Shown here piece after piece: positions 1-61,740 of a stretch of 61,740 bases of DNA. Each line of letters opens with the position of its first letter. Position 1 is the first letter of the stretch. Made by a program: the position numbers and the translations under genes. The notes under the pieces were generated by a model. That model was not told the origin of the DNA. It made no database searches and saw only the letters and a list, made by a program, of their open reading frames with translations. The stretch comes from a virus. The stretch spans positions 1-61,740 of IMG/VR virus record IMGVR_UViG_3300029258_001356. One strand, given 5' to 3'.

Positions 1-144
1 TTTCCTTCTCTGCCAAAGACAAGAGCTTAAACATGTGATGGGCTAGAGGATTTGTTTCTAGTTCTCTTCTGACCTTACACATTGACTCTTCATCTACTGC
101 ACCAATCCTCAACAGCACTCTATTCTCTGCTTCTCTACCGGTAC
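1..144. repeat. Terminal direct repeat, left copy
   Basis: These 144 bases are identical to 61597-61740. Joining the copies closes an open reading frame across the junction, so the simplest reading is a circular or circularly permuted genome with a short assembly overlap. A true short terminal repeat cannot be excluded from sequence alone. Confidence 0.95.
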
Positions 145-367
145 AATGTCTACCTCTTGTCAGAATAGGACAACATCTATCTCTGAATCTATAGTCACAC
201 TGTATGATTGTAGGCTGTGCGTTATGAACTATGACATTAGCCTGATGAGGTCCATAGAATTCCCCATCTATTGTCTGGACTCCCTGGATCTGTCCTGACT
301 TTGATAATACTATCTTGAATGCGTCTAGTGTCTTATTGTTCACTCTATCCCATACTTCGAATTTCAT
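1..367 (-). CDS. Cys-containing hypothetical protein, reads across the circular junction (N-terminal part)
   Basis: I do not recognise this protein. It starts at 367, its ATG overlapping the TGA of the preceding gene as ATGA, and stays open to base 1. When the identical terminal repeat is joined it continues to a TAA at 61577-61579, giving 128 residues. The middle carries a cluster of Cys residues around CDYRFRDRCC and a later RGRHC, possibly metal-binding. Its C-terminus EKEKIERGF resembles the end of its downstream neighbour (61237-61575, EKERVERGF), which suggests a small local duplication. It is the fourth gene after the leftward promoter at 1114-1127. Confidence 0.8.
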   Translation of the reverse strand, partial: MKFEVWDRVNNKTLDAFKIVLSKSGQIQGVQTIDGEFYGPHQANVIVHNAQPTIIQCDYRFRDRCCPILTRGRHCTGREAENRVLLRIGAVDEESMCKVRRELETNPLAHHMFKLLSLAEKE

Positions 368-852
368 TTCCTCATCCTCCTGAACCACTTAGGCTCTCTG
401 CGTTTTTTCCATGCTGCTATGTGCTGCTTATCACCATTGAAGTAATCTCTGTATGCCTTGACTGGATTGGATTGCTTATACTTTTCAGGCATAGCCTGCA
501 CGAATGTCATCCTGCGACCAACAGGCATTCCCTTTGGATATTCTCCAAGATGATTAATCAATCGTGATGTATAATGAATCTTTTCATATCTATGAGTATA
601 CTCAGCGAGTAGATGCTTGAAGAGAAAGTATATCCATCGATAGTTACCTGTGCACGATCGAACCCAGATAGTGCATGGATGATTGAGATGGGTCTGATGA
701 TAGATTCTTTTACAAATCTGACTGTCACCATCAAGAACATGATGTGCAGTAGACATCATCTGTGCAGACTCTATAATCATTTTGCACACATGCTTGTTGC
801 AATGCATTCGTGCTGCTCTCAATGGATTAGGGTCAAATACGAATATATTCAT
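364..852 (-). CDS. Conserved phage hypothetical protein (MNIFV...HCNKHVCKM family)
   Basis: The 162-residue product has the pattern I associate with a widespread phage family of unknown function: an N-terminal MNIFVFDPNPLRAA, then HCNKHVCKMIIESAQMM, a central NHPCTIWVR, EYTHRYEKIH, and an AMPEKYKQ...AYRDYF block before a basic end. Conserved His, Cys and Trp residues suggest an enzyme or metal-binding fold, but no reaction can be assigned. It sits in a tight ATGA-coupled operon, overlapping its neighbours by 4 bases on both sides. It is probably expressed from the leftward promoter at 1114-1127. Confidence 0.85.
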   Translation of the reverse strand: MNIFVFDPNPLRAARMHCNKHVCKMIIESAQMMSTAHHVLDGDSQICKRIYHQTHLNHPCTIWVRSCTGNYRWIYFLFKHLLAEYTHRYEKIHYTSRLINHLGEYPKGMPVGRRMTFVQAMPEKYKQSNPVKAYRDYFNGDKQHIAAWKKRREPKWFRRMRK

Positions 853-974
853 TGTGCTAGTGCTCCTCTCCTATTTACTTCGCGTCCGACGACTCCTTTG
901 TTGCCAAGACGCGCTCGAATGCCATCGTCTAACTCTTCATCAACCGTCTTTCTCTTTTTCTTTTTTCTTGGCAT
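849..974 (-). CDS. Small basic hypothetical protein (41 aa)
   Basis: An ATG inside the end of the preceding reading frame opens a 41-residue, Lys/Arg-rich product beginning MPRKKKKRKTVDEEL. It ends in TGA overlapping the next ATG (ATGA). No family is recognised. The overlaps on both sides and position in the leftward operon are the evidence that it is real; nucleic-acid binding is only a guess from charge. Confidence 0.6.
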   Translation of the reverse strand: MPRKKKKRKTVDEELDDGIRARLGNKGVVGREVNRRGALAQ

Positions 975-1086
975 GTTTCATCCTCCAGACGATGTACTCG
1001 GCTCGGATCATGTCCCAGAGAATCATCATCACGACGAACGGAAGAACCGCGACTGATTTTTCCGTGAGTATTTCTACGATTGGCAT
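940..1086 (-). CDS. Small membrane protein (48 aa)
   Basis: First gene after the leftward TATA box. The 48-residue product has one hydrophobic segment at about residues 12-27 (VAVLPFVVMMILWDMI) followed by a charged tail ending in a Lys/Glu-rich stretch. That is the shape of a single-pass membrane protein with a cytoplasmic basic tail. The sequence does not show a function; holin-like or host-membrane roles are possible. The start at 1086 lies about 28 bases from the TATA box, so the mRNA is nearly leaderless. Confidence 0.65.
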   Translation of the reverse strand: MPIVEILTEKSVAVLPFVVMMILWDMIRAEYIVWRMKHAKKKEKEKDG

Positions 1087-1113
1087 TTTCCTTAATTTTT
1101 ACATACTTAAGGG

Positions 1114-1127
1114 ATTTATATACTTTG
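1114..1127 (-). promoter_or_regulatory. Archaeal TATA box, leftward operon
   Basis: On the minus strand the bases read CAAAGTATATAAAT, the same core found upstream of several rightward genes here. It lies about 28 bases upstream of the first leftward start codon, the spacing expected for archaeal TBP/TFB promoters with very short leaders. Confidence 0.8.
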
Positions 1128-1140
1128 ACCAACTCCAGTA

Positions 1141-1590
1141 GATATCTCCTACAGTGCCAGGTTTGTCGTGGGGAATGAACTCTCTCGCTGGGGACACCGA
1201 GATGACGAGTCCCTATATATTTAATTATTATATATAATAATCGCGAGCGCGATATAAGGGTCTGGCTTGTCTGAACGACCCTGGCCAGACATTTTTGGCC
1301 AGACTAATTTGTACGCACACCGCTCCTAGTCCCCAAATTTGGTAAAATTTAAATTGTCTGGCCATCTGGCTATACCCCCCCTCTCTATATCTCTCTAAAG
1401 AGATAGAATAGGAATAGAGAGGGTAGGGGGTGTTCAGATTGGCCAGGGAAGGGGAATTCCTCCAAATTTCCCCTCCTTGATACCTCTATGAAGCAAAACA
1501 CCCTGGCCAAAAACAACAAGCCAGACATGGCCAGACTGTTCAGGGGATGAGGCAGTTCGATAGATTTCATCTGGAGAGTTCATTGAAACA
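1141..1590. other. Divergent non-coding region with iteron-like repeats; candidate replication origin
   Basis: About 450 bases between divergent promoters with no convincing gene. TGGCCAGAC occurs at 1282-1290, 1296-1304 and 1528-1536, and its reverse complement GTCTGGCCA at 1356-1364, with partial copies near 1439-1447, 1502-1509 and 1519-1526. An AT-rich tract with a short ATCGCG/CGCGAT palindrome lies at about 1212-1261. Nested inverted repeats sit at 1378-1423: ATCTCT/AGAGAT inside CCCTCTCTAT/ATAGAGAGGG. Repeats, AT-rich DNA and an adjacent replication ATPase gene are what an origin looks like, but a regulatory hub is equally possible. Confidence 0.6.
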
Positions 1591-1591
1591 G

Positions 1592-1605
1592 AAAAGTATA
1601 TAAAT
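1592..1605 (+). promoter_or_regulatory. Archaeal TATA box, rightward early operon
   Basis: AAAAGTATATAAAT lies about 52 bases upstream of the first rightward start at 1657. The core AAGTATATAAA is shared with the boxes at 3107, 5612 and 18101, and with the minus-strand box at 1114. Confidence 0.8.
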
Positions 1606-1656
1606 ATGGTTAGGTTATCATTTATATCCGCTTTCTATCAAAAAAGCAGGTGACAC

Positions 1657-3096
1657 TTGGAGAGGTGTTCGACAATCAAGAAGAAAGTATCAAAATTCAG
1701 TAAGTACAAGTATCTGGACCCGAAAGATCAGGACTATATTCAAGAGATAGACCATGCGCCCGAAGATGACATGTATCTATCAAGGAAACTTGAGAAGATA
1801 TTCCCTCCGATCGAGAAGAAATGGATGGAACTCTACGGATGTAGGTCTTTCGACAATGAACTACCAGGCAAGATATTCTTTCGCATACTCATCTCACTTG
1901 GCATGAAGAACAAGAAGATATTCTTCGCCAGCAAGACGATTGATATGAGGAATCACTTCTTCTGGATACAAGACACAGGCTCAGGCAAAGACCAGGGCAT
2001 GGACTTCTTCATGGAAATGATTGAACGCATCAACAAAGAATACAAGCGACGCACTGGAGTGCCTAGCTTTATTAGGAGCTATGAGATAAACGGCTCCGAG
2101 ACACCTGAAGTATTCCTTGACCACTTCAAGACGAAGACGGGCTCTAAGGGCAAGGAGATGGACACTGACGCTGACCCCATTCCCGGTATACTATCACGAT
2201 ATGACCTAATCATATCAAGAGAGTGCTCGTTCCTCTTCAGAGAGCAGAACAGAGAGAAACAATCAAAAGCAGAATACTTACTCACTGCTATGGAAGGGAG
2301 ACCTCTGACAAAGTCCCTAATTAAATGGGAAGGCAATACCTCAACAACTATATGCAACGCCTGTATTATAGGAATGACTAGGCCTATCGCCAACATGAAA
2401 TCACACATAGTATGGTCAGGACTACAACAGAGAGCATTCAACTATGCTCGCTCTCTATCCAAAACGGATAGGATGAAGATGTTTGATGAAGTGCTAAGAG
2501 AAGACCCTGATGAAGCACTATCGGACTTTGATTCTAAGTGCAAGAATCTAGCCAAGAAGATAGTGAAGCTGTTCCTCTGGTGGAACAAGAATGACATCTA
2601 CATCAAGAACGAGGACATCAAGAAAATATATAAGATAAGGAAAGCGGTCATCTTCGATCTGCAGGAGAAGATATCGGAACTACCATCTGCAGAGCACAGA
2701 GACATTATGCAGGGCTTTGTATCGAGAATGATTGACAAGATGATTGTTCTGGGCTATCAGAACGCTATCATACGAAAGTCTAAAGTAGTAGAAGCTATGG
2801 ATATTGAAATCTCCATAGAAGACTTCATATACCCTATGTTCGAGTCGCTGATTGAATGGGTAGAAGTCAAGATTGAAAGCTCAAAGAAAGAATCATCCTC
2901 AGTCAAGAAGACTAGACGCGCTATTAAGATGATACTCAAAGATAAAAAACCAATGCCTAGAGCAAAGCTTAGAGAGGCATTGGAGAATATCCTGGAGTGC
3001 ACGAGAAGGTATGCACTCAGGAGACTATCGATTGAATTAGAATCGAAGAGATCGATAATCTATGAGAATAAAAAGGGAGAAATCTCCCTGAGATAA
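1657..3096 (+). CDS. P-loop ATPase with C-terminal winged helix, putative replication initiator/helicase
   Basis: 479 residues. An altered Walker A, DTGSGKDQ, sits at residues 106-113, after a segment in which the protein recognises its nucleotide site (KTIDMRNHFFWIQ). A Walker-B-like hydrophobic strand followed by SRECSFLF comes near residue 190 and a sensor-1-like IIGMTRP near 235. The last ~60 residues (from about RAIKMILKDKKPM) look like a winged helix. This layout fits AAA+/DUF3987-like replicative ATPases. The gene borders the repeat-rich region, so it may bind or open the origin. It starts with TTG, chosen because an AGGTGA ribosome site lies 5 bases upstream. Exact family is unresolved. 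Confidence 0.65.
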   Translation: MERCSTIKKKVSKFSKYKYLDPKDQDYIQEIDHAPEDDMYLSRKLEKIFPPIEKKWMELYGCRSFDNELPGKIFFRILISLGMKNKKIFFASKTIDMRNHFFWIQDTGSGKDQGMDFFMEMIERINKEYKRRTGVPSFIRSYEINGSETPEVFLDHFKTKTGSKGKEMDTDADPIPGILSRYDLIISRECSFLFREQNREKQSKAEYLLTAMEGRPLTKSLIKWEGNTSTTICNACIIGMTRPIANMKSHIVWSGLQQRAFNYARSLSKTDRMKMFDEVLREDPDEALSDFDSKCKNLAKKIVKLFLWWNKNDIYIKNEDIKKIYKIRKAVIFDLQEKISELPSAEHRDIMQGFVSRMIDKMIVLGYQNAIIRKSKVVEAMDIEISIEDFIYPMFESLIEWVEVKIESSKKESSSVKKTRRAIKMILKDKKPMPRAKLREALENILECTRRYALRRLSIELESKRSIIYENKKGEISLR

Positions 3097-3106
3097 CATA
3101 AAGAGA

Positions 3107-3119
3107 AAAGTATATAAAT
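3107..3119 (+). promoter_or_regulatory. Archaeal TATA box
   Basis: AAAGTATATAAAT, about 40 bases upstream of the start at 3160, where a strong TAGGAGGTG ribosome site follows. It would give the ssDNA-binding/recombination genes their own promoter. Confidence 0.8.
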
Positions 3120-3159
3120 CAATATAAGTTAAGAATATTAAACGATAGGAGGTGCTCAA

Positions 3160-3363
3160 ATGACAAAGCCACTAAACATTGAAGAGAGTACAGACGAACG
3201 TCTGGCAAAAGTATCAGAATATGCGACGAAAAAGTTGGGGAAATTCGTATCAAAGAAACTTCTAGCAAACGTAATGATAAGAGAATTCCCTGAAGAGAAG
3301 ATAGATAAATTCCTAGAGAAGTATGCAGAGATACTTGGAAAGGAACTGAAAGACGAAAACTGA
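3160..3363 (+). CDS. Small hypothetical protein (67 aa)
   Basis: 67 residues, charged and predicted helical, with no Cys and no clear motif. A strong AGGAGGTG ribosome site precedes the ATG. It is the first gene after the 3107 promoter and directly precedes the ssDNA-binding protein, so a role in replication or its control is plausible. The N-terminal TDERLAKVSEYATKKLGK region could be a small DNA-binding fold such as ribbon-helix-helix, but this is weak. Confidence 0.6.
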   Translation: MTKPLNIEESTDERLAKVSEYATKKLGKFVSKKLLANVMIREFPEEKIDKFLEKYAEILGKELKDEN

Positions 3364-3377
3364 CGAGGTGAAATTAA

Positions 3378-4700
3378 ATGCCAAAGAAAACAAAGAAAGG
3401 AAAGAAAGACAAGGCTGAAAAGAAAGCTTTGGATGTAGACGAAGTACTGAAGCTTGCTTCAGAGAAGACGGGTGTCACACTCAATAAAGTAAAAGAGAGA
3501 TTCAATGACAAGGTCAAGTTATATGAAAAGAAGAATCTCGATAAGAAGGACGCAACCAAGAGAGCAATCAGATGCATCAGCATGTGGATGAAGAGACAGT
3601 TGTCATCCAAGGCAGAAGTATTTACTGGTATCCCTATTGGTGTGTCAGATGTATCAGACTTCGGTGCACAAAGAGATTATGATAATGCCATTAAGGCAGT
3701 CAAAGACGCAGACGGCAATTCTAAGAAGATGAAGAAGCTAGTCAAGAAAGGTCTCATTGATGAAGACGGCACACCCTTATATACAAAAGGATTCAGAGAG
3801 GGAAAGCCAATCAAGCCTTCCGAGAACCAACAGAGGACTGTATATATAATAGGAACCTCAGAGAAAGATAAGGACGCAAAGCCTCAGCTTATTAAGATGA
3901 GCACGAGGGGAGAGAAGCTAGACCTAGATGTTCCGCTATATAAGACATGCTCCTTTAGGGGTAATAGGAAACAGAGCCAGAAAGAAGAAGGTGTCCTATT
4001 AATCAATGCAGCTTCAGTGACAACCTTTGAGCCAGAATCTGATGAGAGAGAAGATATGTTCAAGGCTATCAAGAAGGTTAAGGCACTGAAGAAGTATGTA
4101 ATAGACCTTGAGGATCTTCCACAGCACTTCGAAGAAGAAGCAGATAACTTCAACAGGTTTGCTATTGTCAAGGCATACGTCGCAGATGTTAGATTCGCAG
4201 GCGATGACCAAAGGAACAACATCGTTAAGATATCAGATGATGATATGGAATACGACGAAGACTCATTGACCATTATAACCTGCTGGTGTAATGACAAGAT
4301 ACCAATCAACTTCCAAGAAGGAGCTGAAGTACTTGTCCTTGGAAAGGTCAACCTTAAGAAAGAGACAGGAGACTTATCCATAAACACAGTTGGTGTATTT
4401 GTCGGAGACGTTGACTTCGTTGATAGGGACGCAGAAACTATATCCCCAGAGGAAGACGAAGACGACGAGGAGGAAGACGATGAAGAGGAAGACGAATCTG
4501 ACGACGAAGACGAGGATGATTCTGACGAAGATGATGACGACGATGATGATGATGACGAAGATGACGATTCAGATGATAAGAAGAAAGAATCTGATGATGA
4601 AGAAGACGACGATGACGATGACGATGAAGATTCCGATGACGAAGAGGACGATGATGACGACGAAGACGACGACGACGACGATGACGAGGAGGATGACTGA
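3378..4700 (+). CDS. OB-fold single-stranded DNA-binding protein with very long acidic tail (RPA-like)
   Basis: 440 residues. The N-terminal ~30 residues are Lys-rich. Residues ~250-350 carry an OB-fold pattern: a strand-rich segment with TIITCWCNDKIPI, then GAEVLVLGKVNLKKETGDLSIN, as in RPA subunits. From about residue 355 the protein is almost only Asp/Glu. Acidic tails of this kind in bacterial SSB, T4 gp32 and T7 gp2.5 recruit partner proteins, though this one is much longer. The stop overlaps the start of the RecA-like ATPase (TGATG), implying coupled expression. The ssDNA-binding call is inference from fold and neighbours. Confidence 0.7.
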   Translation: MPKKTKKGKKDKAEKKALDVDEVLKLASEKTGVTLNKVKERFNDKVKLYEKKNLDKKDATKRAIRCISMWMKRQLSSKAEVFTGIPIGVSDVSDFGAQRDYDNAIKAVKDADGNSKKMKKLVKKGLIDEDGTPLYTKGFREGKPIKPSENQQRTVYIIGTSEKDKDAKPQLIKMSTRGEKLDLDVPLYKTCSFRGNRKQSQKEEGVLLINAASVTTFEPESDEREDMFKAIKKVKALKKYVIDLEDLPQHFEEEADNFNRFAIVKAYVADVRFAGDDQRNNIVKISDDDMEYDEDSLTIITCWCNDKIPINFQEGAEVLVLGKVNLKKETGDLSINTVGVFVGDVDFVDRDAETISPEEDEDDEEEDDEEEDESDDEDEDDSDEDDDDDDDDDEDDDSDDKKKESDDEEDDDDDDDEDSDDEEDDDDDEDDDDDDDEEDD

Positions 4701-5596
4701 TGGGACTTCTTGACAAGAAGGATACTCGAAAAATAAAATCCAAGAAATCCCGGAAGGACAGTGTTCAGCCTTCCGGGGTTTCCCCCGTTTATTCAGACGA
4801 CAAAGTAAAGACGTGGTTTGGTAAACGTATGTCTGACCTATTCTCAGATATCTGCTGCATGATTTATGGGGTAGATGGGACAGGAAAGACAGGAATAGCA
4901 ATATCATACTTCGAGCCTCTTCTTCTTGAGAACAAGAAGCTTGTCATCATAGACCTTGATGGAGGAGCCTGGCCTATTGTCAAAGCACATCACAAGAAAG
5001 CATATGAGGCAGGCAACATCATAATCATAAACCCTATGGTTACTACTGAGGGTGAAGATGGAACAGAGATAGATTACAAGAAGACCTTTGCTAAGATCCG
5101 AGCCATCATTAGATATACCAAGCGGAACTACGAGAAAGATAACATAGCTGGTATTATATTTGACGGATTGTCTACCCTATTGCGTTACGCAGAGTATCAA
5201 ATGCGCATCGAGAAGGGCTTAGACGCAGATGGGACAGTATCCTGGAGATATTGGATGCCAAGGAACAAACTGTTCTTAGAGACGCTCGTATACATCAAGA
5301 GCATACCTATAGCCCGCTTCTTCATTGCACATGATGACTTCATAAAAGAAGACCAAGACCCAAAGAAGAAGTTTGCTTCGGTGAGGAGAGATACTAACTC
5401 TATGATGTTCCAGAAGATTAAGTGTAAACGAGCAGACAAGAAAGGTAAGGTTATCTTCAGAGCAACTATCGATAAGGTCAAATATAATAACACCGCGGAA
5501 GGGAAATCCTTCAAATTCCTTGTGGTCGACAACGACAAAGCAGCGTGGGGCACAGTGAAGCTTTTCAATGCCCTCGATCAGGACGAGAAGATATAG
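4700..5596 (+). CDS. RecA/RadA-superfamily ATPase, Sak4-like recombinase
   Basis: 298 residues. Walker A GVDGTGKTG lies at residues 57-65. A Walker B strand IAGIIFDGLS lies near 150-159, followed by charged helices and an alpha/beta core. Length and layout match phage Sak4-type ATPases, RadA relatives that promote strand annealing with a cognate SSB. Being translationally coupled to the OB-fold protein is the usual arrangement for such pairs. The first ~30 residues are a basic extension. Ends in TAG, one of few in this genome. Confidence 0.75.
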   Translation: MGLLDKKDTRKIKSKKSRKDSVQPSGVSPVYSDDKVKTWFGKRMSDLFSDICCMIYGVDGTGKTGIAISYFEPLLLENKKLVIIDLDGGAWPIVKAHHKKAYEAGNIIIINPMVTTEGEDGTEIDYKKTFAKIRAIIRYTKRNYEKDNIAGIIFDGLSTLLRYAEYQMRIEKGLDADGTVSWRYWMPRNKLFLETLVYIKSIPIARFFIAHDDFIKEDQDPKKKFASVRRDTNSMMFQKIKCKRADKKGKVIFRATIDKVKYNNTAEGKSFKFLVVDNDKAAWGTVKLFNALDQDEKI

Positions 5597-5611
5597 ATAT
5601 CACACGATAAC

Positions 5612-5624
5612 AAAGTATATAAAC
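5612..5624 (+). promoter_or_regulatory. Archaeal TATA box
   Basis: CAAAGTATATAAA, 46 bases upstream of the start at 5670, with GGGAGGTTT as ribosome site. Together with the terminator at 5904-5945 it makes the 81-residue gene a separate transcription unit. Confidence 0.8.
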
Positions 5625-5669
5625 CCCAGAGGTATGTAAAATATATTAACACACAGGGAGGTTTATACT

Positions 5670-5915
5670 ATGGCAAAGAAATACGACGATGCTTTCAAGA
5701 AGAAAGCCGAGAAGGTATTAGCAGCAAGCAAGAGTAGAGCAGAAGCAGCAGAGAAGCTTGGTTGCAGCAAGAACACTTTGAGGAGACTCTTCGGAGAAGC
5801 CCCAAAGAAACCTAAGGCAGAAAAGAAAGCAAAGAAACCAAAGAAGGACAAGAAAGCTAAGAAGAGCAAGAAAGTAAAGAAAGCTAAGAAGTCCAAAAAG
5901 AAGAAGTCAGAGTAA
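5670..5915 (+). CDS. HTH protein with Lys/Ala-rich histone-H1-like tail
   Basis: 81 residues. Residues 5-42 form a transposase/homeodomain-type helix-turn-helix (AAEKLGCSKNTLRRLFG). The remaining half is almost only Lys, Ala, Ser and Pro, resembling the tail of histone H1 or bacterial HU-like proteins. It likely binds DNA, with the tail giving non-specific contact; it could be a viral regulator or a nucleoid/packaging protein. It has its own promoter and a hairpin-plus-T-tract terminator, so it may be expressed at a high level or at a distinct time. Similar tails occur at 7546, 15841 and 16752. Confidence 0.7.
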   Translation: MAKKYDDAFKKKAEKVLAASKSRAEAAEKLGCSKNTLRRLFGEAPKKPKAEKKAKKPKKDKKAKKSKKVKKAKKSKKKKSE

Positions 5916-5945
5916 TCCTGACTTCATATTTTATTTTTTATTTTT
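5904..5945 (+). terminator. Hairpin plus T-rich terminator
   Basis: AAGTCAG (5904-5910) pairs with CTGACTT (5918-5924), overlapping the stop codon, and is followed by a run rich in T (5925-5945). T-rich tracts alone terminate archaeal RNA polymerase; the added stem makes this a strong candidate. Confidence 0.7.
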
Positions 5946-5970
5946 CAATCACTCTATAGGAGGGGTGCAA

Positions 5971-6525
5971 ATGATTATAATACTCGAAGGAATAGACAAA
6001 GCCGGCAAATCTACAATCGCAAGAAATCTAGCAAAGCTGCTCAATTGCAGAATTGTAAAAAGACCTAGAGAGCTTCTGCCATTCGCAGATGGAAAGATGG
6101 ATATTGTTCAGCAGTATATGTTTACAGCAGAACTGTTCAAGAAGGAGCAATTCGTAATCTTTGACAGATTCTATCCAAGTGAACTTGTATACTCATATCT
6201 CAGAGGAACAGACAAACTATATAACGAAGCTAATTCTGTCTGGCAATTTGAGAAGTGGTTCATTGAAAAGAACAAGTGTCTTATATTCGTAATAGAAGAT
6301 TATGAAGATGAGATACAGAAAAGGTTTGTTCAAGATAAGGAAGATTATCTTAGAACAGAGGACGTACACGAAATCATAGTCAGATATGAAGTCTTTAAGA
6401 CGCTATCCAAAGCAGATGTAATAATGCTTCCGGCGACACTAAACTTCATGGACAAGATGGAAAGAATTCTATCAGAGATTGCCCATAACACATGCACAAT
6501 AGATATTGAAGAGGATGAATTATAA
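5971..6525 (+). CDS. Thymidylate kinase-like deoxynucleoside monophosphate kinase
   Basis: 184 residues. P-loop EGIDKAGKST lies at residues 6-15, a DR-containing strand VIFDRFYPSEL near 68-78 (the dTMP-kinase DR(Y/F) motif), and a helical lid region with Arg residues. It would phosphorylate dTMP or a modified dNMP to the diphosphate. Because the neighbouring synthase homologue may act on dCMP, a modified-dCMP kinase role is possible. The ATG at 5971 is preferred to the GTG at 5965 because AGGAGGGGTG lies at proper distance. Starts a new operon after the 5904 terminator. Confidence 0.8.
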   Translation: MIIILEGIDKAGKSTIARNLAKLLNCRIVKRPRELLPFADGKMDIVQQYMFTAELFKKEQFVIFDRFYPSELVYSYLRGTDKLYNEANSVWQFEKWFIEKNKCLIFVIEDYEDEIQKRFVQDKEDYLRTEDVHEIIVRYEVFKTLSKADVIMLPATLNFMDKMERILSEIAHNTCTIDIEEDEL

Positions 6526-6545
6526 AGATAAGGAGCGTGAAAACC

Positions 6546-7196
6546 ATGGTTAATGTAAAATTTTACAAATACACAAAGATTGAGATACCAGAGAATATAA
6601 TAAAGGAACTCTTTGAATCACAGAGAGAGCTTATATTTAAGTATCAACAAGTTGAAAACCTAGGAGAACTAACACCTAAAGGATACTTGACGTCTCTTCA
6701 GACAAAAGCAAGTCAAAAGGTATTGAAAGATTTTGCTTGGAGAGTCACAGAAGAAGTAACAGAGATGTTCCATAGCATATATGAGCAGGATGATCCTGAG
6801 CACCCGAAAGAAGAGATAGCAGACACTATGCATTTCTATGTTGAACTCCTTATACTGTCCGGACTTGACTATGATAAGTTTGAAATGTATAACGTCAAAG
6901 AAAACTGGGTGCCGGTTAAGTATAGAGAGAATGTTTTAGAACTCGAATCTATGAGATTCATAAACCTGCTTGGGGACGCAATGAACATTCTCAAAAATAA
7001 GCCTTGGAAATTATCGGAGGTTCCGTCTGACGAAGACGAGTACATCAGGAGACTTAAGAGAACATTCCCTGCTTTCTTGAGATTGGTGGAAGCATACAAT
7101 TTCACACAGCAGAAAGACTTTGGTATAGAAGAACTCTACATCTATTATACCAAGAAGCACATGGTCAACCACTTCAGAGTTGACACAAAATATTAG
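6546..7196 (+). CDS. All-alpha NTP pyrophosphatase, dimeric dUTPase/MazG-like
   Basis: 216 residues. The metal-binding signature of this superfamily is visible as RVTEEVTEM (Glu69, Glu70, Glu73) and EEIADTMHFYVELL (Glu89, Glu90, Asp93). A late YYTKKHMVNHFR resembles the dimeric dUTPase C-terminal motif. It would hydrolyse dUTP (or another dNTP) to the monophosphate plus pyrophosphate, keeping uracil out of DNA and supplying dUMP. It fits with the UDG domain on the polymerase and the synthase homologue nearby. ATG 6546 is preferred over GTG 6537 from the AAGGAG spacing. Its TAG stop is in frame with the next gene's ATG. Confidence 0.75.
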   Translation: MVNVKFYKYTKIEIPENIIKELFESQRELIFKYQQVENLGELTPKGYLTSLQTKASQKVLKDFAWRVTEEVTEMFHSIYEQDDPEHPKEEIADTMHFYVELLILSGLDYDKFEMYNVKENWVPVKYRENVLELESMRFINLLGDAMNILKNKPWKLSEVPSDEDEYIRRLKRTFPAFLRLVEAYNFTQQKDFGIEELYIYYTKKHMVNHFRVDTKY

Positions 7197-7205
7197 GAGG
7201 ACAAA

Positions 7206-7544
7206 ATGTTTGGATATAGAGTTATAAAGGCAACCACAGTTGAGTTATTGATTTCAAATCTGAACCACTTAGAAAATAAAAACAAGAATATCCTTAAAGA
7301 ACTTGATAACGCAACACACATAAACTTAGCTAAGATTGGAGACGCAATACATATCTATAATAAGAAGAAAGGAAAAGCACCACGAGTTATAAAGATGTCA
7401 CTAGAGTTCTGGGAATATCTACTTAAATTGCCAAGCTTCAAAGAATTTGTGACAGTCTATAAGAGAGGAAAGACAGAGCACAAAAAGATACTAAACCTAA
7501 GAATAGTTCTCGACGATAATATCGTAGGCTGGTATCTTCTATAA
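7206..7544 (+). CDS. Hypothetical protein (112 aa)
   Basis: 112 residues, mixed alpha/beta, basic, no Cys and no motif recognised. TAGGAGG precedes the ATG. It lies between the dUTPase-like gene and a Lys-rich protein, in the nucleotide-metabolism cluster. The upstream TAG is in frame with this start, so suppression of that TAG would fuse the two proteins; nothing shows this happens. Confidence 0.7.
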   Translation: MFGYRVIKATTVELLISNLNHLENKNKNILKELDNATHINLAKIGDAIHIYNKKKGKAPRVIKMSLEFWEYLLKLPSFKEFVTVYKRGKTEHKKILNLRIVLDDNIVGWYLL

Positions 7545-7545
7545 A

Positions 7546-7923
7546 ATGGTACAGACTCCTGAAGAAAAGAGAGCAAGAAGAAAAGCTAGACGTCTAGCAC
7601 GATTAAAGAAGGCTGGAGGAAAAGCTCCTAAGAAGAAAGTTAAGAAGGAGAGGAAGCCTAAGAAAGAACGAAAGAAGAGGAAGAAGAGGAGTAAGAAGCT
7701 TGACACTACTGATGTTGTAAAGATAGACAGAGAAATGGTAAAGATAAAGAATATACACGACGGACCTATCAATGTTAATACAACGTCTATTACTAAGAAG
7801 ACAGTTAAGCTAAAACCAAAGGAGAAGTATAAGTTTGTCATTGAGACAAACATAGACAAGACAGAGATTGAGAACTTGAAGAGGATCGGGTTCATCAAAA
7901 TCATAAAACCAAAGGAGGAATAA
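7546..7923 (+). CDS. Lys/Arg-rich N-tail protein with small beta domain
   Basis: 125 residues. Residues 7-50 are almost wholly Lys/Arg; the rest (from about DTTDVVKIDREMVKI) is a small beta-rich domain of the type seen in viral structural or decoration proteins. It starts 1 base after the previous stop. DNA or RNA binding is inferred only from charge. The beta domain could also be a phage tail or capsid ornament, which would be odd in this early module. Confidence 0.65.
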   Translation: MVQTPEEKRARRKARRLARLKKAGGKAPKKKVKKERKPKKERKKRKKRSKKLDTTDVVKIDREMVKIKNIHDGPINVNTTSITKKTVKLKPKEKYKFVIETNIDKTEIENLKRIGFIKIIKPKEE

Positions 7924-7925
7924 AA

Positions 7926-8633
7926 ATGAGAATATATAACAACTTTGCCCAAGCATGGGATGAGATAAAGAGAAATGTATCTGAGTTAGGTTTTGTTACA
8001 AAACTATACTCAATGCAGGACAAAATAGTAGAAGGTAATGACGACTACGATACAAAAGAACTTATCGGAGAAGTTTATACCTTAGATGGAGTAAGGACCG
8101 CTGATATGAAGAAGTTCTTCGAAGATAATCCAGACCTAAACCTTAGCTGGGATTGGGTAGTAGAAGATTTCGCAGAAAGAGTAAATCCTAACTATATAAA
8201 CCCAGGAGAAGCCTGGAAGCTCAGAGAGGACGTATGGAAGGAGTTTATGGTACAGGATAAGGGTAGATTCTCTTATACATACAATGAGCGTATACGCGTC
8301 TCTCTTAACCGCGTAATTGAAGAACTAAAGGAACACGGACCATCAAGACAAGCCGTCATATCCGTATGGAATCCTATTAAAGACGTAGACAAGTTAGGAA
8401 TCCACAGAGTTCCTTGTAGTATGTATTATCAGTTCATCCTTAGGAACGGAGAACTTCATATGATATATACAATGAGGTCTTCAGACATCTTGATACATTT
8501 CCCGTACGATGTAGCCACGACTCTTATGCTACAAGAATATGTAGCAGAGAAACTAGGAGTTAAGCCAGGAAGATTCACACACTTCTTGGGAAGCGTACAC
8601 ATGTACAAGAAAGATTGCAAAGGTCACTTCTAG
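7926..8633 (+). CDS. Thymidylate synthase-family enzyme with Asp at the pyrimidine-specificity position
   Basis: 235 residues of ThyA fold. SRQAVISVWNP (140-150), the catalytic Cys164 in RVPCSMYYQF, the phosphate-binding RSSD (184-187) and the His-x-Tyr of SVHMYKKD (His225, Tyr227) are all present. The residue that is Asn in dUMP enzymes (Asn177 in E. coli, in GLPFN) is Asp195 here, in HFPYD. In T4 dCMP hydroxymethylase the same position is Asp and selects cytosine. So this may be a dCMP methylase or hydroxymethylase rather than a dTMP synthase. The folate or pterin cofactor cannot be told. Followed one base later by a second TS-like gene. Confidence 0.85.
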   Translation: MRIYNNFAQAWDEIKRNVSELGFVTKLYSMQDKIVEGNDDYDTKELIGEVYTLDGVRTADMKKFFEDNPDLNLSWDWVVEDFAERVNPNYINPGEAWKLREDVWKEFMVQDKGRFSYTYNERIRVSLNRVIEELKEHGPSRQAVISVWNPIKDVDKLGIHRVPCSMYYQFILRNGELHMIYTMRSSDILIHFPYDVATTLMLQEYVAEKLGVKPGRFTHFLGSVHMYKKDCKGHF

Positions 8634-8634
8634 G

Positions 8635-9276
8635 ATGTTTGCAATCAGAGGAATAGAGTTAGAAGAAGTAATACCCGAGCTTGCTAAGAGAATGAACAAG
8701 CTTGGGGTTATTACACTCTATGACGTCTTCATTGAATGCGGGGTATCTCCCGACTTCAAGAAGATAAAGTGGATGGAGAAGTATTTCCACTTCTTTCTAA
8801 AACATCCAAAGGGTAAGTATAACCACATATGGAAGCATTACTATACCCCTATCATAAACGAACTTAGCGAGAAGCATATAACCGAACTTGTTAAGAAGAC
8901 TCTTATGTTTACCAACACAGGAGGTAAGAAATGTATAGGAATGATTATCTTCGAAGAAAAGACATTGAAAGTATTCTTTCGTTCATCATTCCTAATGCCA
9001 ACAATGTACTATGACCTCATTGTTCTCGATAGGTTTATCAAGTACATATACCCCTGGAGAAAAGTTAATAAAGTAGTATTGTATTTTAATAAAATAAAGA
9101 TCAACACTATCTATGGGCTACCGTTCACACAGCTGCTCATGAGAATAGAGAAACTGTCCCCTTACATGAGAAACCTCAGACGCAGATATCTTAAGAAGGT
9201 AGACCAATATGCACAAAGCAACAACTTTCAAAGATCAAGAGTCTATCGAAGATTCAGAGAAGAATTTGGAAAATGA
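8635..9276 (+). CDS. Divergent thymidylate synthase-fold paralogue
   Basis: 213 residues. The core can be laid over the preceding gene: KKCIGMIIF with Cys100 at the catalytic position, VFFRSS (Arg116-Ser118), MYYDL with Asp127 at the specificity site, then VLYFNKIKI where the His-x-Tyr should be. The RSxD Asp and the His are lost. It could be a degenerate subunit, a partner of the first synthase, or an enzyme with changed chemistry. The start overlaps the preceding TAG within TAGGATG, so expression is coupled. Assignment rests on pattern matching by eye and needs a structure prediction. Confidence 0.5.
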   Translation: MFAIRGIELEEVIPELAKRMNKLGVITLYDVFIECGVSPDFKKIKWMEKYFHFFLKHPKGKYNHIWKHYYTPIINELSEKHITELVKKTLMFTNTGGKKCIGMIIFEEKTLKVFFRSSFLMPTMYYDLIVLDRFIKYIYPWRKVNKVVLYFNKIKINTIYGLPFTQLLMRIEKLSPYMRNLRRRYLKKVDQYAQSNNFQRSRVYRRFREEFGK

Positions 9277-11903
9277 AGAAAGTCCTTGGGGCTGGCAATA
9301 AGAAAAGCAAGATTGCTATCTTTGGATTAGCCCCTCATCCGAACGGAGCTGGTAAGACTGGAGTTCCGCTAACTTCTATTACTAACAAGAGACTATTTGA
9401 ACCAGAGCTTGAAAGAATTGGATTAAAGAGAGAAGACATCTATATTTCTAATGTTATAAAGAAACCACTTGATGACCCAGACATTGATGACGTTGACCTC
9501 TTGGGTCTCGGCAGAGAGATTCATAAATTGAAAGCAAAGATTATTGTTGGCCTTGGGAAAACAACTTGTCGTGCAATCTGTGATTGCTTTAAGAGAAAGA
9601 AAGTTAAGTTTGAGGAAAACACACTAGTTTATCTGGACAGCAAGCATTTATTATTACAAGTCTATCACCCAAGTTATCATGCAAGAAAAGGAACAAAGCT
9701 ATCATTGGAACATCTTAGATGGATTCTTAAAGAACAATGGGTCATGGTATATCCAAAGCTATGTACTCTCTATCTAAAGTTTAGAAACAAGAAGAAAGAA
9801 CTTCTTGAAATAAAGCTTCTTGGGTTTTATGTATTTGAGCATTACAGAGACCCTGATGGAGAAGCCAAGTCTATCTTTGGAGATAGATATAGAAGACAGA
9901 AAAGAGTCTCTTTCGATCCGGAGCAGTTTATTGTTCATCAGAGAGTTCTCCAACTTAAATATGAAAATTCTAAAATAGGATATTTAGATGTTGAAACCAT
10001 GTATCCATCTCAGCCAGATGTGTGTTCTATAATCACTGTGTTATATAAGAAAACATTCTATGTCTTCGCAAGAGGAAGAAAACCCAAGAAGTCAACATAT
10101 AATGGGTATAAAGTAATTATCAAACCAATCCAGAAATACAGAATGTTTATGGAGAAGATGAACTTCGATATTCTCGCAGGTTGGAATGTTAACTTCGATC
10201 GTGATAAAGTTCAAATTCATATGAGAAGAAAATTCAACATGCAATCATGTTACTTTTATGATATGATGCACTTCTATAAAAAGATTGTAAGAGAGTCTCG
10301 AGTTTGTTACAAGCTAAAATATATAGCATCATATGAACTAGGAACAACCAAAGATGACATAGACACATCAAAGGCAGATGAGGAATATAGAAGAGACCCA
10401 GAGAGAATGATTAAGTATAACATAAAAGATGTTCTTCTCCTTAAACTCCTTAATGACAAACTCACTCTAATCGAATTTGCTGGAGCAATAGCAGAATATG
10501 GAAACGTCAATCTTAGAAAAGTAGAGTGGAACTCTAGAATCATTGAGGCAATGTTTATAAGACAGACAGATCTCTATATCCCAAGAAGACAATTTGGTAA
10601 CGAAGAAGAAATGGATTCTTACCATTTCCGTAAGAAATTTATATCAACAGAAAGTAAGTTTGGTGGAGGATTTGTAATGATTCCGAAGCCTGGGATATAT
10701 GAAAACATTTGTGTCTTTGATATGAAGGCATTGTATCCAAGTATAATGCAGACACTTAACATGTCACCAGAAACATTACGAGTTAGGAGGAAAAGCCATC
10801 ATATACTAGCTCCTTCCGATCCAGACAATAGAAATGACTTAACAATAGAAGACATCGAAAAGTATAAGATAAAATTCTATGAAGATGTTCATTACACAAC
10901 AAAGACTCCTGGGATACTTGCAACACTAGCAAAGAAAACAACAGGAGAAAGAGAAAGACTTAGAAGTCAAATGTCTGGATATGTCAAGACAAAGAAAAAC
11001 AGAAGCTTATATATGAAACAATATGCTGTCAAAGTTCTAGCCAATTCCTTCTTTGGAGTAATGGGATTTGAACACTTCTTCCTCTATGATAAAAGAATAG
11101 CGCAAGGAATATGTGCTATGGGAAGAACCATAATTAAATTCCTTTCAAAGAAAGCAATGAAGCTTGGGTATCAGACAATATATACAGACACAGACTCAAA
11201 CTTTATTAAGATAGATGACGTCAAAGAAATTCCTAAAGTAGAAAAGATGCTTAATAAAAAGCTTAAGAAACTAGGAAAGATATGCAATACTCCGTGCAAT
11301 GCTCTTGAGACAAAATTCGAGAAAAGATATACAAGATTTCTCATAGTTAAGAAGAAGAAGTATGCTGGAATAATTGAAGGGAAAGAAGGAGATCCAGAAG
11401 TAAAAGGATTTGAATGCAAGAGGTCAGACCATTCTAAATACTCAAAAGAGATTCAAAAGAATATGATATTCGACATACTCAAAACAGGAAAGATAAAAAC
11501 AAAATACCCCACACATCCAAATGAACTGAAGGCTATTCCTCTTAGAGATTTAGCTGTTCCAAAGAAGCTAACAAAAGACTTAGATGACTACAGCAGAAAG
11601 AGTCCGCCGATTCATGTAAGAGCTGCTAGAAAGTCTGGGATTGAATTAAATAAGCATGACACTGTCTGGTATCTTAATTTATATGGCGGAGATGTTGTAG
11701 CAATCAACAACATGAACGACGAAGAAATAGATGCTCACAAGAACAAAGTCGATTATTATTATATGTTCAACAAGACAGTGATTCCAAAACTTAATCTCAT
11801 ACTCAATCTAATGGATATACATATCGAAGATGTCAAGATAAATAATTTCAAATCTGTAGTTGGAAATAAACTTCTGCAAGATTTCCTGGAGTTTTCAACA
11901 TGA
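9273..11903 (+). CDS. Uracil-DNA glycosylase domain fused to family B DNA polymerase
   Basis: 876 residues. Residues ~10-150 match family-4-type UDG: FGLAPHPNGAGKTGVPL (active-site loop), YISNVIKKP, KIIVGLGKT and YHPSYHAR (motif B). Polymerase motifs follow: Exo I YLDVET (Asp239, Glu241), Exo II GWNVNFD (~303-309), Exo III YNIKDV (~382-387), motif A DMKALYPSI (~483-491), motif B KVLANSFFG (~587-595), motif C YTDTDS (~637-642) and KKKKYAG. Both 3'-5' exonuclease and polymerase therefore look active. This is the replicative polymerase. Family-4 iron-sulphur cysteines are not evident. Overlaps both neighbours by 4 bases. Confidence 0.93.
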   Translation: MKKVLGAGNKKSKIAIFGLAPHPNGAGKTGVPLTSITNKRLFEPELERIGLKREDIYISNVIKKPLDDPDIDDVDLLGLGREIHKLKAKIIVGLGKTTCRAICDCFKRKKVKFEENTLVYLDSKHLLLQVYHPSYHARKGTKLSLEHLRWILKEQWVMVYPKLCTLYLKFRNKKKELLEIKLLGFYVFEHYRDPDGEAKSIFGDRYRRQKRVSFDPEQFIVHQRVLQLKYENSKIGYLDVETMYPSQPDVCSIITVLYKKTFYVFARGRKPKKSTYNGYKVIIKPIQKYRMFMEKMNFDILAGWNVNFDRDKVQIHMRRKFNMQSCYFYDMMHFYKKIVRESRVCYKLKYIASYELGTTKDDIDTSKADEEYRRDPERMIKYNIKDVLLLKLLNDKLTLIEFAGAIAEYGNVNLRKVEWNSRIIEAMFIRQTDLYIPRRQFGNEEEMDSYHFRKKFISTESKFGGGFVMIPKPGIYENICVFDMKALYPSIMQTLNMSPETLRVRRKSHHILAPSDPDNRNDLTIEDIEKYKIKFYEDVHYTTKTPGILATLAKKTTGERERLRSQMSGYVKTKKNRSLYMKQYAVKVLANSFFGVMGFEHFFLYDKRIAQGICAMGRTIIKFLSKKAMKLGYQTIYTDTDSNFIKIDDVKEIPKVEKMLNKKLKKLGKICNTPCNALETKFEKRYTRFLIVKKKKYAGIIEGKEGDPEVKGFECKRSDHSKYSKEIQKNMIFDILKTGKIKTKYPTHPNELKAIPLRDLAVPKKLTKDLDDYSRKSPPIHVRAARKSGIELNKHDTVWYLNLYGGDVVAINNMNDEEIDAHKNKVDYYYMFNKTVIPKLNLILNLMDIHIEDVKINNFKSVVGNKLLQDFLEFST

Positions 11904-12883
11904 AGAAGCTAATCCCAAAATTACCAATAGAACTTGGATTTCCACGGAGAGTATATTGTGGAAGCAGAAAGTTTCTATATACTATGGTAAACAAGTATAA
12001 TAAGATAAAGAATGTCTACTTCTCCTTATACTCTTGTGGGAAAGATAGAGATTATGGAGAAGACACAAGATTCCGAAAGTTTAACATTCATATGATATAC
12101 TTTGACTTTGATGAAGCGTCAGCTTTCTTTGATGTCTGTAAGCTTCATGATTATTGTAAGTCAAAGAATATTAATCACACAATGGTTTTCAGCGGAGGAG
12201 GTTATCACTTCTACATATTTACAAAGAAAGGAAAGAAACTAAAGAACCCCAAGTCAGCATTAAGAAAATCCCAAGACTTCTTTTGCAAGATGCTTGGACT
12301 TAATCTTGACGAGCATGTGAGAGGAGACATTAAAAGAATCTCAAGAGTCCCAAACACATGGAATAAGAAGAGAAAGAGATACTGTATACCAATCTCAGAA
12401 GAAGACTTAAAGGAAGGAGAAGCATTCATAAAAAAGAAAGCTTCCAAGCAACACTTCCAATTCTATTTTTATGGGAATGACTTTTTTGACATATCCAAAT
12501 ATGACACTGGGGAAAGAGGGGACAGACTCGAATTTCCAGAAGTCGAAAAGAAGCTGAAGATAAAGATCAAAGGGGATGAGGTTCTAAAGAGCCTACCTCT
12601 TTGTATCTCTTCACTTCTTGCTCGTGGAAATCCCGGGTGGCGTGAAAGATATCTCATAATATCATATCTCAGAGATAGCGGATATATACAAAGCGAAGTA
12701 GTGGAGATCCTACAGAAATTTTTGACTAAAGCAAAATTCAACCATTGTGTCTATGAAGAAGAACAAGTTAAGTATTTATTTAGAAGATCTGAACTGTTCT
12801 TCCCTTCTTGTATCGCAATGAGAAATGAAGGGAGATGTCCTAAGAAGAAGAAATGTAAACACAAGGACAAACTATATGCATAA
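11900..12883 (+). CDS. Archaeo-eukaryotic primase, PriS-like domain fused to PriL-C-terminal-like domain
   Basis: 327 residues. The catalytic core shows IYFDFDE (Asp69, Asp71), SGGGYHFYIF (98-107) and ISRVPNTWN (147-155), the three AEP motifs. The C-terminal ~100 residues match the PriL iron-sulphur domain: LPLCISSLL (Cys235), PSCIAMRNEGRCPKKKKC (Cys304, Cys313, Cys319). It would make RNA/DNA primers for the upstream polymerase. Fusion of the small- and large-subunit functions in one chain suits a virus. Starts within the end of polB and ends in TAATG shared with the next small gene. Confidence 0.88.
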   Translation: MKKLIPKLPIELGFPRRVYCGSRKFLYTMVNKYNKIKNVYFSLYSCGKDRDYGEDTRFRKFNIHMIYFDFDEASAFFDVCKLHDYCKSKNINHTMVFSGGGYHFYIFTKKGKKLKNPKSALRKSQDFFCKMLGLNLDEHVRGDIKRISRVPNTWNKKRKRYCIPISEEDLKEGEAFIKKKASKQHFQFYFYGNDFFDISKYDTGERGDRLEFPEVEKKLKIKIKGDEVLKSLPLCISSLLARGNPGWRERYLIISYLRDSGYIQSEVVEILQKFLTKAKFNHCVYEEEQVKYLFRRSELFFPSCIAMRNEGRCPKKKKCKHKDKLYA

Positions 12884-12996
12884 TGAAGAAAGACAAATTT
12901 GTAGTTAAAGTGAAAGAGAAGACACCAGGTATGAATAGACATCTGGAGGAGTGGATACCAAATGGAAAAGAAAAAAAGAAGACTGAAGAATCCTAA
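12883..12996 (+). CDS. Small hypothetical protein (37 aa)
   Basis: A 37-residue, charged product starting at the TAATG junction after primase and overlapping the start of the resolvase gene by 35 bases. No family is recognised. Its support is the coupling at both ends; it could also serve only to bring ribosomes to the hjc start. Confidence 0.5.
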   Translation: MKKDKFVVKVKEKTPGMNRHLEEWIPNGKEKKKTEES

Positions 12997-13303
12997 GCGA
13001 AAGGGAATAGTATTTGAAAGAAAGACTAGAAAAGTATTAGAAGCACAGGGATTCTTTTGTGTAAGACAAGCAGCGTCTATCTTTCCAGACATAGTAGCAA
13101 TAGCCCCAAAGACTGGTGAAGTTCATTTTATAGAATGCAAGGTTAAGGCTAAATATTTTTCAAGAAGAGAAAGAGAATACCTTCTTGAGATGCAGAAAAA
13201 ATACAACGTCAAACCATTTCTTGCATATAAGAAAAGAGAAGGAAGATATGTCAATGTTCAGATTGACCCAGTTGTTCCATTAGTAAAAGAAAAAGAAAAA
13301 TGA
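12962..13303 (+). CDS. hjc: Hjc-type Holliday junction resolvase
   Basis: 113 residues, typical for archaeal Hjc. The PD-(D/E)xK core is visible: KGIVFERKTRKVLEAQGF with Glu19, SIFPDIVAIAP with Asp43, and HFIECKVKAK with Glu58 and Lys60. It cleaves four-way junctions, here likely resolving replication/recombination intermediates before packaging and working with the Sak4-like ATPase. AGGAGTGG lies upstream of the ATG. Its TGA overlaps the radical SAM start. Confidence 0.88.
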   Translation: MEKKKRRLKNPKRKGIVFERKTRKVLEAQGFFCVRQAASIFPDIVAIAPKTGEVHFIECKVKAKYFSRREREYLLEMQKKYNVKPFLAYKKREGRYVNVQIDPVVPLVKEKEK

Positions 13304-14286
13304 AAAAAATATTGTTAGTTGATGCCGATTCAAAGATACCGAACATAGCATTGATGAAGTTATCGACATATTGGAAGAAGCATGGATATAAAATAGACTT
13401 CATGAAGCTAGGTTTATCCTTTTACAAAGATACCAAGAATCCAATAATTGTTGATGCTAAAGGATACAGGAAAGTCTTTGTCTCTATTGTATTTGACAAC
13501 AACCGCAATTCTGTAAAAGTAATTAATGCTAAGGGTCAAGTTAGATTTGGTGGAGCAGGGTATAATATCAAGTCCAAACTCCCAAAACGAATTGATGCAA
13601 TAGCCGAAGACTATTCTCTATATCCAGACAATGACATATCCTATGGATTCATAACAAGAGGATGTGTTAAGAATTGTGACTTCTGTATAGTAAGACAGAA
13701 AGAAGGACGATTGAAAAGATATAGAAAGATTGAAGACATACAGAAGCATGAGAAAGTATATTTCTTAGATAATAATATACTTGCCTATTCAAAATGTAAT
13801 GACGTCTTGAGAGAACTGATTGATAAGAAAATCAAATGCCGGTTCATACAAGGATTAGACATTGCGTTTATAGATAATGAGAAAGCTAAATTACTTTCTG
13901 AGTTAAGATATGACATGTCTTACATCTTTGCTTTTGATAATATCAAAGACCTAAAGATGATAAAAAGGAAGCTAAAGATTCTGAGAAAATATCTTGGAGA
14001 TTGGAAAATAAAATTCTTCTTATACTGTCATCCGAGAATGAGTCTCAAGAAAGATATAATGTTTAGAATTAATTTCTGTAGAGAAAATAAAATTCTTCCT
14101 TATATCATGAGAGACAAAGCTTGTTACAAATCTGAGTATGACTTTTTCTTTAAAGACATAGCAGCTTGGTGCAATCAACCATCTCTATTCAAGAAGAAGT
14201 CATTTCTACAATTTCTTAAGATGAGACATAAGAATCCGAAAAGAATAAAATATTCAAAAGGAGTTTATGATGAAATACAGAATTAA
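13300..14286 (+). CDS. Radical SAM protein
   Basis: 328 residues. The cluster-binding motif TRGCVKNCDFCIV gives Cys122, Cys126 and Cys129 (CxxxCxxC), followed by an alpha/beta barrel with GLDIAFID near 200. The first ~90 residues form a Rossmann-like domain starting MKKILLVDADSKIPN, which in B12-type radical SAM enzymes binds cobalamin. Substrate is unknown; nucleotide or DNA-base modification is possible since it lies among polymerase, primase, resolvase and helicase genes. Overlaps the helicase start by 20 bases. Confidence 0.82.
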   Translation: MKKILLVDADSKIPNIALMKLSTYWKKHGYKIDFMKLGLSFYKDTKNPIIVDAKGYRKVFVSIVFDNNRNSVKVINAKGQVRFGGAGYNIKSKLPKRIDAIAEDYSLYPDNDISYGFITRGCVKNCDFCIVRQKEGRLKRYRKIEDIQKHEKVYFLDNNILAYSKCNDVLRELIDKKIKCRFIQGLDIAFIDNEKAKLLSELRYDMSYIFAFDNIKDLKMIKRKLKILRKYLGDWKIKFFLYCHPRMSLKKDIMFRINFCRENKILPYIMRDKACYKSEYDFFFKDIAAWCNQPSLFKKKSFLQFLKMRHKNPKRIKYSKGVYDEIQN

Positions 14287-15661
14287 GTTGCTCAATGGTA
14301 ATCTATGTCAATTAGATTCCCCCAGAGATACGTCTATCATGGATGCTTTAGACAATGGTCTTTCCTATAAGAAGAAGAATGCCTTCTTCATGCAGAGAGC
14401 CATTAAAAGAAGGTTTGGTAGATCCTGGGATGGTAGGGTTAAGCTCTTTAGTAAGGCTACTAGATGCTTTCAAGTTGGAATGTTAGCAAGGGCAATAGAT
14501 TCCATAAAAGAATATGATTCAAAGGCAGATATAGAAATACAGCGATATGGAAATAGGGGTCTGTCCGCAGATATAGATTTACCAACTAAACTATTAACTA
14601 AAACACTTAGACCCTATCAAAAGAATGCCGTCGACACTGCACTCAAAGAAAAAATTGGAATACTTGAAATAGCAACCGGAGGAGGAAAGACTTTGATAGC
14701 CTCCGAGATAATACGAAAAATAGGACTATCTACTCTCTTTATTGTCGATAGAAAAGAACTTCTTACACAGACAAGGAAAGTCTTTAAAAAAGAACTTGGA
14801 GTTCGTGTAGGAATAATCGGAGATGGAGAGATGAAGATTGAACCTATAACTGTTGCAACAATACAAACGTTGGATAAGAAAAAGAAGGCATTGAAACAAT
14901 ATCTTCAACGAGTTAATGTATTAATATTAGATGAGACACACAAGGCAGCAGCAAAGACATACTCAAAGATTTGTAAGATGTGCAAAAGCACTAGATATCG
15001 GATAGGGCTAACAGGAACAGCATTTAGAGACGATGGAGATGATATGCTTATCGAGGCATGTGTTGGACAGGTAATATACCGGTTAACTAATAGGGATTTA
15101 ACTGAAATGGAGTATCTTGAGGAGCCGACAATAACCTTCCATACCATAGACTTTATGGAAGACTTAGTTATGACATATCCAGAAGACTATGAGATGAATG
15201 TTGTTTTAAACCTAAAGAGAAACTTATATGTAACAGCAATAGCCAATGAGAATAAGAAGAAGAAGATTTTGATTCTCACCAAGAGAATTGAACATGCTAA
15301 AATCCTAAAGAAAAGTATTGTAAGAAAAAATGTTGAAATCATTACAGGGAAAGTTAATAAGACAGATAGAAGATTGATTATGGAGAAGTTCCTTAAGAAG
15401 AAAGACTTTGTGCTTATAGGAACCTTGTCCATATTCTCTGAAGGAATTGACATTCCCGATCTCGATGTACTAATCAATGCGTCGGGGAATGCAGGAGAGG
15501 TGAAGACAATTCAAGCCTTAGGAAGGCTCCTGAGGAAGGATGATAAGAAGGTAAGTTGCTTCTATCATGACTTCGTAGACTCAGGACCTTTCATAAGAAA
15601 ACATTCAGACTGGAGGATAAAAGCCTTCGAGAATCTGGGGTACAAAGTCAGTGTAAAATAA
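14267..15661 (+). CDS. SF2 DNA helicase (UvsW/Rad25-like)
   Basis: 464 residues. Motifs in order: LRPYQKNAV (Q-like), ATGGGKTLIA (motif I, 136-145), VLILDETHKAA (motif II, DETH), GLTGTAFR (motif III), LTKRIEHAKIL (motif IV), GTLSIFSEGIDIP (motif V) and QALGRLLRK (motif VI). The N-terminal ~110 residues, including SWDGRVKLF, resemble the substrate-binding domain of T4 UvsW. Likely unwinds or branch-migrates recombination intermediates. A GGAG lies just before its overlapping start. Last gene of the replication operon. Confidence 0.88.
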   Translation: MMKYRIKLLNGNLCQLDSPRDTSIMDALDNGLSYKKKNAFFMQRAIKRRFGRSWDGRVKLFSKATRCFQVGMLARAIDSIKEYDSKADIEIQRYGNRGLSADIDLPTKLLTKTLRPYQKNAVDTALKEKIGILEIATGGGKTLIASEIIRKIGLSTLFIVDRKELLTQTRKVFKKELGVRVGIIGDGEMKIEPITVATIQTLDKKKKALKQYLQRVNVLILDETHKAAAKTYSKICKMCKSTRYRIGLTGTAFRDDGDDMLIEACVGQVIYRLTNRDLTEMEYLEEPTITFHTIDFMEDLVMTYPEDYEMNVVLNLKRNLYVTAIANENKKKKILILTKRIEHAKILKKSIVRKNVEIITGKVNKTDRRLIMEKFLKKKDFVLIGTLSIFSEGIDIPDLDVLINASGNAGEVKTIQALGRLLRKDDKKVSCFYHDFVDSGPFIRKHSDWRIKAFENLGYKVSVK

Positions 15662-15663
15662 GC

Positions 15664-15705
15664 CCAAAATGGAGCCATTTTGGCAAAAGGACAGCAAAAT
15701 GGCTC
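15664..15705. promoter_or_regulatory. CAAAATGG inverted-repeat cluster, operator or terminator
   Basis: CCAAAATGG (15664-15672) and CCATTTTGG (15675-15683) form a 9-base palindrome. GAGCCATTTTG (15672-15682) is also inverted as CAAAATGGCTC (15695-15705). Three copies of the octamer lie 60-100 bases upstream of a TATA box, with no T-tract, so a regulator binding site is more likely than a terminator. Confidence 0.55.
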
Positions 15706-15762
15706 TAGAATGGCAAATAGGCTCAGATTTAAGCTTATTAACCTATCTACTCCAGTAGACAT

Positions 15763-15774
15763 ATGTATATAAAC
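15763..15774 (+). promoter_or_regulatory. Archaeal TATA box, second rightward operon
   Basis: ATGTATATAAAC, slightly different from the other boxes (TGTATATAAA rather than AGTATATAAA). The predicted transcript start near 15797 leads into a short stem, TCCGGT/ACCGGA, around 15807-15825, before the ribosome site CGGAGGTGA at 15836. Confidence 0.7.
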
Positions 15775-15840
15775 CCTTTTTACATATTATTTACATACAA
15801 TGGGCATCCGGTAAACCAACACCGGACGCGACGATCGGAG

Positions 15841-16263
15841 GTGACTAACATCGCAGTAGAAGTGAAGAAGGGCGGACCTTGCCCACTCTCCTACACGGAG
15901 TTCAAGTGTGAAGGGAAGCTCAAATACGACGAAAAGACCAAGACCCTTTATTGCCCCAAATGTTTTTGGGAAGAAGGGCAGGAGAACAAAATGGGAAAGA
16001 AAGGCGGAAGCCCAAGTAAGTACGACGATGACCTCAAATCAGAAGTCATCAAAAAAGTACAAGCGGGAAAGACACCGGAGGAAGTCTCTGAAGAATACAA
16101 GGGACATCCAAACCCCAAAGCCATCAAGCGATGGTGCAAGAAGAAGGGCGTAAAGATACCGGAGTCTAAGAAGACGAAGAAGAAGTCGAAGAAGGACGAG
16201 AAGAAGAAGCCCAAGAGAGACAAGAAGAAGGGTAAGAAGAAAGGAAAGAAAGGGAAGAAGTAA
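15841..16263 (+). CDS. Zinc-ribbon plus HTH protein with Lys-rich tail
   Basis: Up to 140 residues. An N-terminal zinc-ribbon-like part has Cys residues at GPCPLSYTEFKC and YCPKC. Then a homeodomain-type HTH (KSEVIKKVQAGKTPEEV...IKRWCKKKG), and a tail of Lys/Gly/Ser similar to the 5670 gene. The start is unresolved: GTG 15841 is inside the ribosome site CGGAGGTGA, GTG 15862 is far from it. ATG 15991 has its own AGGAGA and would yield the 90-residue HTH-tail protein alone, so two products are possible. First gene of the 15763 promoter; a DNA-binding regulator is likely. Confidence 0.65.
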   Translation: MTNIAVEVKKGGPCPLSYTEFKCEGKLKYDEKTKTLYCPKCFWEEGQENKMGKKGGSPSKYDDDLKSEVIKKVQAGKTPEEVSEEYKGHPNPKAIKRWCKKKGVKIPESKKTKKKSKKDEKKKPKRDKKKGKKKGKKGKK

Positions 16264-16296
16264 TCTTCCCTCGTCTTAGCCACGGAGGACGAAAAA

Positions 16297-16419
16297 ATGG
16301 GACGCATTGGACGAATAAGTAAATACGACGTCGAAATTGCAACAGACGATGAGCTTGCACTTGCTGTAACTATGATCAACATCGAAATAAGCAAGAGAGA
16401 AGCGAAAGAGGAGGGCTGA
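16297..16419 (+). CDS. Small acidic hypothetical protein (40 aa)
   Basis: 40 residues starting MGRIGRISKYDVEIAT, preceded by a clear CGGAGGA ribosome site and ending 2 bases before the next ATG. No family recognised. Confidence 0.6.
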   Translation: MGRIGRISKYDVEIATDDELALAVTMINIEISKREAKEEG

Positions 16420-16421
16420 AC

Positions 16422-16613
16422 ATGAAATGTTGTATATGCGGAGATGAGATTCAGCCAAAAGGACCTAAGGGAACTTGGACATCTGGAAACAATGCCATGC
16501 CAGTAAAAAAAGGAAGGTGTTGCGACAATTGTGACGAGAGGATTGTCATACCAGAAAGAATAAGGAGAAGGAAGGAGGAACAGAAGAATGGGACAGTTCA
16601 CAATAATTCCTAA
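16422..16613 (+). CDS. Small phage zinc-finger protein
   Basis: 63 residues with CCICGDEI near the start and GRCCDNCDERIVIPERI later, a two-knuckle CxxC...CxxC layout common to small phage proteins of the MKCCICGKEI type. Likely binds one zinc; function unknown. It overlaps the following 50-residue gene by 26 bases. Confidence 0.75.
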   Translation: MKCCICGDEIQPKGPKGTWTSGNNAMPVKKGRCCDNCDERIVIPERIRRRKEEQKNGTVHNNS

Positions 16614-16740
16614 CCCTTACAAAGACGTACCACTAGCAGACGTATCATGCGCTGGTTGTGGAAAGCCGATTCATAACACCGATGATGTATATATGATACC
16701 GGGTGCAGGAACCTATCATCAAAGGTGCAAACCACATTAG
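16588..16740 (+). CDS. Small zinc-binding protein (50 aa)
   Basis: 50 residues with CAGCGKPI and HQRCKPH, a C-x2-C...H-x2-C knuckle of LIM type. An AGGAGG lies about 8 bases upstream of the ATG. Ends in TAG directly before the next ribosome site (TAGGAGG). Function unknown. Confidence 0.65.
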   Translation: MGQFTIIPNPYKDVPLADVSCAGCGKPIHNTDDVYMIPGAGTYHQRCKPH

Positions 16741-16751
16741 GAGGAACGAAA

Positions 16752-17036
16752 ATGGGAGACGAGAAGAAAGAGAAGAAAGAAAAAAAGAAGAAGTCCAAGG
16801 AGAAGAGATACAAGGTCACAATCCTTCCCTCTGAACTTGAGACTATAGGCGTAACCGAGAAAGACCCAAAGAACAGCGTAGTAAGTAACGCAGCAAGGGA
16901 AAAGCTGGGGCTACCAGAGCTTGGAAGACCAGTCTCGGAAACTAAGAGCGAAGTTCTTAAGGAACTAGGTCTTGGTGCAAAAGCATCACAGACAGAAATG
17001 ATGTCAGCGATGTTAAAGAAATTGAAGGGGAACTAA
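16752..17036 (+). CDS. Hypothetical protein with Lys/Glu-rich N-terminus
   Basis: 94 residues. The first ~22 are almost wholly Lys/Glu; the rest is a helical domain with ETIGVTEKDPKN and SETKSEVLKELGL. Start chosen at ATG 16752, 5 bases after TAGGAGGAA. Unknown function; another of the Lys-rich proteins of this virus. Confidence 0.65.
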   Translation: MGDEKKEKKEKKKKSKEKRYKVTILPSELETIGVTEKDPKNSVVSNAAREKLGLPELGRPVSETKSEVLKELGLGAKASQTEMMSAMLKKLKGN

Positions 17037-17064
17037 TCCCCTTCCCTTTCTTGCCACGGAGGAT

Positions 17065-17427
17065 ATGATGAAAAACAAGAACAAGGAAACAGTCAAGTTA
17101 GCCGAAGAGTTCTTAAAGGTTAAAGCATTGGCTGAGAAGCTGCAAGATCCTAGAGTCACAGGAGTCAACCTGAAGAAATGGGGACTCAATCCTAATTCAC
17201 CACTAGTAGACAAATTCATAGAACTCCATAAAGACAAGTACGACCTTGTCGGAGATTTCATAAACAAGACGACACCAGAGGAGACAGATCGAAGAAGATT
17301 AAAATACATCAAGAGAAAACTCATAGCAATTGACAAAGAGATAGAGTCAAAGAAAAATGAAAGATTTGAAATTCAAAAACGAGCACACGAGCTAGAAGAA
17401 AAAATAGGAAACAATGAAAACTCATAA
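17065..17427 (+). CDS. Helical/coiled-coil hypothetical protein
   Basis: 120 residues, nearly all helix, charged; the last 40 residues (from RRRLKYIKRKLIAID) have coiled-coil spacing. ATG 17068 may be the true start because CGGAGGAT is too close to 17065. It overlaps the next gene by 14 bases. No family recognised. Confidence 0.65.
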   Translation: MMKNKNKETVKLAEEFLKVKALAEKLQDPRVTGVNLKKWGLNPNSPLVDKFIELHKDKYDLVGDFINKTTPEETDRRRLKYIKRKLIAIDKEIESKKNERFEIQKRAHELEEKIGNNENS

Positions 17428-17761
17428 GAAGCACATAGAAAAAGTATTCCTACCAGCTATCAAACAAGTCATATATGATATTTACAAAGAGAACAAACTC
17501 CTAGACAAAATTAAGAAGGACTGGGAGCCATACAAACTTCCATATCAACGAGGGACCAGGAGAGAAGAGTATATAGATAAGGCAGCAACAGACTTTGACC
17601 TATTCCCTTTCGACATAGAACAAGGACTTAATGCTTTTCAACAAAAGAGGCTTGAGATGAAGAACAGACGGAGGTTGAAAAATGCCAAAAGGAAAGAAAA
17701 ACGTAAAGCCAATAAAAAGACGCAAAGGAAGACCAACGAACGGACAGAAGATAATGTCTGA
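17414..17761 (+). CDS. Basic hypothetical protein (115 aa)
   Basis: 115 residues: an N-terminal helical part, a central GTRREEYIDKAATDFDLFPFD, and a C-terminal third very rich in Lys/Arg/Asn. The tail overlaps the next gene for 80 bases in another frame, so either tail could be shorter in reality. Unknown function. Confidence 0.6.
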   Translation: MKTHKKHIEKVFLPAIKQVIYDIYKENKLLDKIKKDWEPYKLPYQRGTRREEYIDKAATDFDLFPFDIEQGLNAFQQKRLEMKNRRRLKNAKRKEKRKANKKTQRKTNERTEDNV

Positions 17762-17894
17762 TCTGAGGGATCTAAAGAAGAAGAGAATAGCCGAAGCGAC
17801 AAAAGAAATTGCAGTGATAGCAAAGAAATACGAACTGACAGAGATTGAGCTAAGTGATATGGTTATAGATATAGCCGCGGAGTCTGCACAATGA
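17682..17894 (+). CDS. Small protein with basic N-terminus (70 aa)
   Basis: 70 residues: Lys/Arg-rich first 25 (MPKGKKNVKPIKRRKGRP), then two helices. GGAGG lies upstream of the ATG. The reading frame overlaps the preceding gene by 80 bases and the next by 4 (ATGA). Unknown; perhaps nucleic-acid binding. Confidence 0.6.
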   Translation: MPKGKKNVKPIKRRKGRPTNGQKIMSDLRDLKKKRIAEATKEIAVIAKKYELTEIELSDMVIDIAAESAQ

Positions 17895-18094
17895 ATGACG
17901 GAAAGGATAAGAAGAAAGTTGTCTTCAAGAATACAAACCCAGACAGATATAAAGTAGCTTTGACACAGACGGCAAAAGGATTTGTCTACATTGACAAAGC
18001 AGAAGCTTGTGGGTCAGACCTCAAAGAACTTGAAGACCAACTTGAAAAGGTTGTAGACATTGCAATCAAAGTCTGCAACAAACATAACGCATAA
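17891..18094 (+). CDS. Small hypothetical protein (67 aa)
   Basis: 67 residues with a beta-like first half (VVFKNTNPDRYKVALTQ, GFVYIDKAEACG) and a C-terminal helix. ATGA overlap with the preceding gene. Ends just before the 18101 promoter. Not recognised. Confidence 0.6.
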   Translation: MNDGKDKKKVVFKNTNPDRYKVALTQTAKGFVYIDKAEACGSDLKELEDQLEKVVDIAIKVCNKHNA

Positions 18095-18100
18095 ACGAGA

Positions 18101-18113
18101 AAAGTATATAAAT
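18101..18113 (+). promoter_or_regulatory. Archaeal TATA box upstream of structured RNA cluster
   Basis: AAAGTATATAAAT followed by a pyrimidine-rich stretch and a predicted start near 18137. No protein start follows until 18435; instead three structured elements come first, so this promoter probably drives an RNA transcript or a long leader. Confidence 0.75.
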
Positions 18114-18156
18114 CTTTTTTCTTTTCTTTTTATATACAATAAGGAGAAAGGTTTTT

Positions 18157-18204
18157 GAGGGAAGAGGCGAGGATTCGTTCCTCAACCCGACTCTCGGAAC
18201 CCTC
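18157..18204 (+). ncRNA. Three-way-junction RNA element
   Basis: GAGGG (18157-18161) pairs with CCCTC (18200-18204), enclosing two hairpins, one closed by GAGGA/TCCTC and one by CCGA/TCGG, joined by AA linkers. Compact and G/C-rich compared with its surroundings. It may be a small RNA or a processing signal for the tRNA-like elements that follow. Confidence 0.45.
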
Positions 18205-18211
18205 CTGATTT

Positions 18212-18307
18212 GGAACTGTAGTGCAGTGGTAGCATTGGTGACGCTATTGGTGAAGTCTAACTTCACTCCTAGTATTCCAGGCTTGGGTTCGATTCCCAAC
18301 GGTTCCT
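18212..18307 (+). tRNA. tRNA-like element, class II shape, possible CUA (amber) anticodon
   Basis: GGAACTG (18212-18218) pairs with CGGTTCC (18300-18306). T8 is present; the D arm is GTGC/GCAT with a GG-containing loop; the T arm is TTGGG/CCCAA with canonical loop TTCGATT. A stem GTGAA/TTCAC encloses the loop GTCTAAC, whose T33 and CTA would be an amber anticodon, followed by a long variable arm (CCT...AGG). Twelve extra bases before it come from an imperfect tandem duplication of ATTGGTGA. Not a pyrrolysine tRNA: D and T loops are ordinary. Could be a suppressor, an intron-containing tRNA read wrongly by me, or a decayed gene. Confidence 0.5.
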
Positions 18308-18310
18308 GCA

Positions 18311-18413
18311 CGGAGACGATACAGCGTTAAGATGGACACACCGTGGCGCCGTCAGATTCGTTGACCATATGGCTTGCAGAAGTCGATGCGGGGTTGAGTC
18401 CCCACGTCTCCGG
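18311..18413 (+). tRNA. Second tRNA-like element, divergent or intron-containing
   Basis: CGGAGAC (18311-18317) pairs with GTCTCCG (18406-18412). Near the 3' end GCGGGG/CCCCAC with loop TTGAGT resembles a T arm lacking C56, and GGCTT-GCAG-AAGTC looks like a class II variable arm. About 30 bases more than a normal tRNA are present in the middle, with a GTCA/TGAC hairpin, perhaps an intron. No anticodon can be named with confidence. Confidence 0.35.
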
Positions 18414-18434
18414 GATTATGATTATGAGGATAAG

Positions 18435-18716
18435 ATGATAGACAAGAAGATAATAGACGAGATGCCCCCAACTCGTAGGATAACACTTCCTAAGAGTAAA
18501 CTTAAGGGCTTCAAACTTAAGAAGAATGATAGACTGCTTAAGTTCTATATCCAAGGTGAGAATGAAGACTGGATTGGAAAAGTCTATGATTACAAAAGAC
18601 AGTGTGTCATACGTGTTCCTGAGAAGTTCTGTAAGATTAGAAAAAAGATAACTCTTTGGTTCACAGATGACATGGCTGTCAATCTGTACATCTTAAAGGA
18701 GGTAAAAAGAAGATGA
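18435..18716 (+). CDS. Hypothetical protein (93 aa)
   Basis: 93 residues, basic, beta-rich, with an LKGFKLKKNDRLLKFYI core and RVPEKFCKIRKKITLWF. The start at 18435 is preferred as earlier in-frame codons fall inside the second tRNA-like element; GAGGATAAG precedes it. ATGA overlap with the next gene. Not recognised. Confidence 0.65.
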   Translation: MIDKKIIDEMPPTRRITLPKSKLKGFKLKKNDRLLKFYIQGENEDWIGKVYDYKRQCVIRVPEKFCKIRKKITLWFTDDMAVNLYILKEVKRR

Positions 18717-19168
18717 GTAAGAAAAACACAGAAGTGAAGCTGTCTTTCGATAGTAAGCAAAACATTATCTTAAGACAGATTATAACGACGCAGGAATTCA
18801 CACCAGACGAATTCCTAGCTGGCATAGCAAATGTCGGCAACCAGATAGAGGGACAGAAGAAACAACTTGAAGCGCAAGATAGAGCTAAGGAAAAGATAAA
18901 TGATACCATCGTGGAGATAGAAAAGGAACAGAAGATGATGATGGAGCTCAAGGAACAGCACTTCAAGGAGAGGGAGATACCTGCTCCACAAACTGAGGAA
19001 GATATGAATAAGTTGCAAGCAAAGAAGTTTGCGGAAGAGATAAAGCTTCAGGTACTCGAAAGTCTCAAGGATGATTCCAAAGAAGAGGCTAAACCAGAAG
19101 AAGCTAAAGAAGAAGCAAAGCCAGAGGAGAAGAAATCGGATGAACCCGAACAAGCTAACAAAGAGTGA
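18713..19168 (+). CDS. Coiled-coil protein with acidic Glu/Lys tail
   Basis: 151 residues. Residues ~40-90 form a coiled coil (GNQIEGQKKQLEAQDRAKEK and onward). The last 35 residues repeat KPEEAKEEA-type units. Function unknown; the tail overlaps the next gene's start. In this operon of small proteins it may be a scaffold-like or host-interaction protein. Confidence 0.65.
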   Translation: MSKKNTEVKLSFDSKQNIILRQIITTQEFTPDEFLAGIANVGNQIEGQKKQLEAQDRAKEKINDTIVEIEKEQKMMMELKEQHFKEREIPAPQTEEDMNKLQAKKFAEEIKLQVLESLKDDSKEEAKPEEAKEEAKPEEKKSDEPEQANKE

Positions 19169-19451
19169 GTTCGCATACCTCAGGCAAATCCCATGTGATT
19201 TGGGAAAGCTTGCAGACTTCGGAGAAAGCGGAAAGGCGGACAACGTCCGCCCCCTTTCCCGTTGTCCTAATTATGAGGAATGCTTCAGAGGCAAAGAACA
19301 TCCTCTTCAGTGCCCGCTCAAAAAGAAACTAAAGGACATGATACTCATTAAATGCGCCGAGTGCGGAAATGATTATGAAAAGTTCTTAGAGGGTTGTCCT
19401 AATTGCGAAATGGGAAATCCTCTTCTGAGTGGAATAATAGTAGAGGATTAA
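19140..19451 (+). CDS. Cys-rich zinc protein (103 aa)
   Basis: Start ATG 19140 lies inside the preceding gene's end. 103 residues with Cys pairs in SRCPNYEECF, LQCPLKK, CAECGNDY and GCPNCEMG, so one or two zinc sites. The last part is a zinc ribbon (CxxC-x10-CxxC). Possible transcription-related role, given archaeal zinc-ribbon factors, but not proven. Confidence 0.65.
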   Translation: MNPNKLTKSEFAYLRQIPCDLGKLADFGESGKADNVRPLSRCPNYEECFRGKEHPLQCPLKKKLKDMILIKCAECGNDYEKFLEGCPNCEMGNPLLSGIIVED

Positions 19452-19452
19452 A

Positions 19453-20001
19453 ATGGCATGGGGAGACCTTCCAGCAAAAGTTAGAAAGAAGAAATTCTTC
19501 TGTACTGTTTGCAATAATGTCCGAAAGAAAGCAGGACGAAAGAAGGTTACTCTTGGTGATAAAGAAGTCTATGCTTGCACCAACTGTCTTAAGAATAAGA
19601 AAGCCGAGACAGCAGTTGTCATGACAGAAGTTAGGGAAAAGAAAGTCTTCAGTACGGAAGACATAATTAAGCTCCAAGGAAAAATAAACAATGTCGGAAG
19701 AGAGGGTAATACAGACAGGAAGCGGAATCACTTTGGGAGACGTAACTCCTCAAGAGTTCATGGATCTGGTATTCGACGTAAACCGTTCGGACAGAGACAA
19801 GATAGACGATCTGGAGAAAAAACTTTCAAAGGACCAGCGCAAAAGAGGAAAGATAACCAAGAAGCACAAAGAGAAGATAGAAGACCTCATAAAAATAGTG
19901 AGGGAAAAGCAAGAAGACATTGGTCGCCTCAGAAGCAAAACAGTAGAGTCCGAAAGAAAGGCAAAGGATTTGGAAATCCAAAACAGGGATTTAAAGATTG
20001 A
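19453..20001 (+). CDS. Zinc-binding protein with a long out-of-frame-overlapping basic extension
   Basis: The first ~80 residues contain FFCTVCNNV and YACTNCLKN, a CxxC...CxxC zinc site. From about 19691 the frame continues for 310 bases over the next gene in another frame, giving a basic, low-complexity extension rich in Arg, Lys, Gly and Gln. Either the extension is an accident of A/G-rich codon usage (few stops) or this is dual coding. The zinc part is credible; the tail is doubtful. Confidence 0.55.
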   Translation: MAWGDLPAKVRKKKFFCTVCNNVRKKAGRKKVTLGDKEVYACTNCLKNKKAETAVVMTEVREKKVFSTEDIIKLQGKINNVGREGNTDRKRNHFGRRNSSRVHGSGIRRKPFGQRQDRRSGEKTFKGPAQKRKDNQEAQREDRRPHKNSEGKARRHWSPQKQNSRVRKKGKGFGNPKQGFKD

Positions 20002-20416
20002 CAATTCCCGTCTGAAAGAAAAAATAAAAGGTCTGTACAAGGACCTGAAGATAAGAGACCAGGAACTATTGAGACTCCGTCAATCGAAAGTCAAATATAT
20101 CGAGACTGATACTTCGGAATATCTGAAGAAAATCAAAGACCTTGAGTTTTCAGTAGAGAATCTTAATCAGACGATATCTGATAAGATTCATGAGAAGATG
20201 AAGCTCACTTCTACGATTTCAGATATGAAAAAAGAAATAGATTCATATAGAAAATCAGTATCAAGGCTGGAAGCCGAGAGAGCCCGTATGCGGGACCAAC
20301 ATAAAGGGGATATGAATACCCAAAAAGATAAAATAGAGGACCTCAGCGAGCAGCTAAACGCTGCTAGGCGGGGAATATGGCCATCACTTAAAGAGTGGCT
20401 TATACGCCATCTCTGA
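19691..20416 (+). CDS. Long coiled-coil protein
   Basis: 241 residues. After an N-terminal segment (TLGDVTPQEFMDLVFDV) nearly the whole protein is heptad-repeat coiled coil, Lys/Glu/Asp/Arg-rich, ending with a hydrophobic IWPSLKEWLIRHL. Could be structural or regulatory. AAGGA precedes the start. Overlaps the preceding frame by 310 bases. Confidence 0.7.
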   Translation: MSEERVIQTGSGITLGDVTPQEFMDLVFDVNRSDRDKIDDLEKKLSKDQRKRGKITKKHKEKIEDLIKIVREKQEDIGRLRSKTVESERKAKDLEIQNRDLKIDNSRLKEKIKGLYKDLKIRDQELLRLRQSKVKYIETDTSEYLKKIKDLEFSVENLNQTISDKIHEKMKLTSTISDMKKEIDSYRKSVSRLEAERARMRDQHKGDMNTQKDKIEDLSEQLNAARRGIWPSLKEWLIRHL

Positions 20417-20435
20417 GGGCTTAGGAGGAACGCAA

Positions 20436-20771
20436 ATGACTAAATATAAGGTGAAGGTGAAGCTGTGGGCAAACAGCATAATCCGGACAGAAGAACGAGA
20501 CCCAGTGAGCAAGAGGATAACGCACCCACATGCAATTCTACCAGCTAGGAAAGTGGTCGAACGGCTAGTTGGAATGACAGGAGCTGCACAGCCAGCCGAA
20601 GTATATAAGGCACAAAATCTAGCTCAGATCAATGAGGTAGAGAATAAAAACTATGACCCTAGGATGTCATTCGATGAGTTTATCGAAGTCCTCCATAAGG
20701 AAGGAGTCATTGAGATACTAGAAAGAATCGAAGAAGAAGAAAATAAAGAAGAAGCCAAGCCGAAGGCTTGA
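20436..20771 (+). CDS. Hypothetical protein (111 aa), last rightward gene
   Basis: 111 residues with a strand-rich N-terminus (KYKVKVKLWANSI), a central helix and an acidic Glu/Lys tail. Strong TTAGGAGGAACG ribosome site. It converges on the leftward structural module; about 100 non-coding bases lie between, with no clear hairpin but a TTTATTAATCTT stretch that might end transcription. Confidence 0.65.
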   Translation: MTKYKVKVKLWANSIIRTEERDPVSKRITHPHAILPARKVVERLVGMTGAAQPAEVYKAQNLAQINEVENKNYDPRMSFDEFIEVLHKEGVIEILERIEEEENKEEAKPKA

Positions 20772-20870
20772 CGACTTCCTGATAGGAGAGGTGCTCTAGA
20801 CATAGCCTAGAACTCCCAATAATAATACCCTTTCGTGGTTTATTAATCTTCTCCAAGCTTAGAGAGTGTC

Positions 20871-21158
20871 TTAATATCCGCGAAAGAATGCTTCTACGCT
20901 CTGTTTGTTACGGAATATCTCCTGTATCTCATTCTTAATCTTATCTGCTCCAGCGAACACTCCTGCTGCAAGTGCGACTTTGAACGAAACGTCTACTCCG
21001 AAATACTGTGCGACAAAAACACAAACACCAGCGATGACTCCTACCCTCAAGATCCTCTCCATGGTTCTATACCAAGGAAATTCTCTTAGCTTGAGTCTCT
21101 TATCTCTGACCCAAATATATCCCGCGGCTATCTTCTGTGGTATGGTTTTCCAATTCAT
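20871..21158 (-). CDS. Small membrane protein, holin-like
   Basis: 95 residues with two hydrophobic segments, about residues 38-52 (VGVIAGVCVFVAQYF) and 58-70 (FKVALAAGVFAGA), separated by a short turn, and charged ends. This is the shape of class II holins. Last gene of the leftward structural operon, ATGA-coupled to another small membrane protein and a protease-like gene, so a lysis role is likely but not shown. Confidence 0.65.
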   Translation of the reverse strand: MNWKTIPQKIAAGYIWVRDKRLKLREFPWYRTMERILRVGVIAGVCVFVAQYFGVDVSFKVALAAGVFAGADKIKNEIQEIFRNKQSVEAFFRGY

Positions 21159-21391
21159 ATTATACCTCCTACTTTTAATATAATCGTAATGGCAATGCCA
21201 AGAACCCCACTAGCACTTATAACTCCTACTGCACCCTTGAATCTGTTTATGAATGTCTCATGCTTTTGAACTTTTCCATTGATGGCTTTGAAATGGTCAT
21301 CAGCTCCTTCTTTCCATTTGTCATCATATTCGACATAGTCCTTGAACTCTTGTCTAAATGCGGCTAGTGTGGCTGTTTCTTTTTTATTCAT
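21155..21391 (-). CDS. Small membrane protein, XhlA-like
   Basis: 78 residues: an N-terminal amphipathic/coiled-coil half (AFRQEFKDYVEYDDKW...) and one C-terminal transmembrane helix (GVISASGVLGIAITIILKVG). The layout matches haemolysin XhlA-type phage membrane proteins that assist holins. Overlaps both neighbours by 4 bases. Confidence 0.65.
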   Translation of the reverse strand: MNKKETATLAAFRQEFKDYVEYDDKWKEGADDHFKAINGKVQKHETFINRFKGAVGVISASGVLGIAITIILKVGGII

Positions 21392-22242
21392 CGTCTTGGT
21401 ATTATCCTCACATTCTTTAGGTTCTTTTTAAAACTGTTCTCGGCTACACCTGTTTCAAATGTATGCCAAGCCCCATAGTCATTGAATGAGAACCAAACAT
21501 CCTTGATTCCAATTTTATCACTAGAATCATTTGACTTAGGCAATTCATTAAAGGTTCTTGGAATCATAGATATTGGTGTTGTTGAATTCATATGTCTCCA
21601 AGTAACAAGATCGTCAGATAGTGGATAAAATGTCGAATGACCAAAGTCTTCCCATGTCAAACCACAAACTGCCCTAAGTCTCCATGATGGAACTCCGGCT
21701 GCTATCATATGAGATATTAGTGAATGAGTATAATCTTCACAGTCTCCTTTCCTCTTAGCCATCATCTCGTATGGGAAAAGCCAAAGCTCTGGTATCTTAA
21801 ATGTCTGTTCGTCATAAGCATATGAAAAGTACTTCTGCTGATGCCATCTGTATATCTTCAACATATCATCGTCACACTTAAGAGGATCTTTGACGAGAAG
21901 GTTATAGTTCCTTACATTATTCTGTATTACCCTATCCCTTGGGGTAATAAAGAGTCTTACATCCATCTCTAACATCTCTCTTGGTGATAATGGATAAGGT
22001 CTTCCTCTATAGAAGATGTCTGCCATAGGCTTTCTGTTGTCCCAGTATATCTTCCTTGGATGATTGTTAACAATCTCTTTATTACGCAATGCCTTCAATT
22101 CGGAATTGAGTTCATCTATCTGAGTAAGAGCACTAGAATATCTTTCTTGATAATACTCTGATGTCTTTCTACATTCTCCAATCTGTGCACTGAATCCATA
22201 TGCTCGATCGAACATATCTTTGATAAATTCTTTAAAGCTCAT
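21388..22242 (-). CDS. Transglutaminase-like cysteine protease/hydrolase
   Basis: 284 residues. The transglutaminase core is visible: RKGDCEDYTHSLISHM (catalytic Cys), later WEDFGHSTFY (His) and a following Asp in SDDLVTWRH. The N-terminal ~70 residues are helical/coiled-coil. Archaeal-virus pseudomurein endopeptidases (PeiW/PeiP) are papain/transglutaminase-like enzymes, so this could cut the host envelope; the holin-like neighbours support a lysin. A tail-tip processing protease is the alternative, because the tail fibre genes lie just upstream. Confidence 0.7.
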   Translation of the reverse strand: MSFKEFIKDMFDRAYGFSAQIGECRKTSEYYQERYSSALTQIDELNSELKALRNKEIVNNHPRKIYWDNRKPMADIFYRGRPYPLSPREMLEMDVRLFITPRDRVIQNNVRNYNLLVKDPLKCDDDMLKIYRWHQQKYFSYAYDEQTFKIPELWLFPYEMMAKRKGDCEDYTHSLISHMIAAGVPSWRLRAVCGLTWEDFGHSTFYPLSDDLVTWRHMNSTTPISMIPRTFNELPKSNDSSDKIGIKDVWFSFNDYGAWHTFETGVAENSFKKNLKNVRIIPRR

Positions 22243-22829
22243 ACAATATACACCTCATAATTTAGTCTCCCTCCGCTGGAGCCAGTCTCTTTTAGTTCAA
22301 TTAGTTGTTCTTCTGTTGTATTATTAATGTAAGTGGTAATGTCCAGTAGACCAGTATCCCATTCTGTTGTTCCGTCACTTCCCCAATCCGAACCTGTCCA
22401 TTCCGGCATTGTGTTTGGGTCTCCTATGTCTGTGGTTCGATCCGTGCCATTTATCCATATCTCTGTATTCTTTGGAACAGCAGTTGTAGCTATTCCATCT
22501 GCAGGATGACTGTGTCCTCCACCACTTCCAGAAGGACAGAATCCTGTACCAATAGAAACTAGAAGGACTGGATGAGTATGATTTCCTACACTTGGATGAC
22601 CATGTGTAATGTTTCCAGGTCTTCCAAATACTAATCCTCTAACTCTTAAATAAACATGCCTATAGTTATTGAAGTCTGCTGGAGTATATGTTCTAATGTC
22701 CATTATGTGAAAGTAGATTCTCTCGCTTGCTGACCCACTATCACCAACTAACCTTATCCCATTAACACATAGAGGACGATTGTTCATGAACTTCGCATAT
22801 ACTGTTTCATTATCTGCAAGCAATGCCAT
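22239..22829 (-). CDS. His-rich tail tip/fibre protein, paralogue 3
   Basis: 196 residues, one of three adjacent homologues. Shared features: YAKFMNNRPL near the start, FHIM strand, GNHTHPV and GGGHSHP His motifs in the middle, a VPKNTEIWINGTDRT strand and ELKETGSSGGRL near the end. HxH motifs bind metal in phage fibre tips such as T4 gp37, so this may be a metal-threaded trimeric tip. Likely receptor binding, since it lies at the end of the tail module. Coupled by TAATG and ATGA overlaps. Confidence 0.65.
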   Translation of the reverse strand: MALLADNETVYAKFMNNRPLCVNGIRLVGDSGSASERIYFHIMDIRTYTPADFNNYRHVYLRVRGLVFGRPGNITHGHPSVGNHTHPVLLVSIGTGFCPSGSGGGHSHPADGIATTAVPKNTEIWINGTDRTTDIGDPNTMPEWTGSDWGSDGTTEWDTGLLDITTYINNTTEEQLIELKETGSSGGRLNYEVYIV

Positions 22830-23419
22830 TATGTTATGTAAAGACAGTATTGAACTCTACCGCCTTCTCCTCCTGTTTCTTTGATTGTGATATAATGATC
22901 TTGCACTGTTGGGTCTACATAATCTGTGATGTCTAGTCTTCCTGTGCTCCATTCATTAGTCCCGTCGTCTCCCCATCCGTCTACTGTATCATAGTGAGTC
23001 TTACTATTAGGATTGCCTATGTCTAATGTTCTTTCTGTACCATCAATCCATATCTCAACATGCTTAGGAACTACCGTAGGATCTAAACCAGCATTACCGT
23101 GACCGTGTGACGGATTAGTTCCAGAGGTTCCCGCTGCATACTCTGATGGAGTACAAGGGTGAGTATGATTTCCTACACTTGGGTGCACGTGAGATTCTTC
23201 GGGGTATCCTCCACCTGCGTACCCATACAAGAATAAGAGAACCTGTCTAAAGCTGACATAGAAACTTCCATCCCATAACGCACCAGTTTCCATTATGTGA
23301 AAGTAGAAGGTATGTTCGGAGGTTCCTGTCCCATCCATAACTACCTCATCTGATATACTGAGTGGCCTATTATTCATGAACTTTGAGCCATATGTTTCGT
23401 TGGTTGTTATGAGTGCCAT
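22829..23419 (-). CDS. His-rich tail tip/fibre protein, paralogue 2
   Basis: 196 residues, starting at MALITTNETYGSKF; the TAATG overlap with the preceding stop fixes this start. Middle copy of the trio, with VGNHTHPCTPS and SHGHGN His motifs, FYFHIMETG and VPKHVEIWIDGTERT as in the others. Variation is concentrated in the central His/Gly region, which suggests the exposed tip is evolving fastest. Confidence 0.65.
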   Translation of the reverse strand: MALITTNETYGSKFMNNRPLSISDEVVMDGTGTSEHTFYFHIMETGALWDGSFYVSFRQVLLFLYGYAGGGYPEESHVHPSVGNHTHPCTPSEYAAGTSGTNPSHGHGNAGLDPTVVPKHVEIWIDGTERTLDIGNPNSKTHYDTVDGWGDDGTNEWSTGRLDITDYVDPTVQDHYITIKETGGEGGRVQYCLYIT

Positions 23420-24000
23420 TATACCAAATACAAGTTGAACAACAACTTGCCTCCATTTCCTCCAGTCTCCTGGAATTCTATATAGTGATCTTGAACTGTC
23501 AAGTCTACATAAGCTGTAATGTCTAGTCTGCCAGTATCCCATTCTACTCCTGTGTTATTACCCCAGTCATTTCCTGTTGAGTCCCACATAGTTGCTGGCT
23601 TAGTATTAGGATTTCCTATTGCTGCTGTTCGATCCGTACCATCTATGATAATCTTTACAGACTGTGGAATAACACTTGTAGCCAATCCTTGTGAACCATG
23701 CCCATGCCCTCCAGCTGACCCAGATGAGTGAGGTCCGCTTAGTCCTGGATTATGTGTGTGACCTCCTGTATTTGATATGGCGTGTTGCCTTACAGCTATC
23801 TCTCCTAATTGTTTACCATACACCCAAAGGTAGACGGCTCTAATAGTATTACTTGCTCCTGTCTCCATCAGTGTGAAATGATAGATGTTTGAATTAGGAG
23901 GAGAAGTAGCAGAGAAGTTACAGACCCCATTAACACTCATGGGCCTATTGTTCAGATACTTCGCGTACGTGTATTCCCCATATCTTAGTAGTTCTGCCAT
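23419..24000 (-). CDS. His-rich tail tip/fibre protein, paralogue 1
   Basis: 193 residues. First of the trio in transcription order. Shows YAKYLNNRPMSVNGV, FTLMETG, GGHTHNPG and GGHGHGSQG, IPQSVKIIIDGTDRT and FQETGGNGGKL. Same predicted fold and role as the two genes after it. Gene triplication with divergence is a known way for viruses to widen receptor use. Confidence 0.65.
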   Translation of the reverse strand: MAELLRYGEYTYAKYLNNRPMSVNGVCNFSATSPPNSNIYHFTLMETGASNTIRAVYLWVYGKQLGEIAVRQHAISNTGGHTHNPGLSGPHSSGSAGGHGHGSQGLATSVIPQSVKIIIDGTDRTAAIGNPNTKPATMWDSTGNDWGNNTGVEWDTGRLDITAYVDLTVQDHYIEFQETGGNGGKLLFNLYLV

Positions 24001-24902
24001 TATATAGTATTGTCTGCCTCGTCTGTTATTATATATGTTATCTCGTCTGTACTTGATTTAGAGATAGCGTTGTGAACGTCATGACTTCCAATTTGGACCG
24101 GAGAGTCTTGATTGGCTGTCACTATTTCTGTTATAAGGTATCCATTAGCCTCTAATGAGTTAACATAACACTTCGTGACTCGTCTCTTATTAACTTCATC
24201 GAACTCAACTGTAAGGATAGACTTGTAATAGTCATCAGCACTTACTAGATGCCAGTAGTCCATAATGACATCATCTGATGTAAATGTATCAGCTGCAAGA
24301 GTAGTCGTTAGTCTTATTTGAAGATAGTCAAGTGCTGTAAGAACCGGAGAGCCCGTTGTAGACATAGATGATATTGGGGATTTGATAAGGTTCCAACCAT
24401 CTATAAGCTCACTTTTGTTCTTCGATAAGGAATAATAATTGGCGTTGTCACTTCCAAACCTAAGAACTAAACAACCCGATGTAGCAAACTTATCTAGTGT
24501 TGTAGCGTCTTTTATATAGAACCACATGAAGAAATCTTTGTCAGTTCCATCTAGTGCTGCACCCAATGTCTTTTCCCAAGTTGCCAATGTTCCACTATTA
24601 TCCTTTGGAATCTCAAGAGATGTAACATCTCCTTTTCCTTCCTTGAATGTGACTGTGTTTGTAGCCTCAGCAAGACCTGCTCCTCCCTGAGTCCAATCTG
24701 CTGCATTACAGTGGTCAATCAATTCTACATTAACTTCATTGATTGGAACACCTATCTCAGTGTCTGTATCAGTTATAGCCGGAGTTGTTGTTCCTGCACC
24801 TATTTTAAACTGATCTAGTGGGGTCTTGTCTGGAGTTGCCATAGACGATCTATTCAGTTCTACGTTTACTCCTTGGTTTGTAAATTCTCCTCCGTTTGCC
24901 AT
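24000..24902 (-). CDS. Putative tail fibre/baseplate protein
   Basis: 300 residues. Strand-rich, with a central jelly-roll-like segment (NTVTFKEGKGDVTSLEIP..., DFFMWFYIKDATTL..., NYYSLSKNKSELIDGWN) similar to carbohydrate-binding or laminin-G-type modules in phage tails. AGGAGG precedes the ATG. Its position between the tail hub and the His-rich proteins supports a tail tip role; the receptor is unknown. Confidence 0.6.
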   Translation of the reverse strand: MANGGEFTNQGVNVELNRSSMATPDKTPLDQFKIGAGTTTPAITDTDTEIGVPINEVNVELIDHCNAADWTQGGAGLAEATNTVTFKEGKGDVTSLEIPKDNSGTLATWEKTLGAALDGTDKDFFMWFYIKDATTLDKFATSGCLVLRFGSDNANYYSLSKNKSELIDGWNLIKSPISSMSTTGSPVLTALDYLQIRLTTTLAADTFTSDDVIMDYWHLVSADDYYKSILTVEFDEVNKRRVTKCYVNSLEANGYLITEIVTANQDSPVQIGSHDVHNAISKSSTDEITYIITDEADNTI

Positions 24903-24913
24903 TATGATTCCTC

Positions 24914-26431
24914 CTAGTATGTTGTATCAATTATTGTTACGTCTCCGCCTCTTCTATTTCCGGCTTTGACTACATCTGCTCCTGAGTTTGCAGGATTTGG
25001 ATTATCAGCTATGAAGCTATCATTAATTGCATTTCCAATAGCTTGAATTCTTTGTCTTTTTTTACCATATCTATGATTGAGTGTTTTTGTCTGCTGAACA
25101 AGATCTTGGTTCTCTGCTTGCTCCTTAAGAAGCTTCTTAATGTTTCTTTCAACATTGAATTGCCATTGTTCTGTCTTCCAATCTTCTTCTCCGATGAAAA
25201 TCTTATCATTCTTATGAGGATAAGTCTTAACAACTTTATGAACAACAAAGTTATCATTTATAGTCTCACTGTTCTTGTTATCAACAATATGAACCATATC
25301 ACCTGGAGCAATAGGTTGTATTGCAAGTTGTGCATTTGATAATGGAAATGATGTAGACCTGAACGGCTCTTTATATAATTCTATATACTGAATGGCATAT
25401 ATCTGAGCGTCAGCAACTGTTCTTGCATCTGTAACATTTATCTCTTTTTCATTTGGAGTCTTGTCTGGTCCACCATAAGTATCAATTGAATCGTCATCTT
25501 GAACAACAACAGGAATCGGAACCTGAGCTCCATACCTTATCCAAATGTTAGACCTTGATGATGTGAATGTAAGCTTCTTTGTATCTCTGTCTACAGAGTA
25601 ATCATAAGTACTAGTCGACCCGGCTATACCCCTAGTTAATAACGTTCCTGTCTGTCCTCCAATTCTAACCTCTGTATCTTCTGGTGTCTTTGCAAGATCA
25701 AATTCTGTTCCTGGTCCGGCAAATGATTCTACTATCTTGTCATACTGAGTAGCACCATTAACTGTTATCTTGTTGACAAGCTGTTGTGCATTCTTTCTCC
25801 ACTTAGGAACAATTGTTATCTGGTCTCCGACAGTAAGTGTATCTGGATAGACATTCTCGCCTTTAGGTCTAAATTCTACCTTCCCTAGTGCAGGACTATA
25901 TCTTACGAAATATCCAACGAGATTCGCTAGTTGCCACCCCTTGTCATATACGTCTTCACCCATAGCTATAAACTTATCAAGTTTGTTAGTTACTCCAGTA
26001 CTTGTAACGCTTGTGTCATCTGCAACTAATGGAGTCCATACATTTATCATATCTTTGAAAATCTCGGATATTACGCCACCAGATGGATCGTTATTTATGT
26101 CATAGGAGTATGTGATGTTAGCCTTGATAGCTTCAACTAATTTATCCTTACACTTAAATGTTACTACAGTTCTATGTGAGGACCAATCATCTATCTCTCC
26201 TTCAAATACAAACTCATCTGTAGCTGTAACAAATCCTCTCTTGATTGTTATAACAGAACCAGTCTCAATTGGAAGAATACTAAAGATATTTGGTTTGAAA
26301 GAAACGTCAGCTATGGATACGGCATTATCTGAATCATCTTCAACTTTCCAAGCGTCTGACCCTCGGGGCTTAGCTAGATAAGATGTAACAACCGATCCAT
26401 TAATCCTGACTTCTGTCTTCATAATTCCCAT
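24914..26431 (-). CDS. Tail hub / distal tail protein (gp27/gpD-like)
   Basis: 505 residues. Layout follows baseplate hub proteins: N-terminal beta domain (TEVRINGSVVT..., FEGEIDDWSSHRTVVTFKC), central domains (GYFVRYSPALGKVEFRP, ITIVPKWRK), a later beta domain with PGDMVHIVDN, then a C-terminal coiled coil from EDWKTEQWQFNVERN. It sits after the tape measure and a Dit-like protein, where the hub gene belongs in long-tailed viruses. Ends in TAG. It would cap the tail tube and hold the tip proteins. Confidence 0.7.
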   Translation of the reverse strand: MGIMKTEVRINGSVVTSYLAKPRGSDAWKVEDDSDNAVSIADVSFKPNIFSILPIETGSVITIKRGFVTATDEFVFEGEIDDWSSHRTVVTFKCKDKLVEAIKANITYSYDINNDPSGGVISEIFKDMINVWTPLVADDTSVTSTGVTNKLDKFIAMGEDVYDKGWQLANLVGYFVRYSPALGKVEFRPKGENVYPDTLTVGDQITIVPKWRKNAQQLVNKITVNGATQYDKIVESFAGPGTEFDLAKTPEDTEVRIGGQTGTLLTRGIAGSTSTYDYSVDRDTKKLTFTSSRSNIWIRYGAQVPIPVVVQDDDSIDTYGGPDKTPNEKEINVTDARTVADAQIYAIQYIELYKEPFRSTSFPLSNAQLAIQPIAPGDMVHIVDNKNSETINDNFVVHKVVKTYPHKNDKIFIGEEDWKTEQWQFNVERNIKKLLKEQAENQDLVQQTKTLNHRYGKKRQRIQAIGNAINDSFIADNPNPANSGADVVKAGNRRGGDVTIIDTTY

Positions 26432-26844
26432 TAGACTTCTTGTTTCCCGGTGATGACCTTTAGCCTGTAATTATATCTATTGAATCCTGGAGCTTCCCAG
26501 TCGCCATCAAAATCAACAACTTTAACGTGAAGTGTTTTGGTTGCTGCACTTGTACCATAGTCAGTATTGTTAACTACAAAGTTACTAACTAACTCATAGG
26601 TCGTTTCCTGATCTCCGTCTATCAATGCTTCGATATCAAATATCTTTTCTTGTATGGAATCGAAAGTTCCTGTTATTACTCCTGAGACTTCTAAGAACTT
26701 TATTGTTCCAAGCATATCTACCATTTCTGTCTCATCTGAGTCTGCTCCAGGAGTTTCTATAGGAACGATGTTAGCTCCTTTCTTATTCCTCCACCCAGTA
26801 ACAGTTCCAATGTTTTCTCCATTAAGTGTTATAGTAAAGCTCAA
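26431..26844 (-). CDS. Tail protein downstream of tape measure (Dit-like)
   Basis: 137 residues from a TTG start at 26844; TTGA overlaps the tape-measure stop and GGAGGTG lies 6 bases upstream, which makes this start better than GTG 26853. Strand-rich with FTITLNGENIGTV and later KTLHVKVVDFDGDWEAPGF. It probably forms a ring at the tail end between tape measure and hub. The family is not recognised. Confidence 0.65.
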   Translation of the reverse strand: MSFTITLNGENIGTVTGWRNKKGANIVPIETPGADSDETEMVDMLGTIKFLEVSGVITGTFDSIQEKIFDIEALIDGDQETTYELVSNFVVNNTDYGTSAATKTLHVKVVDFDGDWEAPGFNRYNYRLKVITGKQEV

Positions 26845-28337
26845 TATGAACACCTCCTTCTTAATTCTCTTTCACTTAATCTTCCGAATTCCTCTGCTTG
26901 TTCTTCTAGTCCTCTAGCAGTATCCATAACTGGATTGACAATATTAATTGTAGGTGAAAAGTTTATAGGTGCTCTTGTTGACTTCATATCTTTCACATCT
27001 GCTGCAGTTAATATATGTTCTCCTGCGTGTGCCATAACTGCACCAGTCTTTCTTATTGGTCCACCTATAGCCATTTCTCTTGGACTATCTTCAGATATCT
27101 TTTTACTTCCTTGGTCTTCTTCATCATCTCCACCTCTTCCAACCAAGCTTCTAAGTGTTGATTTTAACCATCCCCAAACTAATGCCGGGAAGTCATATGT
27201 CCAAGTCCAGATAGACTTAAGTTTATCCCAGATGAAAACTCCAAAGTCTTTAGAGTAGTTCCATAATGATTTCATCTTCTTCCATATCCATTTACCAAAG
27301 TCTTTTGTATAATTCCAAACTGTCTTCAGCTTCTCCCAGAACCATTCTCCAAATCCAGACATCTTTTCTGCAATTCCAGACCAGACTTCTGATAGATAAT
27401 CACCAGTTGTGTCCCACCATTCTCCTACTGTTTCTTTTGTCTTCTCCCAGTATTCTCTTGTCTTTGCTCTTGCTTCCGCTACCTTCTCTTGGTCTTCGCT
27501 CCACCAGGTTGATACAGAATCTTTAATCTTTTCCCACATATTCTTAAGAGCATTCTTTGCTACTGTTCCTCTACTTATCTTTGGATCTTCGTGAAATTCT
27601 TCCCATGTCTTTTCTTCATCTTGTGGCTTTCCTCCGAACCATTCCTTTATTAATTCTGTTAGACTAAAGTCTTCTCCAAAGATTTTATCTTTGATTGTAT
27701 CTCCTAATTTGAACCAGATAGATTCTCCTTCACCAATACCAAAGATTCCAGCTAGTCCTTCTTTGATAGCCTGTACGAATCCTGAGAATGTGAATGTCTT
27801 CATAACATCATATGCAGCTCCAACTTTATCTTTATTCTCTCTCCACCATTTGTAAAACCCTACTGCATTCTTAAGCCATGCTCTAGTATAAGGTCTAAGA
27901 GTATTAGCCAGAATTTCACCAAGAGGTCTCAACCATAACTTAAGACCCTTGTTAAATCTATTCATCTCTGCTTGTAATCTTGGAGTTGCTGCAACTAACT
28001 TATCGAATCCTGCTTTTATGAATCCTACTGCAGCTATTCCACCTGCTACTCCAGCAGCAATTGCAGCTATACCTCCAGCTGCTCCTGCTGCTCCACCTCC
28101 AGCTCCTCCTTTTCCGGCGGCACCGAAAAGTCCACCTAGTCCGCCACCGCCGGATGGAGAGCCTGACCCTCCAGGTGCAGCTCCAGCTAATCCACCACTA
28201 AGATTTATAGTCTTCCCACTTACATTAACGGTATTAGCAGATACAGCTCCTGTACCTGCTCCACCACTACCTTGTAATGCAGCGAGTCCTCTTGAAATCT
28301 TTCCTCGATCAACTGTAACTGTTCCCTTGATTGCCAT
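26841..28337 (-). CDS. Tape measure protein
   Basis: 498 residues. A Gly/Ala-rich hydrophobic stretch (about 70-115) is followed by long amphipathic helices with many Trp residues, including an ~18-residue repeat (FGEWFWEKLKTVWNYTKD and three variants, about residues 330-400). It ends with a domain containing TGAVMAHAGEHIL. Gene position directly after the frameshifted chaperone is diagnostic. At about 1.5 Angstrom per residue the tail would be about 75 nm. Start ATG overlaps the chaperone T stop (TAATG). Confidence 0.88.
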   Translation of the reverse strand: MAIKGTVTVDRGKISRGLAALQGSGGAGTGAVSANTVNVSGKTINLSGGLAGAAPGGSGSPSGGGGLGGLFGAAGKGGAGGGAAGAAGGIAAIAAGVAGGIAAVGFIKAGFDKLVAATPRLQAEMNRFNKGLKLWLRPLGEILANTLRPYTRAWLKNAVGFYKWWRENKDKVGAAYDVMKTFTFSGFVQAIKEGLAGIFGIGEGESIWFKLGDTIKDKIFGEDFSLTELIKEWFGGKPQDEEKTWEEFHEDPKISRGTVAKNALKNMWEKIKDSVSTWWSEDQEKVAEARAKTREYWEKTKETVGEWWDTTGDYLSEVWSGIAEKMSGFGEWFWEKLKTVWNYTKDFGKWIWKKMKSLWNYSKDFGVFIWDKLKSIWTWTYDFPALVWGWLKSTLRSLVGRGGDDEEDQGSKKISEDSPREMAIGGPIRKTGAVMAHAGEHILTAADVKDMKSTRAPINFSPTINIVNPVMDTARGLEEQAEEFGRLSERELRRRCSY

Positions 28338-28563
28338 TATCTTCCTCCTTTCGCTTTTCTCATAGCTTCCCCAAGCATGTCATGGGTATCTTTGTATTCA
28401 CCTTTTGCCATACTTATATTGAGGAAAAAGTCGTAGTCGTCTGAATCCATATCCTCTACTTGACGGGGGGTGAACCCGAAGTCTGTGGCGAAGAGCCACT
28501 TGATGACTTTGTCTCGGATTCTTGCGTCTCTTGGGAGCTTTTTGGTTCTGACGAACTCTCGGA
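28337..28563 (-). CDS. Tail assembly chaperone T extension, reached by -1 frameshift
   Basis: From the slippery site at 28564-28570 the -1 frame is open for 75 codons to a TAA that overlaps the tape-measure ATG. The translated segment (VREFVRTKKLPRDARIRDKV, then WLFATDFGFTPRQVEDMD, then DDYDFFLNISM) is well composed and looks like real protein, unlike the Ser-rich zero-frame end. The G-T fusion would be 182 residues. G-T chaperones hold the tape measure during tail assembly and are absent from the virion. It has no good ribosome site of its own. Confidence 0.85.
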
Positions 28564-28884
28564 CTTTTTTATATCATCCTCCTGCTGGTCGGGGTTTGGG
28601 ACTATCTCTTTCAATCCATCTACCATAGCATCATAGTCTTCCCATTCTGTTTTTCGCAGGATATCTTTTAGAGGCTTCTCTTTGCCATTAACCATCTCTT
28701 TCGGAAATGGATGACTAACTATTGCATTTGGCAATAGCTCGACAAAGAATTTAGTTAGCTTAAGTCCGTTTGGACCTTCAGCCTCTATTAATGCGTCGTT
28801 TCTTGGACCTGCATCGGGTCTCCTTAAATGTACTTCGCCTCCATTTATTGGAAGCTTCACTTTAGTTTCTTTCTTCACAGTCAT
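28456..28884 (-). CDS. Tail assembly chaperone G (zero-frame product)
   Basis: 142 residues. The first ~105 form a compact domain (VKLPINGGEVHLRRPDAGPR..., KDILRKTEWEDYDAMVDGL). After the A-AAA-AAG heptamer the zero frame gives a low-complexity Ser/Glu/Pro end. G proteins normally end soon after the slippery site, so this tail may be neutral. Lies between the tail tube and tape measure genes, the usual place. Confidence 0.85.
   Translation of the reverse strand: MTVKKETKVKLPINGGEVHLRRPDAGPRNDALIEAEGPNGLKLTKFFVELLPNAIVSHPFPKEMVNGKEKPLKDILRKTEWEDYDAMVDGLKEIVPNPDQQEDDIKKSESSSEPKSSQETQESETKSSSGSSPQTSGSPPVK
28564..28570 (-). promoter_or_regulatory. Programmed -1 frameshift slippery site A AAA AAG
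   Basis: On the minus strand the zero-frame codons ATA AAA AAG give the heptamer A AAA AAG, the classic -1 slippery sequence. It lies at codons 105-107 of the G gene, exactly where the -1 frame becomes open into the T extension. A second slip-prone C6 run lies further on (28465-28470). Confidence 0.85.
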
Positions 28885-28934
28885 TTGTACACCTCCCTGG
28901 TGTTTAAATGACGAGACAAATTAATGTCTCAGTC

Positions 28935-29927
28935 TTATGCAACTGTCCACCATTTAAATGGTGTGTTACCCGTGGCAGTCCTTGCGAACCCTGTGAAAGT
29001 AACTTCTACGATACCTCCACCAAGATCAACAGGTTTACTCATACTGTCTATTGCGTTATCATCCAATAGAACTTGACCATACCTACTTCCGGAAATAGAG
29101 TCACTTCCAAAGTTCAGTTCCAATCCATATTCTGTTGGGCTTGGAGCTGCTGCAGAGTTGTATGGTTCATCAGCTTGACCATAGAAATGATCTCTGAGTG
29201 TTGTTGCAACTGTGTCCGTCATCTTCAAGACTAATGTCCAGTTGTATCTTCTTACTCCAGTCTCAGGCTTTTCAATTGTTCTATCTCCGAGTGATCTGTA
29301 TATAAACAGATTCTGAGCTGCTGCTAGTGCAAAGGATTGAACCTGCCCTACAACAGCTGAATTCCATTTAAACTCACCCTGGAAGAATACCCAAGGAGCA
29401 AGAGAGCTTCCTGCTATATCGTGTCCTGTTTGAGAAGACGTGACAATCTTAGCAACTATATCATTAGAGCATTTAAGTATGTCACCTACGGCTCCAGTAA
29501 GTCCCACTGTGTTTATGCAGCAACCTTTATATAAGTCATAGTCATCAGTTCCGCTTCCATCATTTGCGGAAACTCCTAATGCGAATGATGCTATATCGCT
29601 TGCACCATAACCTATATTGTCTGCTTCAGTCAATACATATGGGTCTCCTGCTGTGCCTGCACCACTCTGTGGTCCTACAAAGAATTGCAGAAACGAGAAG
29701 TCTCCTACTTCCCACTCCATTGACAGTCCGCAATCAAATGGACCCCACAGTGTTGTGGTCTGGTTTCTTCCTTCGCCTAGTCCTTGTTCTCTGAAGAAGT
29801 TATTCGACAGAGTAGGATTAATGCTTAGGACTTTTCCTCCTATCGCTGTGTCTGGTGTGCCTCCACTTGCGTATGAAGTTTCGACAACGTATGCTGGCTT
29901 TGTTAAAAAGCCTTTGTATGTTGGCAT
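28935..29927 (-). CDS. Major tail tube protein
   Basis: 330 residues, starting MPTYKGFLTKPAYVVETSY. Strand-rich, Gly/Ala/Thr-rich with TTLWGPFDCGLSMEWEVGD and a RRYNWTLVLKMTD segment typical of tail-tube (phage_tail_2-type) folds, and a Cys-Cys pair in the middle. Lies directly upstream of the tail chaperone. About twice the usual tube-protein length, so an added surface domain is likely. Confidence 0.72.
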   Translation of the reverse strand: MPTYKGFLTKPAYVVETSYASGGTPDTAIGGKVLSINPTLSNNFFREQGLGEGRNQTTTLWGPFDCGLSMEWEVGDFSFLQFFVGPQSGAGTAGDPYVLTEADNIGYGASDIASFALGVSANDGSGTDDYDLYKGCCINTVGLTGAVGDILKCSNDIVAKIVTSSQTGHDIAGSSLAPWVFFQGEFKWNSAVVGQVQSFALAAAQNLFIYRSLGDRTIEKPETGVRRYNWTLVLKMTDTVATTLRDHFYGQADEPYNSAAAPSPTEYGLELNFGSDSISGSRYGQVLLDDNAIDSMSKPVDLGGGIVEVTFTGFARTATGNTPFKWWTVA

Positions 29928-29942
29928 TTTTCATTGACCTCC

Positions 29943-30599
29943 CTAGTCTTTGAATATGTGTATCCATTCGGATCTTATCGTGAACTGTTGTTTGTATAAC
30001 TTCAGCTCAGGATCGTAATCGAAATTAGTTAAGTCTGCTGCTTGAATCATTCTAAGATGATATATCCTTTCATGTCTCATACCGCTGACTATATTCCATG
30101 CTTGATTGACAATTGACTTGACCTGCCCTGCGTATTCTCCTCTTACCTCAAACCTATGGACAAGAAGTAATACACTTGCCTTCTTCCCGCTTCCATGGTC
30201 TTCTCCAAGCCCAAGGAATTCTTCATTGGCGGTTATCTGCATAAGTATACACCGTGGCATACCTGAGTCTTGTCTTGCTACTTCCATGGCTATGAATGTT
30301 GTACCGTAATGATAGTCTACTTCTATGCTACCAGTAGGTGCTACGAGGAATGTAACTGTAGTTGTCCCTGTCCCTTCCCCGTATGTCACGAGATAATCAT
30401 AACCCCTATAATAAGTGGTGGCACCTACCCTTACCTCACTAACATTCTTAACTAAAGTATTCGTCAAGACAAAATTAGTCTCTATTCCATCTCCTGTGAA
30501 CGTATCTGTTGTATCAGTTCCTCTAGCCTCTGGGTCTGTTAGATTGTTCCTCATGTGAATGAGTATATCCCACTCCCTATCGTATACTCCGTCTGTCAT
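29943..30599 (-). CDS. Tail completion/terminator-like protein
   Basis: 218 residues. The middle contains a small beta insert (TDTFTGDGIETNFVLTNTLV..., TGSIEVDYHYGTTF) like the FN3/PapD-type inserts of neck proteins. The end has YHLRMIQAADLTNFDYDPEL and RSEWIHIFKD. Between the HK97 gp10-like neck protein and the tail tube, a tail-terminator role is expected by synteny. Confidence 0.6.
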   Translation of the reverse strand: MTDGVYDREWDILIHMRNNLTDPEARGTDTTDTFTGDGIETNFVLTNTLVKNVSEVRVGATTYYRGYDYLVTYGEGTGTTTVTFLVAPTGSIEVDYHYGTTFIAMEVARQDSGMPRCILMQITANEEFLGLGEDHGSGKKASVLLLVHRFEVRGEYAGQVKSIVNQAWNIVSGMRHERIYHLRMIQAADLTNFDYDPELKLYKQQFTIRSEWIHIFKD

Positions 30600-31126
30600 G
30601 CTGCACCTCCTATGCCATAGCTAGATAATACGTCTCTTATTATTCTGTTCTTTTGTGCAAGAGTATCTTCTACGGCTTTGGTGAAGAAGAACGTTGGCTT
30701 CATACCTCGACTTTTCTGTGTGAAGACAAACCCATCTTTCTTGAATGATTTGTTTCCAGGTATTGGACCTTGCCCGGATGATCCTCCGCCGAAGCCTGGT
30801 CTAAATCTCATGTATCCTGGTTCTCCTTTCTTTGTCTTATGATTGGCTGTTATGAACTGTCTCCTCTCTCCGTATATTCCTGTTCCGAAGTTAAGGAAGA
30901 CGGCTATATCCATTCCGTTCTCTGCGGTATCACTGTCAACAGAAACTGAAATCTCTCCGTTCTCTATATTAGTTACATCTGTAGTGAATCTAACTGATAT
31001 ACCTGTTCCCATAACCTTATGCTCTCTTAGATTCTCAACTGCACGTCTTTCTATTTCCATAGCTATAGTCATGAGTATCTCCTTAACAAGTTCTCCAGTT
31101 AATTCGTCTATTAGTTCCTGAGTCAT
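30596..31126 (-). CDS. HK97 gp10-like neck protein
   Basis: 176 residues. An N-terminal helix (IAMEIERRAVENL), a strand region with VFLNFGTGIYG, and the late RGMKPTFFFTKAVED motif match the HK97 gp10 family (FxxxGT...pxPFl...A). These proteins join head and tail. ATGA overlap with the following gene. Confidence 0.75.
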   Translation of the reverse strand: MTQELIDELTGELVKEILMTIAMEIERRAVENLREHKVMGTGISVRFTTDVTNIENGEISVSVDSDTAENGMDIAVFLNFGTGIYGERRQFITANHKTKKGEPGYMRFRPGFGGGSSGQGPIPGNKSFKKDGFVFTQKSRGMKPTFFFTKAVEDTLAQKNRIIRDVLSSYGIGGAA

Positions 31127-31497
31127 TAGTTAACCTTCTTTCGTGCGAAGAATACCTTATGGGTATCTCCTCCTTCGATATCAGGAGAAGCTTCAATCTC
31201 TGTTACTCTGTATTCTTCTCCTCTGTATGTTACCTTAGCGTCAACAACTATTGTTGTCGTATACGGTGCTAGTATTCTAAGGTCTTCTGTAGACAATAAA
31301 CCAGCTTGAACAACATCGTCTCTTAATCTTAGTCTTCTGCACCAAACTGATTCTGTTACTGCATCAGACCAAGTTATTCCTGTAACTTGTCCTGCAGCAT
31401 CTTTCTCGTATGTTGGAAGACTTACCTGTATAGTGGAACTCACAACATTAAATATAGTGTTAATGTCTGCTCTCATCCCATCTAATAAAGCTCCCAT
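31126..31497 (-). CDS. Head-tail stopper/adaptor
   Basis: 123 residues; N-terminal helix then beta barrel (TIQVSLPTYEKDAAG, YTTTIVVDAKVTYRGEEYRVTE...). Size, fold pattern and place between connector and gp10-like protein fit a head-closure (gp16/FII-like) protein. Confidence 0.62.
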   Translation of the reverse strand: MGALLDGMRADINTIFNVVSSTIQVSLPTYEKDAAGQVTGITWSDAVTESVWCRRLRLRDDVVQAGLLSTEDLRILAPYTTTIVVDAKVTYRGEEYRVTEIEASPDIEGGDTHKVFFARKKVN

Positions 31498-32219
31498 TAT
31501 ACGTATGGCCTCCTTCTCTTGTAACTTGGATATGCTGCTGCCTGATAGTCATATCCGTCTGATGTCCCATGGAATGTATCAACAATGTCTTGTCTTGTTT
31601 GGCTTTCTACATTCCTGAGTGGCTTTGTTATTACTCCTTCTGTTTGGAACTTATGTAATAGTTCTTTGTACTTAGCCTTGAATGCTCTTGACTCTTGCTG
31701 AAGTTCGCTGTATGGCTTCTGGAAGGATACTCCTTCGATATTAAATGAGATGTATCCCTGAACTAAAGCCTTGTGAGCAAGTGCTCTCATGACATATGAC
31801 GATGCTAAGTTATTTGTCAACAACCACAGGAAGTCTGTATCTGTAGCATCTGTGTCTTGTGTTATCTCTATATGAGCTGCCCTTATCCATGTGAGGATTT
31901 CTCCTACAGTAGGTCTATTAGTTTCATCTATTGTCGTCAATTGAGCAAAGTGATAAATGTCCGATGGAGTAGCATAATACGGATACACACCGCCTTGCAT
32001 AGGATCGCTTGGGTCAGAGTCTTTTCCAGTCTCAGTATTCTTGAATCTTATCTTATACCAATAGTCATCACTTCCGTCTTCATCAAACCATTCCGTGAAA
32101 GCTATTCCTAATGTCTTAGCATCACTGTATACTCCCGTCTCAGAAGTAGCTCTCATAATGACAACATTGGTCCAAGACGAATTTTCTTCTGGCTTTTGCC
32201 ATCTTACCATTACTCCCAT
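31497..32219 (-). CDS. Head-tail connector (gp15/gp6-like) with N-terminal FN3-like domain
   Basis: 240 residues. First ~80 are beta-rich, FN3-like (WQKPEENSSWTNVVIMRAT..., DDYWYKIRFKNTETGKDSDP). Residues ~85-185 are helical (SDIYHFAQLTT, GEILTWIRAAHIEITQ), the connector fold that packs under the portal. A Tyr/Arg-rich end follows. Assignment by fold pattern and position. Confidence 0.62.
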   Translation of the reverse strand: MGVMVRWQKPEENSSWTNVVIMRATSETGVYSDAKTLGIAFTEWFDEDGSDDYWYKIRFKNTETGKDSDPSDPMQGGVYPYYATPSDIYHFAQLTTIDETNRPTVGEILTWIRAAHIEITQDTDATDTDFLWLLTNNLASSYVMRALAHKALVQGYISFNIEGVSFQKPYSELQQESRAFKAKYKELLHKFQTEGVITKPLRNVESQTRQDIVDTFHGTSDGYDYQAAAYPSYKRRRPYV

Positions 32220-32230
32220 TTTTATTCACC

Positions 32231-33256
32231 TCATGTAATTGTAGTTGTGAGAAGTGTTGGCTTCTCATCTATTGTATTGTTCATTGTAGCTCCTGCTGGA
32301 GATGGAGCCTGAACAGTGAACTTAACTCCTCTGTCTGAGTAAGTTTTTATCTCTGCGTCTACCTTGACTGTTCTATCTGAATACCCATTTTGTTCTGCTT
32401 CAAACTTAACAGTCCTTTCCGAGAACCCGAATACCTCTGCTTCGAACTTTAGTTCTCTATGATCATCATCTGGTTGTTCTGCTTCAAACTTAACTCCTCT
32501 GTTTGAATAATCAACTCTTTCTGCTGTAAACTTAACAAGTCTGTCTCTATATCGTTCGAGATATGCATCAAATTTAACTCCTCTTCCTGAATGTGCAACT
32601 ATCTCTGCTTCTGTTTTAACAGACCTGTCACTGAATGATTTTATCTCAGCTTCAAACTTAATTGGTTTATCATCGAGATGTTCTACTTCAGCTAGGAAGA
32701 TAATACCCCTATTAGTTACACCATTCTGTTCTGCTTCAAATTTAAGATCTCTACCAGAAGTTGTTAATATCTCTGCATCAAAGATAACAGACCTATCTGT
32801 GTATCCAGTCTGCCTAGCCTCAAATTTTAATCCTCTATCTGAAAAGTCTATCTGCTCTGCTTCAAACTTAACTGGTCTATCTATATCTTCTGGCTGTTCT
32901 GCTATGAATTTTAAATTTCTATCTGAATGACCAAAAACTTCTGGCTCTATCTTAACAGACCTATCACTGAATCCTCTTGCTGCTGCATTAAATTTAACTC
33001 CTCTGTCAGAGACTCCGAATACTTCAGCTTCAACTTTAATTGTTCTGTCACTATGTCCAAAAACTTCAGCTTGTGTAATCACTAGTCTTCCATCGTCAAC
33101 AACTATTGCTGCTGTGAATTTAACTCCTCTTCCCGATGTTCCACTTGTAGATAATGGCTGTTCAGATCCTTGAGATGATTCTGTCCCAATGAATTTTTGG
33201 TACTCATCTTCAGAAGATCTTTGTCCTTCATTAAATGTATTATTAAATGTAGCCAT
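32231..33256 (-). CDS. Protein of ~19 tandem 14-residue repeats, probable beta-solenoid or fibrous structural protein
   Basis: 341 residues. After ~45 N-terminal residues nearly all the chain is a 14-residue repeat with consensus R-x-V-K-F-x-A-E-x-x-x-x-S-D, about 19 copies, ending at PSPAGATMNN. Alternating hydrophobic residues at V, F and A suggest stacked strands. Repeats vary in codon and residue, so this is not a recent slippage array. Lies between a huge LamG adhesin and the neck genes; it could be a fibre shaft or capsid decoration. I know no named family for it. Confidence 0.7.
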   Translation of the reverse strand: MATFNNTFNEGQRSSEDEYQKFIGTESSQGSEQPLSTSGTSGRGVKFTAAIVVDDGRLVITQAEVFGHSDRTIKVEAEVFGVSDRGVKFNAAARGFSDRSVKIEPEVFGHSDRNLKFIAEQPEDIDRPVKFEAEQIDFSDRGLKFEARQTGYTDRSVIFDAEILTTSGRDLKFEAEQNGVTNRGIIFLAEVEHLDDKPIKFEAEIKSFSDRSVKTEAEIVAHSGRGVKFDAYLERYRDRLVKFTAERVDYSNRGVKFEAEQPDDDHRELKFEAEVFGFSERTVKFEAEQNGYSDRTVKVDAEIKTYSDRGVKFTVQAPSPAGATMNNTIDEKPTLLTTTIT

Positions 33257-36200
33257 CGGATACTCCTATTCTAAATTTGTACATTGAAGTTTTTGTATTA
33301 TAATTATCTCCAGATGTTCCTGAAAGTAATGGATTACCTGCGCTCCAGTTTGCAGAAGCTGGTTCTATTCTTCCTTGATCGAGATTATTCTCATCTTCTT
33401 CATTAACAAGTTGTGAAACATATTGATTTCCACTATTGCTTCTTCCTCCAACAAATCCTCTAGAGTCTGTGTAATATGTATTACTTGATACCTCTGCAGT
33501 ACTTTCTCCATGCCACGAATAGTGTTGTCCAGAATCTCCTGCTAAACTTCCTGAGCCTAAAAACGCAATCCTATGTTCATTTGTTGTAACAAGTTTATAC
33601 TCTCCGTCTATGAATGAATTTCCTCCATAAAGATTATGCCACATACTATGGCTTCCATTATCATGCCTTACACCAAGCATGATTGCCCCAGAATCAACTT
33701 TTAATCCTTGAAGTCCTGATACTGCGGCATTTGAAGAAAAGTATGTCGTTCCTGAATCTGCAACATTCCACAACATAGATCCTGCAAGATAGTTAAGCCA
33801 ATCACTCCCCCCCTTAAAGAAATAACCCTCTACTGCTCCTCCGTCTCCTAAAACTGCTTTATGAATTGGAGTCTCGACAGTAAGCTGTGTTGCTCCAGTG
33901 CTCCAAGTTAATTCATATGGACAATTGTATTTCGCAGGAGTTGTTAAACTTCCATAGTATAATTCGTATGTATTATCAAATCCCATTGGTCTTCTTACAA
34001 CGTTACTTATTCTAATCTCATCTATTAGCCCCCTAAAGTATTGAGTACTTGAATTCTCGTTGTTGTTACCAATCCAAAGGTATGTAGAAGCAGGGTCAGG
34101 TATTCCTACACCTGCCGATTCTTTATCCATCAAAACACCATTAACGTGAAGTTCATAGATATAGTTACCATCTGCTCCCTTGTGCCAGTTGAACGTAGCA
34201 AAATACCACGTATCTATTGCCAAGAATCCGCTTGGGGTTTCAACCGTTTTATTGCTACTGTTATAAATATTAACTTGTAAAATCCCACCAGTCACGTACA
34301 TACGAATAGCCTTGATTGCAGGAGATAATTCTCTTATAGAATAAATCCACTGTTCGGCGGTTATGTTGCTTCCTGTTTGGAATACTGCTTCAACACTTCC
34401 TTGCTCTTGTGACGAATTAAATATATTAAGGCTAGAAGCTGTCGCATAGTCTCCTGCTCCGAAACTTGCTGAGTAGCTTCCTACCCTACTTGTTCCACTA
34501 AAGCTTCCTCCATTATTTGTCAAGTCATATCCGTTGTCACTATCATCTGTCCAGTCGTTCTCAAACTTCCAAAGAGCTTGTGTGAATTCATCATTCTCCA
34601 TAGTTAAGACCTTCTGGTATGTGTTCTCTCCTAAGAACATTAATCCTGTAGGCTTATCGTCTCCGTCATAAACTCTAATCTCGTCCCAATAACTTGTTCC
34701 AAATTTCCCTGTATCTCCATCAAGTATATCAAAATTTGTCAAAGAAGACACACCACTAAATGTTCTTACAAGTGTTCCATCTATGTATCCTTTTGTATCT
34801 GTGCCATCACAAACAAACTTAAACTCGTGCCAGCCGTCTGTCCTTGCTACACTTGTTGCTACCCAACCGCCATCATAATAACAATAATTGTCTCCGTCTG
34901 TTCCTGTATCTACACCGAGTCCTTTACTTTGAGTAGATACCCAAGCTGAAGCATACTTACTTGAAGCGTCGTCGTCGTAAAACTTTAAAACAACTTTGTT
35001 ACTTGATACTGTTTTTCTTGCTGATTGTTGTGCTGATGGTGTTGTACTGTCTAACTTTATACTCTTTGTTCCAGAATAACAAGTGTCATTATTATAAACT
35101 CTATAAGTATTACTTCCTGCTACTGATGTCCATCCGTTCTTTCCAATTATAGTGATGTCATTTATTTCACCTTCTGCATTATCAAAAAATTCTGCATCTT
35201 GATAAACAAGCTGACTTGGTATCTCTTCTTGTGCTATTGGCAACATTCCATTAACATCATCACAAACTCTAACTGTCCAATAAGTATCAGTTCCAGGCAA
35301 TATTGCACCTGCATAATAAAATCTTAATTCATTAAAAGTTGGATATGAACCCATACTTTCTTTATACACAAACTTATTATCTAAATAAACATACATCGAT
35401 GTCCCAGTATGAACATACTTAATTGTGTGCATCCCTTTAGTTCTTTTAATTCCAGTATCAGTCCAACTTCCACTACTTGTTCTATAACAATAATTAAGTA
35501 TTGATGTTCTGCCTTGAATTCCTAGTCGCGCAATAGCTGTCCCACTACTTGCTACATACAAATAATAAAACTGTTCTGTTGAAGCAAGGTTTGCATAATC
35601 GTAAAACTTATATTCTACTGTTCCTGTTTGTCCTGTGAAACTATTTACCATAGCAATACCATTTGTGTTGGTTGTTGCCATCTTAACATATTTATGAATT
35701 TCATTTCCTTTATCAGAACTATAAGCTGGTGTGCCGTTTGCATATAGCACATAACTCCAACCTCTTGTTGACAAAGCTGTAGAATCAGCGACGTCTTTAC
35801 TCCCTTCCATCAAATCATAATCGCCTTCAGTCCAGCTTGACCCGTATCCTACAATCCTACAGTCGTATCCATCGTCTCTCTGGTTACTGCTTATCTTTTC
35901 CTGCGGAGCATATAACCCATTACTTACTTTAATGTCGTCTATATACATAGTATCTCCATTATATCCTAAGAAGAATAAAGTGTCCCAAGAAGAACCTGTA
36001 GCTGTAGCACTTCCCACGTATTTTCCGTCTATGTAATATTCCCAAGACGTTCCTCCTAACCATTTAAACTCAAACAACCTCCAGCCGTATTTTCTTTTCA
36101 TACCAGTTGTCTGCCAACCACTGTTATAATACACATAATGAGTCACACTTGTTGAGTTCTTAATCCCAAGCAACACATTAATCTGGCTTGAACCTGTTCT

Positions 36201-37166
36201 TACATCAGCTAATTTGTATTCACTGTCGGTAGGATTCTCGTCAAAGAACCACATTTTAATGCAACCCCTTGCACTTGGTTGCGTAAATGAATCACTCTTG
36301 ATTACATACGGACTTGTGGAAGGTACAACTTTTAAAGATTGTGTTCCATTCTTACTATAATCTGTACTGTATGAAAAACTACCACTACCGCTTTCAAAGT
36401 TCCAGTTATCACTTGCACTACCTGTTTCGCAGTCATCATAAAATTGATAATCTCCGCTCGTCGTACTATCATCCGTCAGTGGCACAGTTATAGGATAATT
36501 ATTAAACCTTAATGGAAAGAAACTTCTTTTAGCTTTTCTATAAACCTTACACTCATCCAGAACACCATCAAAGTTATTAGAATTTCCACCGTCTTGTCCT
36601 ATCCTTATATTAGTTGAAACAGCCCTTATAGTGCCAACCTGAGAAAGTTTATTTTGCTCTACCCCATTAACAAAGATTCTCACATACTTGCCGTCATATG
36701 TTCCTGCAACGTGTGACCAAACACCCACTGGCAAAGCTACAGAACTTGTCGCTGTCCTTTGAGTAGATGTTCCATCCCAAATACTAAAGTAAGGCTGTCC
36801 GCTTCCATTAATAGCCAATCTATACGAACTTCCCTTTTCAATTAAATATCCAGAAGCTACATCTGGCTTACACCAGCATTCCAATGTAATGAAATCTCTT
36901 GGCTGTAATACTGTATCATTTGATACAACTATTTTATGTGTCGATCCTGAGAATTCTCTACCGTTATTTATTTTTCCTGTGACTATACTTGTTCCCGTTA
37001 CCCCACACGTATGACTGTATATTGAACTATCTGTAGGAGTTCCTGATGGTTCATCAAGTTTAAGATAGAGAACTAAATTTTCATCTATATCATAATCTTG
37101 TTGTTCTCCAGCATTAGGATAGTCGAATCCTATACTTCTCTTATAATTTGCACTAGGAAGACTCAT
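33243..37166 (-). CDS. Large LamG-domain adhesin / virion fibre protein (1307 aa)
   Basis: Longest gene of the window. Residues ~25-215 form a concanavalin/LamG domain (ENLVLYLKLDEPSGTPTD..., FITLECWCKPD, WSHVAGTYDGKYVRIFVNG, FDGVLDECKVYRKAK). A short DUF2341-like stretch follows (FFPLRFNNYPITVPL). Then come several related jelly-roll units with DDC/EDxxxxxSxNGTQSLK patterns, and a second LamG at ~865-1090 (ALWKFENDWTDDSDNGYDL..., FRGLIDEIRISNVVRRP). The end is Ser/Gly-rich. Likely surface-exposed and sugar-binding, for host attachment. No signal peptide. Confidence 0.72.
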   Translation of the reverse strand: MSLPSANYKRSIGFDYPNAGEQQDYDIDENLVLYLKLDEPSGTPTDSSIYSHTCGVTGTSIVTGKINNGREFSGSTHKIVVSNDTVLQPRDFITLECWCKPDVASGYLIEKGSSYRLAINGSGQPYFSIWDGTSTQRTATSSVALPVGVWSHVAGTYDGKYVRIFVNGVEQNKLSQVGTIRAVSTNIRIGQDGGNSNNFDGVLDECKVYRKAKRSFFPLRFNNYPITVPLTDDSTTSGDYQFYDDCETGSASDNWNFESGSGSFSYSTDYSKNGTQSLKVVPSTSPYVIKSDSFTQPSARGCIKMWFFDENPTDSEYKLADVRTGSSQINVLLGIKNSTSVTHYVYYNSGWQTTGMKRKYGWRLFEFKWLGGTSWEYYIDGKYVGSATATGSSWDTLFFLGYNGDTMYIDDIKVSNGLYAPQEKISSNQRDDGYDCRIVGYGSSWTEGDYDLMEGSKDVADSTALSTRGWSYVLYANGTPAYSSDKGNEIHKYVKMATTNTNGIAMVNSFTGQTGTVEYKFYDYANLASTEQFYYLYVASSGTAIARLGIQGRTSILNYCYRTSSGSWTDTGIKRTKGMHTIKYVHTGTSMYVYLDNKFVYKESMGSYPTFNELRFYYAGAILPGTDTYWTVRVCDDVNGMLPIAQEEIPSQLVYQDAEFFDNAEGEINDITIIGKNGWTSVAGSNTYRVYNNDTCYSGTKSIKLDSTTPSAQQSARKTVSSNKVVLKFYDDDASSKYASAWVSTQSKGLGVDTGTDGDNYCYYDGGWVATSVARTDGWHEFKFVCDGTDTKGYIDGTLVRTFSGVSSLTNFDILDGDTGKFGTSYWDEIRVYDGDDKPTGLMFLGENTYQKVLTMENDEFTQALWKFENDWTDDSDNGYDLTNNGGSFSGTSRVGSYSASFGAGDYATASSLNIFNSSQEQGSVEAVFQTGSNITAEQWIYSIRELSPAIKAIRMYVTGGILQVNIYNSSNKTVETPSGFLAIDTWYFATFNWHKGADGNYIYELHVNGVLMDKESAGVGIPDPASTYLWIGNNNENSSTQYFRGLIDEIRISNVVRRPMGFDNTYELYYGSLTTPAKYNCPYELTWSTGATQLTVETPIHKAVLGDGGAVEGYFFKGGSDWLNYLAGSMLWNVADSGTTYFSSNAAVSGLQGLKVDSGAIMLGVRHDNGSHSMWHNLYGGNSFIDGEYKLVTTNEHRIAFLGSGSLAGDSGQHYSWHGESTAEVSSNTYYTDSRGFVGGRSNSGNQYVSQLVNEEDENNLDQGRIEPASANWSAGNPLLSGTSGDNYNTKTSMYKFRIGVSDGYI

Positions 37167-37533
37167 GCTTAACCTCCAGATTTATTCCATGCAACTTCAT
37201 GTTCATCTTCATTCTTTTTATATTATCAACAAAAACCTTGCTATCTCCTGTCTTTTCTTTTATCTCTAGAATGATACAGTCTCCGTCGTTGTTAACGACA
37301 GCACCGATCTGTCTTGCAACTAATGGATCGTCGTATTGAGTAGCACCCATGAATGTTATTCCAATCTTTTGTTGAAATACTCCTCTAGTTCCTGCCGGAA
37401 TCCCTAGAGTATGAGTAATGCCTTTATGACTAAGTTGAAGAGAAGTAATACCAGATTTAGGTATATCTTTCCAGTCTAATCCTTGTGATTCTGCTAATGT
37501 TTTTCCGTCTTGGTAGTGAGCTATCCATCCCAT
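37153..37533 (-). CDS. Structural hypothetical protein (126 aa)
   Basis: 126 residues, mixed alpha/beta: GWIAHYQDGKTLAES at the start, LQLSHKGITHTLGIPA, then GDCIILEIKEKTGDSKVFVD. Overlaps the adhesin start by 14 bases. May be an adaptor for that fibre; family unknown. Confidence 0.6.
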   Translation of the reverse strand: MGWIAHYQDGKTLAESQGLDWKDIPKSGITSLQLSHKGITHTLGIPAGTRGVFQQKIGITFMGATQYDDPLVARQIGAVVNNDGDCIILEIKEKTGDSKVFVDNIKRMKMNMKLHGINLEVKHESS

Positions 37534-37539
37534 TGTATT

Positions 37540-37640
37540 GTCCTCCTAGAGGGCTACGCGATACCGGTAAGCCCTTATTATCCCCAGGGGATATATATTG
37601 TTACTGGCAGGATTTAACCCCTGCGTTGTCTCTCTCGTGG
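37540..37640 (-). promoter_or_regulatory. Intergenic stem-loop region
   Basis: About 110 non-coding bases. On the minus strand AGGGCT...AGCCCT encloses a 14-base loop directly before the AGGAGG ribosome site of the 37153 gene, and a CCCCTGGGG palindrome with an AT-rich ATATATAT tract lies upstream. This could control expression of the adhesin block; promoter and attenuator cannot be told apart. Confidence 0.35.
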
Positions 37641-37642
37641 TC

Positions 37643-37849
37643 TTAAGGAGCTATTAAAAGATCTTCTCTTAGCCCCATTCCATCGATGTCTGATACTAAC
37701 TCTATAACATCCTCAGGATTTTCAACATTTGTTTTTGTCACATTACATGCACCAGCTGCATTCGTGACAACTATGTGAACATTATATTCTTTGTTTCCGT
37801 TCTTTTCTTTGATATCTGCTGTGTAGTTTGTAAAATCTTGACTTGGCAT
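37643..37849 (-). CDS. Small hypothetical protein (68 aa)
   Basis: 68 residues from ATG 37849, chosen because GGAGGACAAA lies just before it. Mixed strand/helix with EYNVHIVVTNAAGACNV. Not recognised; a small virion component by position. Confidence 0.6.
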   Translation of the reverse strand: MPSQDFTNYTADIKEKNGNKEYNVHIVVTNAAGACNVTKTNVENPEDVIELVSDIDGMGLREDLLIAP

Positions 37850-37912
37850 TTTGTCCTCCAAAAAATTTACAAGGGGAGAACATATGTCTCCCCAAGCAAA
37901 CTATTATGGCAA

Positions 37913-38551
37913 TTATGTGTACGTATAAGTTACACTGTAGATAGGGTCATGTCCTGTTGTACCTGCACTTATATCGTCTGGGAAAAACAATGTGGTTACA
38001 AACCTAAACTGTTTCCCTGCGTCTATTGCACTACCTGCTGTCTGCTTTGAAGTATCTCCCTCAAGCGTATATGTTGCAGTGGCTCCTGTTTGTGAACCCC
38101 ATGCTCCTGGTAGAGTGCCTGCACCTGCTGCTGGAAGAACATTACTTGACGTAATAACTCCTCTTAACATGCAGTATGGGAAGTTTGTTGTTCCAACAAA
38201 TACTTCTTTAGCTACTGATGACCTTGTGTTATCATCCCATGCGGTTAACTCTGGAGCAGTACTTGTAGGATTATCATCGAACTGAACTGCTACAATGTTT
38301 GTATTAACAGCTGATGTTATATCCTGTTCGTAGTTTGTACATTGTACTCCTGATGCATACGCTGCACTTTGAGCTTTCCAAAACTCTTCAGGAAACTTTG
38401 TACCGCTTGTTGGTGCCTGTACCGGGTCAAGACTTGAACCAGTAGTATCAGGACCAGCAAAGTAATATGCGTCTGTTGCCGAGACCTCCGTCCATGTAGG
38501 AGATCCTTCGGTTGCGGTATTTAAGTACCATTTAACAGTTGGTGCTGCCAT
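37913..38551 (-). CDS. Structural hypothetical protein (212 aa)
   Basis: 212 residues, strand-rich, with APTVKWYLNTATEGSPTWTEV, later FPYCMLRGVI, FRFVTTLFFPDD and a Thr/Tyr-rich end. Resembles small ornamental or fibre proteins. GGAGGAG plus an A-run precedes the ATG. Function inferred only from place in the structural operon. Confidence 0.55.
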   Translation of the reverse strand: MAAPTVKWYLNTATEGSPTWTEVSATDAYYFAGPDTTGSSLDPVQAPTSGTKFPEEFWKAQSAAYASGVQCTNYEQDITSAVNTNIVAVQFDDNPTSTAPELTAWDDNTRSSVAKEVFVGTTNFPYCMLRGVITSSNVLPAAGAGTLPGAWGSQTGATATYTLEGDTSKQTAGSAIDAGKQFRFVTTLFFPDDISAGTTGHDPIYSVTYTYT

Positions 38552-38564
38552 TTTTTTTCTCCTC

Positions 38565-38846
38565 CTAGTTGTATGTTATTGTAACTGATGCGTCTCCAAC
38601 CTTTGTTAATACCAAGCTTGTATCAAACTTAGTAAAGATTGGATATGAGCCTAGAGTTCCAGTGTCTATTATACAGATTGTGTTGGTATCGTCTTTGAGA
38701 GTAACAGTACCTGCTGCTGCCTCACCAACGATAATAAATCCTAAGACACCATTAGAAGCCTTTATGTCTATGTCCGAACCTGCGTCGTCTTTAAAATACG
38801 ACTTAATGGTATACGGAGTAACTTTATCTGCTGAGATTGGTGGCAT
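38565..38846 (-). CDS. Small beta-rich protein, possible capsid decoration
   Basis: 93 residues, beta-rich: YTIKSYFKDDAGSDIDI, GFIIVGEAAAGTVTLKDD, VGDASVTITYN. The size and composition fit a decoration or fibre-knob protein. Not assigned to a family. Confidence 0.55.
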   Translation of the reverse strand: MPPISADKVTPYTIKSYFKDDAGSDIDIKASNGVLGFIIVGEAAAGTVTLKDDTNTICIIDTGTLGSYPIFTKFDTSLVLTKVGDASVTITYN

Positions 38847-38848
38847 CT

Positions 38849-39265
38849 TTATTCTTCCTCCTTCTCGTCAGATTCTTCCTCTTCGGGCTCCTCTTCGTCT
38901 TTCTGCTCTTCTTCAGGTTTCTCTTCTTCTTCAAGTTCTTCCTCTACAGGTTCTTCTTCAGAAGATTCAGAGTCTTTTGGCTCTAACTGAGAAACCGCTC
39001 CGTCTGGAACATTCTTTACGAATCTATTTCCACCTTCGTTTACTTCGAGTACACCATCGGGCTTAGCCACAACATGAGCAGATTTCAACTGGAATTCCAG
39101 TTCTCCTTCAGTCACAAGTAGTACACCGTTCCAAAGATATCCTCTTATCGCGATGGACTTTAAGTCTCGTGGTAGAAGTTCTTTTTCTTGTCCGGCTTTT
39201 ATAACGAAGTTAGCATCCTCGTCTTCTAAAAACCTTTTACTGTCTAGTAGTTTTACTTTCGCCAT
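38849..39265 (-). CDS. Beta-domain protein with Glu-rich acidic tail
   Basis: 138 residues. The first ~95 form a small domain (VIKAGQEKELLPRDLKSIAI, GVLLVTEGELEFQLKSA), the rest is Glu/Pro/Lys repeats. Lies near the capsid genes. Could be an assembly factor or decoration; family unknown. Confidence 0.58.
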   Translation of the reverse strand: MAKVKLLDSKRFLEDEDANFVIKAGQEKELLPRDLKSIAIRGYLWNGVLLVTEGELEFQLKSAHVVAKPDGVLEVNEGGNRFVKNVPDGAVSQLEPKDSESSEEEPVEEELEEEEKPEEEQKDEEEPEEEESDEKEEE

Positions 39266-39303
39266 TATTCAACCTCCCTGGTTTTATTGGCTACTGGTTC
39301 ACC

Positions 39304-40038
39304 TTATACGGCGAACCAGTCTGCTGAACTTGAGTTTCCTTTTGCAGCATACAGAGCAGGTGCAGCTGTATCAACGTAGATATCTCCAACCTTTCCTGGA
39401 GTTGAACTTGGTGCTCCAGATCCTGCTGAGATGACTGGTAATGCTCCTGTGTCATCTATACCGTGGACTGCTGATGTATCAGCTTCGTGAGTTGCTACTG
39501 CTCCAGCAGGCTCGCATGAGTCTAATCCACCACTGTGGCTTCCTGCCGCACCGTCGTGTGTTGAAACGGCACCTGCAGCTTCACAAGAGTCTAAGCCTCC
39601 GCTATGACTACCTGCTGCTCCATCGTGAGTAGAGACAGCACCAGCTGCTTCGCAAGAATCAAGACCCCCGCTGTGTGAACCGGCTGCTCCATCATGAGTA
39701 CTTACTGCTCCTGCATCTTCACATGAATCCAAGCCACCACTATGTGACCCTGCGGCACCGTCGTGCGTACTAACAGCTCCAGCTGCCTCGCATGAATCTA
39801 GTCCTCCACTATGGGAACCAGCTGCGCCATCGTGCGTTGATACTGCGCCTGATGCTTCACATGAGTCAAGTCCACCGCTGTGAGACCCACTTGCTCCGTC
39901 GTGTGTTGCTATGTCTGCTGCGACTTCTGATTCAGAAGCCATTCCAGATTCAATCTCTTCTTCACTTATAGATTCATCTGGCAATTCTACAGGTCCTCCA
40001 CGAACCCTCAATGATTTTGTATCTGTATCTCGTGGCAT
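39304..40038 (-). CDS. Repeat protein with six near-identical 23-residue units, tail/head fibre-like
   Basis: 244 residues. After a ~40-residue leader come six copies of a 23-residue unit (VSTHDGAAGSHSGGLDSCEA plus AGA), differing at one to three residues, then a VHGIDDTGAL segment and a C-terminal domain with GKVGDIYVDTAAP, as in many phage fibre ends. Each unit has His and one Cys, so metal or disulphide cross-links are possible. The DNA copies differ at many synonymous sites, so the protein repeat is kept by selection. Directly downstream of the capsid gene. Confidence 0.7.
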   Translation of the reverse strand: MPRDTDTKSLRVRGGPVELPDESISEEEIESGMASESEVAADIATHDGASGSHSGGLDSCEASGAVSTHDGAAGSHSGGLDSCEAAGAVSTHDGAAGSHSGGLDSCEDAGAVSTHDGAAGSHSGGLDSCEAAGAVSTHDGAAGSHSGGLDSCEAAGAVSTHDGAAGSHSGGLDSCEPAGAVATHEADTSAVHGIDDTGALPVISAGSGAPSSTPGKVGDIYVDTAAPALYAAKGNSSSADWFAV

Positions 40039-40112
40039 TTTTTTTATCCTCCATAAAAATGATCGTTATGTATTGTGTGTCTTATCAGAAAAAGAAAAGA
40101 AAAGAAATAGCC

Positions 40113-40994
40113 TTAAACGGCTACTCCGCTTATCTTACCAAGACCCTTTGGCCTTCCTACCGCGAATGCGTACCTTATATAGGCAACGATGTCGAGGTTC
40201 TTAGACCTTGCTGACTTCTCCATCTCTGTGGTCAACGGTTCCCTTTCGTAATACTTAACACTTGCTAAGTCTACGTTTACAATAAGTGCATATGTCTGTG
40301 CAGCTTGGCTTGTGACCAAGATATCAACTCCGAACGGAGTAGGATATATGCCCCTTTGTATAAGGCTTGCGTCTCCATAGTTGATGTACTTTAACAGGTT
40401 AGGGTCTACCCTTAAATACTTAAATGTATTTGGGTGAAGTATCAAGTACTTCTTACCGTCGCCTGCGTCGTCAGCTTCCAAGGCTCCTAGCCCAAGAGAT
40501 ATGTCCAACAGAACGTCTGCTGATGCGTTATCCCATGTTGCTGAGGCAGCTACAACGTGATCTGACAAAGCCGGGATGGTTTGTCCGTTGTATGTCCCGC
40601 CGTCAAGGTATATGTTCAAAGCTTCTAACAAGTCTGCGTTAAGGAATCTTGCGATACCGAAACCGATTGCTTCGACATGGTCGTTGACTAAGTCCCATCT
40701 GGAATCTTTTATCCAGTTAATTGGAAGCCTTGGTGCAATACCCAAGTCCTTGATGGTTGCGAACTTTCTTTCGAAATCCATAACCTTGCTTGGATATTCT
40801 CCACTCTCTCCCTGCTCTTCTGGGTTTAGCCAAGAGTCTGTAACATTATACTCAACTACAGGTCCTTGTGCTGGGTACGTCTTTGCTATTAGCGGATATA
40901 TAATCTTTGGCTGAAGAGCTTTTATGATAGTATCGTCTACCTGCTCTTTAAACAATGCCCAAGATTGCGCTGATGATGCCGGAACTAATGCCAT
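40113..40994 (-). CDS. Major capsid protein (HK97 fold)
   Basis: 293 residues. N-terminal helix (WALFKEQVDDTIIKALQPK), an E-loop region with VEYNVTDSWLNPEEQGESGEY, a spine helix (VEAIGFGIARFLNADLLEALN), then the A-domain pattern DGKKYLILHPNTFKYLR and GVDILVTSQAAQTYALIVN, ending with IRYAFAVGRPKGLGKI. This is the HK97/P22-type layout. Position after protease/scaffold and a DUF2190-like cement gene supports it. Confidence 0.85.
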   Translation of the reverse strand: MALVPASSAQSWALFKEQVDDTIIKALQPKIIYPLIAKTYPAQGPVVEYNVTDSWLNPEEQGESGEYPSKVMDFERKFATIKDLGIAPRLPINWIKDSRWDLVNDHVEAIGFGIARFLNADLLEALNIYLDGGTYNGQTIPALSDHVVAASATWDNASADVLLDISLGLGALEADDAGDGKKYLILHPNTFKYLRVDPNLLKYINYGDASLIQRGIYPTPFGVDILVTSQAAQTYALIVNVDLASVKYYEREPLTTEMEKSARSKNLDIVAYIRYAFAVGRPKGLGKISGVAV

Positions 40995-41010
40995 TTTTCA
41001 TGTACCTCCA

Positions 41011-41445
41011 TTAACCCCTAAACAGCTTTATCTGGACAACTCCGCCTGATGCTCCAACGCTTGAAAGCGCTATACCGAGTACATCTGCATAGTTACCTGC
41101 TGCTGGTGTGTGTGCGACTACTTTCCCGTCATCAGCTCCTTCAACAAGGTCTCCCTCATCTATTGCTGCTGCAGTACTTTCGACGTTTACTACGCCTCTA
41201 GTACAGACGGTTATTTTACGTCCGACAGCTACGTTGCCGTCGTCCGAGGTCCTTGAGAATCTTTCACCGGCACATGCCACGCCAATTGCTTTCGCCTTAA
41301 GTGCTGCTGTCCCAGTTACAACTGAGTTAGCGGCAGCGTCGTCGATTGCAACGACTTCTCCTAAGCCGATGGCTGCTGTGCTGACAGTGAAGGATAAGTA
41401 TTGACCATCCTTCTCAAAGACATTGGTTGGTGCTGTTCCTGCCAT
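41011..41445 (-). CDS. Capsid cement/decoration protein (DUF2190-like)
   Basis: 144 residues, Ala/Val/Gly-rich. AIGLGEVVAIDD, AIGVACAGERFSRTSDDGNVAV and ITVCTRGVVNVES, GDLVEGADDGKVV and LGIALSSVGASGGVVQIKL are the DUF2190 pattern. Family members trimerise on capsid 3-fold axes and stiffen the head. Immediately upstream of the capsid gene. Confidence 0.75.
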   Translation of the reverse strand: MAGTAPTNVFEKDGQYLSFTVSTAAIGLGEVVAIDDAAANSVVTGTAALKAKAIGVACAGERFSRTSDDGNVAVGRKITVCTRGVVNVESTAAAIDEGDLVEGADDGKVVAHTPAAGNYADVLGIALSSVGASGGVVQIKLFRG

Positions 41446-41458
41446 TTTTTAGCCTCCT

Positions 41459-42136
41459 TTATTCCTTGACGAACCTAGACGCCTTACTTGGATTGAAGCA
41501 AGCTTCATACTTTCCAAATTCACCGAATTTCTCGGCTCTCTGAGAAGCATTCATGTCTGCTACTTCGAGCGTCTCTTCTTTGGCGTTAGGTGCTCCGAAC
41601 TCTGGTACGTTTGAAGCAAACTGTGCCTTTTGATGCGTCTGTGGCTTGATGTCTTCCATGACATCTTTCATTGTCTGCAGCTGTTCGAATGACCTGTCCG
41701 CAAGTTCCACAAATGCTTTCTTGTGCTCACCATTGTACTTACCAAGCTTAACAGACATGTCAGCAACCTCAGCTAATAGCTCGGTCTTTTCTTTGCTGTT
41801 GTCTGCATACTCGGAAGGTTTCTTCATAGCTGCCTCGTTTACCCTGTTTCCCTCGTTCTGCTCTGCACCCTCAGATACTTTCGGAGCTGAATTCTCGCCT
41901 GCAGATTGCTCTGCTGACTTATCCTTCGGCTCTGGTGCATCTTCGGCTGTTTCGCTACTTGGGACAGGTACTTCTTTCCCACATGCTGGACATTTGACCA
42001 TTCCGGCTTGAGCAGTCTCTTCCTTCTTCTTTTCCATTTCTTCTTCTGCGGAAGCAGTCTCCTCTTTCTTCTCTGCCGGCTTCTCAGCCTTTTTGTCCAA
42101 TGCTGGGGGAACTGGTTTCTTTTCCTCTTCAGGCAT
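41459..42136 (-). CDS. Nested scaffold protein (internal in-frame start)
   Basis: At codon 270 of the protease-scaffold gene an ATG (42136) is preceded by a strong GGAGGAC (42145-42151) with 8-base spacing. It would give a 225-residue scaffold without the protease, the arrangement known from lambda C/Nu3. Same frame as the long product. Inference from the ribosome site only. Confidence 0.6.
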   Translation of the reverse strand: MPEEEKKPVPPALDKKAEKPAEKKEETASAEEEMEKKKEETAQAGMVKCPACGKEVPVPSSETAEDAPEPKDKSAEQSAGENSAPKVSEGAEQNEGNRVNEAAMKKPSEYADNSKEKTELLAEVADMSVKLGKYNGEHKKAFVELADRSFEQLQTMKDVMEDIKPQTHQKAQFASNVPEFGAPNAKEETLEVADMNASQRAEKFGEFGKYEACFNPSKASRFVKE

Positions 42137-42943
42137 TTTTATCTGTCCTCCAGGTTTGTTTTGTATCTGATCGACCTTCTGGTCTATCTCCTTGACTTTT
42201 TCTGCCAAGGCTTTTACGACTTCACTTTGATCCCCAGGCTGAGCAACAGGTTCTTGCTCCTGTGCTTGTTCAGGTGCCTTCTCTTGCTGCTCAGGTTGCT
42301 GTTGTTTTGGTTGCTCTTCCTCCATTAACTGTGCCTCCTGAAACAGAACATCCCTGATATCTGCTTCTGTGTCTGCCGGATCATTCGTTAGTGCAACATG
42401 AAGTGCCTTCTCAACTTCGTCTGGAACAAATTGGCATATCTGTCCGCCATATGATTGTCCCCTAACGTGTTGACAAGTTCCGAATGGCCTCGCCCCACAG
42501 ATAGAACAGTGAGCATTCTTAGGGTCTACGTATACTCCCATAGAACCAAAGTTTATCTCTCTCTTTCCATCTGATGTCTTCCTGCGAAGCTTTTCTAATA
42601 CCTCGGGGTGTGTCACCTCTCCTTCTACCCACAAGGTCTTTCCATCAAAATAAGCCCCCTTCTCATTATCATACGTCCATCCTACATCGTAGAACGGTGA
42701 AGATAATTTCTTGGGGACATGTGAACTACCCTCTTTCCCCTGCAAGTCATATTTGAATGTAACGCCCCGAAACATAGGTGCCGTCTTCTGTAGAACATGA
42801 GGTTCCCACTTAAGATTCTTCTTATTTGCACCTACGTGCATAAGTGGAAGTCTTATCAATGCTCTAGTTGGCTGACCCTCTTCTGCCAGTTCGACAATTT
42901 GAAGAGTGTCAGAGAATGATTCAATATATTCGCGATTTGCCAT
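41459..42943 (-). CDS. Prohead maturation protease fused to scaffold (S80-like)
   Basis: 494 residues. The first ~200 look like a head maturation protease: LIRLPLMHVG at the start, FYDVGWTYDNEKGAYFDG, GEVTHPEVLEKL, INFGSMGVYVDP, a Cys/His knot (HCSICGARPFGTCQH), and ALHVALTNDPADTEA, the strand that precedes the catalytic region end in S80/U35-type proteases. Residues ~200-494 are Glu/Gln/Lys/Pro-rich and helical like scaffolds, with a CPACGKEVPVP zinc knuckle and a C-terminal helical segment. It would cleave the scaffold and itself during capsid maturation. An internal start at 42136 could give scaffold alone. Confidence 0.72.
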   Translation of the reverse strand: MANREYIESFSDTLQIVELAEEGQPTRALIRLPLMHVGANKKNLKWEPHVLQKTAPMFRGVTFKYDLQGKEGSSHVPKKLSSPFYDVGWTYDNEKGAYFDGKTLWVEGEVTHPEVLEKLRRKTSDGKREINFGSMGVYVDPKNAHCSICGARPFGTCQHVRGQSYGGQICQFVPDEVEKALHVALTNDPADTEADIRDVLFQEAQLMEEEQPKQQQPEQQEKAPEQAQEQEPVAQPGDQSEVVKALAEKVKEIDQKVDQIQNKPGGQIKMPEEEKKPVPPALDKKAEKPAEKKEETASAEEEMEKKKEETAQAGMVKCPACGKEVPVPSSETAEDAPEPKDKSAEQSAGENSAPKVSEGAEQNEGNRVNEAAMKKPSEYADNSKEKTELLAEVADMSVKLGKYNGEHKKAFVELADRSFEQLQTMKDVMEDIKPQTHQKAQFASNVPEFGAPNAKEETLEVADMNASQRAEKFGEFGKYEACFNPSKASRFVKE

Positions 42944-43000
42944 GGTATAATATTTAGAGGCCTAATCTCCTTTAAAAAGGTTGCTAGAGCATTGACGTGC

Positions 43001-43225
43001 CTAATCAACGGCAAGCTTATAGAATATCTTGTTCGAAACCTTACGAGAAAGCAGGTTATTTACGCGTTTCAGCAATTGTCCTATCTCCTTGTTACTCTTG
43101 AATTCTTTCGATTGCTTTGGATACTGACATAGAAGGACTAAATGTATCTCACGACTGGTGAGCCATTTATCGATGTTTTTGGTTAGTATCTTCGTGAGAA
43201 GATCTACCTTCTCGAAATTATGCAT
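43001..43225 (-). CDS. Small basic hypothetical protein, winged-helix-like
   Basis: 74 residues, basic and helical, with KNIDKWLTSREIHLVLLCQY and NKEIGQLLKRVNNLLSRKV, which resembles a small winged helix. Starts 1 base from the MuF-like stop (TAAATG). Possibly a regulator in the structural operon. Confidence 0.55.
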   Translation of the reverse strand: MHNFEKVDLLTKILTKNIDKWLTSREIHLVLLCQYPKQSKEFKSNKEIGQLLKRVNNLLSRKVSNKIFYKLAVD

Positions 43226-44200
43226 TTATCTGAGACCTCTCCTTTTTGCTTCGTAAAATGTAATCGGAACTAATCTACATCTGCAGTTGATATGTGCCGG
43301 TGGCTTTGCTACTGTAATCGTTCGGTTTTTATATGACGATGAGAAGTTCTTACCAATCTCCCTGGTCTGACCATCGAATGGTTCATTGTTAACCTTAGCC
43401 CCTTTCTTGTCATGACCTCCACAGAATGGACAAGTCCTTTCATCGTGTGCTGCAATCCATTCATGTCCCCATACCACACCTGATGCTTCATGTCTTTTAT
43501 ACTCTGCTTCGTTATATGATTCAACTACTAGAGTCCTAGTCATTGATTCAGCAACCTTATCCATTCTCTGATACCTTACCTTTGTCTCTTTCTTCTTTCC
43601 AGGCTTATAGTTCTGGAACAGATTCTTTATTCTTGGTATGGCATCTCTTGGGGACTTTCCTGTTCTTATAACATCTGTGAGAATCTTTTGAGCTTCTGAT
43701 TTGATGTCCTCCCCTAGGGTTTTGAACATAGAAGTAGCAATAAATTTCTGCTTCTCCAGCATATCCTTATCCCTTGGCAAGAATACATCTGATAATTTCT
43801 TCTTGTGTATCTTGTCCTTATCAAACCATTTAAACCCACCCTTATCTAGTTTAACATAATCTTTCTTAAGACCCTGAGAAACAACCTTACCCATTCCCTC
43901 TGGAGTCGATACCTTCTCTTGTTTCTTAACAGCATCTAATACTCCTCTCCTTGCTCCAACTTCAATAGCAGCACCTAGTGTCTTTTCTATCTTTGGCTTT
44001 GTCACTGTTATGGAATCATCAATGATAGAAACTAAATGGTCAACTTCTCCTGGAGACAAGTCTGCGAACTCAGGATGTTTCTTTAACTTCTCGAGTATAT
44101 CTTTTTCGAGTTGTAGAATTAATCTTCTAATCTTTCTTGCAGTTATATCCGACAATTTCCTCATCGGATGAACTCTTCTAACCGGAGCCTTCTTTGCCAT
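43226..44200 (-). CDS. MuF/SPP1 gp7-like minor head protein
   Basis: 324 residues from ATG 44200 (GGAAGGTGA at good distance; GTG 44209 also possible). The C-terminal third has the MuF signature: HDERTCPFCGGHDKKGAK, then PPAHINCRCRLVPI. The N-terminal part is helical. These proteins sit in the head, act in early capsid assembly and may be ejected with DNA. Follows portal-module genes and precedes the protease, the usual order with several small genes inserted. Confidence 0.85.
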   Translation of the reverse strand: MAKKAPVRRVHPMRKLSDITARKIRRLILQLEKDILEKLKKHPEFADLSPGEVDHLVSIIDDSITVTKPKIEKTLGAAIEVGARRGVLDAVKKQEKVSTPEGMGKVVSQGLKKDYVKLDKGGFKWFDKDKIHKKKLSDVFLPRDKDMLEKQKFIATSMFKTLGEDIKSEAQKILTDVIRTGKSPRDAIPRIKNLFQNYKPGKKKETKVRYQRMDKVAESMTRTLVVESYNEAEYKRHEASGVVWGHEWIAAHDERTCPFCGGHDKKGAKVNNEPFDGQTREIGKNFSSSYKNRTITVAKPPAHINCRCRLVPITFYEAKRRGLR

Positions 44201-44205
44201 AACGC

Positions 44206-44457
44206 TCACCTTCCCATAATCTTCTTAAATCTATATGCACCATGGACTTTCCTTCCTACAGCTTGAGCAAGTTCCATATTGTTCATCTCTTTGCCAAGCT
44301 TCATTACATCTTCTTTCTTCTTGAACCCTTGAATCTCTTTCCCTCTTGTGCTTAAAGTCCTTTCAACTATTGAACTATTCTTCCGTATAATCTCATCGTC
44401 CTGACTAAACTGAAGAGCTTCGCCAAATGACTTCTTACCAAGAGTATCTCGGTTCAT
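44206..44457 (-). CDS. Small hypothetical protein (83 aa)
   Basis: 83 residues, basic and helical, no motif recognised. ATGA overlaps at both ends with its neighbours. Located between MuF-like and a 53-residue gene, so perhaps a small head component. Confidence 0.6.
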   Translation of the reverse strand: MNRDTLGKKSFGEALQFSQDDEIIRKNSSIVERTLSTRGKEIQGFKKKEDVMKLGKEMNNMELAQAVGRKVHGAYRFKKIMGR

Positions 44458-44615
44458 TTCTTTTCAAGACTCTTCTTTGATGAACTAGCTTGTTCTAGCT
44501 TGCCAAACTCTTTAGGCTTAGCAGCCATCTTTGTCGGTCCACCTAATACCAACTTCTTTGGCATCTGGTTAAGTAATTGTGGGTCTTTTACAAATATCTT
44601 CTTTTCGTCTTTCAT
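44454..44615 (-). CDS. Small basic hypothetical protein (53 aa)
   Basis: 53 residues, Lys-rich (MKDEKKIFVKDPQLLNQMPK at the start). ATGA overlaps at both ends: its start overlaps the preceding TGA, and its own TGA overlaps the next ATG. Not recognised. Confidence 0.6.
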   Translation of the reverse strand: MKDEKKIFVKDPQLLNQMPKKLVLGGPTKMAAKPKEFGKLEQASSSKKSLEKK

Positions 44616-45640
44616 TGTTCATCCTCCTCTTTCTCTTTAAATTCATTCTTTATTGCCTTTATGTGTTTCTTTGCTTCTTCGTAATCTCCTTTGATCATTG
44701 AAATATTTAACTTTCTTCCTATATCTTGAATTGAATTTACTACTGGTTGCTTTTCCCACTGAGATAACATCTTGTCCATCTTGCCTTTGTTATGCTCACG
44801 TGCGTATTGAATGCTATCTTCTGGATGGACTCCTGTCTCAGGAAAATACTTTCTTTTCTCTTCCATTTCTTTGAAGTGTTTTTCTATTCTTCTTATCTTC
44901 TCAGATATATAGTCAAAGTGAATTCTATTATCTGGCTTTGTTAATTCTCTGAATATATCTCCAGTTCCTTCAAGAATATATCTGTAGCTGTTACCTTTAG
45001 ACCATCCGCTATGAATAACTTTCTCTTGGTTATTATCTTGAAAAGAAAAGGCATCATCTTCTTTCTTTTCTGATTTCTTCTTACCTTCAAATTCTTTCTT
45101 CAATACTTCTTTAACTGACTCTCCCTTTCTTATAGGAATACGTCTTCCTCTAACCGTTATCCATCTAACATCTTCTTTTGTATCATCAGCAAACTCTCCA
45201 TAGAAACCAAAGACTCCTTCTCCTCCCTCTGCGGTCTCGCCGACAATTGCAGATCCTCCGGTTACATGTTCCACATGCAGAGTATCTTGTTTAAAGTCTG
45301 CAAGTGGCCTAACCTTCTCAAATGATACTGAGTCTTCTAACGGCTTTATTGAATTTATATATTCTTTCTGTTCTTCATTAGGAAAGAACTCTACTAATAA
45401 CTCTCTATGGAGATACTTCTCCTTAAATGATATGAGGGCTTTTGGATATTCTGTTCCGCCGGTCTCCCTCTTATACTCTTTATAGATTTGAGCATCTGTG
45501 CGTACGCACTCGAACGTCTCATTCTCTATTGAAAAAGATAGATACACTCTATCACTGAGAAAGGCATAAGCTAAAACATAGTTGCCTTTGTTTGCCATGG
45601 ATATAAAATCCCTGAATCTAATGTTTTTGTTTATTCTCAT
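44612..45640 (-). CDS. Hypothetical head protein (342 aa)
   Basis: 342 residues from ATG 45640, fixed by the TAATG overlap with the upstream small gene. An N-terminal alpha/beta domain contains YVLAYAFLSDRVYLSFSI and WITVRGRRIPIRKGESV, a motif like those next to phage minor head or toxin-like proteins (WITVxGxxxxI). The C-terminal third is helical and charged. May be a second minor head protein or an enzyme delivered with DNA; unknown. Confidence 0.6.
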   Translation of the reverse strand: MRINKNIRFRDFISMANKGNYVLAYAFLSDRVYLSFSIENETFECVRTDAQIYKEYKRETGGTEYPKALISFKEKYLHRELLVEFFPNEEQKEYINSIKPLEDSVSFEKVRPLADFKQDTLHVEHVTGGSAIVGETAEGGEGVFGFYGEFADDTKEDVRWITVRGRRIPIRKGESVKEVLKKEFEGKKKSEKKEDDAFSFQDNNQEKVIHSGWSKGNSYRYILEGTGDIFRELTKPDNRIHFDYISEKIRRIEKHFKEMEEKRKYFPETGVHPEDSIQYAREHNKGKMDKMLSQWEKQPVVNSIQDIGRKLNISMIKGDYEEAKKHIKAIKNEFKEKEEDEQ

Positions 45641-45810
45641 TATTCTACCTCTATCCATCCATCTCCTGTATCCACAAATTCTTTCTCGTTTCTATTACTG
45701 TTAATCCAATATTCTACTATTGCGGAGTATGAGTCAAAGTACAAAATATTATGTGCCTGATAGTTCTCAAGACCCATAATTGTTTCCAAATGTTCTTCGA
45801 ATGTTACCAT
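45640..45810 (-). CDS. Small acidic hypothetical protein (56 aa)
   Basis: 56 residues, acidic, starting MVTFEEHLETIMGLENYQ and ending GDGWIEVE. Coupled to both neighbours by overlaps. Not recognised. Confidence 0.6.
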   Translation of the reverse strand: MVTFEEHLETIMGLENYQAHNILYFDSYSAIVEYWINSNRNEKEFVDTGDGWIEVE

Positions 45811-46052
45811 TTTTTAGCCCTCACTGATTGTACAATAGTTGTCTTATCTTCATAAACTTCTTCGTCTACTGTGCCCATATTTAATACTAAATATCTTTTA
45901 CAATAACAAGTGCAATCAGTTGTGTTTCCAATTTGATTCCAATATTCTAAAGTCATGATAGCTACAGTCTCACTTTTCTTTACGACATCTCTAATATAAG
46001 CAATACATTTTGCTTGATTGATTGTTGCATTTTCTACATCAATTATTTTCAT
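45804..46052 (-). CDS. Small hypothetical protein with Cys cluster (82 aa)
   Basis: 82 residues from ATG 46052 (ATGA overlap). Contains NTTDCTCYCKRYLVL, three close Cys residues, and helical flanks. Possibly metal-binding. Function unknown. Confidence 0.58.
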   Translation of the reverse strand: MKIIDVENATINQAKCIAYIRDVVKKSETVAIMTLEYWNQIGNTTDCTCYCKRYLVLNMGTVDEEVYEDKTTIVQSVRAKKW

Positions 46053-46477
46053 TGCACCCACCCGTTTATCCAAGCTTCTATTTCAGCTTGCTCTGTTTGA
46101 TTCCAATTCTTACAAAGTATTTTAAGTTTAATATTTGTTCCACTACCCGTCAACGGCATTACATTTAAAAATTTGACACTACCCGGAACTCCACTACTTA
46201 AATGTATGCAACGTATTTTGCTTGAATCACATAACGGACAAGGGTGTCCCCACGTGCTACCACCGTCGCTTGAAAATAAAAGTTCAACTTCACATTGGTC
46301 TACACTTGTACTGCCACCAAATTCTTCTATGCACCAAGTTTCTCCGTCTGGTATAGTGAAAATTTTTTCACCTGTTCCAGGTTCTAATGGTGTCCCTGAA
46401 GCAACATCTAGTGTGTCTGCTTCGTAATACCTATCTAAAGTTTGTTTATATGTTGTTGATGCATCTGCCTTAACCAT
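46049..46477 (-). CDS. Virion structural protein with Cys pair (142 aa)
   Basis: 142 residues from ATG 46477, preceded by GAGGAG. Beta-rich: GEKIFTIPDGETWCIEEF, CEVELLFSSDGGSTWGHPCPLC, KIRCIHLSSG, IKLKILCKN. The layout (response to a force or ligand sensing sandwich with C-terminal NGW) recurs in the next genes, which seem to be a small family of virion beta proteins. Role unknown. Confidence 0.55.
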   Translation of the reverse strand: MVKADASTTYKQTLDRYYEADTLDVASGTPLEPGTGEKIFTIPDGETWCIEEFGGSTSVDQCEVELLFSSDGGSTWGHPCPLCDSSKIRCIHLSSGVPGSVKFLNVMPLTGSGTNIKLKILCKNWNQTEQAEIEAWINGWVQ

Positions 46478-46478
46478 T

Positions 46479-47606
46479 TTAAATCTCCTCGTAATATCCT
46501 CCAACATTAACTATTGATATTCCAGTGTTAGCGGATTTATTTTGTACAGTTGCAATTAAAAAATTTCCTGCTGTCATTTTAATTGGCGAATCGAATGAAT
46601 ATGGTTGCGAACCTGTTGACGGCACGAATACTCCTAACCGTGCAACTACAGCATCATATACTATTTGTACTGTGTCTTCATTAGCTGGCTTACTCTGAGA
46701 TTTTATCCAACGTAATTGTGATTTAGCATCATCAGTCGGACAATCTTCTATAACATAATCCGTGCCTTCACTATAACTTCCACCGCCATTCACTGTAACT
46801 GTATGATAATCTGAGTTTGTTAAACATCCATAATCTAAAACATGTGTAAACAAAGTTCCGTCAGCTTCCCAACTTTCAGTTTTATCTCTTTGATATCCGT
46901 GCCATAAGCTCATCTCACTAGCTAAATCATTTGCCATCAGTGCAGAAGTAATATACCACACTCTGTTACTTTCAACAGTCTTATCTGCAAAAATTTGTTG
47001 TCCAGAAGTAGATAAACTTTTTCTTACTCTAAAATTAATAGGATTTTCAGCTTTTGTTCTACTACCAACTTCTCCAAATATACCTAACCTTATATGACGA
47101 GGATTTGTAGGGTCTGCTTCTCCAATTACTTTCTTGCTCCTTGTTAAAATTTTATCATAACCACTATCAACAGTAACTACTGTTGTTCCTGTTGTATCGA
47201 CGTCTAAATCATTATCATCTGGATATTCGCCTTTTTCAGCTTGGTCTAATGCACTTATAAATACAATGTTATACAAACTTTTAGCTATAAACTTAGCTGA
47301 AAAATCTTCGTCAGAATTTAAATCATTTTTAATAAGTGTAGCTAATGCTTCAATGTCACCCGCTTCTGTTGCTGTCAATGTAGAAGTTACATCAACAACT
47401 GTGCTATCTATTCTTACTCTTACTGTGTCATCAACTGCACCTGATGTAGATATTCTAAAAAATGAACTTGCAAAATCGTCGATTCCTAAAAGCTCTTCAA
47501 CTGTTACTGAAGTTTGTGCATCAGTTGGAAGTTTATTCTCTCCTCCTATTGTTACTATTGGGAGAGCGTTTCCATCTCTGTCTCTGATTATAAATTCATT
47601 TCCCAT
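46479..47606 (-). CDS. Virion structural protein (375 aa)
   Basis: 375 residues. Starts MGNEFIIRDRDGNALPIV, continues with beta-sandwich segments (VRVRIDSTVVDVTSTLTA...), and ends IVNVGGYYEEI. Middle region GQQIFADKTVESNRVWYITSAL resembles phage proteins that form head fibres or decoration. Lies among similarly built genes between portal and MuF. Confidence 0.55.
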   Translation of the reverse strand: MGNEFIIRDRDGNALPIVTIGGENKLPTDAQTSVTVEELLGIDDFASSFFRISTSGAVDDTVRVRIDSTVVDVTSTLTATEAGDIEALATLIKNDLNSDEDFSAKFIAKSLYNIVFISALDQAEKGEYPDDNDLDVDTTGTTVVTVDSGYDKILTRSKKVIGEADPTNPRHIRLGIFGEVGSRTKAENPINFRVRKSLSTSGQQIFADKTVESNRVWYITSALMANDLASEMSLWHGYQRDKTESWEADGTLFTHVLDYGCLTNSDYHTVTVNGGGSYSEGTDYVIEDCPTDDAKSQLRWIKSQSKPANEDTVQIVYDAVVARLGVFVPSTGSQPYSFDSPIKMTAGNFLIATVQNKSANTGISIVNVGGYYEEI

Positions 47607-48292
47607 TATTCATCTACCTCGTATCCAAAGATAGTTGCTTCCATAAAGTCTATTCCAGTTAAGTCATCTTGCACAACTATTTTGAAATTGTCGCTTGTTG
47701 AATTCTTTAATAGTAATGTTGTCCCCATCCCTCTGAAATCTAATGTAACTGAAAGCATGTCTGTTGTTGACGAATCTATCTTAACATCTGTTGCCACGTG
47801 CCTAAAAGTTCCGTTAGTTTTGATTGCGTGTTCATAAAAGTCTCTCTCCACTCCGCCTTCTGTAACCTTGAAAAGTATTCCATTCGTGAGTGCCGCAATC
47901 GATCCAAACTTCGTGTGATTGATACTTGAGCCTTCTATTGTTATTCTTACTTCAGCTATGAACCATTTCTTTCCACTTGGCGGTGTCCTGTAAAAGTTCT
48001 GAGGAGTAACACTTCCGTCCACATCCATACTCCCCTTAACAAATGTATATGGTTCTGACCCATCAAGAATCAAATGTCTAATTATTAGTGTTCCTCTGTA
48101 CTCTGATATCGATACTTCATCATCGAAGTCACCTTCTACTTTGAGTCTGTTATCTGATGTAACCCCAACTTCTGTTGACCCATCCCACAGTTTAGATTTA
48201 GTATGAAAGTCTCTATCAGAATCAACTTGAGCGTGATACCCACTATCGTCATCAAATATACTAACATCCGCTGTAGATAGATATTCTCCCAT
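47606..48292 (-). CDS. Virion structural protein (228 aa)
   Basis: 228 residues, beta-rich, with DNRLKVEGDFDDEVS, RTPPSGKKWFIAEVRITIEG and a C-terminal FGYEVDE. The segment PSGKKWFIAEV corresponds to PDGETWCIEEF and PAGKKFFVTGI in neighbouring genes, so these share a fold. No ribosome site precedes the start, which follows a long T-rich run. Confidence 0.55.
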   Translation of the reverse strand: MGEYLSTADVSIFDDDSGYHAQVDSDRDFHTKSKLWDGSTEVGVTSDNRLKVEGDFDDEVSISEYRGTLIIRHLILDGSEPYTFVKGSMDVDGSVTPQNFYRTPPSGKKWFIAEVRITIEGSSINHTKFGSIAALTNGILFKVTEGGVERDFYEHAIKTNGTFRHVATDVKIDSSTTDMLSVTLDFRGMGTTLLLKNSTSDNFKIVVQDDLTGIDFMEATIFGYEVDE

Positions 48293-48295
48293 CTT

Positions 48296-48313
48296 AAAAA
48301 AAAAAGTAAAAAA
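48296..48313 (-). terminator. T-rich run between structural genes
   Basis: Between the stop at 48321 and the start at 48292 the minus strand contains T6, AC-like interruption, then T10. Poly-T tracts terminate archaeal RNA polymerase, so this may lower transcription of downstream structural genes or mark a unit boundary. It could also be a polymer-slippage site. Confidence 0.5.
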
Positions 48314-48320
48314 GTTAGGC

Positions 48321-49067
48321 TTACTTCTCTAGCCCAACTATTACAGTGTCTACGTCCTGTGACCCTTTGTCAATGTTGTGTTTAATCAACTTGACATTGT
48401 TTGTAGCTGCTACCACCAGCGGAACTGGTAAGTCCCAATATCTTGTATCAAATGGTGGTGGACATCTTAGAACAAACTTCGTCACTTCTGACCCAGATGG
48501 TCCTACCTGAATCTCAACTTTAACCTTTCCAGATCCAGATGCTCCTATCTGTCTCAGATATAGTGTCTTTCCTGCAGTAACTGTATAGATGTGATTTGCA
48601 CTACTAGATGCACCTATAGTGTCGCTCTGATAGTCGTGTATCTCATCTCCAGACCCTGATTCATTTATGTGTACTTCATAAACATCTCCGGCTTCCTGCT
48701 TTGCCATAACGCTGTCTTGTGAAGAATCTAAATCTCTTATATCAAAGTCTGTCGCTACAACTGTTGCGTTTAAATTTGCTGCAGTAGCTTGTCTAACCTC
48801 AACACTGTCTGATGAGTAGTCCAAATCTCTTATATCGAAATCTGTGGCTACTACGGTAGCATTAAGGTTTGCGGCTGTTGACTGGAGCACTTCTATACTA
48901 TCAGATGCACTTGTCAAATCTCTTATATCGAGATCTGTTGCTCTAATTAGACCTGCTCCCGCTGAATCGATGTCCCAAAAATAAGTGTTGGTCTCATCGA
49001 TCATTCTCATGACGACATCGCCATGATTCTCTGTTCGGACTGGAACCGAACTTGCGTAATCTCCCAT
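48321..49067 (-). CDS. Structural protein with DIRDL repeats
   Basis: 248 residues. Two full copies and a partial copy of a ~30-residue unit (ATDFDIRDLDYSSDSVEV, then ATAANLNATVV) occupy residues 45-130. The C-terminal half is a beta domain with HIYTVTAGKTLYLRQIGASG. The DIRDLxxxxDSV repeat is known to me from uncultivated phage structural proteins. Probably a virion fibre or decoration protein. Confidence 0.6.
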   Translation of the reverse strand: MGDYASSVPVRTENHGDVVMRMIDETNTYFWDIDSAGAGLIRATDLDIRDLTSASDSIEVLQSTAANLNATVVATDFDIRDLDYSSDSVEVRQATAANLNATVVATDFDIRDLDSSQDSVMAKQEAGDVYEVHINESGSGDEIHDYQSDTIGASSSANHIYTVTAGKTLYLRQIGASGSGKVKVEIQVGPSGSEVTKFVLRCPPPFDTRYWDLPVPLVVAATNNVKLIKHNIDKGSQDVDTVIVGLEK

Positions 49068-49319
49068 TTAGTGTACCTCCTCTTTTTCTATTTTGTCGGT
49101 TGGCTTGATTCCTTTGAGTTCTTCGAGCTCCGCCTCCTTTTTAAGTATGTCTTTCTCGCATTGTTTTATATTCATTTGAGAATCTTCAAGTTGAAACTCT
49201 ATATCTAATACCTTACCTTTGAGTTCTCTTATCTGAAGTTTGAGTCTATCTATCTCAGTCTCTTTCTTGTAGACTAAAGAAGCTTTCTTCTTCTCTGTTA
49301 TTTCTCCGATGTCTGGCAT
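49068..49319 (-). CDS. Small coiled-coil protein (83 aa)
   Basis: 83 residues, almost all coiled coil (ETEIDRLKLQIRELKGKVL, DSQMNIKQCEKDILKKEAEL). Directly follows a structural protein gene; may be a trimerisation or scaffold element. Unknown. Confidence 0.6.
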   Translation of the reverse strand: MPDIGEITEKKKASLVYKKETEIDRLKLQIRELKGKVLDIEFQLEDSQMNIKQCEKDILKKEAELEELKGIKPTDKIEKEEVH

Positions 49320-49328
49320 CTAATCACC

Positions 49329-49883
49329 TCATGTATTTTTTGTGTATCCAAGAAGCGTTCCTTCGAATGCCCTTGTAGCACCATGCTCATTGTAACACAA
49401 TATCTCAACTACTTGACTCTCTGCTGCGTTACTCTCGCTCCTCTCTGGGAAAGATATATCCATTGTCTTCTTGGTTGCAGAGTTCCTTGCTATACAGAGT
49501 TTCGATCCTGCAGCTTTAAGTGTGAACTTACCGTCTGCGTTTCCCCCAACTATTATTCCTGTGACAAAAAACTTCTTCCCTGCTGGAACTGTGAATGTGA
49601 CTAAGGTATCTTCTGTGAATCCATTTATACTCTTCTCTGTGAATAGATTGATGCTTGTTGCTCCAGTCTCTGCGTGATCAATTGTTACAATAGCGTTGTA
49701 TGTCGCCCCCGCAACAACAGAAGCACGAACGTCTGAATCATGATTTTTAATCTCAACTGCACCTATCTCTATATCTCCGACAGTTAATTGAGCGTCGACG
49801 GGGAGCCTATTAGATTCGGAGACCGGACTTCCTCCATAGTATAGTATAGCTGCTCTATACTTTGACTCCATATTTACTGGCAT
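49329..49883 (-). CDS. Virion structural protein (184 aa)
   Basis: 184 residues. Contains LVTFTVPAGKKFFVTGIIVGG and FTLKAAGSKLCIARN, a beta-sandwich like the 46049 and 47606 products. AGGAGGACTAAGAAG precedes the ATG. Lies just after the portal gene, so a head-associated fibre or decoration is likely. Confidence 0.55.
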   Translation of the reverse strand: MPVNMESKYRAAILYYGGSPVSESNRLPVDAQLTVGDIEIGAVEIKNHDSDVRASVVAGATYNAIVTIDHAETGATSINLFTEKSINGFTEDTLVTFTVPAGKKFFVTGIIVGGNADGKFTLKAAGSKLCIARNSATKKTMDISFPERSESNAAESQVVEILCYNEHGATRAFEGTLLGYTKNT

Positions 49884-49887
49884 CTTC

Positions 49888-51864
49888 TTAGTCCTCCTTT
49901 ATGACTATTGTGGTGTCACCGTCCTTTAAAATAAGAGGTCCATTGTCCGCGAATGCGGGAGCCTTAGGAGCCTTGGGCATTCCTGATGGACCAGTTGACT
50001 TGGACAATGCCTGTCCCTTAGCCATTGATTCTGCTCCTGTGTTTCCTCTGAAGTTTTTGTTGACATCTAGTCCTCCTTTCATTAAGCTGAATATATCTTC
50101 TTCACCTTCTCCCATTGCTTCGTTGGATTCCTGGACTTGTTCTTCAGACTCTTTCTTTTCGTCCTCGTCTTCTTCTTGTGGCTTTTCGTTTACTCTCTTT
50201 GCTGCTCTATCTTCGTTGATGATACCGGCTTGCAGAAGTGATATTGTATTAGCAATAGTTTGTGTCTCATCTTGTTTGAATGCTTCTTTCCATTCTACCT
50301 TTGGATACCTGAGTTCCTCAACCATGTGTGAACCCTTTTCCTTCAAGAAGTCATTAATCGTTTCATCTGGTGTTGGCTCTGTGTTAAGAATACCATCTAC
50401 CTCTTTCTTCTTCTTATCAAACTCAATGTCAATTGCAGGATTGATTATCCTATCTTCAATCATACCGCCTACATACTCTTGCCTGTCTTTAAGTCTACCC
50501 AAGAATGTCTTGTCTTGTTCTGATATCATTCTATCGGTAGAACCCTTTGGCTTGAAGTATGTCTCTGGTACTGCAGTGACTGCGAATATCTGTGTGTCAA
50601 GGTCTATGGTTAAGTTAAGTAGGTCATTCTTACCCTGTGGTGCGTTAAGTGGATTCGCTGTCCAGATGTCTGTTGTTATTGGGTCTGACCCTGGCTCCAT
50701 GTCTTCCAACATATTCATATGCTCGTTGAGTTTATCCTCAATTGCCTTACCTGACAATCCTTCTTTCTTCATCTGCCAGTGTATCATTGGCTTGGCATAC
50801 TTCTTGAATATGATTGGTGCCAGAAGGTTTATATCGAATCTTGCCTGTGCTGGATCTATGCATGATTTGATGTCTGAGAACCCGAAAGGATATTCCGTAT
50901 AGTCATTCTGTTTAAAGTGAATGATATCTTTTGGTGCTATTACTATCGGTAATGGGTAGGTTAACGCCATGTTATGTACTAGGTTAGGATTCTCTCTTGT
51001 CTCAGGATAAGGAGTCAATACCGTTCCACCTATGATTGGTGGCAAGTATATATAGAAGAGAATCTTAGTAGTCATTGGGTCTAAGAATATCTTCATCCTC
51101 TCTGGCTGTAAGATTGTTATCTTGTCGGTGATACCATCCTCTCCTCTTCGTAGGTGCCAATAGCAATTCCCATAAAGAGATAAGTGGAAGTCTGTCTTCT
51201 TAAGAACCCTTCCATCTATTTTGAGCTTATCAAATAATAGCTTCTCTATAAACTTCTCTTCCGGTATCTCTTGTTCTTCATCCGGATAGTTTACATCGAA
51301 TCTAGCACCAAGCCCTAGCTGTGCTTTAAGATTCAAAGAAGCGTACAAGTAAGGAACATTATAAACAAGGTCTACATTCTTTGAATAATCTTCTGGGCTA
51401 CGTATAGCTGTGAGAGAGAAGTACATACTCCACCCAGTCATTACTCTACCATTGATTATGTATACCTTATCGCCCGCGTGCGTCATCACGTGTGGGACAC
51501 CTATTACTCTATCGTCTTCTGCTGTCTCTAATTGTATCTCTGGAGACACCATTGAAGAATCAGACCGCTTATAGAAGTTAGGACCATTATCAGAAACTTC
51601 AACTATCAAGTCAGGAGAAACCTTCTTTGCCATGTTTGTGAACTTATTATCCACAGAAGCAAGAATCTCCCCGCTCTTTTCAACAAGCTTCTTACCCTTG
51701 ATTAGTCCTTCTTTTGCAGCCTTATCAAATGCAACAAGATCGACACCAAACTTAGGTATGCTTTTCTTAGCATTTTCTAAGTGCCTGTCAATGAACCCAC
51801 GGGCTTGTTCGACTTTATAATCTTCGCCGTTTATTTTTAAATTTGATTTTTTCTTCTTTGCCAT
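49888..51864 (-). CDS. Portal protein
   Basis: 658 residues. The clip and wing regions are recognisable: VPYLYASLNLKAQLGLGARF, KKTDFHLSLYGNCYWHLRR, ILQPERMKIFLDPMTTKIL, APKDIIHFKQNDYTEYPFGFS, LNAPQGKNDLLNLTIDLDTQ and RLKDRQEYVGGMIEDRIINP. The end is acidic and then Gly/Pro-rich. The portal ring is the DNA gate at one capsid vertex. One gene separates it from the terminase. Confidence 0.85.
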   Translation of the reverse strand: MAKKKKSNLKINGEDYKVEQARGFIDRHLENAKKSIPKFGVDLVAFDKAAKEGLIKGKKLVEKSGEILASVDNKFTNMAKKVSPDLIVEVSDNGPNFYKRSDSSMVSPEIQLETAEDDRVIGVPHVMTHAGDKVYIINGRVMTGWSMYFSLTAIRSPEDYSKNVDLVYNVPYLYASLNLKAQLGLGARFDVNYPDEEQEIPEEKFIEKLLFDKLKIDGRVLKKTDFHLSLYGNCYWHLRRGEDGITDKITILQPERMKIFLDPMTTKILFYIYLPPIIGGTVLTPYPETRENPNLVHNMALTYPLPIVIAPKDIIHFKQNDYTEYPFGFSDIKSCIDPAQARFDINLLAPIIFKKYAKPMIHWQMKKEGLSGKAIEDKLNEHMNMLEDMEPGSDPITTDIWTANPLNAPQGKNDLLNLTIDLDTQIFAVTAVPETYFKPKGSTDRMISEQDKTFLGRLKDRQEYVGGMIEDRIINPAIDIEFDKKKKEVDGILNTEPTPDETINDFLKEKGSHMVEELRYPKVEWKEAFKQDETQTIANTISLLQAGIINEDRAAKRVNEKPQEEDEDEKKESEEQVQESNEAMGEGEEDIFSLMKGGLDVNKNFRGNTGAESMAKGQALSKSTGPSGMPKAPKAPAFADNGPLILKDGDTTIVIKED

Positions 51865-51872
51865 TCTCTCAC

Positions 51873-53063
51873 CTAATGATTTGTCGTATTCGTTCCTATG
51901 GAATCACCAGAACCTAGTGGAAGGATTGCGTCTACATATACGTCACCTTCTTCATCCGGATCTCCTATTCTCATCTTTCTTATCGGTAGAGGGTCTGCGT
52001 CTACATGCGGAGCTAACCTGTTATCATTCTCTACGCCTTCATCTACCTTCTCTCCTTGACTTACCATTTCGTTGTATGCTCCCAACGGATCTGGCATCTT
52101 CAAAGGAGCAGGCGCCATCTCACCTATATCATCTCTTCCTATTCTTAGTTTCCTAGGCATTTCTTCGCCTGGGATATGATGTCTATGCTTATATGCTATC
52201 TCATTGTAATTGGGAGATGTAACCCTATGCACTTCTCTTCCATCTTCCTTCCATTGCTCCCTCTTAACTCCATTGTCTACCTCTGATGAATAATCTTGCA
52301 TGTCTGCAACCTCCATTGCGTTTTTGAATCGTGCTAAAGGACCTAAGCCATAATGATCAAGAAGCGGTGTCCCTCCGAAGTCATTGAGTCTCTTGACCAG
52401 CTTCACCATCTTCTTGTAGTTGTCTCCAATTTGGGCGTATTGCAAAAGGTTTTCTCTGTGTGTTAAGATAGCCCTTTGCAACATAGGGTGTATGTCCGCC
52501 TTCATCTGTGCCTTGAATCTTAAGGCTCTTAAGATGATAGATGGATCACGGGCTAAAACCACTTCTGGGTCTAGCGGAGTTCTAATTACGTTTTCTCGTG
52601 CATCCTTGATACCTAATCCCGTAGGATCGTAATACTTCCCTGATAGAGGTTCTTTGAATACTGCATTGAATGTAAAATCCCTAGAATAAGCGTCTTCATT
52701 GATTGGTGTTATGGGTATCTCTTGTCTATCCATCTCTTCATGTACCCAATGAAGAATTTGCTTCAGACCTCTGAACTCTACATTGATGTCATCTATAACT
52801 AGGTGTGCTACACCACTCTTAGAACCATGGTCTGGATTAGGAAGATTCTCGTCTCTGGCTACCAGATACGCTAAGGCAATCGAGTTACCTCTTTCCAGCG
52901 TAGTAAGGTCAGCATCAGAAGACTCGTCGAATGGGATATTGGCAAGTTCATTCCTGACAATACCACCAGAGACGAGAAGCGTCATATCATTCTTTTGTGC
53001 TAGGATACCTATCTCCCTCAGAAGATTATCCATTTCCGCTTTTGTTGAACCTGTTTCAATCAT
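51873..53063 (-). CDS. Class II nucleotidyltransferase, CCA-adding enzyme/poly(A) polymerase head domain
   Basis: 396 residues from ATG 53063, which overlaps the preceding stop. Motifs in order: LVSGGIVRNEL (31-40), catalytic carboxylates in SSDADL (Asp50, Asp52), SRDFTFNAV (127-135), YDPTGLGIKDARENVIRTPL (145-164) and DPSIILRALRF (173-183). These are class II CCA-enzyme motifs. Archaea use class I enzymes, so this came from outside or from other viruses. Residues ~250-396 are unlike tRNA-binding domains and low-complexity. Sitting between terminase and portal, it may modify tRNA, another RNA, or a protein. Confidence 0.82.
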   Translation of the reverse strand: MIETGSTKAEMDNLLREIGILAQKNDMTLLVSGGIVRNELANIPFDESSDADLTTLERGNSIALAYLVARDENLPNPDHGSKSGVAHLVIDDINVEFRGLKQILHWVHEEMDRQEIPITPINEDAYSRDFTFNAVFKEPLSGKYYDPTGLGIKDARENVIRTPLDPEVVLARDPSIILRALRFKAQMKADIHPMLQRAILTHRENLLQYAQIGDNYKKMVKLVKRLNDFGGTPLLDHYGLGPLARFKNAMEVADMQDYSSEVDNGVKREQWKEDGREVHRVTSPNYNEIAYKHRHHIPGEEMPRKLRIGRDDIGEMAPAPLKMPDPLGAYNEMVSQGEKVDEGVENDNRLAPHVDADPLPIRKMRIGDPDEEGDVYVDAILPLGSGDSIGTNTTNH

Positions 53064-53352
53064 TTTCAATTTTCTTAACATCTTGAAGGTCTTTGTCGAA
53101 GGATGAAATAATCTCCACCTTATCTCCTTCCTTAACTTCCCAGTATCCTCGATCGACATTATACTGTGCCTTCTTCCATTGGCCTTTGTGTAGAATGTTA
53201 GCATTAAGTCCTGGCTTGACTGTCTTGTGCCCTACTATACCGCTCCCTGGTCCTCCGGCTGTTTGACATTCTCCCTCCATTCTCATCTTCTGAGGCATAG
53301 CCTCATCAACAGGCGGTAGAACGTATTCAGAATTATCTACTTTTTTTGGCAT
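53056..53352 (-). CDS. Small SH3-like hypothetical protein (98 aa)
   Basis: 98 residues. TAGGPGSGIVGHKTVKPGLN then KAQYNVDRGYWEVKEGDKVEI and FDKDLQDVKKIEND; the EGDKVEII segment suggests a small barrel. Between terminase and the nucleotidyltransferase. The final bases overlap the next start. Function unknown. Confidence 0.62.
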   Translation of the reverse strand: MPKKVDNSEYVLPPVDEAMPQKMRMEGECQTAGGPGSGIVGHKTVKPGLNANILHKGQWKKAQYNVDRGYWEVKEGDKVEIISSFDKDLQDVKKIEND

Positions 53353-53470
53353 GTTTTTGTATCCTCCTCTTTCTGAGCAGCTCTCCTATTCTCATCCCTG
53401 CATAGATTCCAGCCATGAAACCAACACCGGTGTAAATCCATACCCATGCTGAATGAGGGCAAGTTGCCAT
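53333..53470 (-). CDS. Small single-pass membrane protein (45 aa)
   Basis: 45 residues with one hydrophobic segment (AWVWIYTGVGFMAGIYAGM) and a basic tail. It directly follows a TATA-like box (53499-53512), and its end overlaps the next gene by 20 bases. The segment is short; membrane insertion is plausible but the function is unknown. Confidence 0.55.
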   Translation of the reverse strand: MATCPHSAWVWIYTGVGFMAGIYAGMRIGELLRKRRIQKHAKKSR

Positions 53471-53498
53471 ATATCCCAATTATTATGAACCTCTTCTA

Positions 53499-53512
53499 GT
53501 TTATAAATTTAT
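53499..53512 (-). promoter_or_regulatory. Internal TATA-like box in the leftward operon
   Basis: On the minus strand TAAATTTATAAACT lies about 30 bases before the start at 53470. Less perfect than the early boxes. It would let portal and head genes be transcribed separately from the terminase genes. Confidence 0.5.
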
Positions 53513-53520
53513 CTCGAGCT

Positions 53521-53658
53521 CTATATCCAGTCGATGCATACCTCATGCGCGTTGACAAGCTCGCCTTTCAGCTTGCACGCTCCGTGATTCGGGCTTTTCG
53601 GACAATAGTGCTTGCATGTGTAACACATTCTTCTACGACCGAATGGAGATGGAGTCAT
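53521..53658 (-). CDS. Small Cys-rich protein (45 aa)
   Basis: 45 residues with MCYTCKHYCPKSPNHGACKL and a later VCIDW, giving a CxxC/CxxxC zinc knuckle. Starts 1 base after the terminase stop (TAAAATG) and ends in TAG. Related in style to the many zinc peptides of this virus; function unknown. Confidence 0.62.
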   Translation of the reverse strand: MTPSPFGRRRMCYTCKHYCPKSPNHGACKLKGELVNAHEVCIDWI

Positions 53659-53659
53659 T

Positions 53660-55210
53660 TTATATCAATAGACTCTTTGTCCTTTTCTTCGGAGACCTAC
53701 TCTTTAGTCTATTTCCTACCGATTCTTTGGTCTCCTCTTTCGACTGAGCCTGTCTCCTTTGCTGTGGCTTATCCTTTGATGTCCAAACATTAGCACCGGC
53801 GGATTCAGTATGACCCCGCTGGGTCTCTGACCCCTCGATGTCTACATTCATAAAACATAATAACGTTGACCAGAGATAGTCATCGTGTGAATTCTCTGGA
53901 TGGAAGAATTTGTACTTGTTATTCGATGTCATCTCATACTGCTGCTGTGTCATCTGATAGAATAGAACCTCTGCGTTCATTGGGAACCTTATCTTCTTCT
54001 GCTGTATGAGAACTTGCATGGTAGTAACCATTCTAGTCTTGGATTCAACATTGAAAACTATAGCACCTCTCTTGTTCTCCTTATCAAAGTATACAGGCAC
54101 ACCTTCCTGAACCAACAGATCGGTTACACCCTTCTCTCCTGTATAGTCTATGTTGAATTCAGCAGGCTCAAAGTATTGATAGAGAGCCTTAATCCTTCCG
54201 GCAGTATGTGTGTAAGGCATACCTAGGGGAATCTCTTCTTGATGTACAATACTATATGGCAACTTGTCTACTCTACCAACTGTTATGACTGTTGAATCCT
54301 TTTGCTTTCCTAGGTCAACACCCATAACAAAGATTGCCTTCTCTTCAAACATCTTGGCTATCTCTTCCTTCCTAGACATTAGACCAGCGTGATTCTTTGA
54401 CCATCTGTATTTCTTTAAGACAGACTCTACTTGGTCACTTGGGAATGGAGTACTAGAGGACTCAGAGAATATACACATGTACTCCTGATCAAACAGAGAC
54501 TCTGGTATCTGTCGCTTCCTCTTCATGATATACTCTTTGTTAAGGAAAGGACATTCATGCCACACTTGCTTGATAACTGTTACATCTGGATTGGCTACTG
54601 TCTCATGGAAATGATTCTTGGTCATCGGTGTTCCTGACTCCACTATGTTCGGGTTAGTAGTACTTCCCATAGGTAGTATGTCCGCGTAGTACTTAGAATC
54701 AATAACATCTTGTGACTCATCAATGACTATTCTTGTCGCTGTTGGAGACCTTATGTGTGAACCAGGGCTTGCTGATAAGAACTCTACGGTGTTACCATCT
54801 GTAGTTGTTATAATCTCGCTGTTGCACTTCTCTATCATAGCCCAGATGATTGGGTCTTTCTTCAAGAGAGCCTCGACTTTATAGAATAGGTTCTGTGTCT
54901 GCTTTTGGATAGGTGCGAAGACTAATATGTTCTCCTTCATCCATACTCCACCCTGATTAAATAGCCCTCCAGAGAATATTAGCCAGTAGAAGATTATCTT
55001 GGCTACGGTAGTAGACTTGCCTGTCTGCCTTGCCCAGATTGCTACAGTATGCTTGGTTGTTACCGCAGCTTTAAAGAAATCTATCTGCTTCGGAGACATG
55101 GGCTCGTCCATGTACTCGGTGAAGAATCTAATTGGATTCCTCTTATAGAACAAGAATAGTTTCTCAGCAGCTTCGTATAGCGGGTCAGTCTTGATCGTCA
55201 CCGCTGCCAT
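53660..55210 (-). CDS. terL: Terminase large subunit
   Basis: 516 residues from ATG 55210; an earlier ATG (55291) would run over the small-subunit gene. ATPase motifs: WARQTGKSTTVAKI (Walker A), FAPIQKQTQNLF, RIVIDESQDVID (Walker B with Glu) and SGTPMTKN (coupling). The nuclease centre shows MGVDLGKQKDSTVI, EFNIDYTGEKGV and NSHDDYLWSTLL with metal-binding Asp residues. The enzyme pumps DNA through the portal and cuts it. A basic tail follows. Sequence type does not reveal whether packaging is headful or cos. Confidence 0.93.
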   Translation of the reverse strand: MAAVTIKTDPLYEAAEKLFLFYKRNPIRFFTEYMDEPMSPKQIDFFKAAVTTKHTVAIWARQTGKSTTVAKIIFYWLIFSGGLFNQGGVWMKENILVFAPIQKQTQNLFYKVEALLKKDPIIWAMIEKCNSEIITTTDGNTVEFLSASPGSHIRSPTATRIVIDESQDVIDSKYYADILPMGSTTNPNIVESGTPMTKNHFHETVANPDVTVIKQVWHECPFLNKEYIMKRKRQIPESLFDQEYMCIFSESSSTPFPSDQVESVLKKYRWSKNHAGLMSRKEEIAKMFEEKAIFVMGVDLGKQKDSTVITVGRVDKLPYSIVHQEEIPLGMPYTHTAGRIKALYQYFEPAEFNIDYTGEKGVTDLLVQEGVPVYFDKENKRGAIVFNVESKTRMVTTMQVLIQQKKIRFPMNAEVLFYQMTQQQYEMTSNNKYKFFHPENSHDDYLWSTLLCFMNVDIEGSETQRGHTESAGANVWTSKDKPQQRRQAQSKEETKESVGNRLKSRSPKKRTKSLLI

Positions 55211-55859
55211 GTACTTCTGTATCTTCTTCTTGTTCCCCTTCCTGAGGTTCTCCGCCCTCAGGTTCGCCATATTCTCTATTGCTTCCATCATCCTCTTTTA
55301 GTTCACTCTCGTGTATCTCTTCGAATTCAGCGTCTTTGATTTTAGACATCACCGTCATAATCCTTGAGGCAAAGATTTCTTTCCTACCTCTCAAGTTAAC
55401 GTCTATCTCTTTCCTCTCAGGATAGAATGCGTTCTTGATATCTATGACGCTCTTGAACATCTCTCTTACTTCCTTGATCTCAGGAACCTTACCATTAGCC
55501 ATCTTACCTGACATCAGGACATCCATCAATGACACCATCTTGACCGCTTCTCTTCTCAATTGGTCTGGGTCATTTAGAATCTTCAGCATACCTTCTCTCT
55601 CCTTGATAGCCCTACACTTCCTCTTAGGATTCCTTGGGTCATATAGCGGACACGCGTACTTGTAGTGACATGTGCCACACCTAGTGTTCTTCGGATTAGG
55701 TATCCTTGGTTTTATGTGTGAGTTATGGGGAATGAGGTCTTGGTCTAATAGCCTCATGTCCCTTGTTGATTTGATTATCTCGATCGATTGACTACCGGTA
55801 CTCTTACTAAGTCTCCTTTCAGAAACTCTGCCTTTCTTCCGTCCTCTTTTTCTTGACAT
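55185..55859 (-). CDS. Terminase small subunit-like protein with Cys cluster
   Basis: 224 residues. A basic start (MSRKRGRKKGRVSERRLSKS), then NTRCGTCHYKYACPLYDPR followed by RKC, four Cys residues like an iron-sulphur or zinc site, then helices (REAVKMVSLMDVLMSGKM) and an acidic tail. It lies directly before and overlaps the large subunit, where DNA-recognition subunits are coded. The Cys cluster is unusual for TerS. Confidence 0.65.
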   Translation of the reverse strand: MSRKRGRKKGRVSERRLSKSTGSQSIEIIKSTRDMRLLDQDLIPHNSHIKPRIPNPKNTRCGTCHYKYACPLYDPRNPKRKCRAIKEREGMLKILNDPDQLRREAVKMVSLMDVLMSGKMANGKVPEIKEVREMFKSVIDIKNAFYPERKEIDVNLRGRKEIFASRIMTVMSKIKDAEFEEIHESELKEDDGSNREYGEPEGGEPQEGEQEEDTEVHGSGDDQD

Positions 55860-56142
55860 GGTCTCCTCCTGTATATTTGTATAACGTTGTCTGTGGATGT
55901 AGATTATGATTCTTATGCCTTAGAACCCTATCTAGTTCCATGACAGGCAAGTCTTTAGCTAGTTTAAATTGAATAGAATTATCTCTTCTCCTCATTAGAC
56001 CTGAATACAATTTCCTAAGAGTACCAGCATGAAAGTTCCAATTCTGATCTGCATACTTAGGCATAGCAATCCCTAGATAAGATGACGCAACCCACTTATC
56101 CTTGTTTGCCTTTAGAACCTCTAGAGCTTCCTCTTGATTCAT
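55819..56142 (-). CDS. Hypothetical DNA-binding-like protein (107 aa)
   Basis: 107 residues, helical, with ALEVLKANKDKWVASSYLGI and GTLRKLYSGLMRRRDNSI, plausibly a winged helix (HTH plus basic wing), then a basic end. GAGGTGAT precedes the ATG. Overlaps dCMP deaminase upstream and terminase small subunit downstream. Could be a packaging or regulatory protein. Confidence 0.6.
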   Translation of the reverse strand: MNQEEALEVLKANKDKWVASSYLGIAMPKYADQNWNFHAGTLRKLYSGLMRRRDNSIQFKLAKDLPVMELDRVLRHKNHNLHPQTTLYKYTGGDHVKKKRTEERQSF

Positions 56143-56545
56143 ATTGTATCACCTCTATTGCTGGCCAATGTAACCAGTACTTAACATCCTCTTCTTTGTA
56201 TGATTTTTCATAAATGACTTTCTTGATGCCCGCCTGAATGCAAAGCTTAATACAGATCGGACAAGGTAGATGAGTGACATACATTGTCGCTCCTTTTGAC
56301 TTCTCTCCTGCGAATACCATTGCGTTCATCTCTGCGTGTGTGACTCTTATGCAATGGTCATTCACTAATAAGCAACCTACATCATCACAGTGAGGCATTC
56401 CTCTGGGTGCTCCATTGTATCCGGTTGCTACTACTTGTTTGTCTTTGACTATCACACAACCTACTTTAGCTCTAGGGCAGGTCCCTCTGTCCTTGACTAT
56501 GTTAGCCATCTTCATATAATACTCGTCGTGTGTCATTCTACTCAT
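56096..56545 (-). CDS. dCMP deaminase
   Basis: 149 residues. Zinc and catalytic motifs HAEMNAM (His70, Glu72) and PCPICIKLC (Cys95, Cys98) are intact, with TGYNGAPRGMPHCDD and CPRAKVGCVIV typical of dCMP deaminases (T4 Cd, ComE-like). It makes dUMP from dCMP, feeding thymidylate synthesis or balancing pools. Its place beside terminase, far from the other nucleotide genes, is odd. Works with the dUTPase-like and synthase-like products if expressed together. Confidence 0.9.
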   Translation of the reverse strand: MSRMTHDEYYMKMANIVKDRGTCPRAKVGCVIVKDKQVVATGYNGAPRGMPHCDDVGCLLVNDHCIRVTHAEMNAMVFAGEKSKGATMYVTHLPCPICIKLCIQAGIKKVIYEKSYKEEDVKYWLHWPAIEVIQYESRGSSRGSKGKQG

Positions 56546-56823
56546 TCTTGATTCTCCACTATACGTATTCCAGCAACCTCTACAGATCGACTGTATACGC
56601 CCCAGAGAACGTACTGTAAGAGCTTATCTACTGGTATTACAGTAACCCTACCCTTCTTATGTTGGGTGTTTAGAAAGCCTCTCCGGACTCTATGTTGATA
56701 TGAATATCCTCTCGTCGTGTTACCATATGAACACTTCCTCATAGTGATGTGATTGGGTGTGACCTTTGTTATCTTACCTACAGTGAAGTTCCCTTTGACA
56801 TACATACCTACTCTCCAGTTCAT
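56542..56823 (-). CDS. Small basic beta-barrel-like protein (93 aa)
   Basis: 93 residues, basic and strand-rich: GMYVKGNFTVGKITKVTPNHITM, then RVRRGFLNTQHKKGRVTVI and RSVEVAGIRIVE. KOW/SH3-like, perhaps nucleic-acid binding. ATGA overlap with deaminase. Unknown function. Confidence 0.6.
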   Translation of the reverse strand: MNWRVGMYVKGNFTVGKITKVTPNHITMRKCSYGNTTRGYSYQHRVRRGFLNTQHKKGRVTVIPVDKLLQYVLWGVYSRSVEVAGIRIVENQE

Positions 56824-57017
56824 TATGATTTCACCATTACGTCCTTTGTATTCTCTGAAGGATTAAAGAGTATCGTCTCTCCCTTCTTGATGTCTCTAGC
56901 TGCTACACCATTTGGTAGGCTCTCAGGAATAGAACACTTCATAAACTTACCATCTACGATTCTTATGAAATGCCCACTCTTCATATCTTCTCCGGACTCT
57001 ATCTCCTGTTCAATCAT
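56823..57017 (-). CDS. Small hypothetical protein, SET/SAF-like segment (64 aa)
   Basis: 64 residues with GVAARDIKKGETILFNPSE, a sequence resembling SAF/antifreeze-like segments (ArDIkkGEvl) found in sugar-acid dehydratases and pilus assembly proteins. Too short for an enzyme. Overlaps neighbours by 1 and 4 bases. Confidence 0.6.
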   Translation of the reverse strand: MIEQEIESGEDMKSGHFIRIVDGKFMKCSIPESLPNGVAARDIKKGETILFNPSENTKDVMVKS

Positions 57018-57130
57018 TCTTTCGCCTCCTTCTTCTCTAAGCGCTTGATAATCCCCTTAACTACACATCTCATAGTCTTGAGATTTACGTCTATGTTCTT
57101 CAGTTCATTTATTATGTCTTTATTCCTCAT
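57014..57130 (-). CDS. Small basic helical protein (38 aa)
   Basis: 38 residues, helical, Lys-rich, starting MRNKDIINELKNIDVNLKTM. TGATG overlap with the preceding zinc peptide and ATGA overlap with the next gene support it. Unknown. Confidence 0.58.
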   Translation of the reverse strand: MRNKDIINELKNIDVNLKTMRCVVKGIIKRLEKKEAKE

Positions 57131-57270
57131 CACTCATCACTCTCCTTTGGCTCTGACGCCTCCTGCTTCTCCCTACATTCATCACACCATAAAACACTTG
57201 GCTTCTTATTTGTTCCATTATGTATATTTACTAATCTTGGCTTATCTTTTCCACAATTCTTACATATCAT
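57130..57270 (-). CDS. Zinc-ribbon peptide (46 aa)
   Basis: 46 residues with ICKNCGKDKPRL and LWCDECREKQ, a CxxC...CxxC zinc ribbon with an acidic end. ATGA overlap with the preceding gene, TGATG with the next. Similar peptides are coded at 16422, 16588 and 53521. Confidence 0.65.
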   Translation of the reverse strand: MICKNCGKDKPRLVNIHNGTNKKPSVLWCDECREKQEASEPKESDE

Positions 57271-57461
57271 TTCTCTGTCACCTCTTCTTCCCAAGGACAG
57301 CCAAGACAGTTATCCTCTTCACAGTCTTCACACATATTGCCTATCTCAGATATGCACAACATCTTAGCTCTATACTTCTTTCCTTTGAAGTGAATACCAT
57401 CTAGTCTTACTTCAAAGAACTTCGATGGAATTTCTATTGTCTTAACTTTTTCTTCACTCAT
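57267..57461 (-). CDS. Small protein with shared KGKKYRAKML motif and Cys tail (64 aa)
   Basis: 64 residues. Residues 24-39 (HFKGKKYRAKMLCISE) are identical to a segment of the upstream gene, encoded by a 51-base exact repeat. The end has MCEDCEEDNCLGCPW, four Cys likely binding metal. It looks like a new gene built from a copied segment and a zinc knuckle, or a regulatory repeat; function unknown. Confidence 0.6.
   Translation of the reverse strand: MSEEKVKTIEIPSKFFEVRLDGIHFKGKKYRAKMLCISEIGNMCEDCEEDNCLGCPWEEEVTEK
57345..57395. repeat. 51-base direct repeat, copy A
   Basis: Identical to 57589-57639, inside the coding region of the 57267-57461 gene, encoding the shared HFKGKKYRAKMLCIS segment. 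Identity at synonymous sites implies recent duplication or gene conversion. Confidence 0.85.
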
Positions 57462-57753
57462 TTTTGTCGTCCTCCTTGTACCACTTCTTACTTATCTTTG
57501 GTCTGGCTCCCTTCATTCTATACAAGGCAACCTCTGTGTGTATCACCAGTTTCTTTGGCATGAGTAGTTTGAGTGCAGCTACATCTTGCTCAGATATGCA
57601 CAACATCTTAGCTCTATACTTCTTTCCTTTGAAGTGAATGTACATGCGACCATCTGGCAGCATAGACATATATCTCCTCTTGAAGTATTCCTCAGCTTCC
57701 TTCTTAGTCTTCGGAAGCCTCAGTTTCTTTTTCTTCTTAATCTTCTTTGACAT
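57454..57753 (-). CDS. Small basic protein with shared KGKKYRAKML motif (99 aa)
   Basis: 99 residues from ATG 57753. Basic start (MSKKIKKKKKLRLPKTKKEA), then YIHFKGKKYRAKMLCISE, then a helical basic end. Donor or recipient of the 51-base repeat. Overlaps the preceding gene's end. Possibly RNA/DNA-binding. Confidence 0.6.
   Translation of the reverse strand: MSKKIKKKKKLRLPKTKKEAEEYFKRRYMSMLPDGRMYIHFKGKKYRAKMLCISEQDVAALKLLMPKKLVIHTEVALYRMKGARPKISKKWYKEDDKNE
57589..57639. repeat. 51-base direct repeat, copy B
   Basis: Exact copy of 57345-57395, in the same reading frame relation within the 57454-57753 gene, 244 bases apart. Confidence 0.85.
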
Positions 57754-57925
57754 CTTCTGTTCTTTCCGTTGCACCAAAGTGCTCACCTACAACCTCATCA
57801 GTCATTAGTGGTTGGTAGCTTGGCTTCTCCTTCTCCATCTCCTTCTTTACTCCTCTCTCCCTTGCAGCCAGTATCTTCTGATGTCTCTTTCTCGACTTCT
57901 CTACCATTCTTTTTCCTAGTCCCAT
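57737..57925 (-). CDS. Small charged hypothetical protein (62 aa)
   Basis: 62 residues from ATG 57925 (GAGGAG about 10 bases upstream; GTG 57934 also possible). Basic first half (MGLGKRMVEKSRKRHQKIL), acidic end. It shares 128 bases with the next upstream frame, so only one of the two may be real; this one has the better link to its downstream neighbour. Confidence 0.5.
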   Translation of the reverse strand: MGLGKRMVEKSRKRHQKILAARERGVKKEMEKEKPSYQPLMTDEVVGEHFGATERTEDVKED

Positions 57926-57986
57926 CTGTATCACTCTCCTCGTATTCTGTCTGACCTGTTTCCAGGTTTCCTTTTATTTTTGTCAT
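57798..57986 (-). CDS. Small low-complexity hypothetical protein (62 aa)
   Basis: 62 residues from ATG 57986, rich in Glu, Lys, Gly and Thr (TEYEESDTDGTRKKNGRE). A GGTGAT lies upstream. It overlaps the 57737-57925 frame by 128 bases and has no recognisable fold, so it is tentative. First frame after the structured RNA region. Confidence 0.4.
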   Translation of the reverse strand: MTKIKGNLETGQTEYEESDTDGTRKKNGREVEKETSEDTGCKGERSKEGDGEGEAKLPTTND

Positions 57987-58019
57987 GATTATCACCGAAA
58001 GCCGTACCCAATGCCTCAC

Positions 58020-58500
58020 CTACTTGCCGATCGGAAACGTACAGTAGGAATTGGTATAGGAATACTCCCGTGGTCGACTTCCTTTAGTGTATCACCTTTG
58101 ATTATAACCTCAGGGAGGGGGAAGGCCTGGCAGGACCTTCGAAACCCTGAGTCTCTTTCCATGGAGGAAAAGAGTATGAGTAGGCAGAGGATGATGGGAC
58201 TTGCACCCATTAACTTAAGCTCCCTCCTGTAGTTGATTGCCCATTCCTACAGGCCACATCCTCATAAGTAGGCTCCCGGAGCATTTCTGCCCCAGTCGTC
58301 TCGAACGACAAGCCAGATGGTCGAGAACCCCTGAAGCTTGGGAGCCATAAGGCGGGGAGAGAGAAGCGAATGAGAGATGACCAACAAACGGGATTGCTGG
58401 CAAGATGAGATGGTGCCAAGAACCATCAAAGAAAGGCGGAAACCTTTCGAAGGATGCTTCTCTTCTCCCCTGAGTTTTGATGAGTGAGTATGAGAAGGGC
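58020..58500 (-). ncRNA. 480-base structured non-coding region with multiple long helices
   Basis: No credible gene. Inverted repeats: CTCAGGG/CCCTGAG (58109-58151) with an inner GAAGGCC-type stem; CTCTTTCC/GGAAAAGAG (58152-58172); GAGGATG/CATCCTC (58187-58263), which on the minus strand also has a T-arm-like ATGGG/CCCAT with loop TGCAAGT and a GG-containing D-arm-like hairpin; GGCTCCC/GGGAGCC (58271-58346); and GGGGAGAGAGAAGC (58354-58367) with GCTTCTCTTCTCCCC (58456-58470), one bulge, enclosing GATGG/CCATC and GAAAGG/CCTTTC hairpins. Two units are tRNA-sized with 7-pair closing stems. The strand is assumed from neighbours. It may be a viral ncRNA, tRNA-like array, or long leader. Confidence 0.5.
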
Positions 58501-58725
58501 TTAACCCTTCTTCTTTTTCTTGTCCTTCTTCTCCTTCTTCTCTGGAGTTGCTACATAGGTTACTGAGTCATCAATAACATATGCCTTTGTGTCTCCACGG
58601 ACAATTGGCTTGCTCGTAACATGAGCTATTCTCTTCAGGTCCTTCAATGACCTGACTACGACTTCGCCAGAACCACTAGGGGTCTTGACAGCTTTTTCTG
58701 TCTTTACTACTACCGGTAGATTCAT
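58501..58725 (-). CDS. Small protein with Lys-rich tail (74 aa)
   Basis: 74 residues: MNLPVVVKTEKAVKTPSGSG, a strand-rich middle (KAYVIDDSVTYVATP) and a KKEKKDKKKKKG end. TAGGAGG precedes the ATG. Its stop borders the structured RNA region. Another Lys-tailed protein; may bind RNA or DNA. Confidence 0.62.
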   Translation of the reverse strand: MNLPVVVKTEKAVKTPSGSGEVVVRSLKDLKRIAHVTSKPIVRGDTKAYVIDDSVTYVATPEKKEKKDKKKKKG

Positions 58726-59278
58726 TTTGTTTTCCTCCTATCTCTTTCACATTATCAGGAAACGTGGCTTTGTATTCCGTTTTGAACTTCGTCTCAGGAA
58801 TCTCCACCTTAGCTCCTGGTGTGAATCTAATTGTTTCTTCTTCAGTGCGTGGCATAGAGACTCTCCCTTCCTTCCTCAGCTCATTAGATATCATCTCCAT
58901 GAGTCCCATTATCATATCATCTCTAGCTCCTTTGCCAAACAAGTCTTCAGCTACGCACATCTGATGCTGAAGACCTGACATCATAAATCCAGAATGCAAT
59001 TGAATCATGAATAACTTCTCTTCACGATCGTCTTTGATTAGACCGCTCTCTTTCGCCTTAATAGTAGCAGAGCACATCACTCCTGCAGAATTACCACCAA
59101 GCTCCTTACAGAACAAGTCAATGTTCTCTTGAAGGAACTCTCTCGTTCGATCTAAGAAGTTCAATGTCTCGTCGGAGAATCCTAGTTTCCTAGCTCTCAC
59201 TAACATCTCATCAGTACTCTCGGTCTCATCCGTTAGGATTGGACCCTTGTTCTCGTTCGCTCCTATCATCTTTCTCAT
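58676..59278 (-). CDS. Hypothetical protein (200 aa)
   Basis: 200 residues, helical; DETLNFLDRTREFLQENIDL, IQLHSGFMMSGLQHQMCVAEDLFG and a central ARDDMIMGLMEMI. ATG 59269 is an alternative start. Its final ~17 residues overlap the next gene. Not recognised. Confidence 0.6.
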   Translation of the reverse strand: MRKMIGANENKGPILTDETESTDEMLVRARKLGFSDETLNFLDRTREFLQENIDLFCKELGGNSAGVMCSATIKAKESGLIKDDREEKLFMIQLHSGFMMSGLQHQMCVAEDLFGKGARDDMIMGLMEMISNELRKEGRVSMPRTEEETIRFTPGAKVEIPETKFKTEYKATFPDNVKEIGGKQNESTGSSKDRKSCQDP

Positions 59279-59615
59279 CTCCCGTTTTATCGTCCTTTTG
59301 GATAGTATTTGGTAACCTTTCAGCGTTTATAAACTTTTCTCTGTTTTCGAGCATCTCTCGTATGATGTCTCGTGCAGCCTCTAGATCTCCTACTCTCCCC
59401 AATCTCTTCTCGATTTGATTCAGCCTCTCCTGGAGATCATCCCAATTCACGAAGTATCCCTCTCCTACTCTCCGAGCCTTGTGGTTGTCCGAGGAACCTA
59501 TCTGAGAACCCCAGATGTGTTGCACTAGGGAGTATGGTGCTTTTATGAAGACACCGAGCTTATCGTATCCAATCTCTACGTCCTTCTTTATCACCAAGTT
59601 TAGTTTCTCTGTCAT
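59226..59615 (-). CDS. Hypothetical protein (129 aa)
   Basis: 129 residues. MTEKLNLVIKKDVEIGYDKL, then HIWGSQIGSSDNHKARRVG and VNWDDLQERLNQIEKRLG (coiled coil), with a charged, Asp/Lys-rich tail overlapping the next gene. TAATG overlap with the upstream gene fixes the start. Unknown. Confidence 0.6.
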   Translation of the reverse strand: MTEKLNLVIKKDVEIGYDKLGVFIKAPYSLVQHIWGSQIGSSDNHKARRVGEGYFVNWDDLQERLNQIEKRLGRVGDLEAARDIIREMLENREKFINAERLPNTIQKDDKTGDEKDDRSEREQGSNPNG

Positions 59616-59743
59616 TATCCATGCCTCTCGTCTCTTCTTATTACTCTAACCTCATCAGACTCATCGTCATAAACGGTCAACACCCACACATCAGGAGAAC
59701 ACCCTTCGACTTTGTCTTTTCTTTTTTCTAGTATGTGCTTCAT
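59615..59743 (-). CDS. Small hypothetical protein (42 aa)
   Basis: 42 residues, MKHILEKRKDKVEGCSPDVW then VLTVYDDESDEVRVIRRDE. Overlaps both neighbours (ATGA-type at 59743, TAATG at 59615). Not recognised. Confidence 0.6.
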   Translation of the reverse strand: MKHILEKRKDKVEGCSPDVWVLTVYDDESDEVRVIRRDERHG

Positions 59744-59907
59744 CCGAACAACGCCTCCATCTTAGGAGGAAAAAACAACTCCCATATAGCCTTGAACCAA
59801 TTGAATCTCTTTCCGGTCAACACTCTCTCAAATCTCCAGCTCTTAATTCTGAGCTTGAAGATTTCCCATCTTGCTTCGAATGGAAGATGAACTTGTATCC
59901 TCTTCAT
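59740..59907 (-). CDS. Small hypothetical protein (55 aa)
   Basis: 55 residues from ATG 59907 (ATGA overlap with the preceding TGA). MKRIQVHLPFEARWEIFKLR then Trp/Phe-rich FNWFKAIWELFFPPKMEALF, possibly membrane-associated or amphipathic. Unknown. Confidence 0.58.
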   Translation of the reverse strand: MKRIQVHLPFEARWEIFKLRIKSWRFERVLTGKRFNWFKAIWELFFPPKMEALFG

Positions 59908-60146
59908 TGTTTCTCCTTCCATATATCATAGCGCCAAGTAGGGTTGTGAACTACTTCCCTTCGGCATATCTTACAGAGCCATTGCCTACGCCCATCAGGG
60001 CGCTTGACAAGACAACACTGTGTTTCCTTTGTGCATTCACAGCAGTGCATCTTATGCTCTGTCTCAAAGACTTCTACCTTACCTGTAGCCTTAGCAAGTT
60101 TAATCTTGTCAAACCTACTCGTGCGTTTTCTTTTCTTTTTCTTCAT
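59904..60146 (-). CDS. Zinc-ribbon protein (80 aa)
   Basis: 80 residues: Lys/Arg-rich start, then HCCECTKETQCCLVKR and WLCKICRREVVHN, a CxxC...CxxC zinc site with extra Cys. Likely nucleic-acid binding. In the accessory part of the leftward operon. Confidence 0.65.
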   Translation of the reverse strand: MKKKKRKRTSRFDKIKLAKATGKVEVFETEHKMHCCECTKETQCCLVKRPDGRRQWLCKICRREVVHNPTWRYDIWKEKQ

Positions 60147-60369
60147 TGTATCTATCTATTCCTTTTGATAACTCATCTTTAGCACAGATGAAATCATGCA
60201 TAGTCAATGGGACTTTGTTATCAATCCAAAAGTTCCACTTATATCCCTGAGGCGTCCAGATAGGTCTGACTCCCATGAGAGGAATTAGTATTCCTATTCC
60301 TTCTTCCTTTCTGTCTACAGAGATTGATGTTTGCCCATCAATCGTAACGATTCTATATGAAAACTCCAT
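60115..60369 (-). CDS. Hypothetical protein (84 aa)
   Basis: 84 residues, beta-rich first half (SYRIVTIDGQTSISVDRK, GIGILIPLMGVRPIW) and a charged helical end overlapping the next gene. GGAGGA precedes the ATG. Not recognised. Confidence 0.6.
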   Translation of the reverse strand: MEFSYRIVTIDGQTSISVDRKEEGIGILIPLMGVRPIWTPQGYKWNFWIDNKVPLTMHDFICAKDELSKGIDRYNEEKEKKTHE

Positions 60370-60378
60370 TGTGTCCTC

Positions 60379-60771
60379 CTATGAAGTGCAAATTGTGACT
60401 CTGGTCGAGACATCCCCGCTCTTCTTCTTCGCCTGCCCTACTAAACGCCTCGGCTTGGTGCCAGAGGAAGAAGTCGAGCGAGCAGAGAGCATCTCTTTAA
60501 CCGGTCTCATTTGCTCCTCTTTCATTCTTAAGTATTTCTTCTTATCACGCATGTGCGCAAAGAACTTCCAGTTGCAATACTCACACCCTAGATACTCTAC
60601 CTTGCGCTTTCCTTTTGAATCAAGAATCATTAGCTTACACTGCTTGAGCTTGTGACATCCCTTCCTACAGTAGTGTGACCGCATGTATGCTTTGTTAGCA
60701 TTAGCCATTTTCATAATGTAGTCAATCTTCCACATGAATATCTTATGGTCTATCCATTCGTAAAGTTTCAT
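60379..60771 (-). CDS. Zinc-binding basic protein (130 aa)
   Basis: 130 residues. Helical start, then HYCRKGCHKLKQCKLMILD and VEYLGCEYCNWKFF, Cys/His residues for a zinc site, then a basic Ser/Lys-rich end. AT the junction the ATG overlaps the preceding TGA. Unknown; may bind nucleic acid. Confidence 0.62.
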   Translation of the reverse strand: MKLYEWIDHKIFMWKIDYIMKMANANKAYMRSHYCRKGCHKLKQCKLMILDSKGKRKVEYLGCEYCNWKFFAHMRDKKKYLRMKEEQMRPVKEMLSARSTSSSGTKPRRLVGQAKKKSGDVSTRVTICTS

Positions 60772-61235
60772 TTTCCTTTCTCCTTAGGCATTGGAATTGG
60801 CGTAGGCATGTGAATACTAACATGACCAGGATATAGTCTTTTCATTTCACCATTCTCATTAATCTGTATGTATCCTTTTCCAAATACCTTAATGTCTTCT
60901 TCAACTTCTTGTACAATATCATGTGGTATTGAAACATCAGACCTCATTGGAATTCTAGCTCCATCGTATGATTCTAATTCATTGACAAGAGCCTTGACGT
61001 CTACATCTACTCTGCCTTCCATTCTTAGATATGAATCGTATGCCTCTTTGAGATATACCCACTTGCCATAATACTGACCGATCAATCCTTTCTTCATCTC
61101 ACGAAGTATAGCGTTACTCTCACGGATTCCTATCATCTTATTTGGAAATCCAGGAGTAAAGACTATCAAATCTTTCTTCTCAAGATTCTTGATCTCTTCT
61201 CCAGGCATTATTAGTTTCTCATCAAACGTTATCAT
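60768..61235 (-). CDS. Hypothetical protein (155 aa)
   Basis: 155 residues, alpha/beta: EKKDLIVFTPGFPNKMIGIR, GQYYGKWVYLKEAYDSYLR, ALVNELESYDGARIPMRSDV and a Pro-rich end. No family recognised. Second-last gene before the circular junction in this direction. Confidence 0.62.
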   Translation of the reverse strand: MITFDEKLIMPGEEIKNLEKKDLIVFTPGFPNKMIGIRESNAILREMKKGLIGQYYGKWVYLKEAYDSYLRMEGRVDVDVKALVNELESYDGARIPMRSDVSIPHDIVQEVEEDIKVFGKGYIQINENGEMKRLYPGHVSIHMPTPIPMPKEKGK

Positions 61236-61236
61236 T

Positions 61237-61575
61237 TCAAAACCCCCTCTCTACTCTTTCCTTCTCTGCCTTTGCTGCTGCTTCTACCTCTTCCCTGGAC
61301 AATCCAAAGAACTCTACTATCCATTTGCATGTTGTAACTCCTGCATATAATTCAGGATTCTTCTTCAAATACTCAAGATCAAGTTTTTCGTCATGATATT
61401 CTTTCCAATATTTTATGTGAAAGAAGATCTGTCCTATCGCCATCTGTATATCATTGGATATTCGTATGAACTCTGATGCAGCCCTCTCTCTAGCCCAGTC
61501 CTTGAAGCCAAGATTCATACCATTAAGAACTTTCATTGGGCACATGTCCAATGTGTATTCTGATTTCCCTATCAT
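61237..61575 (-). CDS. Hypothetical protein (112 aa)
   Basis: 112 residues, helical, with ARERAASEFIRISNDIQMAI and HIKYWKEYHDEKLDLEYLKK; ends EAAAKAEKERVERGF. Its end resembles the end of the junction-spanning gene, and the DNA there (CCCCTCTCTA..TTCCTTCTCTGCC) is nearly repeated. Not recognised. Confidence 0.65.
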   Translation of the reverse strand: MIGKSEYTLDMCPMKVLNGMNLGFKDWARERAASEFIRISNDIQMAIGQIFFHIKYWKEYHDEKLDLEYLKKNPELYAGVTTCKWIVEFFGLSREEVEAAAKAEKERVERGF

Positions 61576-61576
61576 T

Positions 61577-61740
61577 TTAAAATCCCCTCTCTATCTTTTC
61601 CTTCTCTGCCAAAGACAAGAGCTTAAACATGTGATGGGCTAGAGGATTTGTTTCTAGTTCTCTTCTGACCTTACACATTGACTCTTCATCTACTGCACCA
61701 ATCCTCAACAGCACTCTATTCTCTGCTTCTCTACCGGTAC
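61577..61740 (-). CDS. Junction-spanning gene, C-terminal part
   Basis: C-terminal portion of the gene that begins at 367 on the minus strand. Bases 61597-61740 duplicate 1-144; the unique end is 61577-61596, finishing with TAA at 61577-61579 and four bases before the next ATG. Listed so that the reading frame can be followed round the circle. Confidence 0.8.
   Translation of the reverse strand, partial: TGREAENRVLLRIGAVDEESMCKVRRELETNPLAHHMFKLLSLAEKEKIERGF
61597..61740. repeat. Terminal direct repeat, right copy
   Basis: Exact copy of bases 1-144; see left copy. Removing one copy leaves 61596 bases. Confidence 0.95.

Follow-up and report, generated by a model that had tools for sequence, protein, structure and literature searches.

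A predicted cytosine-directed thymidylate synthase homolog and a linked second protein of the same predicted fold in a viral gene module

ORF 7926-8633 of the viral sequence analyzed here (IMG/VR record IMGVR_UViG_3300029258_001356, positions 1 to 61,740; the window, below, means this whole stretch of 61,740 nucleotides) encodes a thymidylate synthase (TS) homolog, D-TS, that very probably acts on dCMP, judging from its residues and its gene context. Beside it lies a gene of a previously unannotated family, X, which structure comparison assigns to the same fold; this linked family is what is new here and is the more surprising part of the finding. Both genes are part of a set that is widespread among viruses and that probably serves to supply their DNA with an altered cytosine. 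By analogy with phage T4, we lean toward a route in which D-TS, as a cytosine-directed enzyme, would form 5-hydroxymethyl-dCMP, with a kinase, a polymerase, and X acting alongside. The features concerned are as follows.

5965 to 6525, + strand: deoxynucleoside monophosphate (thymidylate-type) kinase, 186 aa (Pfam Thymidylate_kin, 1.4e-8; phrog_761 thymidylate kinase, 1.1e-14)
6537 to 7196, + strand: all-alpha nucleotide pyrophosphohydrolase, dUTPase_2/T4 gp56-like (Pfam dUTPase_2, 1.8e-7)
7926 to 8633, + strand: D-TS, Asp-type thymidylate synthase homolog, predicted dCMP C5-modifying enzyme, 235 aa
8415 to 8417, + strand: codon (TGT) of the catalytic Cys164
8508 to 8510, + strand: codon (GAT) of Asp195, at the position of E. 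coli ThyA Asn177 and T4 gp42 Asp179
8635 to 9276, + strand: family X protein, 213 aa, keeping Cys100, Arg116, and Asp127 (X profile, Foldseek, linkage, conservation)
9273 to 11903, + strand: family B DNA polymerase with an N-terminal uracil-DNA-glycosylase (UDG) domain (Pfam DNA_pol_B, 7.4e-48; UDG, 5.7e-14, at residues 6-149)

An Asp-type thymidylate synthase homolog

The reading frame of D-TS is intact, and its ATG follows a good ribosome-binding site with GGAGG (GGAGGAATAAAA-ATG); the N-terminal MRIY is common to its relatives, so we take the start codon to be right. A preliminary description of this DNA, made from the letters alone, had called the product a thymidylate synthase homolog, and Pfam (PF00303 Thymidylat_synt, E = 2.8e-22, 79.6 bits against a cut-off of 24.3), phmmer searches of the PDB, and alignment all agree. 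The predicted structure (pLDDT 95) retrieves TS-superfamily structures with Foldseek (probability 1.00, E = 7e-17). Its first structural match is the dCMP enzyme AfhB (7.4e-17), which profile comparison, too, ranks nearest among solved structures (2.7e-20), while the best single-sequence match in the PDB is 1njc, the engineered Lactobacillus casei TS N229D with dCMP. Among PHROGs the best match is phrog_160, likewise the best for T4 gp42 and RB69 ORF048c, and not the SPO1 family phrog_5131. The best NCBIfam match, the archaeal (methanogen) thymidylate synthase TIGR03283 (1.2e-22), also describes short proteins, but at 80.4 bits against a curated cut-off of 174.55 D-TS falls outside that family. 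By fold, PF00303 score, and catalytic residues, D-TS belongs to the thymidylate synthase superfamily.

In the phmmer alignments to PDB sequences, Cys164 falls on the catalytic Cys, RSSD on the Arg/Ser/Asp motif, HMY on His-x-Tyr, and Asp195 on L. casei TS residue 229 (E. coli 177), and a MAFFT alignment with E. coli ThyA, T4 gp42, and SPO1 gp29 places Asp195 identically. The catalytic set listed in the preliminary description (Cys164, Arg184-Ser185-x-Asp187, His225-x-Tyr227) is thus kept, together with Arg141, and so is its central claim: alignment to ThyA and T4 gp42 gives Asp, not Asn, at position 177. Asn occupies this position in E. coli ThyA and the SPO1 dUMP hydroxymethylase, and Asp in T4 gp42 and RB69 ORF048c.

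We collected relatives from IMG/VR in two scans, one using five relatives and the window protein itself as queries (64 loci), the other starting from X alone (67 loci, partly on the same contigs); a scan of genome contigs gave one locus only, in a Dysosmobacter MAG. Asp stands at position 177 in 65/65 distinct homologs, cultured phages included, and in all 64 full-length Asp-type homologs of the X-first loci, a set that partly overlaps the 65, which excludes chance or sequencing error. Cys164, Arg184, Ser185, Asp187, and His225 are each present in 65/65, as are Asp230 and an Arg three residues before the catalytic Cys (Arg161); Tyr227 is kept in 54/65 and is otherwise Phe, and His191 is kept in 62/65. 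At position 147, His in ThyA, D-TS has Ser165 and the whole clade has Ser or Thr (65/65). No member has the C-terminal tail, with 4-19 aa following Asp230. Ser165, Arg161, and the tail-less end had not featured in the preliminary description. Phe107 (57/65) takes the place of Val85 in T4 and Trp83 in TS, and Tyr117, two residues before the catalytic Tyr (57/65; His in 7), that of T4 Ser94. At the catalytic Glu58 position D-TS has Asp81 and seven relatives have His, and the alignment there, or the role of this position in D-TS, is uncertain; Glu84 (acidic in 60/63) and Glu45 (63/63) are candidate alternatives for the acid. In a tree, the D-TS clade forms one side of a branch with SH-aLRT 98, apart from ThyA, SPO1, T4, and RB69/AfhB, the order among these four being unreliable because the deep branches are long.

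Known classes were considered in turn. Canonical ThyA, acting on dUMP, has Asn at 177 and the sealing C-terminal tail, both absent from D-TS. An SPO1-type dUMP hydroxymethylase needs Asn at 177, where D-TS has Asp; at the Arg161 position SPO1 has Asp. RB69 ORF048c and AfhB (PDB 9iqc, 9iqu), which hold dCMP as substrate in the structure and are flavin dependent by their PDB entry titles, share Asp at 177 with D-TS but have Asn at Asp187 (an RSQN motif) and Glu at Arg161; the separate tree position and Asp187 in 65/65 place D-TS outside their clade. In MetaGPA, TS homologs on cytosine-modified viral contigs are set apart from others most clearly by positions 177 and 147 (PMC8670742). Like the MetaGPA homologs, D-TS combines Asp at 177 with an altered residue 147, though the case studied there paired a TS homolog with a carbamoyltransferase (PMC8670742).

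Family X and the surrounding gene module

D-TS sits in a tight + strand run consisting of the kinase, the pyrophosphohydrolase, two small ORFs, D-TS, X, and the UDG-polymerase fusion, with a terminator-like hairpin at 5903-5925 ahead of the kinase. X and the pyrophosphatase, neither of which appeared in the preliminary description, are the strongest contextual evidence. X has no Pfam family, its weak Pfam matches being scattered single-member ones, and its PHROGs (phrog_34294, phrog_13667) are both of unknown function. It emerged from clustering of neighboring genes, beside D-TS in 56/66 loci, and the gene at 8635-9276 is hit at 7.8e-8 by a profile from which the window was left out. Profile comparison of X with D-TS gives a probability of 87%. 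Modeled with AlphaFold (pLDDT 79), the X protein of the window has 13 PDB matches at E <= 0.001 with Foldseek, all in the TS superfamily (best, 2.8e-6), with AfhB and T4 dCMP hydroxymethylase at the top and MilA and ThyA also among them; TM scores of about 0.5 suggest the same TS fold with much divergence. We therefore class X as a TS-fold protein by comparison of predicted structure, the profile comparison being the weaker support. Cys100 (66/66), Arg116 (64/66), and Asp127 (66/66) are conserved and fall, in the profile alignment, on Cys164, Arg184, and Asp195 of D-TS; X lacks the His of the His-x-Tyr motif.

The linkage holds from both directions. X occurs in 67/77 D-TS loci, 3 of the other 10 ending at a contig edge, and D-TS occurs in 65/67 X-first loci, where every full-length Asp-type homolog has both the Asp and Arg161; of the two exceptions, one is a contig stretch that stops 180 bases past X, and the second is 4.9 kb long. 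All X genes lie on the D-TS strand, at a median gap of 196 bases, and INPHARED records that match X are also among those matching D-TS. One of these proteins, ORF27 of Yersinia phage P744, is annotated "pyrimidine hmase synthase" and adjoins a D-TS; that name appears in two records only, and the family is elsewhere labeled hypothetical protein. In the stretches of T4 and RB69 examined, X was not found. We infer that X works with D-TS. It may be a partner subunit, the active sites of TS being formed by both halves of a dimer, or it may catalyze a later step, in which it would reopen the cytosine ring by Cys addition.

The kinase that the preliminary description placed at 5971 is real; its longest ORF starts with GTG at 5965, and an ATG lies at 5971. 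A homologous kinase adjoins the module in four relatives (L001, L019, L023, L024), and kinases are annotated at the same place in phages P744, Serbin, and PMBT14, that of Serbin in the same PHROG as the window kinase. By PHROG the window kinase is not orthologous to T4 gp1 (phrog_761 versus phrog_139). The pyrophosphohydrolase family is present in 64/66 loci, and we propose that the window member is a dCTPase or a dCTPase-dUTPase. It matches phrog_12184 and phrog_173, families that T4 gp56 matches too, and gp56 matches the L001 ortholog at 7.6e-7; since gp56 falls short of the pyrophosphohydrolase profile at a threshold of 1e-5, the link to gp56 is drawn from the phmmer match to L001 and the common PHROGs. 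The start codon (ATG) of the polymerase overlaps the X stop codon, so the polymerase is probably co-expressed with the module. Within its UDG domain (residues 6-149) we noted the motif GLAPHPNGAGKTG, with HPSYH further on; the first is more suggestive of a family 5 than of a family 4 glycosylase. A pattern scan of IMG/VR found no relative of the fusion.

Carriers of the module include Serratia phages Serbin, Tlacuache, and Opt-155; Pseudomonas phages PMBT14, Almagne, and Lebethron; Yersinia phage P744; Brevundimonas phages; and Gordonia phage SheckWes. Gene order varies among them. In locus L051 (2667-6352) an Asn-type ThyA (3668-4639) stands between two X genes directly upstream of D-TS, making four TS-fold genes in one gene run. 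A gut phage run (L005, 1642-6741) consists of a trimeric dUTPase, an all-alpha pyrophosphohydrolase, X, ThyX, X, and the Asp-type TS. In L006 (7154-8774), the Asp-type enzyme is immediately followed by an IspD/TarI-like nucleotidyltransferase and a LicD-like protein (assignment by eye), which could decorate either the modified base or the host surface.

Substrate, product, and competing readings

The cytosine direction suggested in the preliminary description gains support from the clade-wide Asp, from Ser/Thr at position 147, from the T4-like neighbors, and from extra nucleotide genes in some relatives. Trimeric dUTPase occurs in 22 and ThyX in 6 of 92 distinct loci, and L051 carries its Asn-type ThyA besides D-TS; in L005, L051, and L075 the ThyX or Asn-type ThyA lies within the module's own gene run. 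Viruses so equipped, although a minority of the relatives, do not need the module for dTMP synthesis or dUTP removal, which points to cytosine.

T4 makes hydroxymethyl-dCTP by way of the gp56 dCTPase, gp42, and the gp1 kinase, and the window has neighbors of the same types as the gp56 dCTPase and the gp1 dNMP kinase. On the T4-like route that we prefer, the pyrophosphatase would convert dCTP to dCMP, which D-TS would bind with Asp195 contacting the cytosine ring; Cys164 would attack C6, and C5 would receive one carbon from methylene-tetrahydrofolate or from its archaeal counterpart in the host. The exocyclic methylene would then be quenched, most likely by water, giving 5-hydroxymethyl-dCMP, our best guess for the product. 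The kinase would phosphorylate the modified dCMP as the first step to the triphosphate, and the polymerase would put the modified nucleotide into viral DNA, where it may confer resistance to restriction. Sequence, predicted fold, residues, and linkage are the basis on which we infer the substrate, the product, its incorporation, and the role of X. Counting against this route, the window ORFs scanned include no 5-hydroxymethylcytosine glycosyltransferase, and the window shows no ThyX or second ThyA.

Up to the exocyclic methylene, leaving the last step aside, D-TS probably works as T4 dCMP hydroxymethylase does. The two have in common Asp at 177, the Cys, the Arg/Ser/Asp motif, His-x-Tyr, the lack of a tail, and phrog_160, at about 25% identity over 155 aligned residues and in separate clades. 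T4 Asp179 is the cytosine determinant, and Asp195 of D-TS would likewise pair with and protonate cytosine N3 (PMC6400193). In TS, the C-terminal tail seals the active site for hydride transfer, and T4 dCMP hydroxymethylase is without it (PMC6400193); by this analogy, the missing tail favors an open site and attack by water. The T4-type hydroxymethylation signature calls for Asp or Glu at the third residue before the Cys and for Ser or Thr at the second before the catalytic Tyr (PMC6400193), and it is nonetheless absent (Arg161 in 65/65, Tyr117 in 57/65). Because T4 Asp145 and Ser94 are Arg161 and Tyr117 in D-TS, and Phe107 replaces Val85, we do not file D-TS as a T4-type enzyme; Thr118, one residue before the catalytic Tyr, could substitute for the Ser/Thr. 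The preliminary interpretation stands in part. Its cytosine direction is well supported; as between a 5-hydroxymethyl, a 5-methyl, or another C5 product the evidence is mixed, the tail-less end resembling T4 and the hydroxymethylation signature being missing.

There is some room, though less than an even chance and indeed rather little, for a two-component cytosine-modifying system unlike that of T4, in which D-TS and X together would direct something other than water onto the C5 methylene and so make a new cytosine base. Two TS-fold proteins, each with a Cys and a cytosine-reading Asp, would act as a mixed enzyme or one after the other, and the family-specific Arg161/His191 pocket would admit an attacker other than plain water. 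The new base would be made at the nucleotide stage, both in bacterial phages and in this probably archaeal virus.

The enzyme of Xanthomonas phage XP12 makes 5-methyl-dCMP, and D-TS would do the same if its methylene were reduced by hydride from tetrahydrofolate. Engineered N229D and N177D synthases yield 5-methyl-dCMP after this Asn-to-Asp change (PMC8670742, citing Hardy and Nalivaika, Liu and Santi), the bulky aromatic Phe107 stands at the Trp83 position, and the water-activating Asp of T4 is absent. We consider a dCMP methylase unlikely all the same, as no member has the tail that seals the TS site for hydride transfer (PMC6400193).

A flavin-dependent dCMP 5-hydroxylase like RB69 ORF048c or AfhB, with 5-hydroxy-dCMP as product and glycosylation later, is improbable. 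AfhB is the nearest solved structure by both profile and fold, Asp177 is common to both, and RB69 too has a nearby kinase gene, but Asp187 (65/65) contrasts with Asn in RB69/AfhB and so favors folate over flavin, Arg replaces Glu three residues before the Cys, the D-TS family forms its separate clade, and arabinose-pathway genes were not recognized nearby.

Ordinary thymidylate supply, in which D-TS would convert dUMP to dTMP despite its Asp and the pyrophosphatase and kinase would be a dUTPase/dTMP-kinase set, fits the annotation of the neighbors as thymidylate kinase and dUTPase_2, the lack of another recognized dTMP source in the window (no ThyX or second ThyA; one PF00303 match only), and the deaminase genes that adjoin the module in Serbin, PMBT14, and others, but it is most unlikely given that Asp replaces Asn in every member, that His147 and the C-terminal tail are lost, and that several relatives have ThyX or Asn-type ThyA as well.

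If the cytosine-directed reading is true, nucleotide-stage synthesis of a cytosine base, best known from T-even phages, reaches a broad clade of tailed viruses spanning those of Gram-negative bacteria, actinobacteria, gut bacteria, and probably archaea, and a second TS-fold component without an assigned function joins it. The presence of the module in cultured Serratia, Pseudomonas, Yersinia, and Gordonia phages makes this testable.

The virus and other features of the window

The window virus is tailed, and its host is probably an archaeon. For both the terminase and the family B polymerase, the best E-values listed are those to haloarchaeal tailed viruses (about 25% identity), and an archaeal-type Hjc resolvase is encoded; a search by polymerase found no relative in IMG/VR. 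In a host that uses tetrahydromethanopterin, the one-carbon donor may be tetrahydromethanopterin. There are no tRNA genes in the window.

Several further genes drew our attention. Between Hjc and an XPB-like helicase lies a small radical SAM protein (13300-14286; CxxxCxxC at residues 122-129; phrog_9298, 5e-58). A 440-aa protein (3378-4700) has a very long Asp/Glu-rich C-terminal tail, and two ORFs near it (5670-5915 and 7546-7923) are extremely lysine rich. The 1307-aa product of 33243-37166, with two Laminin_G_3 (concanavalin-like lectin) stretches, is likely a receptor-binding or adhesion protein. The gene for a protein with a Poly(A) polymerase/CCA-adding head domain (51873-53204) has the portal gene (49888-51864) on one side and the large terminase gene (53660-55291) on the other. 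Replication genes lie on the + strand and structural genes on the - strand, and at about 20800-21400, where the gene strand switches, GC and AT skew change sign.
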